Of a stretch of DNA of 44,006 nucleotides, positions 1-44,006 are shown one piece after another. Every line of letters begins with the position of its first letter. Positions within the stretch are counted from its first letter, which is position 1. A program made the position numbers and the translations under genes. Below the pieces are notes generated by a model, which was given only the letters and a program-made list of their open reading frames with translations, did no database searches and was not told the origin of the DNA. Source of the DNA: Verrucomicrobiota bacterium (lineage in GTDB: Bacteria > Verrucomicrobiota > Kiritimatiellia > JAHIZV01); contig JAHIZV010000107.1 in assembly GCA_018814445.1 (NCBI GenBank), positions 1-44,006 of the forward strand. The letters are read 5' to 3'.

Positions 1-145
1 CCCGGAAGAAGCAGTATCCGCCCGCCGTATTCGAGACGAGGCCGAAGAATTCCTCACTGCCGAGGTAGTTGATCCACGGCAGGGGCGTCGAGGGCACGTT
101 GATAACGTACTCCCTGTTGGAGTCATCAAAGTAACCGTATTTCAT
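1..145 (-). CDS. GH94 cellobiose/cellodextrin phosphorylase-like protein, N-terminal fragment
   Basis: The reverse strand from 145 encodes an uninterrupted 48-codon N-terminus running off the left edge. It begins [15 protein letters not shown] and continues with [17 protein letters not shown] and [10 protein letters not shown]. This is the characteristic start of glycoside hydrolase family 94 enzymes (cellobiose, cellodextrin or chitobiose phosphorylases), cytosolic enzymes that split beta-glucosides with phosphate to give a sugar 1-phosphate. No signal peptide is present, as expected for the family. The start ATG lies 61 bases downstream of the stop of the PHP metallohydrolase gene on the same strand, so the two may be co-transcribed. 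No good Shine-Dalgarno sequence is visible before the ATG. The fragment is too short to assign substrate, and the catalytic domain is outside the window. Confidence 0.85.
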
Positions 146-206
146 GATTGATAAAAATATGTCGCGTGCGGATCGTCGGAAGATCTGTACGCGATCCCTT
201 TATTAT

Positions 207-1805
207 TCAAGGGTTCCAGGTCCATTTCTTCATTGCGCGGGCAAACCGTCTGATTGCAAAAGCCTCCGGGGGCACATCGCCGGGCTGAAAGCCGGGCCAG
301 TCACGCAGAAACTGCCCGCGGTACAGATACTGCTGAAGTCGTGTGACTTCAGGATTAGCGTTAATCAGGTAGTGAGTAGCCTGTCTTTGCCCGTCGACAT
401 TCAGCGTGACACGTCCTGAAGCCGGGATACGGCACTTCAGATTCCCCTGGCGTATCCTGTGCTCTTCAATAATGTCACCGAAGGCACTCTCGATCCGAAG
501 TTTACCTCCAACAAAGGGGTTGCCCGTTTTGAAACGGATGCTCACTTCCGAGATCAGCGGGGCAGGGAAGTGATGGCCTTTCGGATGAAGGTAAACGGGA
601 TTGGTCACGGCAAACTGTTCTACGTCCCTCGGCGCCATTCCGGGACCCTCGCCGGCTCCGAAAACGCGGACGACAAGGTAGCCGGCGGTCTTGCGCCCTG
701 GCACCTGGATCCGGAACTCGCCCCCCGGCGTATTCTGTTCCGACCAGATTACTTTCCCGCCTTTGCCTATGAGCTCGATCAAACCTAATGTCTCGTGTCC
801 TGCACGCGGCCACGCCTTGATGCGTACATCGTGCAGATGCATTCCTGACGTTTCCGCCACACTCCCCATGCGCTTTCCGTCGACTTTCAACTCGACATGA
901 GGTCCGCTTGAGGAAAAGAGACAGCCCGATTTCACCCGGTGAACCAGGCTGCGCGCACTCTTCAGTCCCCGGGGCGCGTACACATAGGTCAGGTACTCTC
1001 TGGTATCCCACAGGCGTTCGGAGGAAAGGCCGACATCAGACTCGGCCAGTCCGGTGACGCAGTACCCCAGGTCAAGCAGGTGAAACCACAGGGACAGATA
1101 TCCGGGGCGATATGCGTCGTAGCCCATGATGACCAGGCCGTCGATGAATCCGTCCGCAACCAGATGAGCAGGCATCTCGGACGCTATGTTGGTCACGAAA
1201 GCTTTCTTATCGGTGTACCACCAGCTTGTGGGATGCGCCCATATGCCGAGGGCCCCTTTCGCCCGCTGTGTTGCAACGATTTCCATGTACGGACGCCGTT
1301 CGTACGGCATCGGCTCCGGACCGGTATAGCCCTTCTTCTGCGCGCGCACCATCCATCGGTCAAACGGCTGATCGTAATCATGCCACTCGGGATAGTCGTG
1401 GTGCCAGCCGATCCACCACATATGACCGTAGCGGGCCTTGGGCGTTTCGTTGTCGAGATAGAAGAGAGTGCGCCCTTTGCTGAGCTCGTTGAGACGTTTG
1501 ATAACGCGCTGCGCTTCTTCAGGATACTTGACGGATTGCACGTCGAAGTCTTCGGAGTAGTAGATGTCACGTGCCCTGTCTTCAAAGCGCCCGTATGCAC
1601 GGGCCGTCTTTGGTGTGAATGGCGAGCCCACGCCGACGGCGGCTATGCGCGTCTTTGCGGCCCATTCGACAAGGTTTCCGTAGTTCCGCGGCGGCCGAAG
1701 CTCCCCGTGAAGCATATGTGTGTGAGTAAGCACGGAGCGCCATGACGTCCCGAGACCGTCAGGGGGCGGAATCAATCTATGTCCTGTATACCGAGAGCCT
1801 GGCAT
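207..1805 (-). CDS. CehA/McbA-like PHP-superfamily metallohydrolase
   Basis: The 532-residue product has no signal peptide. An HxH pair (H28, H30 in THTHMLHGE) opens the fold, followed by acidic residue E120, the pair H135-H136, H191 in GIWAHPTSWW, and a closing ESD motif (E255-D257). This spacing fits the PHP-type metal-binding domain of the CehA/McbA family, whose members hydrolyse esters or other small substrates with a di- or trinuclear metal centre. The C-terminal half (about 300-532) looks like beta-rich accessory domains. The start is supported by GAGGGAG about 6 bases before the ATG. A GH94 gene follows 61 bases downstream on the same strand, which suggests a carbohydrate context rather than carbaryl breakdown. 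The substrate cannot be told from sequence. Confidence 0.7.
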   Translation of the reverse strand: MPGSRYTGHRLIPPPDGLGTSWRSVLTHTHMLHGELRPPRNYGNLVEWAAKTRIAAVGVGSPFTPKTARAYGRFEDRARDIYYSEDFDVQSVKYPEEAQRVIKRLNELSKGRTLFYLDNETPKARYGHMWWIGWHHDYPEWHDYDQPFDRWMVRAQKKGYTGPEPMPYERRPYMEIVATQRAKGALGIWAHPTSWWYTDKKAFVTNIASEMPAHLVADGFIDGLVIMGYDAYRPGYLSLWFHLLDLGYCVTGLAESDVGLSSERLWDTREYLTYVYAPRGLKSARSLVHRVKSGCLFSSSGPHVELKVDGKRMGSVAETSGMHLHDVRIKAWPRAGHETLGLIELIGKGGKVIWSEQNTPGGEFRIQVPGRKTAGYLVVRVFGAGEGPGMAPRDVEQFAVTNPVYLHPKGHHFPAPLISEVSIRFKTGNPFVGGKLRIESAFGDIIEEHRIRQGNLKCRIPASGRVTLNVDGQRQATHYLINANPEVTRLQQYLYRGQFLRDWPGFQPGDVPPEAFAIRRFARAMKKWTWNP

Positions 1806-1884
1806 GTTTACTCCCTCGTCCGGTGGCGTGCCGAATACACAGAGGGAAGTCCAAGAAACCTTCCCCCTGAAAATAGTCCTTTAC

Positions 1885-1894
1885 ATACTAGTTT
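1885..1894. promoter_or_regulatory. ATACTAGTTT motif in AT-rich divergent promoter region
   Basis: The ten-base motif ATACTAGTTT sits in an AT-rich stretch (about 1880-1912) between the divergent PHP hydrolase gene and the exosortase gene. The same ten bases occur at 3194-3203, and a 9/10 match at 4320-4329, each time in the gap before a gene of the exosortase/LamG/C25 cluster. TTTACA at 1880-1885 could be a weak -35 element, but no well-spaced -10 box was found. A shared regulator site is inference. Confidence 0.35.
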
Positions 1895-1948
1895 TATACA
1901 TAACATATATAGTGAGGATTGTTCAACACCTTTGTGCCGAATATCAGG

Positions 1949-2527
1949 ATGATGAAGGCCTGTCGAAAAAATGGAAGAAGGGAAGGGACCCGGCGGAACT
2001 GGTTTCCCTTCCTGCGTTTCATAGTCCTCTTTGCCGTGATATTCCTGCTGTTGCAGCGAGCCTACATAAACATGGGTGAGCGGACCCAGAACCTTGCCAC
2101 TCACCGCTTGAACGCGGTGCCGGCGGCAGCGGTGCTGAATGTTCTCATCCCGGGGAAGGGTGTGGTTGCATCCGACGCGAAAGTTATCGGCAGGGGATGT
2201 GAAGTAACGATCAGGAAGGGATGTGAGGGCTTCGAGGTGTTCTTCATTCTCGCGGCAGGTATGATCGCCTATCCGATGAGATGGAGCAGGAAAATCATGG
2301 GCCTTCTCGTCGGCGCGGTTTTCGTCTACGTCCTCAACATCATTCGCATCATCAGTCTCTTCTGCGTGGTCTGGCTGTGGCCCGGGTTCTTTGACGCGGC
2401 CCATATCATGGTCTGGCAGACGATTCTGATTCTGCTGTCTCTCCTGTTTTTCTCGTGGTGGATAGGGAAGAGTCCTCTTCATGGCTCCGCGGGCGGGCCC
2501 GCTTCACGCACACCGAACACGAAATAA
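1949..2527 (+). CDS. xrtH: Exosortase, XrtH type (IPTL-CTERM protein processing)
   Basis: This 192-residue polytopic membrane protein carries the three residues expected of an exosortase/archaeosortase active site: a Cys in the GCEGFE motif (C92), an Arg in NIIRI (R133) and a His in DAAHIM (H152), each next to a hydrophobic segment. Exosortases cleave secreted proteins near a C-terminal tag and are thought to attach them to surface glycolipid or polysaccharide. Its short length fits XrtH, the type paired with IPTLxxWG tags. A protein with exactly such a tag is encoded at 3329-4246, and a likely XrtH partner lies convergent at 2406-3161. A longer reading frame begins at a TTG (1919), but AGGA directly abuts it. 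I prefer the ATG at 1949 or 1952, preceded by CAGG. The 3' end overlaps the convergent gene by 122 bases. Confidence 0.75.
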   Translation: MMKACRKNGRREGTRRNWFPFLRFIVLFAVIFLLLQRAYINMGERTQNLATHRLNAVPAAAVLNVLIPGKGVVASDAKVIGRGCEVTIRKGCEGFEVFFILAAGMIAYPMRWSRKIMGLLVGAVFVYVLNIIRIISLFCVVWLWPGFFDAAHIMVWQTILILLSLLFFSWWIGKSPLHGSAGGPASRTPNTK

Positions 2528-3161
2528 GCGCCAGCAGGACGGTAAGAAACTGACGGCCCCCCGTGCTGAAGAAGGACTTGATCACTTTGAGTCGCGCGAA
2601 TTCACGGCCGATCATGGCGGTCGCGGCATCGTTCCCTGCAGAATGGGAAACATGCGGCGCTATCATGCGCCATACATCGTCGTACAGCTCGCGCCCGCAC
2701 CAGAAGAACATAACAGCACAGTCCAACGCGGCCGCGGCTGCAGCCAGGATCAGTCCAATGCCAAGTGCACAACCCCGCCGCCTCCACGACATAGGCCAGG
2801 CCGCTATCACGGTCAGGATAATCAGCGGGTAAACGTTGATAACTGAAAACAAGTGCTTGGCAGTGAAACCGTACTCGGGCCCCTGACTGCCGGTTGTCAT
2901 GGTGACCCGGTTCAGTACGAAGCTCATACCCTCCATCTTCAGGTGGATGTTGTCCTGCCCGATGCGATCCAATCGATATTCAGGATCCAGGGCGTGGACA
3001 ATCAAAGCAAGAGAACCCCTCAGTATATCTGAGAATAATGCGGGCCGGATAGAAAGAAGCATGAAAATCACGATGAAGACCGCCGCTCCCCTTGCGGTCA
3101 TCTTCCATCGTCGAAAAGGGACGTCTGATTTCATGTGCGGCCATTCTACTCGAACAAGCAT
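2406..3161 (-). CDS. Membrane protein, probable exosortase H-associated protein
   Basis: The 251-residue product has an N-terminal membrane anchor (about residues 22-42), a soluble stretch of about 60 residues, then two close hydrophobic segments (about 105-150) and one more near 205-225, ending in a charged Ser/Arg/Glu-rich tail. This layout, and its place beside the exosortase gene, match the membrane protein that accompanies XrtH in other bacteria. Sequence similarity was judged only by eye. It would act in the inner membrane with the exosortase, in an unknown role. The chosen ATG is preceded by TAAGGCAGGA; an internal ATG at 3134 is an alternative with a weaker site. Unusually, it is convergent to xrtH and overlaps its 3' end by 122 bases, so the charged tail is read from DNA that also encodes the exosortase C-terminus. 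Confidence 0.6.
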   Translation of the reverse strand: MLVRVEWPHMKSDVPFRRWKMTARGAAVFIVIFMLLSIRPALFSDILRGSLALIVHALDPEYRLDRIGQDNIHLKMEGMSFVLNRVTMTTGSQGPEYGFTAKHLFSVINVYPLIILTVIAAWPMSWRRRGCALGIGLILAAAAAALDCAVMFFWCGRELYDDVWRMIAPHVSHSAGNDAATAMIGREFARLKVIKSFFSTGGRQFLTVLLALISCSVCVKRARPRSHEEDSSLSTTRKTGETAESESSARP

Positions 3162-3193
3162 TCCTGCCTTAGAAAAATCTTGCAGTATTGATA

Positions 3194-3208
3194 ATACTAG
3201 TTTAGTAT
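3194..3208. promoter_or_regulatory. ATACTA-N3-TAGTAT inverted repeat with ACTAGT core
   Basis: A perfect six-base inverted repeat, ATACTA (3194-3199) and TAGTAT (3203-3208) with GTT between, lies in the divergent gap between the exosortase-associated membrane gene (starts 3161, minus) and the IPTL-CTERM LamG gene (starts 3329, plus). It contains the ATACTAGTTT motif also found at 1885. Symmetry and position suggest an operator for both genes, which is inference. Confidence 0.4.
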
Positions 3209-3328
3209 AAAGTAGAGTAGAAAGTCTAATTGGTTATTGAGCATTTGGACTATTTGCGTAGAATACAAGTGAAGAGGCTTCTTGGGATGAAGAGGCCGTT
3301 CGATGTGGTCGCGTAGCGGGAATACACA

Positions 3329-4246
3329 ATGGCCCTGTCGTCAAAAAAGCAAATTGGATTCGGGATGCTTCCGTTCCTGGCTGTGATGTCTATGCTATTG
3401 CTTTCCGCGATTTCGGCAGACGCGCTGACGTGGTCTGCAATGAACGGTGTGACGGCGGACACGCTGTTGCGCTACCGGTGTGACGAAGGATCCGGCACAG
3501 TCCTTGAAGACCTCTCTGCCGGTGCTCATGACGGGAGCCTGGCGAACGCCTCAGCCTGGTCCAGCGGCCATCCGGGATGGTTCACGTACAGTTACGGCTT
3601 CTACTTGTCGCCCAGCGGGAATCCAACGGACGGCATGAATGCCAACGTCACCATTACCGGTGTGGATATGGACAAGGGGCTGACCGTTTCCTTCTGGTAC
3701 AGGAATGGCGCCGGAGAAACCCAATCTGGAACTGCATTCGCCATTGAGGGGCCGGGGGCCACGCCCAGAATCCAGCTTTATACGGATGACTTCGGTCCAA
3801 GCTACTATGGCCGCATACGCCTGTTTGCGAGTCCCGACTGGTCCAGCCTCTACAGTATAGGCGGAGAGGGTGTCTGGAAACACATTGCTGTCGTCTACGA
3901 TCCTGTCGACGGAGATTCTTCGAACGGAGGAAACTTCTATCTCTATCTGGATACCGCTCTTCTGGAGACGGTTGCGTCGGCCAACGACTACTCCGGCGTC
4001 AGTCAATTCAATTTCAAGTTTGGCGATAACACGTTTGCCAACTCACCTTTGCAGGGCGCGGATCTGGATGAACTGCTGATTGAGAATGCGGTGATTACCG
4101 ACTTCTCCCAGCCCTACCATCCAGTGAATATTCCGACGCTCAGCGAGTGGGGGATGATCATTCTGACCGGCCTCGTGCTTCTCGTGGCGGCGCGGCGCCT
4201 GCTGGGCGAAGAGCCGGCCTACGCGGATGTCGGGATGTCCGCCTGA
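3329..4246 (+). CDS. Secreted LamG-domain protein with IPTL-CTERM sorting signal
   Basis: The 305-residue product has a signal peptide (hydrophobic core about residues 12-28, ending near SADA) and a concanavalin/LamG-like beta-sandwich (about 45-255) with the typical RYRCDEGSGT start, a TVSFWYRN strand and WKHIAVVYD. It ends in NIPTLSEWGMIILTGLVLL followed by AARR, which is an IPTL-CTERM tag: motif, transmembrane helix, basic cluster. A further 12-residue tail after the basic cluster is longer than usual for these tags. Such proteins are substrates of exosortase H, and an xrtH-like gene lies 0.8 kb upstream. The protein is therefore probably cleaved at the tag and placed on the cell surface or in matrix. 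It has the same architecture as the protein encoded at 10835-11728, which carries a PEP-CTERM tag instead. GCGGGA before the ATG is a weak ribosome site. Confidence 0.8.
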   Translation: MALSSKKQIGFGMLPFLAVMSMLLLSAISADALTWSAMNGVTADTLLRYRCDEGSGTVLEDLSAGAHDGSLANASAWSSGHPGWFTYSYGFYLSPSGNPTDGMNANVTITGVDMDKGLTVSFWYRNGAGETQSGTAFAIEGPGATPRIQLYTDDFGPSYYGRIRLFASPDWSSLYSIGGEGVWKHIAVVYDPVDGDSSNGGNFYLYLDTALLETVASANDYSGVSQFNFKFGDNTFANSPLQGADLDELLIENAVITDFSQPYHPVNIPTLSEWGMIILTGLVLLVAARRLLGEEPAYADVGMSA

Positions 4247-4290
4247 CCGGAATCCTATCCGGGGAAGAAAAAAGATTCCACTTTACTTGG

Positions 4291-4329
4291 AAGCATGCTT
4301 GGGATATATAGTATAGGATATACTAGTTA
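4291..4329. promoter_or_regulatory. Palindrome and TAGTATA-N3-TATACTA repeat upstream of C25-like gene
   Basis: AAGCATGCTT (4291-4300) is a perfect ten-base palindrome. It is followed by a perfect seven-base inverted repeat, TAGTATA (4309-4315), GGA, TATACTA (4319-4325), which runs into ATACTAGTTA (4320-4329). That last motif matches the sites at 1885 and 3194 at nine of ten positions. The block could end transcription of the LamG gene, regulate the next gene, or both. Confidence 0.4.
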
Positions 4330-4365
4330 CTAAGAATGCAGCGTCTCAACGGGAAGCATGAAATT

Positions 4366-7300
4366 ATGACACTCACTCGCTTTATCGTCGCATCTCTGGC
4401 CATCGCGTTTCTCTGCGGTCAGGCCGCACTCGCACGGGAAGTACTCATGGTCACGGCGTCGCCCTCAAGTCCATCCCCGTCTTTGCTGGTCCGTTTTGAA
4501 GGTGTGGACAACGACGGCGTCGCCTTCGATCTTCGTCGGCGTGAAGCAGGGACGATAGCAACGAATACGGCGCCCGGTGACGGCGGATGGGTTTTGATTG
4601 GGCCGAATGTGCCGTCGGACGGTCGATCAGGCAGTTTCCTGGATACCAATATCGTCGAGGGCATCGTGTATGAATACTGGGTCGACAAGGTTACTTCCTC
4701 GTCGAGCAAGGGCTATGGAGTAGGCGGAGTTTCCATTCCCGCCCCCGAACACCGGGGAACCATTCTTCTGGTCGTCGAAGAAGGTCTCACAAACAGCCTG
4801 AAAGCGGAACTCGGACAGCTCGAACGGGATCTCGTTGGTGACGGTTGGAAGGTGGCGACAAGCGCGGTCCCCCGCTACGATGAGAACCCGGTGGACGGTG
4901 CAGCCCGATTGGCTCAGCTCTACACAGTGCGCTCGGCCATTTCAAACTTGTATTTCTCCGCTCCCGGCGAGTTGAAGGCAGCTTACCTCATTGGACGCGT
5001 TCCGGTTCCCTACAGCCTGGCGGTTCAGGAACCCTCGTTTGCATCAAACATTCCGCCCTGGCCGCCCGACGGTCATGAGGGGCATGCGGGATGTTGGCCG
5101 GCCGATCTTTACTACGCCGATATCTATCAGGACTACACGAATCAGAACTACGTCTGGCAGGATGATACGCGGGCATGGACTAATACAACCATACCGCGCT
5201 GCTCTACGCTCCCCGGTGACGGGAAGTTTGATAACTACAGAACGCCCACAAGGCTTGATGTCCAGATCGGACGCGTAGATTTCTCGCAGATGCCCGGCTC
5301 GCCGCTCTCTGAAACGGAGCTGGTGCGGCAGTATCTGAACAAAGCGCACCGCTATCGCATGGGAAAAATCGATATGCAGCGCTCCGCGGCAATCAGCTCA
5401 CCCTATGCCTCCGTCCGGATGACTTTTCCCTCGTGGTTCGGGACGAACGCCTATGTGACGTCGACGAACCTCCAGGCCGACCTGCAGAATACGAACGGCT
5501 ACTATGGAATCTTCGCGAATGGTGCGGGCGGGTTCACATCCGTCGGAACTCACTACACGAGCTGGGATCTGATCAATATCAACCCGAAGATATTCATTCA
5601 TATGGCGCATGGAAGCTACTTCGGGGATTGGGACTCCGAGAATAACCTGTTGCGCGCCGCCCTCGCGGGGAGCGAAGGAGGTCTGGTCTCTTTGGACGCA
5701 ATGGATTTCTCCTATGGTACTCCGTTGAATCCGCACTATCACGTCGCGCCCGACTGGGCTCTGTGTCATATGGCGCTGGGTGAGACGGTGGGCTATGGAG
5801 TCCGCCATTCGATGAACGAGACATTTACCGCCTCATGGATATATACAACGCGCCCGAGTTCTCATTTCGCGCTTCTCGGTGATCCCGCCCTGCGGCTGTT
5901 TCCTGTTGAAACCGTCCCCGAAGTTGATGCCGTCGCCGCCGGAAACGATGTAGTTCTCACATGGCAGGCTTCGCCCGACACCGGAGTTGCCGGTTACCAT
6001 GTGTACTCATCCACGAACGGAGTCGGAGGACCTTATTCGAAGTTGACGGGAACGGCTGTCTCGGGCACGGCCTACACAAACAGCGGGGCCTTGCCGGGTA
6101 CGGTCTACTATCAGATTCGCGCGATGAAGGACGAACTGACGGGAGCCGGGAACTACGAGAATACCAGTCTGGGCGTGTTCGCCATGCAGTCTTCGGAGGC
6201 GACACCATATGTCAGTATTCAGCCGGTTGATTCATCGGCGTCTGAAGTAGGCCCAGACTCGGCCACGGTCCGGTTCATGAGAACCGGCGACACCTCCTCC
6301 GATTTGACTGTCTACTTCACCACCTCGGGATCGGCCGGCGTCGGTGACTACAGTCTCAACGCCACGAACTCCGTGGTGATTCCCGGCGGAGCCAGCGCCG
6401 TCGACCTCGTGTTGAGCCCCTACGCCGACGACGACTTCGAGGGAACGGAGACCGCTATGATCGAGTTGACGGACGATGTTTCCTACCAGGCCGGCGTCTA
6501 CGTTGTTCAAGCCATAGATATCGCGGACGAAGACTCCGTGCCGCCGGATCCCTCGGATCTCACTGCCGAGGAGATAAACACAAATGCCGTGCTGCGGTGG
6601 GCCGATAACTCGACTAACGAAACGCGGTTCATTATTGAGCGCCGCAATATCTCCGGGGGAGCTGTAACGATCGTTGATAATGAGGACGGGACGCTGGTTT
6701 CGAAGTATCCCGCCGAGGGGCAGTGGGAGACCCAGGCGTTCGAGAACTCGTACAACGGAAGCTGTTTCGGCATTAAGAAAAACAGCGGCGATTTCTACGT
6801 CGACTACGCCGTGGGTTCTGCGGTTACCGGTTGGCATGATCTGGCATGGTGGCATCCTTCCGGCAGTACGGGCGGGGATTTGACGGACAGTCAGTATCTT
6901 TACATTCACCATGCGGGCGGGTCCAATACGGTCCTGATCAACATGCAGGTGAATGGCGCAACCTGGAAGGAATTGGGAAGATACGAACTCGATACGAACA
7001 GCTACCTGCGCGTTGAGGGAACGTCCACTTCGTATCGGTGGACGATTGCCGACGCGTTGAGAATCGAGCGTCCGTTCCTGCCGGTGGGTGAGGTGGCCGC
7101 GGGAGTCACAAACTGGACCGACACAACAGTCGGTGCCGGCTACAGCTATGAGTACAGAGTAAGTGCCGCGATCGCCAATGCGACTTCATCGCCTTCTGAC
7201 TCGGCGACCGTCGTTATCACCGGGGGAGGAACAAATGCCGTGCCGACTGTCGATGCAGGAACGGCAGATGCTATTACGGCAGACCAGGATCTGTCCCTGA

Positions 7301-8439
7301 ACGGCAGCGCTGATGATCCGGACGACGGACCGCTGGCCCTCGTGGCAACATGGTTCAAATATAGCGGGCCGGGCAGTGTAACGTTTGGCGACGAGCATGC
7401 TCTTTCGACAACGGCCTCGTTTTCAACAAACGGGGCATATACGCTTGGACTCAGGGCGACAGACGGGCTTGCCACTGTGACCGACACCGTCGCGGTCACA
7501 GTCAATCCCGCTCCTGTTCCGGGCATGGGCGCATCCAACGGGACGGCTTTTGTCTGGGACGAATATACGATCGGTCTGTGGCACTTTGACGGGAACGCCG
7601 AAGACGCGACAACCAACCATCTTGATCTTGTGCTGATCAACGGTGCGACACTGGCCACCGGCGGGCAGGCGACGGCGTGGATGGCCAGTCCGTCCGGTTC
7701 AGCCCTGAGGGTCGACAACTATCCCCAGGCTGCCACAGGAACCGTTTCCGACGCACTGATCTTCGGTTCCGGCGCAGGACGGCCGATTACACTGGAGGCC
7801 CGGATGAATATCGAGGCATGGGGTTCAAACAGTGTCTCCTACACGATGTTCGGGATGGAGCAGAACTGGGACACGCATATCAACCTGGAGCAGGGCACAT
7901 GGAGTTATCCTGAAGGTTGGGTGTCCGGTAACAGGGACGAAGCGCTTGTCGGCGAGCAGGTCATCGGCACGTACTGGAGTACCGGCGTCTGGCACCACTT
8001 CATGTTCACATTTGACGGCACCAACGAGTTCACCGCGTACCTGGACGGAGTCAGGATCGGCAACTCGATTAATACCGAGCCGAATTGGGGCCGCTTCAAC
8101 AACCTCATGCTGATCTTCGGCAACTTCGTCGGCTATATGGATGAAATACGCTTGAGCAGCACAATCCGGACGTTCGAAACGGGATCCGGCGAAGAGCCGC
8201 CGCCGGAAATCCCCGAGATTGATTCTGGAACAACGTACGTCCTGAACGGTGAGCTGCAGATCGGTTTCACCTCTCAAACAGGGCATCAATATGGCGTGGA
8301 CCACAGGCTCGATCTACTGGTTGGAGACTGGACGGAGCTGACCAACGGCCTCACTGGAGACGGTGACCCGATCGTCATCGAAGTGCCCCCGCTGGATGCA
8401 GGAGGTTTCTACCGTATTCGTGCATGGCGCGGGCCGTAG
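4366..8439 (+). CDS. Giant secreted multidomain protein with C25 (gingipain-like) peptidase domain
   Basis: The 1357-residue protein has a clear signal peptide (MTLTRFIVASLAIAFL, cleavage near ALA). Domains by eye: peptidase C25-like (about 110-515) with DLYYADIY, RLDVQIGRVD, HMAHGS (H415) and the family's closing LGDPALRLFP; fibronectin-III-like (about 517-608); Calx-beta-like (612-725); a golvesin/xanthan-lyase-type module (about 767-905) starting IVDNEDGT and ending in ADALRIERP; PKD-like (954-1048); LamG-like (1062-1268); and the C-terminal beta module shared with other proteins in this window (1287-1357, ending GGFYRIRAW). The nucleophilic Cys of gingipains is not visible after the HGS motif, so proteolytic activity is uncertain. 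The longer start at 4336 sits only seven bases after a regulatory motif; I prefer 4366, with GGGAAG nine bases upstream. GH78 follows after 9 bases. Confidence 0.75.
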   Translation: MTLTRFIVASLAIAFLCGQAALAREVLMVTASPSSPSPSLLVRFEGVDNDGVAFDLRRREAGTIATNTAPGDGGWVLIGPNVPSDGRSGSFLDTNIVEGIVYEYWVDKVTSSSSKGYGVGGVSIPAPEHRGTILLVVEEGLTNSLKAELGQLERDLVGDGWKVATSAVPRYDENPVDGAARLAQLYTVRSAISNLYFSAPGELKAAYLIGRVPVPYSLAVQEPSFASNIPPWPPDGHEGHAGCWPADLYYADIYQDYTNQNYVWQDDTRAWTNTTIPRCSTLPGDGKFDNYRTPTRLDVQIGRVDFSQMPGSPLSETELVRQYLNKAHRYRMGKIDMQRSAAISSPYASVRMTFPSWFGTNAYVTSTNLQADLQNTNGYYGIFANGAGGFTSVGTHYTSWDLININPKIFIHMAHGSYFGDWDSENNLLRAALAGSEGGLVSLDAMDFSYGTPLNPHYHVAPDWALCHMALGETVGYGVRHSMNETFTASWIYTTRPSSHFALLGDPALRLFPVETVPEVDAVAAGNDVVLTWQASPDTGVAGYHVYSSTNGVGGPYSKLTGTAVSGTAYTNSGALPGTVYYQIRAMKDELTGAGNYENTSLGVFAMQSSEATPYVSIQPVDSSASEVGPDSATVRFMRTGDTSSDLTVYFTTSGSAGVGDYSLNATNSVVIPGGASAVDLVLSPYADDDFEGTETAMIELTDDVSYQAGVYVVQAIDIADEDSVPPDPSDLTAEEINTNAVLRWADNSTNETRFIIERRNISGGAVTIVDNEDGTLVSKYPAEGQWETQAFENSYNGSCFGIKKNSGDFYVDYAVGSAVTGWHDLAWWHPSGSTGGDLTDSQYLYIHHAGGSNTVLINMQVNGATWKELGRYELDTNSYLRVEGTSTSYRWTIADALRIERPFLPVGEVAAGVTNWTDTTVGAGYSYEYRVSAAIANATSSPSDSATVVITGGGTNAVPTVDAGTADAITADQDLSLNGSADDPDDGPLALVATWFKYSGPGSVTFGDEHALSTTASFSTNGAYTLGLRATDGLATVTDTVAVTVNPAPVPGMGASNGTAFVWDEYTIGLWHFDGNAEDATTNHLDLVLINGATLATGGQATAWMASPSGSALRVDNYPQAATGTVSDALIFGSGAGRPITLEARMNIEAWGSNSVSYTMFGMEQNWDTHINLEQGTWSYPEGWVSGNRDEALVGEQVIGTYWSTGVWHHFMFTFDGTNEFTAYLDGVRIGNSINTEPNWGRFNNLMLIFGNFVGYMDEIRLSSTIRTFETGSGEEPPPEIPEIDSGTTYVLNGELQIGFTSQTGHQYGVDHRLDLLVGDWTELTNGLTGDGDPIVIEVPPLDAGGFYRIRAWRGP

Positions 8440-8448
8440 GACAACAGG

Positions 8449-10845
8449 ATGGGAATGAAAGCGTCGTTTCGAGTCAGGAGAATAGTCGACTCGCTTACGG
8501 CCGGCGGGAGTCCGGAAGAGAAGGCGGGCGCGAAGAACGCTCGGATCGATGTCCTCCCCTCTGCATGGATTAACGTACCGGGTGTAACGGAGGAGACCTC
8601 CTCGGTTTCTGTCTACAGGCTCCGTTTCACAGTCGAATCCAGGTATACTTTCAGAATCTGCGTCACGGCGGACCAGCGCTACTGGCTGTATCTCGATGGG
8701 GAGCGTATTGGAATGGGCAGCGAAAGAGGTTGCCCCGGGAAATGGTTCTATGAGGTCTACGAAATCGAGTTAGGCAGGGGCGGACATTTTCTGGGCGCCC
8801 TGACCTGGTATCTTGCCGAGAAAGCTCCCTGGGGACAGATGACGGTTCGACCAGGATTCATGCTGGGGACTCCGGACAGCACCTATGCGGCACGGATCAA
8901 TACCGGACTGGCCTCCTGGCAAGCCAGGGTTATTCCCGGCGTGTCCTTTATGGATCAGTCTGAACGCGTCGGCCCACTCGTGGGCACGGGTGCGAGAGTC
9001 TGCTGCGAGGGCATCGCGTGGAACCACGTCTTCGATCCGTCCGCTGAATGGGCGGGCGCTGAAATGGATGCGTCCGGGCATGACCGCCTACTGCATCCGG
9101 CGGTGCTTCCCGCTATGAGGTACGAACGAATAGACAACGTGCGAGTGGCTTTGGTCGACAAGGCTCCTTCCGGCACCTGCATCAGCATGGATAACAATAT
9201 GGGGGAAGAAGCAAGTGCCTGGCAGGCCATGCTCAAGGAGAAGGGGGCCGATGTCGTAGTTCCTCCGCACAGCCACAGGCGCATTCTTATCGCTCTTGGA
9301 AACTACGTCTGCGCCTATTCCCGCCTGGTCACGAGCGGCGGGAGGGGGGCGGAAATCAGGGTGGGGTGGGCGGAAAGGTTGTCGGTCGAGCCGGACAGGT
9401 CAACGGGAGGCGATGACCGGCTGGGGTTCGATGGAATGTACTTCGTCGGCCTTTATGACACGTTCAAGCCGTCCGGCATGGAACAGGAGCTCCTCGAGCC
9501 GCTCTGGTGGCTGTCCGGATGCTGGGTGCAGATAGAAGTGTGGACGGCGACTGAACCGGTTGCGATACAGGACTTGAGTCTGTTCGAAACAGGTTATCCC
9601 CTTGACTGTGATTATGCTCTCAAGATGGATAACAGGAGTCTCGAGATCATCTCGGGCATTTGTTTGCGCACGCAGATTTGCTGCTCGCATGAAACCTACA
9701 TGGATCCTTACTACGAGCAGCTTCAGTATGTGGGGGACACCCGCCTGCAAGGGCTGATTACGTACGCGACGGAACGAGAAACCAATCTCATTGAGAAAGC
9801 GTTGGACATCTTTCAACACAGCGCCAGGGGGCCAACACCCCTTCCCACAAGCAACTTCCCTTCCCGAAACGAGCAGTACATTCCTCCTTATGCCTTGTGG
9901 TGGATCTGTATGCTGCATGACTACATGATGTGGCGAGGCGGAGCGGATTTCCTGCCCCGCCTGATGCCGATGGCCTGGCGGGTGGTGGAGTATTTTCTCA
10001 ATAGCCGGAGTGAGGAGGGGCTGGTCCGCTCCCCGGAGGGCTGGAACTTCGTGGATTGGGGCGTGTTCGATGGGGGAACACCGCCCGGAGGGCAGGCAGG
10101 CGAAGTCAGCGGGCTCATCAACTGGCAGCTCGTGCATGCGCTCGAGAGTCTTACAGATCTGTCTGAATGGCTTGGTGATGAAGATGGCGCCTGCCAGGCT
10201 CGCAGTATCGGCTCCGACCTTTGCGCCGTATGTGAATCGGTCCTCTGGAATCAAAAACGGCAAGCCTTTGCCGACGATCCGCAGCACAACTCATTTTCAG
10301 AGCATTCCCAGTGTCTTGCGATCCTTTCGCGGGGGCTGAGCGGCAGAAGACGCGAGGACGCCCATCACGCGTTGATGTCGGACCCTGATCTGCTGAGAAC
10401 CAGCATCTACTTCTCCCATTATCTTTGCATGGCCTTTCACCGGACGGGGGAGGGCCATCGCTTGTACGAGAAACTGATGGAGTGGAAGTACTACGTCGAC
10501 CGGGGATTCCACACGTTTCCGGAAACGGATGAGTATGGCCGTTCCGAGTGCCATGCCTGGAGCGCCCATCCTCTGTTTCACATGCTGCATTCAGTGCTGG
10601 GCATTCGACCCGGATCTCCCGGTTTCAGCTCGGTTATGGTCGAACCTCAGTCCGGTCCACTGGCCCGTGTCCGGGGCCTGATTCCTCATCCTCTGGGTCA
10701 TATTGAGGTCGTTCTGAAGGCCGGGAAGAAGAAGTGTATCGCAGAAATAGCCCTGCCCGAAGGGGTGCCCGGAGAGTTGCGCTGGCAGGGCCGTACATTC
10801 GGGTTGCGGGAAAACAGACAGACCATCGACCTTCTCACCGGATAA
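8449..10845 (+). CDS. GH78 alpha-L-rhamnosidase-like glycoside hydrolase
   Basis: The 798-residue product lacks a signal peptide and is probably cytosolic. Its N-terminal half (about 1-390) is beta-rich and the C-terminal half is an (alpha/alpha)6-barrel. CCSHETYMDPYYEQLQYVGD (E415 within it) and GRSECHAWSAHPLFHMLHSV are the signature regions of family 78 alpha-L-rhamnosidases, which use an inverting mechanism. E415 and one of E692 or E700 are candidate catalytic acids. A final beta domain follows (about 730-798). It starts nine bases after the C25-like gene and is probably co-transcribed. An ATG at 8455 is an equally good start, since AGG at 8446-8448 is better spaced from it. The 3' end overlaps the convergent PEP-CTERM gene by 11 bases. 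Rhamnose specificity is inferred from family only; GH78 relatives with other targets exist. Confidence 0.8.
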   Translation: MGMKASFRVRRIVDSLTAGGSPEEKAGAKNARIDVLPSAWINVPGVTEETSSVSVYRLRFTVESRYTFRICVTADQRYWLYLDGERIGMGSERGCPGKWFYEVYEIELGRGGHFLGALTWYLAEKAPWGQMTVRPGFMLGTPDSTYAARINTGLASWQARVIPGVSFMDQSERVGPLVGTGARVCCEGIAWNHVFDPSAEWAGAEMDASGHDRLLHPAVLPAMRYERIDNVRVALVDKAPSGTCISMDNNMGEEASAWQAMLKEKGADVVVPPHSHRRILIALGNYVCAYSRLVTSGGRGAEIRVGWAERLSVEPDRSTGGDDRLGFDGMYFVGLYDTFKPSGMEQELLEPLWWLSGCWVQIEVWTATEPVAIQDLSLFETGYPLDCDYALKMDNRSLEIISGICLRTQICCSHETYMDPYYEQLQYVGDTRLQGLITYATERETNLIEKALDIFQHSARGPTPLPTSNFPSRNEQYIPPYALWWICMLHDYMMWRGGADFLPRLMPMAWRVVEYFLNSRSEEGLVRSPEGWNFVDWGVFDGGTPPGGQAGEVSGLINWQLVHALESLTDLSEWLGDEDGACQARSIGSDLCAVCESVLWNQKRQAFADDPQHNSFSEHSQCLAILSRGLSGRRREDAHHALMSDPDLLRTSIYFSHYLCMAFHRTGEGHRLYEKLMEWKYYVDRGFHTFPETDEYGRSECHAWSAHPLFHMLHSVLGIRPGSPGFSSVMVEPQSGPLARVRGLIPHPLGHIEVVLKAGKKKCIAEIALPEGVPGELRWQGRTFGLRENRQTIDLLTG

Positions 10846-11728
10846 TTCGGACCCAACGTCCGATATTCTGCTGGCTCCTTCTTCGCGTTCGGAATAGCGA
10901 CGTGAACAAGCCGCCGAGCACCAGCAGTGACAGGGCGCCGGGCTCAGGAACACTGCCCGCGCCTCCGGAGAAGTCCTCGATGATTCCATTCTGAATCAGC
11001 AACTCGTCGAAGTCGGCAGATGATCCTTGCGTCCCGAAAAGATCGCTCATGAATCGGAAATCGAAACTCGTGACAGAGCTCAAATCAATCGTATCGTTCA
11101 TTGCGCTGCCAACCGCGACATTATCCATGTAGAACTGCCAGGTGCCGCCGTCAGAAGCATCGCCGTCCGGGTCATAGGTCAAGGCGAGATGGCGCCAGAT
11201 ATGGTCTGCTCCATACGAAACCAGACCGGACTCTAAATCCGGATCAGGATGAATCACGCGAGCATTCAATCGCCCGTTGTTGCCTGTGCCAAAGGTGTCT
11301 GTGGCAATAAAGAAATCAAGCGCGGTTCCCAGATATCTCAAGCGAGCCAATGTCCCGCCGGCTGGACTTCCCACCTCGTCTCGTATGCGGTACCAGAAGC
11401 TGATCGTCAGGCCCAGATTCATGTCCGCTCCTGAAATCGCCACGGTGTTCATGTAATCGCCGGGGCTACCGGCATTTGCCGAAAGGTAAGTTCCGGCTCC
11501 GGACGAAAGCCAGTGGCCGGAACTTTCGTATGCATGGAAATCGCTGGTGAGGGTTCCGTTGAAGCCGTGAGTGCCGCTATCCCCTGCTGCCGTGCCCGAT
11601 CCCTCATCGAAGTGGTACAGGGCAAGCGTATTCTCATCCGCAAAATTGGCACGATCCCAGACTACGGCAGACTGAACAGACGCCGCAAACGCAATCATCA
11701 GAATGACGATGAGTAGCCTCAAAACCAC
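10835..11728 (-). CDS. Secreted LamG-domain protein with PEP-CTERM sorting signal
   Basis: The 297-residue product has a signal peptide (about 1-20, ending near VQSA), a LamG-like domain (about 35-255) and a C-terminal tag: VPEPGALSLLVLGGLF followed by the basic RTRRR. That is a standard PEP-CTERM signal (motif, helix, basic cluster) for an exosortase. The LamG part follows the IPTL-CTERM protein at 3329-4246 nearly block for block: YHFDEGSGT versus YRCDEGSGT, ISGADMNLGLTISFWYR versus ITGVDMDKGLTVSFWYR, and FDELLIQNGIIEDFS versus LDELLIENAVITDFS. The two are paralogues with different tags. Start codon is GTG with AGGT touching it; a TTG two codons later is an alternative. No PEP-CTERM-specific exosortase is seen in the window. 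Confidence 0.8.
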   Translation of the reverse strand: MVLRLLIVILMIAFAASVQSAVVWDRANFADENTLALYHFDEGSGTAAGDSGTHGFNGTLTSDFHAYESSGHWLSSGAGTYLSANAGSPGDYMNTVAISGADMNLGLTISFWYRIRDEVGSPAGGTLARLRYLGTALDFFIATDTFGTGNNGRLNARVIHPDPDLESGLVSYGADHIWRHLALTYDPDGDASDGGTWQFYMDNVAVGSAMNDTIDLSSVTSFDFRFMSDLFGTQGSSADFDELLIQNGIIEDFSGGAGSVPEPGALSLLVLGGLFTSLFRTRRRSQQNIGRWVRIIR

Positions 11729-11901
11729 ACCTATACACTTCTACATTAACAGTATCAACCAGTTCCACAAGCCCCATCTTTCCCGCGTACGGCGGGCGAG
11801 TAAGTGGGAATAGCGGGCAAATCGCGACAGAAAACGGTTAGTCTGCGCTTTGCCGAACAAAGAGGCCGTCGCAAGAGGCGTAGCGATAAAGATATGCAGT
11901 C

Positions 11902-11936
11902 TTTAAACTTCAAACCTTGAACTTTACACTCTACTC
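11902..11936 (+). repeat. Heptad array NNNRAAC, five units
   Basis: Five consecutive seven-base units read TTTAAAC, TTCAAAC, CTTGAAC, TTTACAC and TCTACTC. The period is exactly seven and the AAC end is best kept, with decay towards the right. The array lies just before the HD-domain gene, and a TTG inside it would give a longer reading frame. The same heptad pattern recurs at 12717, 19766, 27399 and 32982. Confidence 0.6.
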
Positions 11937-11943
11937 TGTCGGT

Positions 11944-12717
11944 ATGCCTTTTGAAGTTCCCGTCAGAGAAAACGAGAAGCTGAAAAAGCTGCTCGCCGCG
12001 ATCAATGGAGATCAGGAACTGCTCCAGCTCTGGAAATGTGCCAACGTCAACGCGGTCGACCGGTGCGGCATCAGCGACCATGGCGAAGTGCATATCCGGA
12101 TCGTTGCCAACGCTGCCTTGAAGGTTTTCCGCCTTCTCGTGAAGGCGGATATCGAGCCGAGCGTCGTCAAGCATCACGGCCTAACCGTGGAGGACGCCGA
12201 AGTGATCGTGGTCCTCGCCGCGGCTCTGCATGACCTGGGCATCTCGATTCACCGCGATAACCATGAGCAGTACAGCCTGTTCATCGCGAACCCTAAGGCC
12301 CGCGCTCTGCTTGCCGGAATCTACGATGAGCCTGAACTTACGATCATGGTGTCGGAGGTGCTCCATGCCGTGATCGCGCATAACGCGAAGCAGACCTGTC
12401 TGACGATCGAAGCCGGCGCACTGAAGGTGGCGGACACGCTGGACATGAGCGAAGGGCGCTCGCGTATTCCGTTCGAGGCCGGCGAAATCAATATCCACAG
12501 CGTCTCGGCCAAAGCCGTGGAGTCGGTTGCCATCGAGAAAGGGGACGATCGTCCCGTCCGCATCGTGGTCACGCTCGCAAACTGGGCCGGTATCTACCAG
12601 GTCGACGATCTCCTCGGCCGCAAACTCAAGAACTCGACGCTCGCGCCCTACGTTGAAGTAGTGGCTCGCATCGAAGAGGGCGACGAGTGCCGGACTATCG
12701 ATGTCTTCAAACTTTAG
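11944..12717 (+). CDS. HD-domain metal-dependent phosphohydrolase
   Basis: The 257-residue product carries an HD superfamily signature: a first His in DHGEVHIRIV, the HD pair in ALHDLGISIH, further His in HAVIAHN and an Asp in LKVADTLDM. HD proteins hydrolyse phosphomonoesters or cyclic nucleotides using bound divalent metal. The closest shape is the stand-alone archaeal/bacterial HD phosphohydrolase type; substrate unknown. No signal peptide or membrane segment, so it acts in the cytosol. A TTG start at 11917 lies inside the heptad array, so the ATG at 11944 is preferred although it has no clear ribosome site. The gene is convergent with hrpB, the two being separated by an inverted heptad repeat. 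Confidence 0.7.
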   Translation: MPFEVPVRENEKLKKLLAAINGDQELLQLWKCANVNAVDRCGISDHGEVHIRIVANAALKVFRLLVKADIEPSVVKHHGLTVEDAEVIVVLAAALHDLGISIHRDNHEQYSLFIANPKARALLAGIYDEPELTIMVSEVLHAVIAHNAKQTCLTIEAGALKVADTLDMSEGRSRIPFEAGEINIHSVSAKAVESVAIEKGDDRPVRIVVTLANWAGIYQVDDLLGRKLKNSTLAPYVEVVARIEEGDECRTIDVFKL

Positions 12718-12775
12718 TTCAAAGTTCACAGTTCAAGGGGATCCGACTTTGAACTTTGAACCTTAAACTTTGAAC
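12717..12775. repeat. Inverted heptad arrays at a convergent gene junction (possible bidirectional terminator)
   Basis: Three units on the left (GTTCAAA, GTTCACA, GTTCAAG; 12717-12737) face four on the right (TTTGAAC, TTTGAAC, CTTAAAC, TTTGAAC; 12748-12775) across GGGATCCGA. The arms can pair as an imperfect stem of about 20 bases. The element starts at the last base of the HD gene's stop codon and ends three bases before the hrpB stop, so it fills the junction and could stop transcription from both sides. Confidence 0.6.
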
Positions 12776-12777
12776 TC

Positions 12778-15363
12778 TCACCGCCACTCGTGCTTCGGAT
12801 ACTTCCTCTGCAACTCTTTCCTGATGGCAGGGTAGGCGTCCTTCCAGAAGCCCGAAAGATCGTCGGTGATCTGTACATCGCGGTGGTTCGGGCCCTGCAC
12901 GTGGATCAGTAGTCTGACAGATCCGTCGGCGATGAAGAGCGGGCCTTCAGTTCCATACAGATCTTGAATGCGTGCCGAAAGGGAGGGTTGCTCGCCTTCC
13001 GCGTATTTCACTTTGACGTTCTTGCCCGATGGGAGCTTGATGCGCTCCGGCGCGTACTTCTCGACCAGTGACTGTTGAGCCTGTGTAAGCCACGCTTTGA
13101 CTACCGGCATCACCTGCTTGTCTTTGATCTCTTTGTAGCGGACGGCTCCGAGACATATCTGCTCAAGGATGCTGTGCCGGTCCTCGTCTGTTATCGGAGG
13201 AATCGCCCAGTCTGCCCGCCACGCCGACAGACAGTTCACTCTTACGATCCAATGGTCGACGGCGGCGTTCCAGTTCTTCAGGACGAGATTCCCGTCCGAC
13301 ACCTCTTTCGCCAGCAATGCGGCGGCGGCTTCCGCCGAAGGCTCGGAGCCCGCTCTACTCTCCAGAATGAGGTCACGAAAGCGGGTCTGTCTTTCGCTCA
13401 CGACAGCACGCTGCGTCTCGTCGAATCGCACCCTCTCCGTCTCCTCGAAATCGTCGGGGTAGATTTCCTTCAGCCATTTATCCTCAATCGCCGTCGCGAG
13501 CGACAGGCGAACATTCAGGTCGCGTTGTCGGCCCTCGATCTCATGAATCTCGGCGGCGACGAGCAGTCGGCTGTCACGCACGACGCTGTCGCGTTCGAGC
13601 GTTCCTTTGCGACCGTGAACGACGGCACAGCGGAGCGTTCCCATATCGAACCGCATCGCCAGGTGATCTGAAAATCCCGTGAGGATGCATTTCTGAATGG
13701 CCTCCTCGCCGGCAGGGGGACGATCGGCAATCAGGTTCTCCTTTTCCGCAAGCCGTTTGAACTGTTCAAAAGCGGACGCGGCCTGGCGGCATGCTCCCGC
13801 ATGAATGCCCATGTGTTTGCACCTGCCGACATCGAAGTTGCTGCGCTTCGCGTACTGCCACGCGCGCATGAGAATCAGCAGGTCGGATCGCGTGTCGTTT
13901 CCAAACAGTTCGTCCCGCCGTTCGGCGACCTGTTTGCCGGGATTGCGGATGAGAATCGAACGGCCCTGACATAGAGCGGCGATCAGCGCGGCCTGGTTGA
14001 CACACTCGTACTCGTCCGCGGCCAGCAGCATGCGCGCGTAGCGGGGATGCACGGGAAACGCGACCATTCGCAATCCGACGCGGGTCATTTCTTTGCCGTC
14101 TGCGGAGACTGCCCCGAGATCGTTAAGCAGAGTCAACGCCCGTTCCAGCGAGTGTTCGTCCGGCGATTCGAGCCATGGAAACTTCCGGACATCCGGTACG
14201 CCACAGGCCATGAGCGTGAGGACTATTTCGGAGAGATCCAGGCGTTTGATTTCGGGGAGTTCATGCTTGCGCCGTTCCGGATGCTCGCGTTCCGTCCAGA
14301 GCCTGATGCATGTTCCGGGTGCCGTTCTCCCCGCGCGACCCGCCCGTTGGTCGCAGGAGGCCTGGCTGATCTTCTCGATGAGCAACGTGTTGATACCCCG
14401 GTGCGAATCGTACCGGGGAATACGCGCGAGTCCGCTGTCTATCACGGTGCGCACGCCATCGATGGTAAGCGAGGTCTCCGCGACGTTGGTTGCCACGACG
14501 ATCTTGCGTTTATCGTAATTCGCGACGGCCGCGTCCTGTGCATCGTTCGGCAGTTCACCGTGAAGAGGCAGGATCACACAGCCTCGGGCTGCCGAGGATG
14601 AGTGCAGCGACTCAACGGTTCGGGTGATCTCATATGCGCCCGGCATGAAAATCAGGACGTCTCCTTCGGTGTCCGCCGCCGCCTTCTCGAAAGCATTTGT
14701 CGCGACGTCCCATACCCCACGCTCCTTCAGATCGACTTTGCGCTCAAGGTACTCGATGTCCACGGGAAACGTTCGTCCCTCCGATGCAAGCACGTCGCAA
14801 GGGTCGAGGTACTCCCTGATTCGCGGGATGTCGAGGGTGGCGGACATCACTCCGATCATCAGATCCTGGCGCATCGACTCCTGTACCTGCAGAGCGCGGC
14901 CCAGTGTGACATCGCCATAGAGATGTCGTTCGTGAAACTCGTCGAAGAGGATCGCGGATATACCGTCGAGAAGAGGATTCGAGAGAAGGTGCCGGAGCAG
15001 GATGCCTTCGGTGACATAGAGAATCTTCGTAGACTCACTCGACCGGTTCTCGAGACGGACCTGATAGCCGACTTCGCCGCCTAGTTGACAGCCCCTCTCT
15101 TCCGCGACGCGCTTGGCCAGCAGACGCGCCGCGAGACGACGCGGCTGCAGGATCATCACCCTGCCGTCGCCGAGCAGACCGTGATCGAGCAGTATCTGCG
15201 GCACTTGCGTCGATTTTCCCGACCCGGTCGGTGCGGAAACAATGATCCGTTTCTTCTCCGGCAGACTCGCCGCGATGTCGTCCTCAATCTCATATATGGG
15301 CAATCGTTGTGTCATAAGGCGGCGTACAGTAACTTTCGTGACGCCAAAAGAACAGAAATTCAT
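12778..15363 (-). CDS. hrpB: ATP-dependent helicase HrpB
   Basis: The 861-residue product shows the full DExH helicase set: Walker A APTGSGKS (44-51), DEFHER (141-146), SAT in GVMSATLD (174-176), ATNVAETSLTI and QRAGRAGR. DEFH in motif II and the long C-terminal region ending in LRKELQ-type sequence (DLSGFWKDAYPAIRKELQRKYPKHEWR region, 835-861) identify HrpB rather than HrpA. HrpB is a cytosolic RNA helicase-like protein of unclear exact role. The longest start has AAGGAG only two bases upstream, which is too close; ATG at 15315 (MTQRLPIYEIED) is where most HrpB proteins begin and may be the real one. Length fits the family (about 820-850). Confidence 0.92.
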   Translation of the reverse strand: MNFCSFGVTKVTVRRLMTQRLPIYEIEDDIAASLPEKKRIIVSAPTGSGKSTQVPQILLDHGLLGDGRVMILQPRRLAARLLAKRVAEERGCQLGGEVGYQVRLENRSSESTKILYVTEGILLRHLLSNPLLDGISAILFDEFHERHLYGDVTLGRALQVQESMRQDLMIGVMSATLDIPRIREYLDPCDVLASEGRTFPVDIEYLERKVDLKERGVWDVATNAFEKAAADTEGDVLIFMPGAYEITRTVESLHSSSAARGCVILPLHGELPNDAQDAAVANYDKRKIVVATNVAETSLTIDGVRTVIDSGLARIPRYDSHRGINTLLIEKISQASCDQRAGRAGRTAPGTCIRLWTEREHPERRKHELPEIKRLDLSEIVLTLMACGVPDVRKFPWLESPDEHSLERALTLLNDLGAVSADGKEMTRVGLRMVAFPVHPRYARMLLAADEYECVNQAALIAALCQGRSILIRNPGKQVAERRDELFGNDTRSDLLILMRAWQYAKRSNFDVGRCKHMGIHAGACRQAASAFEQFKRLAEKENLIADRPPAGEEAIQKCILTGFSDHLAMRFDMGTLRCAVVHGRKGTLERDSVVRDSRLLVAAEIHEIEGRQRDLNVRLSLATAIEDKWLKEIYPDDFEETERVRFDETQRAVVSERQTRFRDLILESRAGSEPSAEAAAALLAKEVSDGNLVLKNWNAAVDHWIVRVNCLSAWRADWAIPPITDEDRHSILEQICLGAVRYKEIKDKQVMPVVKAWLTQAQQSLVEKYAPERIKLPSGKNVKVKYAEGEQPSLSARIQDLYGTEGPLFIADGSVRLLIHVQGPNHRDVQITDDLSGFWKDAYPAIRKELQRKYPKHEWR

Positions 15364-15400
15364 CGCTCCTTCGCGTGAGGACCTCTGCGCACTCTCGGAA

Positions 15401-15452
15401 CTTCCAAGCCTTGGAACTTTGTGCTAAAAAACTTCCAAGGCTTGGAAGTTTT
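15401..15452. repeat. Pair of TTCCAAG/CTTGGAA palindromes
   Basis: The first palindrome, TTCCAAG-C-CTTGGAA, spans 15402-15416. The second has perfect twelve-base arms, AAAACTTCCAAG (15428-15439) and CTTGGAAGTTTT (15441-15452), around one G. The cores are reverse complements of each other, so the pair can also fold as one long stem. It lies in the divergent gap between hrpB and the SGNH gene. This could be an operator or a mobile palindromic repeat. Confidence 0.65.
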
Positions 15453-15469
15453 CCTGAAGGGGTAGAAAT

Positions 15470-16324
15470 ATGCCGCCAAAAGGTCATACATCATCACTCC
15501 GGAAACTCCGGTGTACCCGGAGTCCCGAGAAGTTCAGGCAGTTGACCCGCCGGTTCAAGTCCCGCCTCAACCTTGTTGCCGAGGGCGATTCGTGGTTCGC
15601 GTATCCTCGCAAGTGGATACTGACGGGCAAACCCAACAACATCATCGATCACCTCAAGATGATGAGGAAGTTCAACCTTCTTCAACTCTCGTCGAGCGGT
15701 GACGAGGCTGTGCAGATGCTCAGCGGGGACAGCAAGATCCACTTGCTGGAAGCGATTCACGATAACCGGGTGGATACTCTTCTGTTCTCAGGCGGAGGCA
15801 ACGATCTTGTCGGTCAGTACGACATGCTCTTCTTCCTGAACGACGGTGCAGGCGCAACAAGCGTCGACGAATGTCTGAACCTGCCGCGTCTTCGACGCCG
15901 GCTGGCGCAAATCGAGAACGCGTATCGCGACTTGATCGAGTTCTGTGACGAGTATTCGAAAAAGGAGGATATCGTTATCGTCACTCACACCTATGACTAT
16001 GCGAAGCCCGATGATCAGGGCGCGGAGTTCCTTGGAGGTCTGTATCAGTATGATGGCGGGGTGTCCTGGATGTGGCCATATATGCAGAAGAAGCGTATCC
16101 CCGTGGAACTGCGCCAGCCTATCGTCGACCGATTGATCAACTCCATCGCTGAACTGCTTATTTCAGTCGAGCAGGATCGTCCCGACAGGATCTCCGTGGT
16201 CGACACGCGGGGAACGCTCGATCCTGGAAAGGACTGGCTCAACGAGATCCATCCCAATTCACGGGGGTTCAGAAAGATAGCGGAGAAGATTTTCACCCGG
16301 ATCGAGCAATTAGACAACCAATGA
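15470..16324 (+). CDS. SGNH/GDSL-type hydrolase
   Basis: The 284-residue product has the block I motif EGDSWFAYP (nucleophile S41), a block III GGGNDL (N111) and a C-terminal NEIHPNSRG (H261), the pattern of SGNH hydrolases, which act as esterases or lipases with a Ser-His catalytic pair. The Asp usually three residues before the His is Asn258 here; E259 or D255 might replace it. The first 30 residues are basic (SSLRKLRCTRS) without a hydrophobic core, so the protein is probably cytosolic. The ATG is preceded by AAGGGG at good spacing. It is divergent from hrpB across a palindromic element and followed by a long dyad before the cupin gene. Confidence 0.75.
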   Translation: MPPKGHTSSLRKLRCTRSPEKFRQLTRRFKSRLNLVAEGDSWFAYPRKWILTGKPNNIIDHLKMMRKFNLLQLSSSGDEAVQMLSGDSKIHLLEAIHDNRVDTLLFSGGGNDLVGQYDMLFFLNDGAGATSVDECLNLPRLRRRLAQIENAYRDLIEFCDEYSKKEDIVIVTHTYDYAKPDDQGAEFLGGLYQYDGGVSWMWPYMQKKRIPVELRQPIVDRLINSIAELLISVEQDRPDRISVVDTRGTLDPGKDWLNEIHPNSRGFRKIAEKIFTRIEQLDNQ

Positions 16325-16327
16325 AGT

Positions 16328-16365
16328 GTTTCATTTAGGCTCACGATCGTGACGGTAAATGAAAC
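16328..16365. promoter_or_regulatory. 38-base nested dyad between SGNH and cupin genes
   Basis: Outer arms GTTTCATTTA (16328-16337) and TAAATGAAAC (16356-16365) pair perfectly. Between them lies a perfect ten-base palindrome, CACGATCGTG (16342-16351), with four-base spacers on each side. There is no T-run after it, so an operator for the cupin gene seems more likely than an intrinsic terminator. Confidence 0.5.
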
Positions 16366-16399
16366 GCGATGTGGATAGTGAGGCGAATGGAGGAAGCGC

Positions 16400-16768
16400 A
16401 TGAATCGAGCAGTTGTCAGATCGTCTGAGTCAATTCCGCTGGAAGAGGTAGGAGCGGGCAGGGGAACCGAGCGTCAGGTGCTCATATCTTCTGAAGACGC
16501 GCCGAACTTCGCGATGCGTCGTTTCGTCATGCAGCCGGGCGGCGGGATGCCCAGGCATACAAACACGGTCGAGCACGAACAGTATGTTTTGCGGGGAGCC
16601 GCGACGATAGGCATCGGCGATGAGGTTCACAGCGTGAAAGCCGGGGATGTCGTATTCATGCCGCAGGGCGTGCCGCACTGGTATAAGGCAGAGGGTGACG
16701 AACCGTTTGAGTTTCTCTGCATGGTCCCGAATCTTCCCGACACGATCGAAATCCTGGAGCAGTCATAG
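16400..16768 (+). CDS. Small cupin-domain protein
   Basis: The 122-residue single-domain cupin has motif 1 in GGGMPRHTNTVEHEQYVLRG (H53, H59, E60) and motif 2 in GDVVFMPQGVPHWYKA (H93). The His/Glu set would bind one divalent metal. Such small cupins are sugar isomerases, dioxygenases or binding proteins; nothing here decides which. GGAGGAAGCGC directly before the ATG gives an excellent ribosome site. It lies 75 bases after the SGNH gene, behind a 38-base dyad, and 57 bases before the response regulator. It could be a target of that two-component pair, but no shared site was seen. Confidence 0.8.
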   Translation: MNRAVVRSSESIPLEEVGAGRGTERQVLISSEDAPNFAMRRFVMQPGGGMPRHTNTVEHEQYVLRGAATIGIGDEVHSVKAGDVVFMPQGVPHWYKAEGDEPFEFLCMVPNLPDTIEILEQS

Positions 16769-16825
16769 GCCGTGTTTTCTGATTCGAACTGACACCCAGA
16801 CCAAACGACTGTACTGTATCCAGAT

Positions 16826-17515
16826 ATGGCGAAGCATGATACCAGGCTGTTGGTCGTCGAAGATAACCGGAAGGTCGCGGACGGTATTGCTTCCGGTCTG
16901 ACCGAAGAGGGCTACGGCGTGGTCATCGCCAGGACCGCCGCACAGGCTTCGGAATCCGTAGAAGGAGAGCATTTCGCGCTGGCATTGCTGGATCTGGGTC
17001 TGCCCGACGGGCGCGGTCTTGATATCCTGAAGAGTCTGCGTGAGCAGGCGGAGTACACGAAGGTCATTATCCTGACGGCGCGGGATTCCATAACCGATCG
17101 CGTTGACGGGCTCGATGCAGGCGCCGATGATTACATCGTGAAGCCATTCTCTTTTCCCGAGCTGCTGGCTCGAATCCGCGCCCAGCTCAGAACCGCCGGA
17201 CAGCCTGACGTCCTGCTGGAAGCGTTGGACCTGAAAGTGGACTTGATGAACCGTCGAGTCATCCGCGGCGGGAAGGAAATAGAGCTGACCACGCGCGAGT
17301 TCGATCTGCTGCGTTACCTGATGCAGAACAAGGGGCGGAACGTCACGCGTGAAATGCTCGCCGCAGACGTCTGGAAGGTGACGGCACGTGCGACACCACT
17401 GGACAACGTGATCGATGTGCACGTGTCGCACCTCCGCGACAAAATCGACAAACCCTTTGATCTCAAGCTCATCCACACCGTGCGGGGAGTGGGCTTTATT
17501 CTCAGAGAGCATTGA
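16826..17515 (+). CDS. OmpR-family DNA-binding response regulator
   Basis: The 229-residue product has a receiver domain (about 6-118) with acidic pair E12-D13, phosphoacceptor D56 in LLDLGLPDG and K106 in YIVKPFSF, then a winged-helix effector domain (about 130-228) with ELTTREFDLLRYLMQNKG and the closing VRGVGFIL typical of OmpR/PhoB regulators. It would bind promoter DNA when phosphorylated by the histidine kinase encoded next. The genes overlap at TGATG, so translation is coupled. No obvious Shine-Dalgarno sequence precedes this ATG. The signal sensed and target genes are unknown. Confidence 0.9.
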   Translation: MAKHDTRLLVVEDNRKVADGIASGLTEEGYGVVIARTAAQASESVEGEHFALALLDLGLPDGRGLDILKSLREQAEYTKVIILTARDSITDRVDGLDAGADDYIVKPFSFPELLARIRAQLRTAGQPDVLLEALDLKVDLMNRRVIRGGKEIELTTREFDLLRYLMQNKGRNVTREMLAADVWKVTARATPLDNVIDVHVSHLRDKIDKPFDLKLIHTVRGVGFILREH

Positions 17516-18558
17516 TGTCACTCACACTCCAAAAACGTTACTTTGTCTGGCTCGCGGCGCTCCTTGTTGTATTCATTGTTGTGCAGACCTGCATCTTCTC
17601 TTTTGTCGAATTCTCAGACTGGCACAGCCAGAAGAACGAGCCGCTGATGGACAAGATGGAAGAGGTCGTCATTTCCCTGGTCCTGGACGTTGCTCTCCTG
17701 CCGTTTCTTCTGCTCGTTGCATGGTGGTTTGCGCGATGGATGATCGGTCCGATCCGCACGATTTCGCAGACAGCGGAGCGAATCAGCACGGGCGAATTCA
17801 GCAAGCGGATTCCTGTGGACGGTCTGCCCGACGATGAGATGACTTCTCTCGGCCGCTCCATCAACAGCGCGTTCGATCGCTATCACGAGGCCGTGGCGCG
17901 ACTTGAGAGGTTCAGCAGCGACGCGTCGCATCAGCTTCGCACGCCGCTCGCCGCGATCAGGACCGAGGGCGAGGTCGCTCTTCAGCACGAGAGGACGGCG
18001 GCGGAATATGCCGCAACGATCGGCAGCATGCTCGAGGAGGTCAACAGGCTGTCACGGTCCGTAACACAGATGCTCGAGCTGGCCCGGCTCGATGCCGCGG
18101 CGCTGAGCACGCGCTTCGAGCCTGTTCAGATTCGGAGTCTGCTGAATCGATTGAAGCAGACGTTCGAGATTCTGGCGGAGGAGAAAGGTCTCTCTCTCGA
18201 AGTTCAGGTGGACGGCGAGCCGGTCATTCCGGGGATTCCCGATCTGCTGTTCGAGGCGCTTGCCAATCTCATCGACAACAGCCTCAAGGTCACACCTCGC
18301 CGCGGTCAGATTCGTGTACAGGCTGATTCGGATGACCGGGCCGTCGTGATATCCGTTGCCGATCAGGGGCCCGGAGTTCCTGTCGAATTCGCGGAGCGGA
18401 TCTTCGATCGATTCGCGAAGGCAACCGGCGAGGAAGTGGAAGGCTCCGGCCTTGGACTCGCGATAGTCAGCGAGATTGTCGGCGTGCATGGAGGGAAGAT
18501 GGATCTGGTTGAGAGCGATCTGGGCGGCGCGGAGTTCCGCATCTCATTTCCTGTCTGA
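17515..18558 (+). CDS. Sensor histidine kinase with HAMP domain
   Basis: The 347-residue inner-membrane protein has two transmembrane helices (about 9-32 and 52-78) with only about 20 residues between them, so it has almost no periplasmic sensor. A HAMP linker follows (RWMIGPIRTISQ onward), then HisKA with SDASHQLRTPLAAIRTE (H139), N box LANLIDNSLKV, and ATP-binding boxes ADQGPGVP and GSGLGLAIV. It would phosphorylate the regulator encoded upstream. The start ATG overlaps the regulator's TGA by one base, with GAGAG upstream. The tiny periplasmic loop suggests sensing within the membrane. The 3' end is convergent with the lipid-A N-terminal-domain gene, 10 bases away. Confidence 0.9.
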   Translation: MSLTLQKRYFVWLAALLVVFIVVQTCIFSFVEFSDWHSQKNEPLMDKMEEVVISLVLDVALLPFLLLVAWWFARWMIGPIRTISQTAERISTGEFSKRIPVDGLPDDEMTSLGRSINSAFDRYHEAVARLERFSSDASHQLRTPLAAIRTEGEVALQHERTAAEYAATIGSMLEEVNRLSRSVTQMLELARLDAAALSTRFEPVQIRSLLNRLKQTFEILAEEKGLSLEVQVDGEPVIPGIPDLLFEALANLIDNSLKVTPRRGQIRVQADSDDRAVVISVADQGPGVPVEFAERIFDRFAKATGEEVEGSGLGLAIVSEIVGVHGGKMDLVESDLGGAEFRISFPV

Positions 18559-18568
18559 GCCCGCCCGG

Positions 18569-18865
18569 TCACATCTGCTGCGCACTCTGCGACTTCAAGC
18601 CTTTCTTCGAGCGGGCAATCAGGTGAAGATTTCTCGAGTAGATCAGAATGCCGGTGGCCTGACCGAGGATGAAGACGATATCTTTGCGGTGAATCGCGTA
18701 GAACAGCAGGATAATGCCGCCGATAATGCTGAAGTACCAGAAGGCAACAGGCACAACGCTCTCTTTGCGGCGCTCGGAGGCAATCCACTGCACCAGGAAC
18801 CGGCTGAAGAAACACAGTTGACCGCCGAGACCGATGCCCACCCAAATCATTTCTAATCTGCTCAT
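18569..18865 (-). CDS. Lipid-A-disaccharide synthase N-terminal-domain (LAB_N) membrane protein
   Basis: The 98-residue product has three hydrophobic helices and the conserved block VPVAFWYFSIIGGIILLFYA followed by IHRKDIVFILGQATGILIYSRNL. This is the lipid A biosynthesis N-terminal domain (LAB_N) as a free-standing small protein. In PVC and other Gram-negative bacteria such proteins are often linked to lipid A or glycolipid modification, but the biochemical role is not settled. AAGGA six bases before the ATG supports the start. The gene is convergent with the histidine kinase and stands alone, with about 350 bases of non-coding DNA upstream. Confidence 0.85.
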   Translation of the reverse strand: MSRLEMIWVGIGLGGQLCFFSRFLVQWIASERRKESVVPVAFWYFSIIGGIILLFYAIHRKDIVFILGQATGILIYSRNLHLIARSKKGLKSQSAQQM

Positions 18866-18965
18866 GAACTGTCCTTAATACACGAGAGCCGTGCATCACT
18901 ACAAGCGGCTAATAGGGTGCACGTCAGGAAAGTGGGTAGAGGGGAATGGCGCAGACTTAAGGCCA

Positions 18966-19022
18966 CGACATGCCTTACGGCATTGACTACAAACAATGCG
19001 AACTTCATCTATTGTTTGTGGT
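18966..19022. repeat. Two-hairpin repeat element, copy A
   Basis: ATGCC-TTAC-GGCAT (18970-18983) is followed by ACTACAAACAAT (18986-18997) pairing with ATTGTTTGTGGT (19011-19022) at 11 of 12 positions. The first 30 bases match a copy at 33661-33690 at 26 of 30 positions, and the differences in the first stem are compensatory. The rest of the 18866-19221 gap holds no reading frame I would support, apart from the promoter at 19146. Confidence 0.6.
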
Positions 19023-19145
19023 TTCCGCCTGGCGGATCCGCGAAGCCATCCAGTGTTCACAAAGCAGAGGTTCCCACCTATTCATAGCGCCCACCTACCC
19101 TCTTTCCTGACTTGCGCCCTGGCTAATATGTCCGGCCCTTCCGGC

Positions 19146-19174
19146 TTGTACGATTGCGCTTTGCCCGCTATAAT
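19146..19174 (+). promoter_or_regulatory. Sigma-70-type promoter for the double-ACT gene
   Basis: TTGTAC (19146-19151) and a perfect TATAAT (19169-19174) are separated by exactly 17 bases, 48 bases before the ATG of the ACT-domain gene. A small CCTC-ATTA-GAGG hairpin and an AGAGGAGGA ribosome site lie between. This is the best promoter match in the window. Confidence 0.75.
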
Positions 19175-19221
19175 TTAGAATCCTCATTAGAGGTTTGCGG
19201 GTATGAGAGGAGGATAGAGCG

Positions 19222-19644
19222 ATGGAATTGATCGTTGAACGTGCGAAGGTTTGGGCCGCGAGTATCCCTGACCAGCCCGGCGGGCTATCCGCTATTCTGG
19301 CCGGACTTACCGAAGCGGGTGTCGATCTCGATTTCGTGATCGCACGGCGCGCGCCGGAGAAACCCGGAACAGGCGTTGTCTTTGTTACGCCTTTGAGGGG
19401 CGATGCGGAGATATCCGCAGCCGCCGAACTCGGTTTCAACGTGGCGAGCAGTCTGCATTCCCTGCGCATTGAAGGAAAGAACGGCGCCGGGGTAGGGGCT
19501 GCGATGACTGCCGCACTGGCCGATGCGGGCATCAACCTGAGAGGACTCAGCGCCGCTGCCATGGGAACAAGGTTCGTCATGTACATCGGCCTCGACAGCG
19601 AAGCCGACGCAGCCAAAGCCGCGGAAGTACTCAAAGCAGTCTAG
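19222..19644 (+). CDS. Tandem ACT-domain protein
   Basis: The 140-residue product consists of two ACT-like halves (about 5-65 and 72-140). Each has the ligand-facing Gly/Pro turn: DQPGGLSAILAGLTEAGVDLDFV in the first and NGAGVGAAMTAALADAGINLRG in the second. ACT domains bind amino acids or other small ligands and regulate enzymes; as a free-standing pair it is probably a cytosolic amino-acid-sensing protein. A strong promoter (19146-19174) and AGAGGAGGA eight bases before the ATG suggest good expression as a single-gene unit. A ten-base-arm hairpin follows the stop by 22 bases. Confidence 0.8.
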   Translation: MELIVERAKVWAASIPDQPGGLSAILAGLTEAGVDLDFVIARRAPEKPGTGVVFVTPLRGDAEISAAAELGFNVASSLHSLRIEGKNGAGVGAAMTAALADAGINLRGLSAAAMGTRFVMYIGLDSEADAAKAAEVLKAV

Positions 19645-19666
19645 CGGGCAAAGCCGAACGTAGTAG

Positions 19667-19687
19667 GGACGATTCGCCGAATCGTCC
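19667..19687 (+). terminator. Strong hairpin after the ACT gene
   Basis: GGACGATTCG (19667-19676) and CGAATCGTCC (19678-19687) are perfect ten-base arms around one C, 22 bases after the ACT gene stop. No T-run follows, so it is either an atypical terminator or part of the hairpin-repeat population of this genome. Confidence 0.4.
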
Positions 19688-19765
19688 GTCCGGCTTCGCT
19701 CGGGAGCTACGCCGTGACAGGAGGATGATCCGGCGGGTCATCTCTACCAGTTAAGGACCTCCCTC

Positions 19766-19808
19766 TTTGAACTTTGAACTGTGAACTCGAATGCGCACCG
19801 CGCATTCG
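19766..19808. repeat. Heptad array joined to CGAATGCGC hairpin
   Basis: Three heptads, TTTGAAC, TTTGAAC and TGTGAAC (19766-19786), run straight into a perfect nine-base stem, CGAATGCGC (19788-19796), ACC, GCGCATTCG (19800-19808). The reverse-oriented version of the same composite (hairpin, then GTTNNNN heptads) occurs at 27379-27426. The two share GAACTCGAATGCGC or its near complement at the join. It lies in the gap before the 19925 operon. Confidence 0.6.
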
Positions 19809-19924
19809 TTCATGCACAAAAGTTTTCTCTCAGGCCAAAATCCCTTGACCCGCTATCCCTCAAGAAGCCAGATTGTGCCCCGCTAAAGCGTTTAACCTGC
19901 GCTGGCTGACCAAGGAGGAAGAGG

Positions 19925-20722
19925 TTGATTCTGAGGATGATAGCACTGCTGTGCTTAGCGCCCATGGTGTGTTCCGCGGGCGGGTATGACGCAGCGATTC
20001 TCGTCGCTTTTGATGACGATGTTGAGGATCTGAAAGCCCGCTTTCAGCCGGTGGGACATCCCGTCCGGTATGCGGGCCGCGAGTTTCATACAGTCGCCGC
20101 ATACGGGCACAAATTCCTCCTCGCTGTCACAGGCGCCGGCCTCGAGCAATCCGCCGTGACCTGCGATGCCGCGTTGATGAAGTTCGGTGCCGAGCGAGTC
20201 ATCTCATTTGGCGTTGCAGGTGCATTGACGGACGATATTTCACAAGGGGATCTCTTCATCGTGAATGCCGCCGCACAGCACGACAGGGGTTCGTATACGA
20301 CTGCGGGATACACGCCCAGGAGCGGGGCGTCTTTCGGTTTGCACAAGGACGAGTTTCTCGATGCATTCGAAGGCCATGTCGCCAGCCTGGCGGTCCGTGA
20401 GAACCTTCAACCGAACCGTGCGACACTGGTGTCGGGAAATTGCTTTATCGCCGACAGCACGAAACGCAGACAGCTTGCGGACAGCTTTGCCGCGGATCTG
20501 GTTGATATGAACACCGCTGGTCTCTTGGCAAGCTGTCACGCCCTGGACATTCCATTATCCGTTCTCCGCATTGTCAGCGATCATGCCGAGAGCGGAGCGC
20601 CCGACGTGTTCAGAACTTTTGTTGAGAAGCGGAGAGACAGAATCGCCGCAGCACTTTCAGTCGCGGTCGAAGCTCTAGAGGAAACATGCAAACAGGAGTC
20701 CAAGCAGATCGATGTCCAGTAA
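19925..20722 (+). CDS. Secreted nucleoside phosphorylase/nucleosidase-fold protein
   Basis: The 265-residue product resembles the MTA/SAH nucleosidase and PNP/UDP-phosphorylase superfamily: VTGAGLEQSAVTCDAAL, SFGVAGALTDDISQGDLFIV, VSGNCFIADSTKR, then DLVDMNTAGLLASC and LRIVSDHAES in place of the usual VDMEGAA and RxISDxA. Unlike cytosolic family members it begins with a signal peptide (MIALLCLAPMVCSAGG), so it should act in the periplasm or outside. The active-site Glu of the DMEGAA motif is replaced by Asn-Thr, so catalysis may be altered. The TTG start is chosen because AAGGAGGAAGAGG lies immediately upstream; ATG at 19937 is the alternative. It overlaps the next gene by 11 bases. Purine scavenging from extracellular nucleosides is a possible role. 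Confidence 0.65.
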   Translation: MILRMIALLCLAPMVCSAGGYDAAILVAFDDDVEDLKARFQPVGHPVRYAGREFHTVAAYGHKFLLAVTGAGLEQSAVTCDAALMKFGAERVISFGVAGALTDDISQGDLFIVNAAAQHDRGSYTTAGYTPRSGASFGLHKDEFLDAFEGHVASLAVRENLQPNRATLVSGNCFIADSTKRRQLADSFAADLVDMNTAGLLASCHALDIPLSVLRIVSDHAESGAPDVFRTFVEKRRDRIAAALSVAVEALEETCKQESKQIDVQ

Positions 20723-22946
20723 ACCTCTATCCATCATTGTATTACTAGTCCTGGCGACTTTTCACGCCATGTGTCCGTTGTCCAGTACGGGTGCTCCGGT
20801 GGTCGACGTGCCGCCGGTCATTGATGACACGGCGCAATACACAGCAGGTCGTGTGAAGGCGGAGCTGACACATGCGGACGCGCTGCTGAAAGAAGGCAAC
20901 GTTGATGACGCGGATGAGTTGCTCTCCAGGATTCTTGTCAGGACGGACAGCCCCGTTCTAAAGGCAAAAGCTCAGAGCCTGCGTTCAAGAGTCTATATGG
21001 CACGCGGGGATGTCATTCTGGCAGCGCAGGAACTTGAGTCTGCCGCTTCATCGGGAGCCCTGAGCCCTTCGCAGGAGTTTGATCTAAGCCTGGACCTGCT
21101 GCGCATCTACGCGATGTCCTGGGACACGGCAAAAGTGGAAGACGTTCTGGATAGGATCGATCGCCGCTTTCTGGGAGAGGACGCGCCGATGCATATAGAC
21201 CCGGATCACTTTCCTTCACCGGAGAAGACACACTACCTGCTGGCCCGCACGTTGTGGAATACAGGGCGGATTGAGGATGCATTAAAGTACGCCCTTCCTG
21301 CTGTAAGGAAAGCGGGTCCCTGGAACAGAAAGGCATCCCTTATTATTGCTCGCGCCTATGGCGCACTCGGAAAGCCGGCTTTGGCGAGGCGTTGTCTGAT
21401 GAGATCTGTGCGGATCGGTGGTGAGCCGGACTGCAGAGATACTTCCAAAGTTCTTCTTCAACTTGTTCGAGAGTCCCTTCGCAGCGACACAATCGGCAGC
21501 GTTACAACCTACATTGATATGGCTCCGGACGTTCTTCCCGATTCGGAGTGCATCGCGCGGTTCACGTATCGCGCCGCGCAGCTCTGCCGCGATCGCGGTG
21601 TTTCCGCCTGGCGCGCGTATATGGAGACCGTTGCGAAATCCGATGTGGCGGGCGTTCGCGTTCAGGCGCTGGAGGAACTGGCCTCTTCTGCGAAGCGGGA
21701 AAGACGTTGGTCGGACGTTGCCGATTACTATCAGAGACTGAACAGGTTACCCGAACGGGACCGCCGTTTCGTGGCCGATGACTATCTACATATCATGGAG
21801 GCGCTGGCAAAGAGCGATCAGGACATTGAGGGGATAGTCAAAAGTCTTAAGGAGTATGCTGAAGGATCAGGAAGCGATGACACCTATTCCCTGTATCGCG
21901 TCGGGCGGGAACTTGAGAATCTTGAAAGAAACGCAGACGCAGAATGGTTCTATGGGCGGGTTCTTGCTAACGGACTCAGCGCGGATTGGGGTGAGAATGC
22001 GTTGATCCGGCGGGCGGAAGTCTTTGATAAGATGGGCAATCAGCGCGGGGCCTACGGCGCCTATCTTCGCTATCTGGCGGCGCAGAAGCGACAGGGAGAC
22101 TATGTTGAGGCCATTCACGGTCTTGGGAAATTCGTGAGCTCGCCGTCTTTCTCTTTGGTTCCCGACGGCGGGACCGATTATGAATCGCTGATTGAGGAGC
22201 ATATCAACGAGATCGATGACTTCCACACACTCAGCAGTCTGGTTGTTTTCCTTCAGAACAAAGGACAGACGAATCTCGCTGTTCGCTGTCTACGTCGGGC
22301 CGATTGTGTGGCGCACAGCCCGAAGACGCCGGAGAGAAGTCTTGAGATAGAAGAGATGGTCCTCCGCCGGATGGACGAGTTGGGACTTCATGCTGAAGTC
22401 ATAGAGAGAATACGGGAAACTCCACTTGCATCTTCATCCGGTTCTGAGATGCCGGACGAAACAACCGCCGACATCAAGTACCACCTGTTTCATTCACTCT
22501 GGGAAGAGGGGGTGCTTGAGGAAGCAAGGGACGTGGCTGACGTTTTGCTCGCCTCAATCGCAGAAGAGGACGCGTTGTTCTGCGCCTATGCCGTTTGCAT
22601 AGGCGCGCGCTACGTTGAGCACTATCCCGAGCTTGCCCGAGGCTTGTTTGAGCAAGTGTTGGAGAAGTCGCCTCCCAACCCTTACTCCTCGATAGCGACA
22701 CTGTATCTGGCGGTCTCCGATATCGGAGAGGGATTATTCGAGGATGCGCTGGCGGCGGTGGACCGTGTAATTGAACGCTCAAATCCTGACGCGGATCTGC
22801 GCTGGCAGCGGGACGTGTATTGGAATGCGGTCTTTCTCCGGGCGATCGTCGGCGACGCCGAAGGAGGGGCGGAAAAGCAAGGCGCCATTGACGAAGCGAG
22901 GTCGCATGCCACGATCTGGCCCTTTGTGGAGGGGTTGGCACAATGA
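20712..22946 (+). CDS. Exported TPR-repeat protein
   Basis: The 744-residue product has a signal peptide (hydrophobic core about 6-20) and is otherwise nearly all helical. Many TPR-like pairs are visible, for example ADALLKEGNVDDADELLSRIL, ALKYALPAVRKAGPWNRKAS, RREDAEWF-like ELENLERNADAEWFYGRVL and GLFEQVLEKSPPNPYSSIATL. No enzymatic motif was seen. It is probably a periplasmic or outer-membrane scaffold for protein-protein contact. It overlaps the nucleosidase-like gene by 11 bases upstream and the hydrolase gene by 4 bases (ATGA) downstream, so the three are translationally coupled and likely to work together. Ribosome site is AGGAG, rather far (13 bases) from the ATG. Confidence 0.7.
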   Translation: MSSKPLSIIVLLVLATFHAMCPLSSTGAPVVDVPPVIDDTAQYTAGRVKAELTHADALLKEGNVDDADELLSRILVRTDSPVLKAKAQSLRSRVYMARGDVILAAQELESAASSGALSPSQEFDLSLDLLRIYAMSWDTAKVEDVLDRIDRRFLGEDAPMHIDPDHFPSPEKTHYLLARTLWNTGRIEDALKYALPAVRKAGPWNRKASLIIARAYGALGKPALARRCLMRSVRIGGEPDCRDTSKVLLQLVRESLRSDTIGSVTTYIDMAPDVLPDSECIARFTYRAAQLCRDRGVSAWRAYMETVAKSDVAGVRVQALEELASSAKRERRWSDVADYYQRLNRLPERDRRFVADDYLHIMEALAKSDQDIEGIVKSLKEYAEGSGSDDTYSLYRVGRELENLERNADAEWFYGRVLANGLSADWGENALIRRAEVFDKMGNQRGAYGAYLRYLAAQKRQGDYVEAIHGLGKFVSSPSFSLVPDGGTDYESLIEEHINEIDDFHTLSSLVVFLQNKGQTNLAVRCLRRADCVAHSPKTPERSLEIEEMVLRRMDELGLHAEVIERIRETPLASSSGSEMPDETTADIKYHLFHSLWEEGVLEEARDVADVLLASIAEEDALFCAYAVCIGARYVEHYPELARGLFEQVLEKSPPNPYSSIATLYLAVSDIGEGLFEDALAAVDRVIERSNPDADLRWQRDVYWNAVFLRAIVGDAEGGAEKQGAIDEARSHATIWPFVEGLAQ

Positions 22947-25459
22947 TTTCATATCGACCAAGCCTCCTGATTCTATCGCTCATTTCGACAGCCTGTTTCG
23001 CGACTCCTGACCCGCACTTCGGTAATCCCGGGAATCCCTGTCTGGCCTCCACAACGAAGACCTGCGTGGATCAAGGTCGGTTCGGAGGAGTCACCGCGTC
23101 GGTGAATCGCGCGACGGCCTGCGTTGGATCGAGGATCAGATTCAGTTCGACACCTCCTCCCACAACCTACCCGACTCTCAATGTCAGCGTGCTGAACTCC
23201 GATTGCTCGCGCCGCAGCTACACTGAAGCAGCTCAGCTCAGCACGTACTACACCTGGACTCTGTTTCACGACGGGGTAACCATAGGGAGTGCGTCAGGAC
23301 CGCGTATTAGCCACCAGCCCGATTCTCCCGGAACGTACTGGTCATCAGTGAGGATAACAGCCTCCAACGCATACCATTGTGTCCCATCCCCAGTCACCGC
23401 AACATCCCCGAGCATAGAAATCGGCGAACTGCTTTCCGCGACAGCGATTGACGAGCTGAACCCACACAGAAGCGTAACCACCGCATCGTCCGACTCGTTG
23501 CTGGTCCAGATCGGTGATGACAACCTGTTTCACATCAGGCTGCGAGTTGATACGCTTGGGAACTCAGCGTTCAGATCCAATGTGCTGTATCGGGCGACGC
23601 GGTACAACAAGCCGCCGCTGTGCGGAGACTTCGGATCAACGGATCCTGTTATCGAACTGCGTTGGATTGACGCTCAGATTCCGCTCGTAATCGGTTGTGA
23701 TCGAGATGGTGATCGTATTCTGGACGGTGATGAGGTCGAGGTGTCCTTTGAATTCGAGATGATCTACCTGACCATCGGTATGGACGGGAATCGGGACGGT
23801 TTGATTGACCTCACTTCAGGAGCGGACAGTCGCTGCATCTTCTGGGTGAACGATGACTGTGATGTGGCACATGAGAATGAGGGTATGTGGCAGGAAGATG
23901 ACGTTGAGGGTCCACCGGACTGCGATGACGACACCATTGGCAATTCAGACTACGCAGAAGGTTTCTGCAAAAGAGATCTGGAAGACTTCACCCGCCTTCA
24001 CATCAGAATTGGCAATATGATCGCCAATGCTCAGGATGCCACATACCACCTGAGTTTCGAGAACTGCGTGGACTCACCCTCGATAAATCTTTTTGAGGCA
24101 GCGGATGCCAGCTCCGACTATCTCTGGGAAACGAATGCGTCCAACGTCCAGATGGCAAAGCAGCGTCTGCTGACCGTGGATTCGTCAGAAGCTGTTGAGA
24201 TTCCTCGGGAGTATATCTCATTAACAAATATGCTGAATCCCTTTCTAATCGAAGGCAGGTCGGTCGGCTCTGGTGATTTGACGCTGACAGTCAGGATAGC
24301 CGGCGATGAAATAGGGCGGAGCGTGGTGCACCTGGATCTGAAACCCGTTGAGACGTTCTATGACTTGTATAGAGTTGAGGTTACCAGCGGCACCAGGACT
24401 GATGTAGAGATCGGCATTCCAGCCGGCCAGAGCCTGAAGAGATACTCCTCTGCCCATTCTCGAGAGAGGGGAGAGTACATCATGCTGGTCCACGGTTGGA
24501 ATATGTCGCCCGAGAGCAAGAGGCACTGGGCAAATACAGCCTTCAAGCGACTCTGGTGGCAGGGATATCAGGGGAGCGTTGGTCTGTTCGACTGGCCCGG
24601 CCTCTATGACTTCGACTCCTTCTGGGACATCATGACGGACAGAGGACACTTTGACGACAGCGAGTTCCGTGCGTGGCTTTCGGCGAAGTATCTGACTGAG
24701 TTCCTGCAGGAGCGGAACGCATACGGCGAGGTGAGAATTCTGGCGCATAGTCAGGGCAATGTACTCACAGGTGAAGCCATCAGGCTGTATGAAGGACCTC
24801 AGATCAGAGCCTACATAGCCACGCAGGCCGCCATGTCAGCCGATTTCTATGATCAAGGACCAAACGAAGCAGTGGACCAGAGCTACTGGAAAATCCCTCC
24901 ATTCTACTGGTTCCTTTCGACACCGAATGTTATCGAGCACTTTGGATCAACAGATACAGATTCGCGCCCGTACATGGTAACCAACAGGTCCAAGATTAGG
25001 AGAATGTGTACCTACTACAACCGCGATGATTACGCACTCAGAATGCCTCGATGGGAGCTTAACAACGTTATGAAACCCGACAACTGGACTCCATACTTCT
25101 ACAGTTATGAAGGGTCGGAAGATCAGTACGATGAAGACGGTCAGGATCACTTTTTCCGAGGCACAGTCCCTGTGGAACCTGAAGAGGTCCTGCATATGAC
25201 GAATGATCGTGAGAGATATCAGATATTCTCATACTGTGCGGAGTCGCGGGTAAAAGCGCTGGGACAGTTGCCGAACTCCCTGTTCGATACTAATGGCAAC
25301 TGGAATCTGAGCAGTTCTTCCGGAGGAATGGGCTACAACGACAATCACTACAGTCACAGCAAACAGTTTCGGTCGAATATTGTGGACCAGTGGGCATACT
25401 GGAGTCGGGTTATGAGTGACTGTTCATTCATCTCTTCGTATCAATTTTTTCATCACTGA
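22943..25459 (+). CDS. Secreted alpha/beta hydrolase with Cys-rich beta N-terminal region
   Basis: The 838-residue product has a signal peptide (about 1-20). The first 450 residues look like beta domains with several Cys residues and an Asp-rich stretch (CDRDGDRILDGDEVEV, GMDGNRDGLIDL), possibly calcium-binding. The C-terminal part has an alpha/beta-hydrolase core: oxyanion motif YIMLVHGWNM (H517-G518-W519) and nucleophile elbow ILAHSQGNVL (S603), with a His in NHYSHSKQF near the C-terminus as candidate third member. This looks like a lipase or esterase of unknown substrate. Start overlaps the TPR gene's stop (ATGA). The next gene follows 23 bases later. No sorting tag or shared C-terminal module is present, unlike the other large secreted proteins here. 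Confidence 0.65.
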   Translation: MISYRPSLLILSLISTACFATPDPHFGNPGNPCLASTTKTCVDQGRFGGVTASVNRATACVGSRIRFSSTPPPTTYPTLNVSVLNSDCSRRSYTEAAQLSTYYTWTLFHDGVTIGSASGPRISHQPDSPGTYWSSVRITASNAYHCVPSPVTATSPSIEIGELLSATAIDELNPHRSVTTASSDSLLVQIGDDNLFHIRLRVDTLGNSAFRSNVLYRATRYNKPPLCGDFGSTDPVIELRWIDAQIPLVIGCDRDGDRILDGDEVEVSFEFEMIYLTIGMDGNRDGLIDLTSGADSRCIFWVNDDCDVAHENEGMWQEDDVEGPPDCDDDTIGNSDYAEGFCKRDLEDFTRLHIRIGNMIANAQDATYHLSFENCVDSPSINLFEAADASSDYLWETNASNVQMAKQRLLTVDSSEAVEIPREYISLTNMLNPFLIEGRSVGSGDLTLTVRIAGDEIGRSVVHLDLKPVETFYDLYRVEVTSGTRTDVEIGIPAGQSLKRYSSAHSRERGEYIMLVHGWNMSPESKRHWANTAFKRLWWQGYQGSVGLFDWPGLYDFDSFWDIMTDRGHFDDSEFRAWLSAKYLTEFLQERNAYGEVRILAHSQGNVLTGEAIRLYEGPQIRAYIATQAAMSADFYDQGPNEAVDQSYWKIPPFYWFLSTPNVIEHFGSTDTDSRPYMVTNRSKIRRMCTYYNRDDYALRMPRWELNNVMKPDNWTPYFYSYEGSEDQYDEDGQDHFFRGTVPVEPEEVLHMTNDRERYQIFSYCAESRVKALGQLPNSLFDTNGNWNLSSSSGGMGYNDNHYSHSKQFRSNIVDQWAYWSRVMSDCSFISSYQFFHH

Positions 25460-25482
25460 ATAGAAGGAAAGGATCCCGTGGC

Positions 25483-26571
25483 ATGAAGAAAGTCATTACA
25501 ATGCTCTGGCTATTGTGGCCGTTGGCAGTGTCGCCGTGTTTGGGTCAAACATCCTCTTCTGAAGGTGTTGACCCGGATATTGGCAGCGAATCCTTCATGG
25601 CGCTGGCGCGTGAGGCCATAAGAAACCTGAAACCCGTGCGCGTTCATGGTCGAGTAGTAGACCAGACTGGGGATCCGGTTGTCGGTGCCGCTGTCGATAT
25701 TCATTGGCAGGCCCCAAATCTGCTTCAGCCGCTGAATCCCGGCAATGACACTAAGCTCGCCATAACAGATGAGAATGGCTTCTGGGACTACACTGTTCTC
25801 AGGGGGGGATACATATACATTCAAGATGTGGAGAAATCGGGCTATGAGTTTCATCGCGAGATGAACGAGTACTATCGAGATCCTTCGCAGAAGTACTTTG
25901 AGAGACGGTCGTCTTCTGCGCCGCTCATCCTCACTATGCGCAAGAAGGGAGAGTGCTCGCTCCTACTCAAGCCCAGGATGCCTATATATATGTTTCGGCC
26001 TCCGTCGAAAGCATACGCGATGAATTTGGTGACGGGACACAACGTTGCAATTGCCGAAGGCGACGAGATTTCGCGAGAGGTGGATATTGTGGTCAAGGCC
26101 GCGAGGAATGAGGACGCCACATGGACTCTCACCTTTGAGCCGCAAGGCGAACATGGAGGTATTCTCATAGACGCCGACGCAGATAAGACCTATGTGGCTC
26201 CCGAAGGAGGCTATGAACAGAGCGTTGAAATCGAGATGGCTCTTGAGCCGCATCGCTATGTTCCGAATTTTATGGATAAGGAGAAGAGTGTTCATTTCTG
26301 GGTGCGAAGTGGAAGCCCGCAGATTTACAGTAGATGCGCCATCTGGCTATACATAGAAGAGGGTGTAGAAGAATGCCGGATGGATTGGCGGGAGATCACT
26401 GTTAATCCTTATGGTGAGCGGATTATGGAATTCGAGAAGTGGTGGGACGGGCACTATCTCACGAAGCGGGCTTTTCTGAATGTGGCCGAGGCTGCGCTGG
26501 CTGAAGGGCGTTTGCCTGAGAAGCCGGACCTTGAGGCTGTGAAGGCGGCGGTGGCAGCACAGAAGAAGTAG
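25483..26571 (+). CDS. Secreted carboxypeptidase-regulatory-like domain protein
   Basis: The 362-residue product has a signal peptide (MKKVITMLWLLWPLAVSPCLG). Residues about 52-130 form a carboxypeptidase-regulatory/Cna-B-like beta domain: RVHGRVVDQTGDPVVGAAVDI, then TDENGFWDYTVLRGGYIYI. The rest (about 150-300) is beta-rich and unassigned, ending in a helical Ala-rich tail. Such domains are usually structural modules in surface proteins rather than enzymes. It lies 23 bases after the alpha/beta hydrolase gene with AAGGAAAGGA upstream, completing a four-gene run of exported proteins. I do not recognise a specific function. Confidence 0.6.
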   Translation: MKKVITMLWLLWPLAVSPCLGQTSSSEGVDPDIGSESFMALAREAIRNLKPVRVHGRVVDQTGDPVVGAAVDIHWQAPNLLQPLNPGNDTKLAITDENGFWDYTVLRGGYIYIQDVEKSGYEFHREMNEYYRDPSQKYFERRSSSAPLILTMRKKGECSLLLKPRMPIYMFRPPSKAYAMNLVTGHNVAIAEGDEISREVDIVVKAARNEDATWTLTFEPQGEHGGILIDADADKTYVAPEGGYEQSVEIEMALEPHRYVPNFMDKEKSVHFWVRSGSPQIYSRCAIWLYIEEGVEECRMDWREITVNPYGERIMEFEKWWDGHYLTKRAFLNVAEAALAEGRLPEKPDLEAVKAAVAAQKK

Positions 26572-26577
26572 GGTGGT

Positions 26578-26870
26578 GATGCCGCGGGCATTCGGTGCGT
26601 GCTGAACCACGCCGTGGGCGTGGTAATGTTCGACCTTGTCCCGCAGGAGGGACGCAGCTTTTCCCCCCGCGAAGTTGAACTTCGCGGCCCCCAGGGCGGC
26701 AGTTTGACTGCCGCACTCCGAAGGACTCCGTCGGATGAAGACAGACTCCGAAGCTCCAAAAGAAAACCGGCGGTCCGAAGACCGCCGGGGAAAGCCGGAT
26801 CAGTAGCAACACGTGCTCCTGGTTGCTGTTTTACCTGATTGACGGCTCTTTTACCGGCACCCGAAGGTGC
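26578..26870. repeat. String of short-loop hairpins (at least seven stems in 290 bases)
   Basis: The 320-base gap between the 25483 and 26892 genes holds successive perfect stems: ATGCC-gcg-GGCAT (26579-26591), ACCACGCC-gtg-GGCGTGGT (26606-26624), GTCCC/GGGAC (26638-26653), CCGCGAAGTT-g-AACTTCGCGG (26667-26687), GCGGCAGT-ttg-ACTGCCGC (26696-26714), CCGGCGGTC-cgaa-GACCGCCGG (26767-26788), AGCAAC/GTTGCT followed by GTTTT (26805-26831) and GCACC-cgaa-GGTGC (26857-26870). CCGAAG recurs four times and ACTCCGAAG is directly repeated. No reading frame here looks real. Confidence 0.7.
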
Positions 26871-26891
26871 GGAAAATTCTGGTTCTCAAAC

Positions 26892-27275
26892 TCAGAGACT
26901 GATCTCTGCTTCGAGCATATTCATGTCAAATCCGAGCGATTCCAAATGCTTCCGGTCGCCTGCTACTCGAACATCCAGATCGTTCCTTCCGCCGAACATC
27001 TGAAACCGGGTCACGTCCTGCGGCAGCGTCACTTGAACATCTGTCACTATACATTTGACCCATCGATACGGAAGGCGGTCGAATGCGCAGCGTTCATTGG
27101 GATAGATCTTGTTGGCAAAGTGCCCTTTGAGGGCTTTCGGATATTTCCGGCCGTTGATCGGGCGCAACACGATGACTTCACACGTCGGCCCCGCAGCGCG
27201 CGCGGCAAGCGGAAATACAGCCGCCGCGACACCTGAAACACCTAATAACTTAAGAAATCTGCGCCTCGAAAACAT
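26892..27275 (-). CDS. Small Tat-exported protein of unknown function
   Basis: The 127-residue product starts MFSRRRFLKLLGVSGVAAAVFPLAARA, a textbook twin-arginine signal (SRRRFLK, hydrophobic stretch, ARA cleavage site). The mature part is about 100 residues with Cys at the start (GPTCEV) and another in RWVKCIV, plus NERCAFDRLPYRW. The Tat route implies folding in the cytosol before export, perhaps with a cofactor, but no cofactor motif is visible. A perfect AAGGAGGT eight bases before the ATG supports the start. It is isolated, between hairpin-rich gaps on both sides. I do not recognise the family. Confidence 0.7.
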   Translation of the reverse strand: MFSRRRFLKLLGVSGVAAAVFPLAARAAGPTCEVIVLRPINGRKYPKALKGHFANKIYPNERCAFDRLPYRWVKCIVTDVQVTLPQDVTRFQMFGGRNDLDVRVAGDRKHLESLGFDMNMLEAEISL

Positions 27276-27378
27276 CCGCTTGCGACCTCCTTTAAGTCAA
27301 AGCAGGCCCGCATTATCCCCGTCAGAAAACGCGGGTCAAGACTGCGGGATGAAATGAAAAAACTTTTATGCGTGAAGA

Positions 27379-27509
27379 AATGCGCGATGCGCATTCGAGT
27401 TCGAAGTTTGATGTTTAAGGTTTAAAGTATCTGAGGGGCGCCGCCCTCGCTGTAGACTTTGAATGTTGAACTTTGAACTGCCCCCGCCTCTGCAGGCGTC
27501 ATTGACGCC
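27379..27509. repeat. Composite repeat: hairpin, inverted heptad arrays, GC hairpins
   Basis: AATGCGC-gat-GCGCATT (27379-27395) is followed by heptads GTTCGAA, GTTTGAT, GTTTAAG and GTTTAAA (27399-27426), a GAGGG/CCCTC hairpin (27433-27448), and the opposite-facing heptads TTTGAAT, GTTGAAC and TTTGAAC (27458-27478). GGCGTC-att-GACGCC follows (27495-27509). This is the mirror image of the 19766 element plus an inverted arm, in the divergent gap before the exchanger gene. Confidence 0.6.
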
Positions 27510-27537
27510 AAGGGGATAACAGCTACACTTACGTGCA

Positions 27538-28623
27538 ATGCTTGCGAAGCACCTATTCGAATTAGAGTCGACGTTCAGCGTTCTGCTGATTGAGTTTATT
27601 CTCAGCGGGCTCGCAGTCCTTTTTCTTGCTACGAAACTCTCAAAGTTCTGCGATGCGCTGGAGAAGAAGACGGTTGTCTCGGCGGTCTGGATCGGCGCGG
27701 TCTTTCTGGCGATCGTGACATCTCTTCCGGAAGCGGTGGCCTCCATCGGCTCAGCTGTGATGGAAGGGGCGATGAACCTGGGCATCGGTAATCTCTGCGG
27801 CTCGAACACGTTCAACTTGCTCATCATTGTTCTCCTCGACGCGATCAGTGGGCAGGGACCTCTGCTTCGACAAGTTCAGAGCCAGATGATCATTCCCGCG
27901 GCGGGGGGGACGATATTGATGGGGCTGGTCGTCGCTGTTACCGCCTTCCATCTGACCCCTTCATCCACGGCGTGGGCGCCCTGGGCCGGGGCGGCATTCA
28001 GCCTGCTGATCTTCGGCTCATACATCGTCCTGGGGCACATCACATCGAAGGAATCGGGCATTCCCGAAACAGCCGAGGCAGTTGAGGTGCCAGGGAAAGA
28101 GGCGCGAATCTACAACTACACGGTCAGACAGATCGTTGGGCGGCTGGCGATGTACTCAACGGCTCTTGTTCTTGCCTCGTTCTGGCTGTTGAAGGTCTGC
28201 GACACGATGGCGGTGACGCCGATCGTTATCGGTGAGCACCAACTGCTTCTGGGTCGTACGGTTACCGGCGCTTTTCTGCTGTCGATGGCGACGTCGTTTC
28301 CGGAGCTGTTCGTTTCCATCTCGGCGTTCCGACTTGGTCAAACGAACATGGCGGTTGCCAACGTGCTGGGTTCGAATATGGTCAACATGTCATTCATCCC
28401 GATCATGCACCTGTTTGCCTGGTCGGGAGGCTTCTACAATCAGATCGAATCCTCAAGCATCATCATTCTCTGTATTTCCATGCTGATGACCTGCATTCTC
28501 ATGCTGGGTCTGCTTCTGCGCTCGAAGAAATCATTTCTCACACTTGGATGGGAATCGGTCTGCATGCTGGCTGTGTATGCCGGGGGCGCGGCGTTGGTGT
28601 TGAGGGCCGGTTTGCAGCTCTGA
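27538..28623 (+). CDS. Sodium/calcium exchanger family (CaCA) membrane protein
   Basis: The 361-residue inner-membrane protein has ten or more hydrophobic helices and the two alpha repeats of the CaCA superfamily: IVTSLPEAVASIGSAV with GNLCGSNTFNLL in the first half, and MATSFPELFVSISAF with ANVLGSNMVNMSF in the second. The internal duplication and the acidic residues in TSLPE/TSFPE form the cation site, so it should exchange Ca2+ (or another cation) for Na+ or H+. A charged cytosolic loop (about 163-190) separates the halves. No Shine-Dalgarno sequence is visible near the ATG. Neighbours are unrelated, so it is probably a single-gene unit. Confidence 0.88.
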   Translation: MLAKHLFELESTFSVLLIEFILSGLAVLFLATKLSKFCDALEKKTVVSAVWIGAVFLAIVTSLPEAVASIGSAVMEGAMNLGIGNLCGSNTFNLLIIVLLDAISGQGPLLRQVQSQMIIPAAGGTILMGLVVAVTAFHLTPSSTAWAPWAGAAFSLLIFGSYIVLGHITSKESGIPETAEAVEVPGKEARIYNYTVRQIVGRLAMYSTALVLASFWLLKVCDTMAVTPIVIGEHQLLLGRTVTGAFLLSMATSFPELFVSISAFRLGQTNMAVANVLGSNMVNMSFIPIMHLFAWSGGFYNQIESSSIIILCISMLMTCILMLGLLLRSKKSFLTLGWESVCMLAVYAGGAALVLRAGLQL

Positions 28624-28634
28624 GGAGGTCATTA

Positions 28635-28718
28635 GCCGCTTGCGCGGCGTCACGAGTCATTGGCCCGTTGTTCTCTCGTCACTGCAATGACTTCTGAATG
28701 ACGTTCGCGACAGCGAAC
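28635..28718. repeat. Three consecutive hairpins between exchanger and PPC genes
   Basis: GCCGC-ttgc-GCGGC (28635-28648), AGTCATTG (28655-28662) pairing with CAATGACT (28685-28692), and GTTCGC-gaca-GCGAAC (28703-28718) follow each other after the exchanger stop. All arms are perfect. The CATTG/CAATGAC words resemble the foldback element at 42814-42945. Confidence 0.5.
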
Positions 28719-28767
28719 ATATGATTCGACATAGGTGTCCAGGTTGACGGGCAGAGGAAACGAAGAA

Positions 28768-29193
28768 ATGAATAAGCAGGTTAGAGGTTCGAGGATATTG
28801 ATGGGTCGTTTGACTCATGGAGCTGATTTGCTCGATGAGTTGACCGGTCTCTGCGAGCGGGAGAATATTCGGCTCGGACGGATCGAGGCGTTGGGTGCGG
28901 TTCAGAAGGCTGTTCTCGCGTACTACAATCAGGAAACGCATGAGTACCAGAGCTTCAGTGTCGATAGTCCGCGTGAGATCCTGAAGCTGATCGGCAACGT
29001 CTCAATCAAGGACGACAAGCCTTTCGTTCACGCGCACGTTACTCTTGCCGATGAAACGGGCGCGGCGGTCGGCGGGCATCTTATGCCGGGCACTGTCGTG
29101 TTTGCGGGCGAGTTTGTTCTGCAGGAGTTCGAAGGTGAAGACCTGGTGCGCGGGTTTGATTACGTTACCGGGTTGCACCTTTGGAACATGTAG
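28768..29193 (+). CDS. PPC/DUF296-domain protein
   Basis: The 141-residue single-domain protein matches the PPC (DUF296) fold: GRIEALGAVQKAVLAYYN, VSIKDDKPFVHAHVTLADE and the signature GGHLMPGTVVFAGEFVLQE. In plants this domain accompanies AT-hooks; in bacteria it stands alone, forms trimers and has no settled function. The longer GTG start at 28735 has no ribosome site; the ATG at 28768 is preceded by AGAGGAAACGAAG and gives the usual family length. It lies about 85 bases before the HMA lipoprotein gene on the same strand. Confidence 0.85.
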   Translation: MNKQVRGSRILMGRLTHGADLLDELTGLCERENIRLGRIEALGAVQKAVLAYYNQETHEYQSFSVDSPREILKLIGNVSIKDDKPFVHAHVTLADETGAAVGGHLMPGTVVFAGEFVLQEFEGEDLVRGFDYVTGLHLWNM

Positions 29194-29278
29194 GAAGCGT
29201 GTGTGGGAGAATGGGCGCGGAGAACTTTCAACAACCAGCAATGAACATCCATCGATCAAAGTCGACAGGAGACGTGCC

Positions 29279-29593
29279 ATGAGTAAGTCGTTGATTGGGG
29301 TTCTTTCGGTGTGTCTGCTTCTGCCTGTGCTTGGTTGTCAGCGGTCTGCTGATGCTGAGCCGGTCTCGGCGCAATTGTCGATTTCGGGCATGACCTGCGA
29401 AGGCTGTGCGAACGGGATCGAAGGAACCGTATCGAAGATGAAAGGCGTGAGAAGTATTGAGGTCGACCTGGAGTCCGAAACCGCGGTCGTCGCCTATGTT
29501 CCCGCCAAGTGCGATCTCTCGAAGATCACCCGGAAGATCAACGGCATGGGTTTCAGCGCAACGGTAAAGGCGGAAAATCCTACAATCCAGTAG
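29279..29593 (+). CDS. HMA-domain heavy-metal-binding lipoprotein
   Basis: The 104-residue product has a lipoprotein-like signal (MSKSLIGVLSVCLLLPVLGC, lipobox VLGC with C20) and one heavy-metal-associated domain (about 33-100) with the metal-binding GMTCEGC (C40, C43) and the closing KINGMGFSATV. Like MerP or CopZ it should bind a soft metal (copper, mercury or zinc), but outside the cytosol, anchored to a membrane. AGGAG eight bases before the ATG fixes the start; a longer in-frame reading into the PPC gene is not credible. No metal pump is seen nearby. The lipobox is slightly atypical (Leu at -2). Confidence 0.8.
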   Translation: MSKSLIGVLSVCLLLPVLGCQRSADAEPVSAQLSISGMTCEGCANGIEGTVSKMKGVRSIEVDLESETAVVAYVPAKCDLSKITRKINGMGFSATVKAENPTIQ

Positions 29594-29693
29594 TGATTGC
29601 GCCGAATATCTCGTCAGAAAAATCCTTTCCCCGCCGCTTTTCCTGGGCTAACATGCTTCCTTCAAGGAAGTGCTTATCCCAAAGGGGGTTATG

Positions 29694-32600
29694 ATGAAGG
29701 TTTGTCGTCATCAGCGTGCGGTGCTATGCACTGGTGCGTGTGTTCTTGTTCTCTTCGCCATCTCAACAGCACATGCTGTCCGCTATGTATGGCAGGGGAG
29801 TGGCGATCCTCAGCCACCATATGGAACCTGGAATAAGGCGGCGCATACGATCCAGGCTGCACTCTTGTTCGCACCGGCAGGCGAAACGGTCATGGTGCGT
29901 GCAGATACCTACTTTATCTCCCAGCAGATCAATGTCAGTAATAACTATGTGATTGTCAGTGAGACCGGAGATCCGGCTACGACGGTCATTCACGGAAACG
30001 GCGGAGTTCGCTGTTTGAATTTCGAGGCCAGCGGCAGCACGTTCGCGGGTTTCACCGTGACAGCGGGGGAGACCGCTCTTGATGGTGGAGGCGTCTATGC
30101 GCCATACGGCGTGACTATCACTAACTGCATTGTTGTCAGCAACTCCGTCGCCGGAAGCGGCGGAGGAATCTGGAATAAACTGGGAGAGATCCGGGACTGC
30201 CGCGTAGCGCAGAATCGAGCCTCCGACGGCGCGGGAATCTACTCGGACGGCGCGGACGTGTATCAGTGCGTCATTGTCGATAACGCGGCGACCAATGGAG
30301 CGGGTGGTGTTCAGACCTCTACAGACATAACGATCATTGATCGTTGTGTGATATCGAGTAACACATCGATCTCAGGGGGGCCGGGCGGCGTCCGCGTGAA
30401 CCGCAAAACGACGATGTGGAATACGCTCGTGTCGCACAACTACGCGGGAGTACGGGGCGGCGGCGTCTATGCGTACGGCAGTTACAATGATAAGCCGAAG
30501 GTCGACAACTGCACGATCGTTGACAACAGCGCGGGACAGGAAGCCGGCGGCATCTATGCCAACAACGGGCCCTGGATTCGCAACACCATTGTCTACTACA
30601 ACGATGCGCCGGAAGGTCCGAACTGGGGCGGCAGTCAGGCCGTCTGGTTCAATCATGCATGCTCCACGCCGATTCCCGATGCCGACGGAAATGTACAGAA
30701 CGCACCCGAATTCATGGATCGGGATAAAGGCAACTATCGACTAAGCCCGGGATCTCCATGCCTTGATGCCGGTATCCCCATTGGAACATATCCGATTGAT
30801 CTGGACGAAGAATCGCGCACCGTCAACGGAACGATTGATCTCGGCTGTTACGAAGCAAGAGCAGGTATGCTCGCGGTTAATGTGCTGGCGGATCAGCGGT
30901 CAGGGGCACCCATTCATTCGGTCACTCTGAATGCGGAAGTGACCGGGACCAACACCACCGGGCTCTTCTTTCTATGGGATATCGATGCCGATGGAACCTG
31001 GGACCTTTCCGGATCTGGTCTCAGTTCTGTAGACACGGCGTACACGAATTCCGGGGCCTATTCCGTCGAGGTCCTTGTGAGCAACGCGATCGGGGAATCG
31101 GCCGGCATCCTGAAGGCTGACTACATTACGGTCGGCCCTACGACGCTTTATGTAGCCAACGGGGGCGGCAACGTCTCTCCGTACGATCATTGGGCGAAGG
31201 CGGCCACGACCATTCCTGCGGCGATCTCCGCCGCGGTGGAGGGAGCAACCATCGTGCTCAGTGACGAGGTTTTCAATGTGTCATCCAGCATTCGCATTGA
31301 TAAAGGTGTGACAATCCGAGGTGTGGGCGCGCCGGAGGATAGTGTGATCGACGGCGGGCAGGCGACGCGCTGTGTTGAGTTGGCTCATGCGGATGCGTTG
31401 CTTGATTCACTGACCGTGCGTGCGGGGCAGGCTATGGAGGGTGGCGGGGTATTTATCGCCGGGGGCGGCACGATCAGCAACTGCGTGATCCGGGACTGCT
31501 ACGCGAATAACTACGGCGGCGGCATCTATGCGTATGCCGGCGGTGTTATACAGAATTCACTGATCACATCGAACGGCTGCAGTTCCCAGGGAGCGGGCGC
31601 ATTTCTGAATCTTCTGCCGGAAGTCAGCGGATGCACCTTCTATACAAACGTGTCTGGCGGCGATGGTGGCGGTCTCTTTGTCGGCGGGCAGGGGTTAACG
31701 ATTGTGGACTGCAGACTGGTAACGAACCGGGCCGACTATGGTGGCGGTGTCTATATTGACGCGTCGGCCACCATACTCAGCAACTGCCATGTCTCTGGCA
31801 ACTACAGCGAGAGTGCCGGGGCAGGAATTCATCTGGGCGATGAATGGTGCCGCATAGAGAACTGCGTGGTGAAAGGCAATTACCTCGAGGACAATTATGG
31901 CGGAGGTATGTACATAGACGATGACAGTAACGTCATTCGCGGTTCGTCAATCATCAGCAATTACAGTGGAGCATATGGAGGCGGCGTCTACGTGGAAGCC
32001 GAACCGAATCTGTTTGAGGACTGCCTTTTTGACGGGAACGTCTCTGAGGACTATCCGGGCGGATTGTACAACTACTATGGCGCCGTGAACCGGTGCATAT
32101 TCAGGAACAACAGTTGCGGCGACTACGGCGGAGGGGTCTACATGTATGGCGGCGGCATGACGAACTGTCTTGTCGTAGGTAACACCGCCGATCAGGGCGG
32201 GGGCATCTATCTATACGATGGCGTCGTTCAGAACTGCACCGTTGTGCATAACATTTCGACGAATGAGGGCGGAGGCATCTACGACGGCAGCGGTGTGATC
32301 AGGAATTCTATCGTTGTGTTCAATAGGGGGCCCACGGACTACTCCAACTACTATGACTCAGCGACGTGGGAATTTTCATGCATGCAACCGATACTGGTGA
32401 ATACCGGGAACATTGACGCCGATCCGCAGTTCGCGGCGCGTTACCGCATTCGTCCGCCGTCGCCCTGCGTCGATGCCGGAGGCACAAACGATGCACCGAC
32501 GCGCGACTTCTACGGTGTCGTCCGGCCTCTCGACGGTGATGGCGACGGAACAAATAGATGCGACATGGGCTACACAGAGTATGAGGATCTACCTGCCGAT

Positions 32601-32969
32601 CAGGATGTTGATGGCGACGGCTTGACCGACCTCGACGAGATCTATGTCTATGACTTCAATCCCGATGATCCGGATATGGACGACGACGGGTTGAACGATG
32701 GAGATGAAGTTGCGGCGGGGACCAGTCCGATCGATCGGAATGATGTTTTCGAACTGACGGACTTCGACGAAGTGCCCACGATCGATGGCAGATCGGTTCT
32801 GGTCTGGTCCAGCGTCGCAGGCAAGCAGTACGCCATCTGGCGCGGGTTCGATCTGAACGTCGGATTCACGCCGATCGCGCAGCACATACAGGCCTTTCCG
32901 CCGATCAACTCCTGGACCGATACGGTGACGGGAGCGCATGCGTGGTTCTACGCGATCGAGGTGGAGTAG
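29694..32969 (+). CDS. Secreted right-handed beta-helix protein with PKD and TSP3 repeats
   Basis: The 1091-residue product has a signal peptide (to about STAHA, 25). Two parallel beta-helix regions (about 33-386 and 481-950) carry many GGGIY/GGGVY turns with NC-V-NN coils, as in Chlamydia Pmp-like and choice-of-anchor proteins. A PKD-like domain (about 391-479) separates them. Each helix region starts with a related cap (RYVWQGSGDPQPPYGTWNKA and LYVANGGGNVSPYDHWAKA), showing internal duplication. Then come Asp-rich TSP3-type repeats (DQDVDGDGLTDLDEI, DMDDDGLNDGDEV) and the shared C-terminal beta module ending WFYAIEVE. Probably surface-located, adhesion or glycan contact. ATG 29694 is chosen for its AAGGGGG site; a GTG at 29670 is unlikely. 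Confidence 0.75.
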   Translation: MKVCRHQRAVLCTGACVLVLFAISTAHAVRYVWQGSGDPQPPYGTWNKAAHTIQAALLFAPAGETVMVRADTYFISQQINVSNNYVIVSETGDPATTVIHGNGGVRCLNFEASGSTFAGFTVTAGETALDGGGVYAPYGVTITNCIVVSNSVAGSGGGIWNKLGEIRDCRVAQNRASDGAGIYSDGADVYQCVIVDNAATNGAGGVQTSTDITIIDRCVISSNTSISGGPGGVRVNRKTTMWNTLVSHNYAGVRGGGVYAYGSYNDKPKVDNCTIVDNSAGQEAGGIYANNGPWIRNTIVYYNDAPEGPNWGGSQAVWFNHACSTPIPDADGNVQNAPEFMDRDKGNYRLSPGSPCLDAGIPIGTYPIDLDEESRTVNGTIDLGCYEARAGMLAVNVLADQRSGAPIHSVTLNAEVTGTNTTGLFFLWDIDADGTWDLSGSGLSSVDTAYTNSGAYSVEVLVSNAIGESAGILKADYITVGPTTLYVANGGGNVSPYDHWAKAATTIPAAISAAVEGATIVLSDEVFNVSSSIRIDKGVTIRGVGAPEDSVIDGGQATRCVELAHADALLDSLTVRAGQAMEGGGVFIAGGGTISNCVIRDCYANNYGGGIYAYAGGVIQNSLITSNGCSSQGAGAFLNLLPEVSGCTFYTNVSGGDGGGLFVGGQGLTIVDCRLVTNRADYGGGVYIDASATILSNCHVSGNYSESAGAGIHLGDEWCRIENCVVKGNYLEDNYGGGMYIDDDSNVIRGSSIISNYSGAYGGGVYVEAEPNLFEDCLFDGNVSEDYPGGLYNYYGAVNRCIFRNNSCGDYGGGVYMYGGGMTNCLVVGNTADQGGGIYLYDGVVQNCTVVHNISTNEGGGIYDGSGVIRNSIVVFNRGPTDYSNYYDSATWEFSCMQPILVNTGNIDADPQFAARYRIRPPSPCVDAGGTNDAPTRDFYGVVRPLDGDGDGTNRCDMGYTEYEDLPADQDVDGDGLTDLDEIYVYDFNPDDPDMDDDGLNDGDEVAAGTSPIDRNDVFELTDFDEVPTIDGRSVLVWSSVAGKQYAIWRGFDLNVGFTPIAQHIQAFPPINSWTDTVTGAHAWFYAIEVE

Positions 32970-32981
32970 CGCGCCGGTGGC

Positions 32982-33023
32982 GCGCAACATCGAACGCTGA
33001 ACATCGAACATCGAACTCAGAAC
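32982..33023. repeat. Heptad array NNNGAAC, six units
   Basis: GCGCAAC, ATCGAAC, GCTGAAC, ATCGAAC, ATCGAAC and TCAGAAC follow each other with exact seven-base period. It is the most regular array in the window. It fills the convergent junction between the beta-helix gene (stop at 32969) and the DUF4190 gene, and the last unit overlaps that gene's stop codon (33017-33019), so it may serve as a terminator region. Confidence 0.65.
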
Positions 33024-33559
33024 GTGATCTCGTGTCCTTCGTATGAGCAGGTTGGCGGTTCGCCGATGGGGTTGATCGAGTACACGCCGCCTTTGGGGCA
33101 TTTCATCATCGCGGGATCCATGCTGAGGTAGTCATTGATGTCATCGGGTCCGACAACTGCGCCGGAGGGCAGATTCTGTCTGGCGGCCAGTTCTTCTTTG
33201 GCGAAATGAATCTGCTTCAGGTTGTTTTCACATTGGACGGCCTGCACCTTGTCGTGAGCGTGCACGAACGCGGGGATTGTGACGGCCGCCCACAGGGGAA
33301 TCAGGATGACCATGAGACCGATCTGTACGTAGCCGAGAATCAGTCCGGCAAGGGCCATGCCGTCGCCTTTCAAAGCTCCGCTGGATTTCTTGATCCGGCT
33401 CTTCGCCATGTGGCCGCAGACAATCGCGGGGATTGCCGCGAGAGGTCCAAGGCAGACAAAACCAAGGATTCCCAGGATAAGGCTCGCAATGGCGATGCCG
33501 GGCGTATCCTGTTGGGGCGGTTGCGGGACGTTGGGCTGGGGAAAGCTCTCTTCGTTCAT
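33017..33559 (-). CDS. DUF4190 membrane protein fused to a pseudopilin-like C-terminal domain
   Basis: The 180-residue product starts with a Pro/Gln-rich leader ([18 protein letters not shown]), then a DUF4190-type pair of membrane helices ([20 protein letters not shown], then [20 protein letters not shown]). Right after comes a pilin-like part: [33 protein letters not shown], then [36 protein letters not shown], which is the usual C-terminal pattern of type II pseudopilins in PVC bacteria. AAAGGAGAACATC before the ATG at 33559 sets the start; longer frames upstream run through a repeat element. It is probably an inner-membrane protein with the C-terminal domain in the periplasm. Function unknown; a link to secretion is inference. 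Confidence 0.7.
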
Positions 33560-33660
33560 GATGTTCTCCTTTGTGTTCACCCGATTCTGTGAGGAAAGAT
33601 GGGAGCTTGCGAGAAGATTCTGTGAGATGTCGAGGACATGCACGGCTCCCTTACGGAACC

Positions 33661-33705
33661 CGACACGCCTTACGGCGTTAACTACGAACATCATGTGTTT
33701 GTAGT
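33661..33705. repeat. Two-hairpin repeat element, copy B
   Basis: ACGCC-TTAC-GGCGT (33665-33678) is followed by ACTACGAACA (33681-33690), five bases, and TGTTTGTAGT (33696-33705). It matches copy A (18966) at 26 of 30 positions; T-A in copy A's first stem is C-G here, keeping the pairing. It lies in the 470-base divergent gap between the DUF4190 gene and the GH13 gene. Confidence 0.6.
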
Positions 33706-33878
33706 GAACCTCGTGAGAGCGTGGGCGGGTTCTGGACTGTGCGGGATTTTTTTGTGGTTTCATATTAACAGGGCGAAGCATGGAGGGTACTTAAGCGTTA
33801 CAGTCAACCGTTCTACTTATCGTTTGGTGGCCCTCAGGCACCCGTAACAGACGAGAGAGCAGTTGATGACCACATCGC

Positions 33879-33917
33879 AGAGCCGCCCGCATCTCCCCCT
33901 CCGCAGCGGGCGGCTCT
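33879..33917 (+). terminator. Twelve-base-pair GC hairpin with CT-rich tail
   Basis: AGAGCCGCCCGC (33879-33890) pairs perfectly with GCGGGCGGCTCT (33906-33917), with a 15-base loop, then CTCTCTATTTC. It resembles an intrinsic terminator, yet no gene on the plus strand ends before it. It may end a short leader or small RNA started near 33790, or attenuate GH13 transcription. Confidence 0.45.
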
Positions 33918-33960
33918 CTCTCTATTTCGGAATGCGGATTGAGGAATGATATCGCACCCG

Positions 33961-34002
33961 CATTCGCTTAATCTTCATTAAGACTTAAACGTTAAACGAA
34001 TG
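33961..34002. promoter_or_regulatory. Inverted repeat with TTAAACG half-sites upstream of GH13 gene
   Basis: CATTCGCTTAA (33961-33971) and TTAAACGAATG (33992-34002) are inverted at 10 of 11 positions. A small TCTT-catt-AAGA hairpin lies between, and TTAAACGTT (33985-33993) matches the site before the GH57 gene. A further TTAAGCGTT lies at 33791-33799. The right arm covers an ATG at 34000, which argues for the downstream start at 34030. A LacI-family-type operator is the likeliest reading, by inference. Confidence 0.45.
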
Positions 34003-34029
34003 AGGATATTGCGTGTAGGTTCTGGCGTC

Positions 34030-37000
34030 ATGCGGAGCCTGATTGGGAGAATATGGAGCACGTCGACCGCAGTGGTGCTTATTGCGAGCGCCTGCTACTC
34101 GTTCACACCGCTTCCCTCACGCACAAATGATTCGCCCGGTTTTGTCTACACTCCCTCACCGTCAGACTGGCGCGCCGTTCCGATCTACCAGGTGATGACG
34201 GACCGGTTTGCCGATGGTGATCCGTTCAACAACGATGATAATCCGGACGCCGATGTGAATCCGTTCGGAGCGATTTCGATTCACGGAGGTGACTTCGAGG
34301 GCGTCGAGCAGAAACTCGACTACCTGCAGATGCTCGGCGCGCGAGCTGTTTGGGTTTCTCCCGTCGTGAAGAATGTGAACGGGATCTTTCATGGGTACGC
34401 CGCGCAGGATCTGAATCAGATCGATCCGCACTGGGGCACGCTTGACGACTTGCGCAATCTGGCAGATGCGTTGCACGCGAGAGGCATGTACCTGATTATC
34501 GATGTGGTCCAGAACCACATGGGCGACCTGATCGATTCAACGGACTCCGGGTATCCGAACTTCAATATCAACGGCTACAACCTCCGTTGGCGAAACAGCT
34601 CGAAACAGCATGCTCCGCCGTTTGATGACCTCGCACGCTTCCACAATTACGGGAGTATCCAGAACTGGAGCGATCCGACGCAGACGATCCTCGGAGACTT
34701 CTCGGGTCTCGACGGGATCAAGACGGAAGATGCCGGGGTTCGCGCGGATCTCACAACGATCTTCAAGGCGTTGATTGCCGCCACAGACTGCGACGGCTTT
34801 CGTGTGGATACCGCGCGACACATCGAAATGGGATTCTGGGAGGAGTTTCTTCCATCGATCTACAGCTACGGCGAGTCCATCGGCAAATCGAACTTCATCG
34901 TTTTTGCCGAGGCGTGGCTTGGATCCGACATTGAAGTTGGCACGTTCACGGCCACCAACCGTTTCAACTCAGCGCTCAACTTCCCGATGAGGAATACGAT
35001 GGAGGATGTCTTCATCTGGAATCAGCCGACATCGTGGCTGGGCGACAGGTATGACGGGTTGATCGACTACGATCCGGTTGCGAGAGATCAGCTTGTGAAC
35101 TTCATCGACAACCACGACATGGCGCGGTATCTCACCGGCTCCAAGTTGAACAACGACTGGAACCGTCTGAAGCTTGCGCTGACGTTCCTCTATTCATATC
35201 CTGCGGTTCCCTGTCTGTACTACGGAACAGAGCAGGGCTTCAACGGTGACAACGACCCGAACGACCGTGAGGACATGTTTGACGGGGAATTCGAATTCGG
35301 CCCCTCGCTCGGAGACAACTTCGATCAGACTCACGAGCTGTTCCGTCACGTCCGCTGGCTGAATCTTCTGCGCGAAGCCTATCCGTCGCTCGTTGCCGGC
35401 GATTTCGACGATCGTTGGAAAGACTATGCCGGCTCCGGTCTGTATGTGTACTCAAGGATTCAAGGGCCCGAGGAGGTTATTGTTGCCTTGAATACATCGT
35501 CCGGAAGCAAAACCGCCTATTACCAGGGCAGTGGCCCCGGCACCACCTATGCACAGGGAACCGTTCTTGTGAATCTTCTCAACACGAACGAAAGCGTTAT
35601 CGTCGGCAACGGAGTGGGGCCGACCGAAATCACATTCACCATGCCCGGCCGCAGTATGAAGGTGTTTGTTCCTCAGAGCGACATCCGCGATCTTCGACCG
35701 AGTGTCATAGCCTGTATGCCGGAGCACGACACGAACAACGTTGCGTTGTTGTCCGACATCATTCTGGATTTCGACACCCCGATGAACACGGGCAGCGTGC
35801 AGTCTGCGTTTTCTCTGATTCCGGCCGCGGCAGGTTCCTTCACATGGGCGAACAATCAAACCAGGCTTACATTCACTCCGGACCAGGCGCTGGATTCCAA
35901 CGCAGTTTACCGCGTGACCCTGAACGCGGCGTGCGCGGCGACAAACGGGCTGGAACTGGGCGCGGGTTTTTCCAGCCGCTTCGGCACAGGCGCCACACTG
36001 GAGAATCCGTTCCCCTTTGGCGACTACGTGATGGACGGGGTGCTGGATGCAGGTGTGCCGGCGCTCGTCACCAACAACGGCATGATTCTCTACGCGCAGT
36101 ATGACCAAAGCAACGAAGTGCTGTACGTCGCCACGTTCGATGCGGGTGAAGGCAACGATCACTTCATTCTGATCGATGACAATCTCAGCGGCACGCCGGC
36201 GGAGATTCCCTTGTGGAATAAGACGGGAACCGTTGCTTCAGACGGCCCGCTGGTTGCTGACGAAAACGACAACGACTTTTCCGCATGGTTCAGCGTATCC
36301 GCGAGCGCCGCCGCGAAGACCGGCCCCAACGGCGGCGTCATAGAAGGTGTGATAAGCCTGGCCGAGCAGTACGATCCGGTGCCGCAGTTTATCTACATTG
36401 CGGTGGCGCTCTACCCGTCGCAGGACGGCGGGACACTGCTGGCCGACTACCAGGTGCCGTGGTCGCAGAACTTCGATCAGAACATCGACTCCAACGAGTA
36501 CCTGCGTCTGAACCTTCTGACGGGCGAGGTTATCGTAACGCCGAAGCCCAGCACTGGAGGAGAAGTGGAACTGAAACACTACCTGCTCGATGGTCAGCTT
36601 TCTCCTGTCGAAGCGGCCGCGCTGCGGGCGCAGAACGGGATGAAGCTCTATGCCGATTTCAACGGGGAACTCCTCTACGTTGCCACGCAGGATGCGGGGG
36701 AGGGGAACGACCACTTTATCTTCGTCACGGACGACCCCGTGCCCGACCACAGCGCGCCATGGGGAAAGTCCGGCAGGGTCAAAGGCCGAGAACATTTCCT
36801 GGCCGACGAGAACGACAGCGACTTCGAGGGCTGGTTCATCAACAACGCGTGGGACGGATCGCTCTCCGCGGCCACTCCGTTCAACAACGGCGGGTATCTC
36901 GAGGGCACGCTCGATCTCGTCGATATCTTCGGCATGATTCCGTCGAACCTCTTTATCGCCGTCACGCCATACAACACCTGGGACGGCGGCGCGTTACTGG

Positions 37001-37476
37001 GCGCCTACCAGGTGCCGGCGGGAGACGGCAATGCCGATCTTGATTCAACGGAATACTACCTGCTCGATTTGACGGTATTCGACACGGACATGGATGGAAT
37101 ACCCGATCTTCAGGAAGATCTGAACGCGAACGGCGTCATGGATACAGGCGAGACCGGGGCGCGGGTAGTGGACAGCGATGGTGACGGACAGACTGACGGC
37201 GCCGAGAGGATCACGGGCACGGACGGAACGGATTCAAACAGTTTGTTTGAGATTAGCGCGGAAGGTGTCAGCCTGACGATGTCGGGCGGGGCGGTTCAAT
37301 GGCAAAGCTACACCGGCCGCGTCTATGATGTGTTATTCACAGAGGACGTTCTCGCGGCACCGGTTGTGTGGTCAAATCTTGCAACCAATATCGGAGGTTC
37401 TGGCGGGATCCTCAGCTACGAACCGACTAACGCGGCCGCGATCGGCTACTACAAGATTCGCGTGAAGCTCGAGTAA
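34030..37476 (+). CDS. Secreted GH13 alpha-amylase-type enzyme with accessory domains
   Basis: The 1148-residue product has a signal peptide (MRSLIGRIWSTSTAVVLIASACYS). The GH13 barrel (about 44-467) shows all four conserved regions: DVVQNH; GFRVDTARH with nucleophile D260; VFAEAW with acid/base E294; and FIDNHDMAR with D363. A C-terminal beta domain, a Big_5/SbsA-like Ig domain (554-654), two copies of a module of about 165 residues (661-827 and 846-1014, each with LYVAT-DAGEGNDHFI and ADENDxDF), TSP3-type Asp repeats and the shared C-terminal beta module (ending YYKIRVKLE) follow. It should hydrolyse alpha-1,4-glucans outside the cell. It pairs with the GH57 gene 293 bases downstream, which has a similar operator-like site. 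An upstream ATG at 34000 lies inside an inverted repeat, so 34030 is preferred. Confidence 0.87.
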   Translation: MRSLIGRIWSTSTAVVLIASACYSFTPLPSRTNDSPGFVYTPSPSDWRAVPIYQVMTDRFADGDPFNNDDNPDADVNPFGAISIHGGDFEGVEQKLDYLQMLGARAVWVSPVVKNVNGIFHGYAAQDLNQIDPHWGTLDDLRNLADALHARGMYLIIDVVQNHMGDLIDSTDSGYPNFNINGYNLRWRNSSKQHAPPFDDLARFHNYGSIQNWSDPTQTILGDFSGLDGIKTEDAGVRADLTTIFKALIAATDCDGFRVDTARHIEMGFWEEFLPSIYSYGESIGKSNFIVFAEAWLGSDIEVGTFTATNRFNSALNFPMRNTMEDVFIWNQPTSWLGDRYDGLIDYDPVARDQLVNFIDNHDMARYLTGSKLNNDWNRLKLALTFLYSYPAVPCLYYGTEQGFNGDNDPNDREDMFDGEFEFGPSLGDNFDQTHELFRHVRWLNLLREAYPSLVAGDFDDRWKDYAGSGLYVYSRIQGPEEVIVALNTSSGSKTAYYQGSGPGTTYAQGTVLVNLLNTNESVIVGNGVGPTEITFTMPGRSMKVFVPQSDIRDLRPSVIACMPEHDTNNVALLSDIILDFDTPMNTGSVQSAFSLIPAAAGSFTWANNQTRLTFTPDQALDSNAVYRVTLNAACAATNGLELGAGFSSRFGTGATLENPFPFGDYVMDGVLDAGVPALVTNNGMILYAQYDQSNEVLYVATFDAGEGNDHFILIDDNLSGTPAEIPLWNKTGTVASDGPLVADENDNDFSAWFSVSASAAAKTGPNGGVIEGVISLAEQYDPVPQFIYIAVALYPSQDGGTLLADYQVPWSQNFDQNIDSNEYLRLNLLTGEVIVTPKPSTGGEVELKHYLLDGQLSPVEAAALRAQNGMKLYADFNGELLYVATQDAGEGNDHFIFVTDDPVPDHSAPWGKSGRVKGREHFLADENDSDFEGWFINNAWDGSLSAATPFNNGGYLEGTLDLVDIFGMIPSNLFIAVTPYNTWDGGALLGAYQVPAGDGNADLDSTEYYLLDLTVFDTDMDGIPDLQEDLNANGVMDTGETGARVVDSDGDGQTDGAERITGTDGTDSNSLFEISAEGVSLTMSGGAVQWQSYTGRVYDVLFTEDVLAAPVVWSNLATNIGGSGGILSYEPTNAAAIGYYKIRVKLE

Positions 37477-37565
37477 GTTTGTATCTCCCGCAAAGGTGCC
37501 GGGGCGCGAAGCAAATCAATGTGGTATGTTGGAGTCGGGTTGCTGCTGGTTCCGTGCGGCCTGAA

Positions 37566-37602
37566 CTGGATTGCTTCGTCGTCATTATTCCTCGCAACGA
37601 CA
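37566..37602. repeat. Half copy of CTGGATTGCTTCG...CGACA interspersed repeat
   Basis: CTGGATTGCTTCG, then CTCGCAACGACA, match the right half of the foldback at 42814-42945 (CTGGATCGCTTCG and CTCGCGATGACA). Similar words are familiar from intergenic repeats in many bacteria. It lies in the gap between the GH13 and GH57 genes, which otherwise holds only the operator-like site. Confidence 0.5.
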
Positions 37603-37700
37603 GCGCCCTGGCGACCGCGCCTCCGGCAGGTAAGCTTTGCGTGAGAAATCTCCCCCTCGAACGAAATACAAGAGAAACTTCATTCAATGCCCTAAACAAA

Positions 37701-37742
37701 GATAGTGTAGCGGTTTACTATCTTAAACGTTCAAGCGCTTAA
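37701..37742. promoter_or_regulatory. Operator-like sites upstream of GH57 gene
   Basis: TTAAACGTTCAAGCGCTTAA (37723-37742) is symmetric at 14 of 20 positions, with TTAAACG/CGCTTAA half-sites like those before the GH13 gene. GATAGT (37701-37706) and ACTATC (37717-37722) form a further perfect inverted repeat just upstream. The size and CG-centred half-sites suit a LacI-family repressor; no such gene is in the window. Confidence 0.5.
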
Positions 37743-37769
37743 TTACCGTTCTTTTTGGGAGATATTGGC

Positions 37770-40700
37770 ATGAATCGCGGGGATGCACGGCTTTGTTCTG
37801 TTCTGGTTTCTCTTCTTTCTTTTCTTGTTGCGGGGGCAGCAATCTCAAATCCAATTCATGTGACCTACCTGTGGCACATGCACCAGCCGATCTACTACCC
37901 GTATGAATCGGTCAACGCAACCGATGCTGCCGGCCGGTATATCGAGAGCGTGGGCGGCTATCATGATGAGCGTGCGGGCAACTACACAAGCTGGCCGAAA
38001 GATGCGGTTCAGCAGGGGGCCGACCGGGGCATGGACCATGCCGGGGCGCAGTGCAGTTTCTCCGGCTCGCTCGGCGAGAACCTGAATGGGTACTGGGGCG
38101 GAACGTGGTACAATGACTACCGCTGGGCACGCAACAGCATCCTTACCTCCCGCGGCAACCCACGTCTCGACATGGTCGGCATTGCGAACCACCACAGCCT
38201 GATGCCGCTGACCTGCAAGGAGTCGATGATCATGCAGATCAGATTGCACAAAGAGGTCTATCAGGATCTCTGGGATACGACGGGCTATTCGAAGGGCTTC
38301 TGGCCGCCCGAGTGCGCGTTCTCGGAATCGATGATTCCCGCTCTCGTCGAAGAAGGTCTGGAGTGGGTCATAGTGGACAATGGTCATTTTGATCGCGCCT
38401 GTCAGAATTATCCGTGGGTCGATGCGACTTCTATTCGCCCGAATCCCGCGGACCAGATCAATCCTGATCCGGCAACGATCGGCAGTGAGTGGGTTCAGCT
38501 CAACAACGTGTGGGCTCCGTCAAAGGTGTCCGCCCCCTGGGGCTATCAGCCACACTATGTAAAGTACGTGAACCCGGAAACCGGCGCTGAGCAGAAGATC
38601 GTCGCCGTCCCGGCCGCGCGGTACGAAGGCAACGAGAACGGGCGAGGCGGTTACGGCGCTTTCAAACCCGAGACTGTCTGGGGTGCGCATGTAGACGCGG
38701 GGGTAAACAACGACGCATCGAAGCCTATGCTCATGCTCTGCCACAGCGACGGTGACAACTTCGGCATGAAGAACTCCGACGCGTGGCATGCGCAGCACGG
38801 GTACTTCCTGGATATGTGTCAGAGCGATGGCCGGTTCGAGAACACCACGGTCCAGGACTACCTCGAGATGTTTCCGCCTGACGTGAACGATGTCATACAC
38901 GCCGAGCCCGGCTCATGGATAGGAATCGACGGCGGTACACCATACTTCGACAAGTGGCGCGAATGGAATCCGGGTGAACAGGGCGACCCGAACGAGCACC
39001 CCGACTACTGGTCATGGTCGGTCATCGTCGCCGCGCAAAACCGCGTGCTGCACGCGGACGCTCTTGAGGACTCCTACTCCATGAATGATGTTCAGTGGGG
39101 CATCGGCGCGGATACGGCAAAGGCCTGGCATTTCTATCTGCAGGCGGAAACATCCTGTCATTGGTACTGGGACTACGACCGTGCAAATCCGTGGGACGGC
39201 AATGCTACGCGCGGCTGCAACCTGGCGGTTGCCGAAGCAAACAAGGTAATCGGCCGGCATGCGAACGATCCGGTCGGCCCGAGCATCTTTCCGCCTCAGC
39301 GCAACATCTACAACCCGGGCGGCAAACACTGGAACGAAAGCACGAACCAGGCCTCCGACTTCCAGGTGTGGTCTTTTATCGATGACGCGAGCGGCGTGAG
39401 CCAGGCGAAAGTGATGGTCCGCACGGACAACGACGGTCAGAACCCGATCAACGAGAACGACAACGAAGTCTACGCGCAGAATGCCGCGAAGGTCGGAGCG
39501 TGGACGGCGTTCGCCATGAGCGGAACCTGGTATCCGGTGGGTCATGGCCCGATGGTGCCGGACCCGGCGGTGCGTGCGAAGTACTACACGGCCGATGTCA
39601 CAGGCTACAACAACGTGCTTCTCGACTATTACATCGAAGCGGTTGATGCTGCGGGCAACACGAACCGCAGCGACATCATGCATGTATGGGTCGGCGAGAG
39701 CGGGGTGGTGAGTCCTGTAACGTTCCAGCCTACCTCTCCTCAGACGTGTGATGACCTCATAACGACCTACAACAGCGCGACCCGCAGTCTAAGCGGGGCG
39801 AATCCGGTCACATTGCAGATCACCTTCGATGACTGGATAACAACCAACGAGTTCACGATGTCCGGAACGGTCGGCGGTCTGTGGAAATTCACCAACGATA
39901 TTCCTGAGACCGCGACAGAGGCCAAGGTGCGTTTTCGCAATGGCGGCACCGTCGATCAGAACACCGGTTCCGACTGGTCGATCAGCATCTCGGAATGTGT
40001 CGAACCGTCATCCGTCATTTTCGATCCCCCCAGTCCCAACGGCTGTGTGCCCGTGACGATAACCTACGATCCGGCGGACGGTGTATTGAAGGACGAAACG
40101 AACGTCTACATTCATGTCGGCTATAACGATTGGCAGGGGGCTACTACGCCTGATCCCCTGATGACGGCCGGCGAATCCAACACGTGGACCTATGTGTACG
40201 CGCCGGGTCCCGGAACGTTCGAAATCGATTGTGCCTTTAACGATGGCGGGGGTGTGTGGGATAGCAACAATGGGCTGGACTGGAAAATCAGTGTCGCAAA
40301 CTGCCATCCCACCAACCCGCCAGCCTGGTTTGATCCTGTCGGGCCAAGAGACGATCAGGATCTCGTTACGCACCACGATCCCGGAGGGAGGGCCCTTGAT
40401 GGAGTCTCGCCGGTTCACATGGTCATAACCTTCGACGAGTGGCTCAGTTCGAGTCAGTACCAGATGGTTCCGGCCAGCGACGGATCATGGGTCGTCACCA
40501 ATGACATTCCTGTTGGGTCCCCGTCCGCGATCGTTTACTTCCGCAACGGCGACGGGAGCATTGTCGATAACAACAGCGGGAATAACTGGTCGGTTGAGGT
40601 GGATAACGTAGGCGGACAGGGCTCGGGCATGGGCATTGTCTATGGCTCACCGGTTATCACGGATGATCCTGCTGACCAGAACAATGCGGATGACGCCTTC

Positions 40701-41810
40701 GATTTTGACCTGTCCGGCGGCGCGGCGAGCACGACCGATCAGGGCGGTTTCGGCAGTTTCGGGTCCGTGTGCGCGAACTACGACGAAACGAACTTCTACA
40801 TCGGCGCGCATGGATGCAGCATGGTCGGCGACAACAACGGGATGATCATTTTCCTGAATTTCAGCTCGGTTTCTCCGGCGGACACAGTGAACAACCTGTG
40901 GGATTTGAGCGGCGATCCCCAAGGGGTTGACAATTTGCACAACGTCTCATTCTCCGAGAATGTGTACATCGCGATCCTCCTCGGAGACGAGTGGGGTGAC
41001 GGTCAGTACCGCAACTTCGGCCTGGGCAACGGATATGATTTCGGCCAGGGAGTCTTCTACACCTCGACGGGTGTACACTCCAACTTCGCGTTGGTGCCCG
41101 GGGCAAAGCTCTCTCAATATGACGGACTCGGTACGGCGGCGACATCGAGCAATGATCTCGACGGCAACCGCCTGATGAATCGTTGGGAAGCGTGCATTCC
41201 GTGGGCCGCGGTCAATGCGACCGGCATCGAGTCCGTCACGAATATCTGCGTGTACGGTCTCATTGCCAGCGATGGCACAAGCGGCAACGACCGCTACATC
41301 TCCGGCAACTACCTCGGCGAGAATGCCGGCGGCACGATCGATACCTATGGCAACTACGGCTTCAACTTCGTCAATATCGAGCCTGTCAAAGTTGCGCTGT
41401 CCGGTGTCGACACAGATGGCGATGGACTCCCCGACTGGTGGGAGAGCAAGTATTTCGGAAGCATTACCGGCGCGATGGTTCATGCCGACTTTGATAACGA
41501 CGGCTTCGGCCACGGGGATGAATTCAAACTGGGCACGCACCCCAAGAGCCGCAGTTCAACCTTTGTAGTCTCGCATGTCACCGAAAACTCAACGCAGGCA
41601 ACGGTCACCTGGAGCACCATCGGCGGAAAATCCTACATGGTTGAGTACTCTGACGGGCTCATGGGCGGCTTCTCAGAAGCAGTTTCCGTAACGGAAGATG
41701 ATGTTGCGAGCGGCCGGAAGCATACAGAAACCTACATAGACGACTATACCGACACAGGCGGCGCGCCAGCAAATGGTTTCCGAGCGTATCGCGTTCGGTT
41801 GGTGGAGTAG
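37770..41810 (+). CDS. Secreted GH57 amylase/amylopullulanase-type enzyme with CBM25-like repeats
   Basis: The 1346-residue product has a signal peptide (to about AGAAIS). The GH57 domain (about 28-480) opens with VTYLWHMHQPIYYPY, and has the probable nucleophile E181 in GFWPPECAFSESM and an acidic motif CHSDGDNFG (D327/D329). Three starch-binding CBM25-like repeats follow (about 648-740, 744-847, 851-947), with YNDW and WDSNNGLDW best kept in the second. Then come a DOMON-like domain (about 958-1210), a TSP3-type segment (DTDGDGLPDWWE, DFDNDGFGHGDE) and the shared C-terminal module ending FRAYRVRLVE. It should act on starch or glycogen outside the cell, beside the GH13 enzyme. The ATG at 37770 has GGGAG eight bases upstream; an upstream TTG overlaps that site and is rejected. 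Confidence 0.85.
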   Translation: MNRGDARLCSVLVSLLSFLVAGAAISNPIHVTYLWHMHQPIYYPYESVNATDAAGRYIESVGGYHDERAGNYTSWPKDAVQQGADRGMDHAGAQCSFSGSLGENLNGYWGGTWYNDYRWARNSILTSRGNPRLDMVGIANHHSLMPLTCKESMIMQIRLHKEVYQDLWDTTGYSKGFWPPECAFSESMIPALVEEGLEWVIVDNGHFDRACQNYPWVDATSIRPNPADQINPDPATIGSEWVQLNNVWAPSKVSAPWGYQPHYVKYVNPETGAEQKIVAVPAARYEGNENGRGGYGAFKPETVWGAHVDAGVNNDASKPMLMLCHSDGDNFGMKNSDAWHAQHGYFLDMCQSDGRFENTTVQDYLEMFPPDVNDVIHAEPGSWIGIDGGTPYFDKWREWNPGEQGDPNEHPDYWSWSVIVAAQNRVLHADALEDSYSMNDVQWGIGADTAKAWHFYLQAETSCHWYWDYDRANPWDGNATRGCNLAVAEANKVIGRHANDPVGPSIFPPQRNIYNPGGKHWNESTNQASDFQVWSFIDDASGVSQAKVMVRTDNDGQNPINENDNEVYAQNAAKVGAWTAFAMSGTWYPVGHGPMVPDPAVRAKYYTADVTGYNNVLLDYYIEAVDAAGNTNRSDIMHVWVGESGVVSPVTFQPTSPQTCDDLITTYNSATRSLSGANPVTLQITFDDWITTNEFTMSGTVGGLWKFTNDIPETATEAKVRFRNGGTVDQNTGSDWSISISECVEPSSVIFDPPSPNGCVPVTITYDPADGVLKDETNVYIHVGYNDWQGATTPDPLMTAGESNTWTYVYAPGPGTFEIDCAFNDGGGVWDSNNGLDWKISVANCHPTNPPAWFDPVGPRDDQDLVTHHDPGGRALDGVSPVHMVITFDEWLSSSQYQMVPASDGSWVVTNDIPVGSPSAIVYFRNGDGSIVDNNSGNNWSVEVDNVGGQGSGMGIVYGSPVITDDPADQNNADDAFDFDLSGGAASTTDQGGFGSFGSVCANYDETNFYIGAHGCSMVGDNNGMIIFLNFSSVSPADTVNNLWDLSGDPQGVDNLHNVSFSENVYIAILLGDEWGDGQYRNFGLGNGYDFGQGVFYTSTGVHSNFALVPGAKLSQYDGLGTAATSSNDLDGNRLMNRWEACIPWAAVNATGIESVTNICVYGLIASDGTSGNDRYISGNYLGENAGGTIDTYGNYGFNFVNIEPVKVALSGVDTDGDGLPDWWESKYFGSITGAMVHADFDNDGFGHGDEFKLGTHPKSRSSTFVVSHVTENSTQATVTWSTIGGKSYMVEYSDGLMGGFSEAVSVTEDDVASGRKHTETYIDDYTDTGGAPANGFRAYRVRLVE

Positions 41811-41974
41811 GGGGAATCTACTCACACCTTCGCGTGAGGCATCTTCATCCCTCTTTATTCCTGCCACAAATGTATCAATTCTCCTTGCCGCAATGGGTTA
41901 TGATGTCTAGTCTGAATCCGTAAGGAGGAGATGGGGCTATCCTGTCTGGCTTGATGACGTTGGGGAGGCACATC

Positions 41975-42088
41975 ATGTCAGTTGTGCTCGTTTCCCTTGT
42001 TGGGTTCTACGCCCACAGGGAATGTATGGAGTTCCGTGTCCCGTCTGCGTCTTCTGATTCCAACTCACCGCAAAGAGATCCGCCATGA
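41975..42088 (+). CDS. Possible 37-codon upstream ORF coupled to the TSP3 gene
   Basis: A short frame starting MSVVLVSLVGFYAH is preceded by GGGGAGG at seven bases and ends in a TGA that overlaps the ATG of the next gene (ATGA). Spacing and overlap suggest translational coupling or a leader peptide, but the sequence has no recognisable family and could be chance. The rest of 41811-42084 holds nothing else that I can support. Confidence 0.25.
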   Translation: MSVVLVSLVGFYAHRECMEFRVPSASSDSNSPQRDPP

Positions 42089-42774
42089 ACTCATACCGTT
42101 CCCTTCTGTTTGTAACTCTGTCTCTTCTTCTCTTCGCTCGCACCTCACACTGTGCACCCGACCAAACATCGTTCGTCATAGACGGCGCGGGCGGTTCGAG
42201 TTCCGGCGGAACGCTGGAGTTGCTTGATGCTTGCGGACAGGCGGGAGGCATCGAGCTTTCTTCATCAGGAAGCAAGTTCCTTCAAGGCGGTTTTCTCAAC
42301 ACGTTCAGTTTGCAGACCTCTTTGGATACCGACGGTGATGGGCTTGATGACGAGGCGGACCCAGATAACGACGATGATGGACTGGAAGACATCAGAGAGA
42401 TTTCGGGGTCCGCCTTTTCTCCCGTGACGCGAACAGGTCATAACGTGGCTGACAGTGACGGTGACGGAATGACGGACGGTCAGGAGTCGGTGGCGGGAAC
42501 GAATCCGCAGGACGAAGACTCGCTGCTGGGCGTGACCGTCACCTATGACAACGGCAACAATGAAGCCGACATCGAGTGGGATGGACGGGGTGGAAAGACG
42601 TACAAGGTCTACTACATGGACTCGCCGCACGAGGGTTTTGCTTCAGCCACGCATCTTGACGATGTGTCCGCACTTGGCGGGAGCGGGGACTGGATGGTCT
42701 CGCCGACGAACTACACGGACTTGAGTCTAACCACAGTCACACAGCGCTACTACTTCATAAAAGTCGAACCGTAA
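42085..42774 (+). CDS. Small secreted TSP3-repeat protein with shared C-terminal module
   Basis: The 229-residue product has a signal peptide (MNSYRSLLFVTLSLLLFARTSHC). After a Gly/Ser-rich part (about 30-75) come Asp-rich, calcium-binding TSP3-type repeats (LDTDGDGLDDEADPDNDDDGL and DSDGDGMTDGQESVAGTNP). The last 75 residues are the C-terminal beta module seen in four other proteins here: IEWDGRGGKTYKVYYMDSPHEGF to YYFIKVEP. With little else present, it is nearly a minimal carrier of that module. AAAGAG upstream is the ribosome site. Probably cell-surface or secreted; function unknown. Confidence 0.7.
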   Translation: MNSYRSLLFVTLSLLLFARTSHCAPDQTSFVIDGAGGSSSGGTLELLDACGQAGGIELSSSGSKFLQGGFLNTFSLQTSLDTDGDGLDDEADPDNDDDGLEDIREISGSAFSPVTRTGHNVADSDGDGMTDGQESVAGTNPQDEDSLLGVTVTYDNGNNEADIEWDGRGGKTYKVYYMDSPHEGFASATHLDDVSALGGSGDWMVSPTNYTDLSLTTVTQRYYFIKVEP

Positions 42775-42813
42775 CCGCGAATAGACACGAATACACACCA
42801 ATGGAGATTTCAC

Positions 42814-42945
42814 TGTCATTGCGAACTCAGAACTGCGACGACTTCACGTCGGTTGAAGGTGACGCAATCCAGCCATCATTAACACTGGATCGCTTCGCTT
42901 CCGGGGGGAAGGTGTGCTTCTGCGAATGTTCAGCTCGCGATGACA
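42814..42945. repeat. 132-base foldback element (TGTCATTGCGA...TCGCGATGACA)
   Basis: Outer arms TGTCATTGCGA (42814-42824) and TCGCGATGACA (42935-42945) pair at 10 of 11 positions. Inner arms GCAATCCAG (42864-42872) and CTGGATCGC (42885-42893) pair at 8 of 9. A half copy lies at 37566-37602. It lies in the 199-base gap before the last gene and is most likely a non-coding interspersed repeat. Confidence 0.55.
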
Positions 42946-42973
42946 GGTTATATGGCAACAGGGAGACAAGAAA

Positions 42974-43988
42974 ATGAACCGTACAGATTCACAACTCCTA
43001 ATCGTAATCCTAATCCTAATCCTAATCGGCGGCGTAGCCGCGCATGCCCAAGTTCCTGAACTCATCAACTATCAGGGACGCCTGGTGGATGGGGGTGCGT
43101 TGGTGAACGGGAACACGCAGATCGTCTTCCGTATTTACAACCAGTCGAGCGGGGGAAGTCCGCTCTGGCAGGAGACGCAGACGGTCGCGGCTGTGGATGG
43201 GTTGTTCTCAGCGCATATCGGGGCTTCGAATGATACGGCGGGTACGTTGAGTGACGTGCTCACGAACGCCTCTTGTTTCCTGGAGATCAAAGTAGGGACA
43301 ACCGTGATGGGTCCGCGCGAGCAGGTGCTTGCCGTGCCGTATTCTTTGCAGGCGGACGGGGTGCCGCCCGGTGCGATCAGTTCTGCGATGCTGGCTGATG
43401 GCGCAGTAACGGTGGATAAGATTGCCACGGGAGCGGTCACAGGCGACAAGATCGGCGATGTCGATAATCTGGCGATCAGCGGAACGCTCTCGGCGCGAAT
43501 CCTGGAAGTCGCCGGCGGAGGAGGCCAAGTGCTGCAGTTCGCGCAAGCAACCTCCGATGGAGGGCTTGTGCACGTCGACTCCGACGACCCGGGAGGTTTT
43601 GCGTATGGCGTCTGGGGAGACGGCTCGTTCATCTATCTGGCGAATGGCGATGGCGGACTGCACACCTACTCGGTAGACGGGGCGGGCAACCTGACCCATA
43701 TCGACTCCGACGACCAGGGAGATGATGCGTATGGCGTCTGGGGAGACGACTCATTCATCTACCTGGCAAATGGCTATGGAGGACTTCACACGTACTCGGT
43801 GGACGGGTCGGGCTACCTGACCCATATCGACTCCGACGATCAGGGAGGTTGCGCGTATGGCATATGGGGAGACGGCTCGTTCATCTATCTGGCCGACGGT
43901 AGTGGCGGGCTGCACACCTACTCGGTGGACGGGTCGGGCAACCTGACCCATATCGACTCCGATGACCAGGGAGGTTATGCGGATGGCG
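42974..43988 (+). CDS. Secreted tail-fibre-like/LVIVD-type repeat protein, 3' end missing
   Basis: About 338 codons are present. A signal peptide with an unusual core of alternating Leu and Ile (9-18) is followed by a beta domain (about 27-130) of the type INYQGRLVDGGALVNGNTQIVFRIY, LWQETQTVAAVDGLF and PYSLQADG, often found at the start of large PVC and Bacteroidota surface proteins. Then comes SSAMLADGAVTVDKIATGAV, a phage-fibre-like linker. From residue 200 a 42-residue repeat (HIDSDDQGG, AYGVWGDGSFIYLANG, GGLHTYSVDGSGNLT) is seen four times, the last cut short; these look like beta-propeller blades of the LVIVD kind. GGGAG eight bases before the ATG sets the start. The apparent stop (43994-43996) lies in adapter sequence, so the true gene continues beyond the window. 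Confidence 0.75.
42998..43027 (+). repeat. Hexanucleotide repeat (CTAATC)5 inside a signal-peptide coding region
   Basis: Five units, CTAATC, GTAATC, CTAATC, CTAATC and CTAATC, encode Leu-Ile, Val-Ile and three Leu-Ile pairs, making up the hydrophobic core of the signal peptide. Slippage by one unit would change the core by two residues without a frameshift. Confidence 0.8.
43571..43988 (+). repeat. 126-bp coding tandem repeats
   Basis: The same codon context (His in HxDSDD) recurs at 43571, 43697, 43823 and 43949, each exactly 126 bases apart, with high identity at DNA level. Three units are complete and the fourth is cut by the contig end, which explains why short-read assembly stopped here. 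Confidence 0.85.
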
Positions 43989-44006
43989 AGATCTGAAGAG
44001 CACACG
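43989..44006. other. Illumina adapter remnant at the contig end (artefact)
   Basis: AGATCTGAAGAGCACACG matches the start of the Illumina TruSeq adapter (AGATCGGAAGAGCACACG) at 17 of 18 bases. The repeat reading frame breaks at exactly this point. This is not biological sequence. Confidence 0.9.

Follow-up and report, generated by a model that had tools for sequence, protein, structure and literature searches.

Two described systems come closest to the locus considered here. One is the PEP-CTERM/EpsH system (TIGR02595, TIGR02602), whose classic gene arrangement has been set out previously (PMC1569441), and the other is the Exosortase H/IPTL-CTERM system (TIGR04177, TIGR04174, PF18203), in which a small exosortase with a conserved Cys-Arg-His set adjoins an IPTL-tagged protein. 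Homologues bearing GlyGly-CTERM, LPXTG or PEP-CTERM tails have been reported, as have dedicated enzyme-target pairs whose genes lie side by side (PMC3237569); different tails on homologues, and dedicated adjacent pairs, are already known for other tags. The S-layer protein of Methylomirabilis lanthanidiphila is an IPTL-CTERM protein, with a signal peptide and the tag at its C-terminus (PMC8671808). Exosortase/tag pairings are almost wholly computational inferences, and in the open literature that we searched IPTL-CTERM is hardly mentioned and XrtH was not found together with exosortase.

The DNA analysed, hereafter the window, is a stretch of 44,006 nucleotides on contig C16 of a genome (G000) of 4.06 Mb, which is assembled in 250 contigs and is 95% complete. 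The features that concern us are:

207..1805, minus strand: CehA/McbA-type metallohydrolase-like protein, 532 aa (NF038032 72.8 bits, below the cut-off of 80)
1919..2527, plus strand: small exosortase, XrtH/XrtM-like, 202 aa, with a conserved Cys-Arg-His set (C102, R143, H162)
2406..3161, minus strand: uncharacterised membrane protein (the partner), 251 aa, convergent with the exosortase gene and overlapping its 3' end
3329..4246, plus strand: LamG protein A, 305 aa, with a signal peptide, a LamG body and an IPTL-CTERM tag (at 4130-4201 in the genome search)
10835..11728, minus strand: LamG protein B, 297 aa, GTG start, with a signal peptide, a LamG body and a PEP-CTERM tag (at 10874-10951 in the genome search)

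The initial annotation had described A and B as two LamG proteins that follow each other throughout and end in IPTL-CTERM and PEP-CTERM tags respectively, and this is borne out: both open reading frames are present, and each tag scores above its NCBIfam cut-off. By BLASTP the two proteins are 36% identical over 289 aa (E = 2e-41), from the signal peptide through to the tag. The tag of A is recognised by TIGR04174 IPTL_CTERM (29.1 bits, cut-off 20.5) and by Pfam PF18203 (24.2 bits, cut-off 20.8), and is also matched by NF033207 ‘midcut-by-XrtH’, which is an independent NCBIfam tie of XrtH to IPTL-type motifs, while its body matches the Pfam family Laminin_G_3 (34.7 bits, cut-off 27.6). The tag of B is a TIGR02595 PEP_CTERM member at 18.4 bits (cut-off 16). 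Glycans and proteins are common ligands of LamG domains; a PDB sequence search with the LamG subfamily returned no relative.

The window enzyme belongs to the exosortase/archaeosortase superfamily (TIGR04178 47.7 bits, cut-off 23), with C102, R143 and H162 invariant in the alignment, and lies outside both XrtH (TIGR04177 75.1 bits, cut-off 86) and XrtM (TIGR04300 77.9 bits, cut-off 125). The locus is therefore like the Exosortase H/IPTL-CTERM system in the adjacency of a small exosortase to an IPTL-tagged protein, in the tag motif and in the Cys-Arg-His set, but unlike it in that the enzyme falls below the XrtH cut-off and scores slightly higher with XrtM, and in that the partner membrane protein has no model. 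It had also been claimed that the exosortase is flanked by both substrates within 9 kb. The distances stand (0.8 kb to A, 8.3 kb to B), but both genes lie on one side of the exosortase and hence do not flank it.

The claim that the window holds a single exosortase gene is correct, and no second one was found on its contig, but a genome-wide search found three in G000: a large EpsH-type enzyme on contig C203 and small enzymes on C59 and C16. The C203 enzyme is EpsH-type by TIGR02602 (161.7 bits, cut-off 105.55) and by its neighbours, as it is preceded by an exopolysaccharide sugar transferase (TIGR03025 333 bits, cut-off 295.55; also PF02397) and followed directly by EpsI (PF11984 43.9 bits, cut-off 26.1). 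The PEP_CTERM model has 55 matches in the genome, of which 51 exceed the cut-off, B included. With some 51 PEP-CTERM proteins and an exosortase of eight transmembrane helices adjacent to EpsI and the sugar transferase, C203 shows the classic PEP-CTERM/EpsH arrangement (PMC1569441), unlike which its enzyme fits no named Xrt subtype (XrtA, TIGR03109, 161.1 bits, cut-off 208) and its marker genes are on a contig other than that of the window. IPTL_CTERM exceeds the TIGR cut-off at only two places in the genome, each beside a small exosortase. The second of these is on C59, where an exosortase 35% identical to the window enzyme lies next to a protein that ends in PTLTEWG and to a convergently encoded homologue of the membrane protein at 2406-3161. 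Exosortase and IPTL tag are not paired strictly one-to-one, as C161 encodes a third IPTL-type protein (PF18203 23.4 bits, cut-off 20.8) that lacks an exosortase beside it. We considered whether the second exosortase could be a binning artefact; this is disfavoured, since C203, C59 and C161 agree with the window in GC content (0.55-0.57) and tetranucleotide composition (r = 0.94) and are thus unlikely to be binning errors.

We propose, with a probability of roughly 85%, that the cell has two distinct exosortase systems, one acting on A and the other on B. Protein A would be the IPTL-tagged surface protein of a dedicated cassette, together with the small XrtH/XrtM-like exosortase and its conserved, unnamed membrane partner, whereas B would be among the roughly 50 PEP-CTERM proteins that the EpsH-type enzyme of the exopolysaccharide locus processes. 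Each protein would be exported via its signal peptide and anchored in the inner membrane through the C-terminal helix and the basic tail, whereupon its own exosortase would cut at the tag and the protein would be passed on to the cell surface. We infer the tag specificity of each exosortase from co-occurrence and gene neighbourhood. A surface location is plausible given the IPTL-CTERM S-layer protein of M. lanthanidiphila (PMC8671808), which A resembles in its signal peptide and C-terminal IPTL-CTERM, although S-layer formation belongs to that protein and the LamG protein is known here from its sequence. Taken this way the pairing of the two tags is largely ordinary, and the surprise is an effect of a 44-kb view; what is still of interest is the repeated exchange of tails and the constancy of the partner protein.

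The best-surviving alternative, though an unlikely one, is that A and B are direct duplicates whose tags were switched at this locus. The two belong to one subfamily, their bodies align throughout, and their genes, on opposite strands of the same contig, are 6.6 kb apart; moreover, tail exchange of close paralogues does occur elsewhere, at C161 and at contig C461 of G068, a genome of another family. Strong members of the LamG subfamily occur only in G000 and G068 among 388 genomes of the phylum, and a profile search of genome contigs with the LamG alignment found little beyond G068 (JAUIHQ010000001.1, MAG ‘Co_bin.216’), so that the tree could be built from only seven LamG domains, with tags removed, five from G000 and two from G068. 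This tree separates A and the IPTL-tagged and untagged LamGs of G068 from B and three repeats on contig C78 of G000, with support of 100/100, and a clade of A with B is rejected (p-AU 7e-7). The identities agree with this: B is closer to the C78 repeats (50-55%), and A to the G068 LamGs (42-44%), than A is to B (36-38%). Thus the paralogy that had been claimed holds at the level of the subfamily, A and B not being each other's closest relatives, and the two tags mark an old split rather than a swap after a local duplication. Since the IPTL-tagged LamG of G068 sits in the same type of cassette, the tag of A is probably older than the split from that lineage; a clade of A with this protein alone was neither recovered nor rejected with the seven-row tree (p = 0.197). 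The second exosortase on C203 and the separation of A from B in the tree are the two findings that the initial annotation had named in advance as counting against its readings of the pair.

A single enzyme accepting both tags, the window exosortase alone, is very unlikely, even though the window encodes no other exosortase and the gene for B is 8.3 kb from it. The EpsH-type enzyme present in the same genome explains the tag of B and makes a promiscuous enzyme, as had been suggested, unnecessary. We surveyed 146 genomes of the class, counting PEP_CTERM at E <= 0.001, and found the tag in 114 and EpsH in 128. EpsH is present in 109/114 genomes with PEP tags compared with 19/32 without (Fisher p = 1.1e-6, a value that ignores shared ancestry), with one family, f2, accounting by itself for 10 of the 13 double negatives. 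Small XrtH-like exosortases occur in only 6/146 genomes, which leaves 108 PEP-tagged genomes without one. All six also carry PEP tags, as a single enzyme with both specificities would have it, but all six likewise carry EpsH, so none isolates the small enzyme. Furthermore, the tagged proteins directly adjoining small exosortases of this branch have IPTL-type or IPMM/VPML-type tags and in no case PEP. An XrtH match in G075 was set aside as a cross-hit, being at the same position as the EpsH gene of that genome, and weak IPTL matches in C106, G032, G086 and G091 look spurious when the sequences are read. Counting against the reading with two systems, such tags also occur in two fragmented assemblies in which a small exosortase was not detected: G140 (C320, L107) with a clear IPTL tag, and G106 (C410, L071) with an IPTL-like VPTMSNW tag.

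That just one of the two tags works, the match at the C-terminus of the other protein being due to chance or decay, is very unlikely, because although the PEP tag of B scores modestly, is followed by an unusually long tail and narrowly misses Pfam PF07589 (18.7 bits, cut-off 20.7), B has the PEP motif, a hydrophobic stretch and RTRRR in order, and in the genome-wide PEP_CTERM search it reaches 23.0 bits, a value in the range of the remaining PEP proteins.

The reading with two exosortase systems gains its detail from the conservation of the cassette. In G068 it comprises a metallohydrolase-like gene, a LamG protein with an IPTLSEWG tag, a small XrtH-like exosortase and the partner membrane protein, and at a distance of 7 kb there is a further LamG protein, whose tail is unrelated. 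The metallohydrolase-like gene of the window has its apparent homologue adjoining this cassette (L058:11346-12992, from translations read by eye). In two more genomes, G049 and G037, the tagged protein immediately upstream of the small exosortase has a related IPMM/VPML-type tail. The partner is a constant element, with a homologue next to each of the seven small exosortases in this branch that have a readable neighbourhood (the window, C59, G068 C303, G068 C334, G011, G037 and G049); no homologue was detected next to the small exosortase of G125, which is more divergent. Across the 388 phylum genomes it occurs in G000, G068, G011, G037 and G049, with three further copies in G068, two of them at contig edges, and a single partial match, without an exosortase next to it, in G127. 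The protein matches no NCBIfam or Pfam family. Its AlphaFold model, of moderate confidence (pLDDT 80.6), is helical apart from a small beta segment (residues 62-104), and neither a PDB fold match (best E 0.38) nor a PDB sequence relative was found. On these grounds the partner is a candidate component of the small-exosortase system, and this exosortase-linked membrane-protein family is one of two leads that the sequences offer, the other being the recurrent exchange of tails. The 3' ends of the exosortase and partner genes of the window overlap by some 120 bases (2406-2527), and those of the C59 pair by about 20 bases.

Tag-switching after duplication, which the initial annotation had put forward for A and B, fails for that pair in the tree but has merit as a general idea. 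Two neighbouring genes on G068 C461, 65% identical over 197 aa, differ in their tails, one having IPTLSEWG and the other IIPEPS. On C161, the IPTV-tagged gene adjoins two PEP-tagged paralogues, being 45% identical to one of them when these are 42-44% identical to each other, and on C59 the homologue next to the IPTL protein (33% over 105 aa) has a C-terminus of yet another, third type. In a control comparison, adjacent PEP-CTERM paralogues retain PEP-type tails (C232, C44, C169, C161), the sole different tail being the IPTV of C161. In G000 and G068 the neighbourhood can be read for five IPTL-type proteins, and each of these has a relative with a different tail either next to it or no more than about 7 kb away. 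Judged from sequence comparison, the exchange of tails between neighbouring paralogues is real and has occurred repeatedly, with IPTL-type and PEP tails exchanged in two tandem sets. Unlike the homologues described earlier (PMC3237569), the exchange here is among tandem neighbours inside one genome. A and B would stem from an old split within one LamG subfamily, and tails would be exchangeable modules. More tentatively, and with the odds somewhat against it, small exosortase cassettes might copy a nearby surface-protein gene and readdress it by tail exchange from the common PEP/EpsH route to a private IPTL route, with the unnamed membrane protein as an obligate partner of this branch. The 65% identical pair of G068 C461 is a natural internal control for whether the tag alone sets the enzyme and destination.

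Several other proteins and C-termini came to light. The C78 repeats lie in a frame of 4467 aa (L048, L110) that has three LamG repeats close to that of B, lacks a sorting tag, is preceded by another very long repetitive frame and is a probable giant surface protein. A C-terminal module of about 110 aa is common to four window frames (29670-32969, 34000-37476, 37755-41810 and 42085-42774), to L002:2655-3413 and to the L058 LamG protein ending at 7044. It combines a TSP3-like segment with a beta-rich domain whose end reads YYxIxV or the like. Apart from the short TSP3 repeat it is covered by neither Pfam nor NCBIfam models, and as a third common C-terminus it may be another surface-sorting signal. 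Finally, directly upstream of the small exosortase of G125 (174 aa, TIGR04178 46.7 bits) is a gene for a ubiquitin-fold protein (C202, L064:933-1376, L109; Pfam ubiquitin, E = 7.8e-16). This protein appears to have a signal peptide, its C-terminal tail is hydrophobic plus basic, and it is possibly a surface-sorted ubiquitin-like protein.
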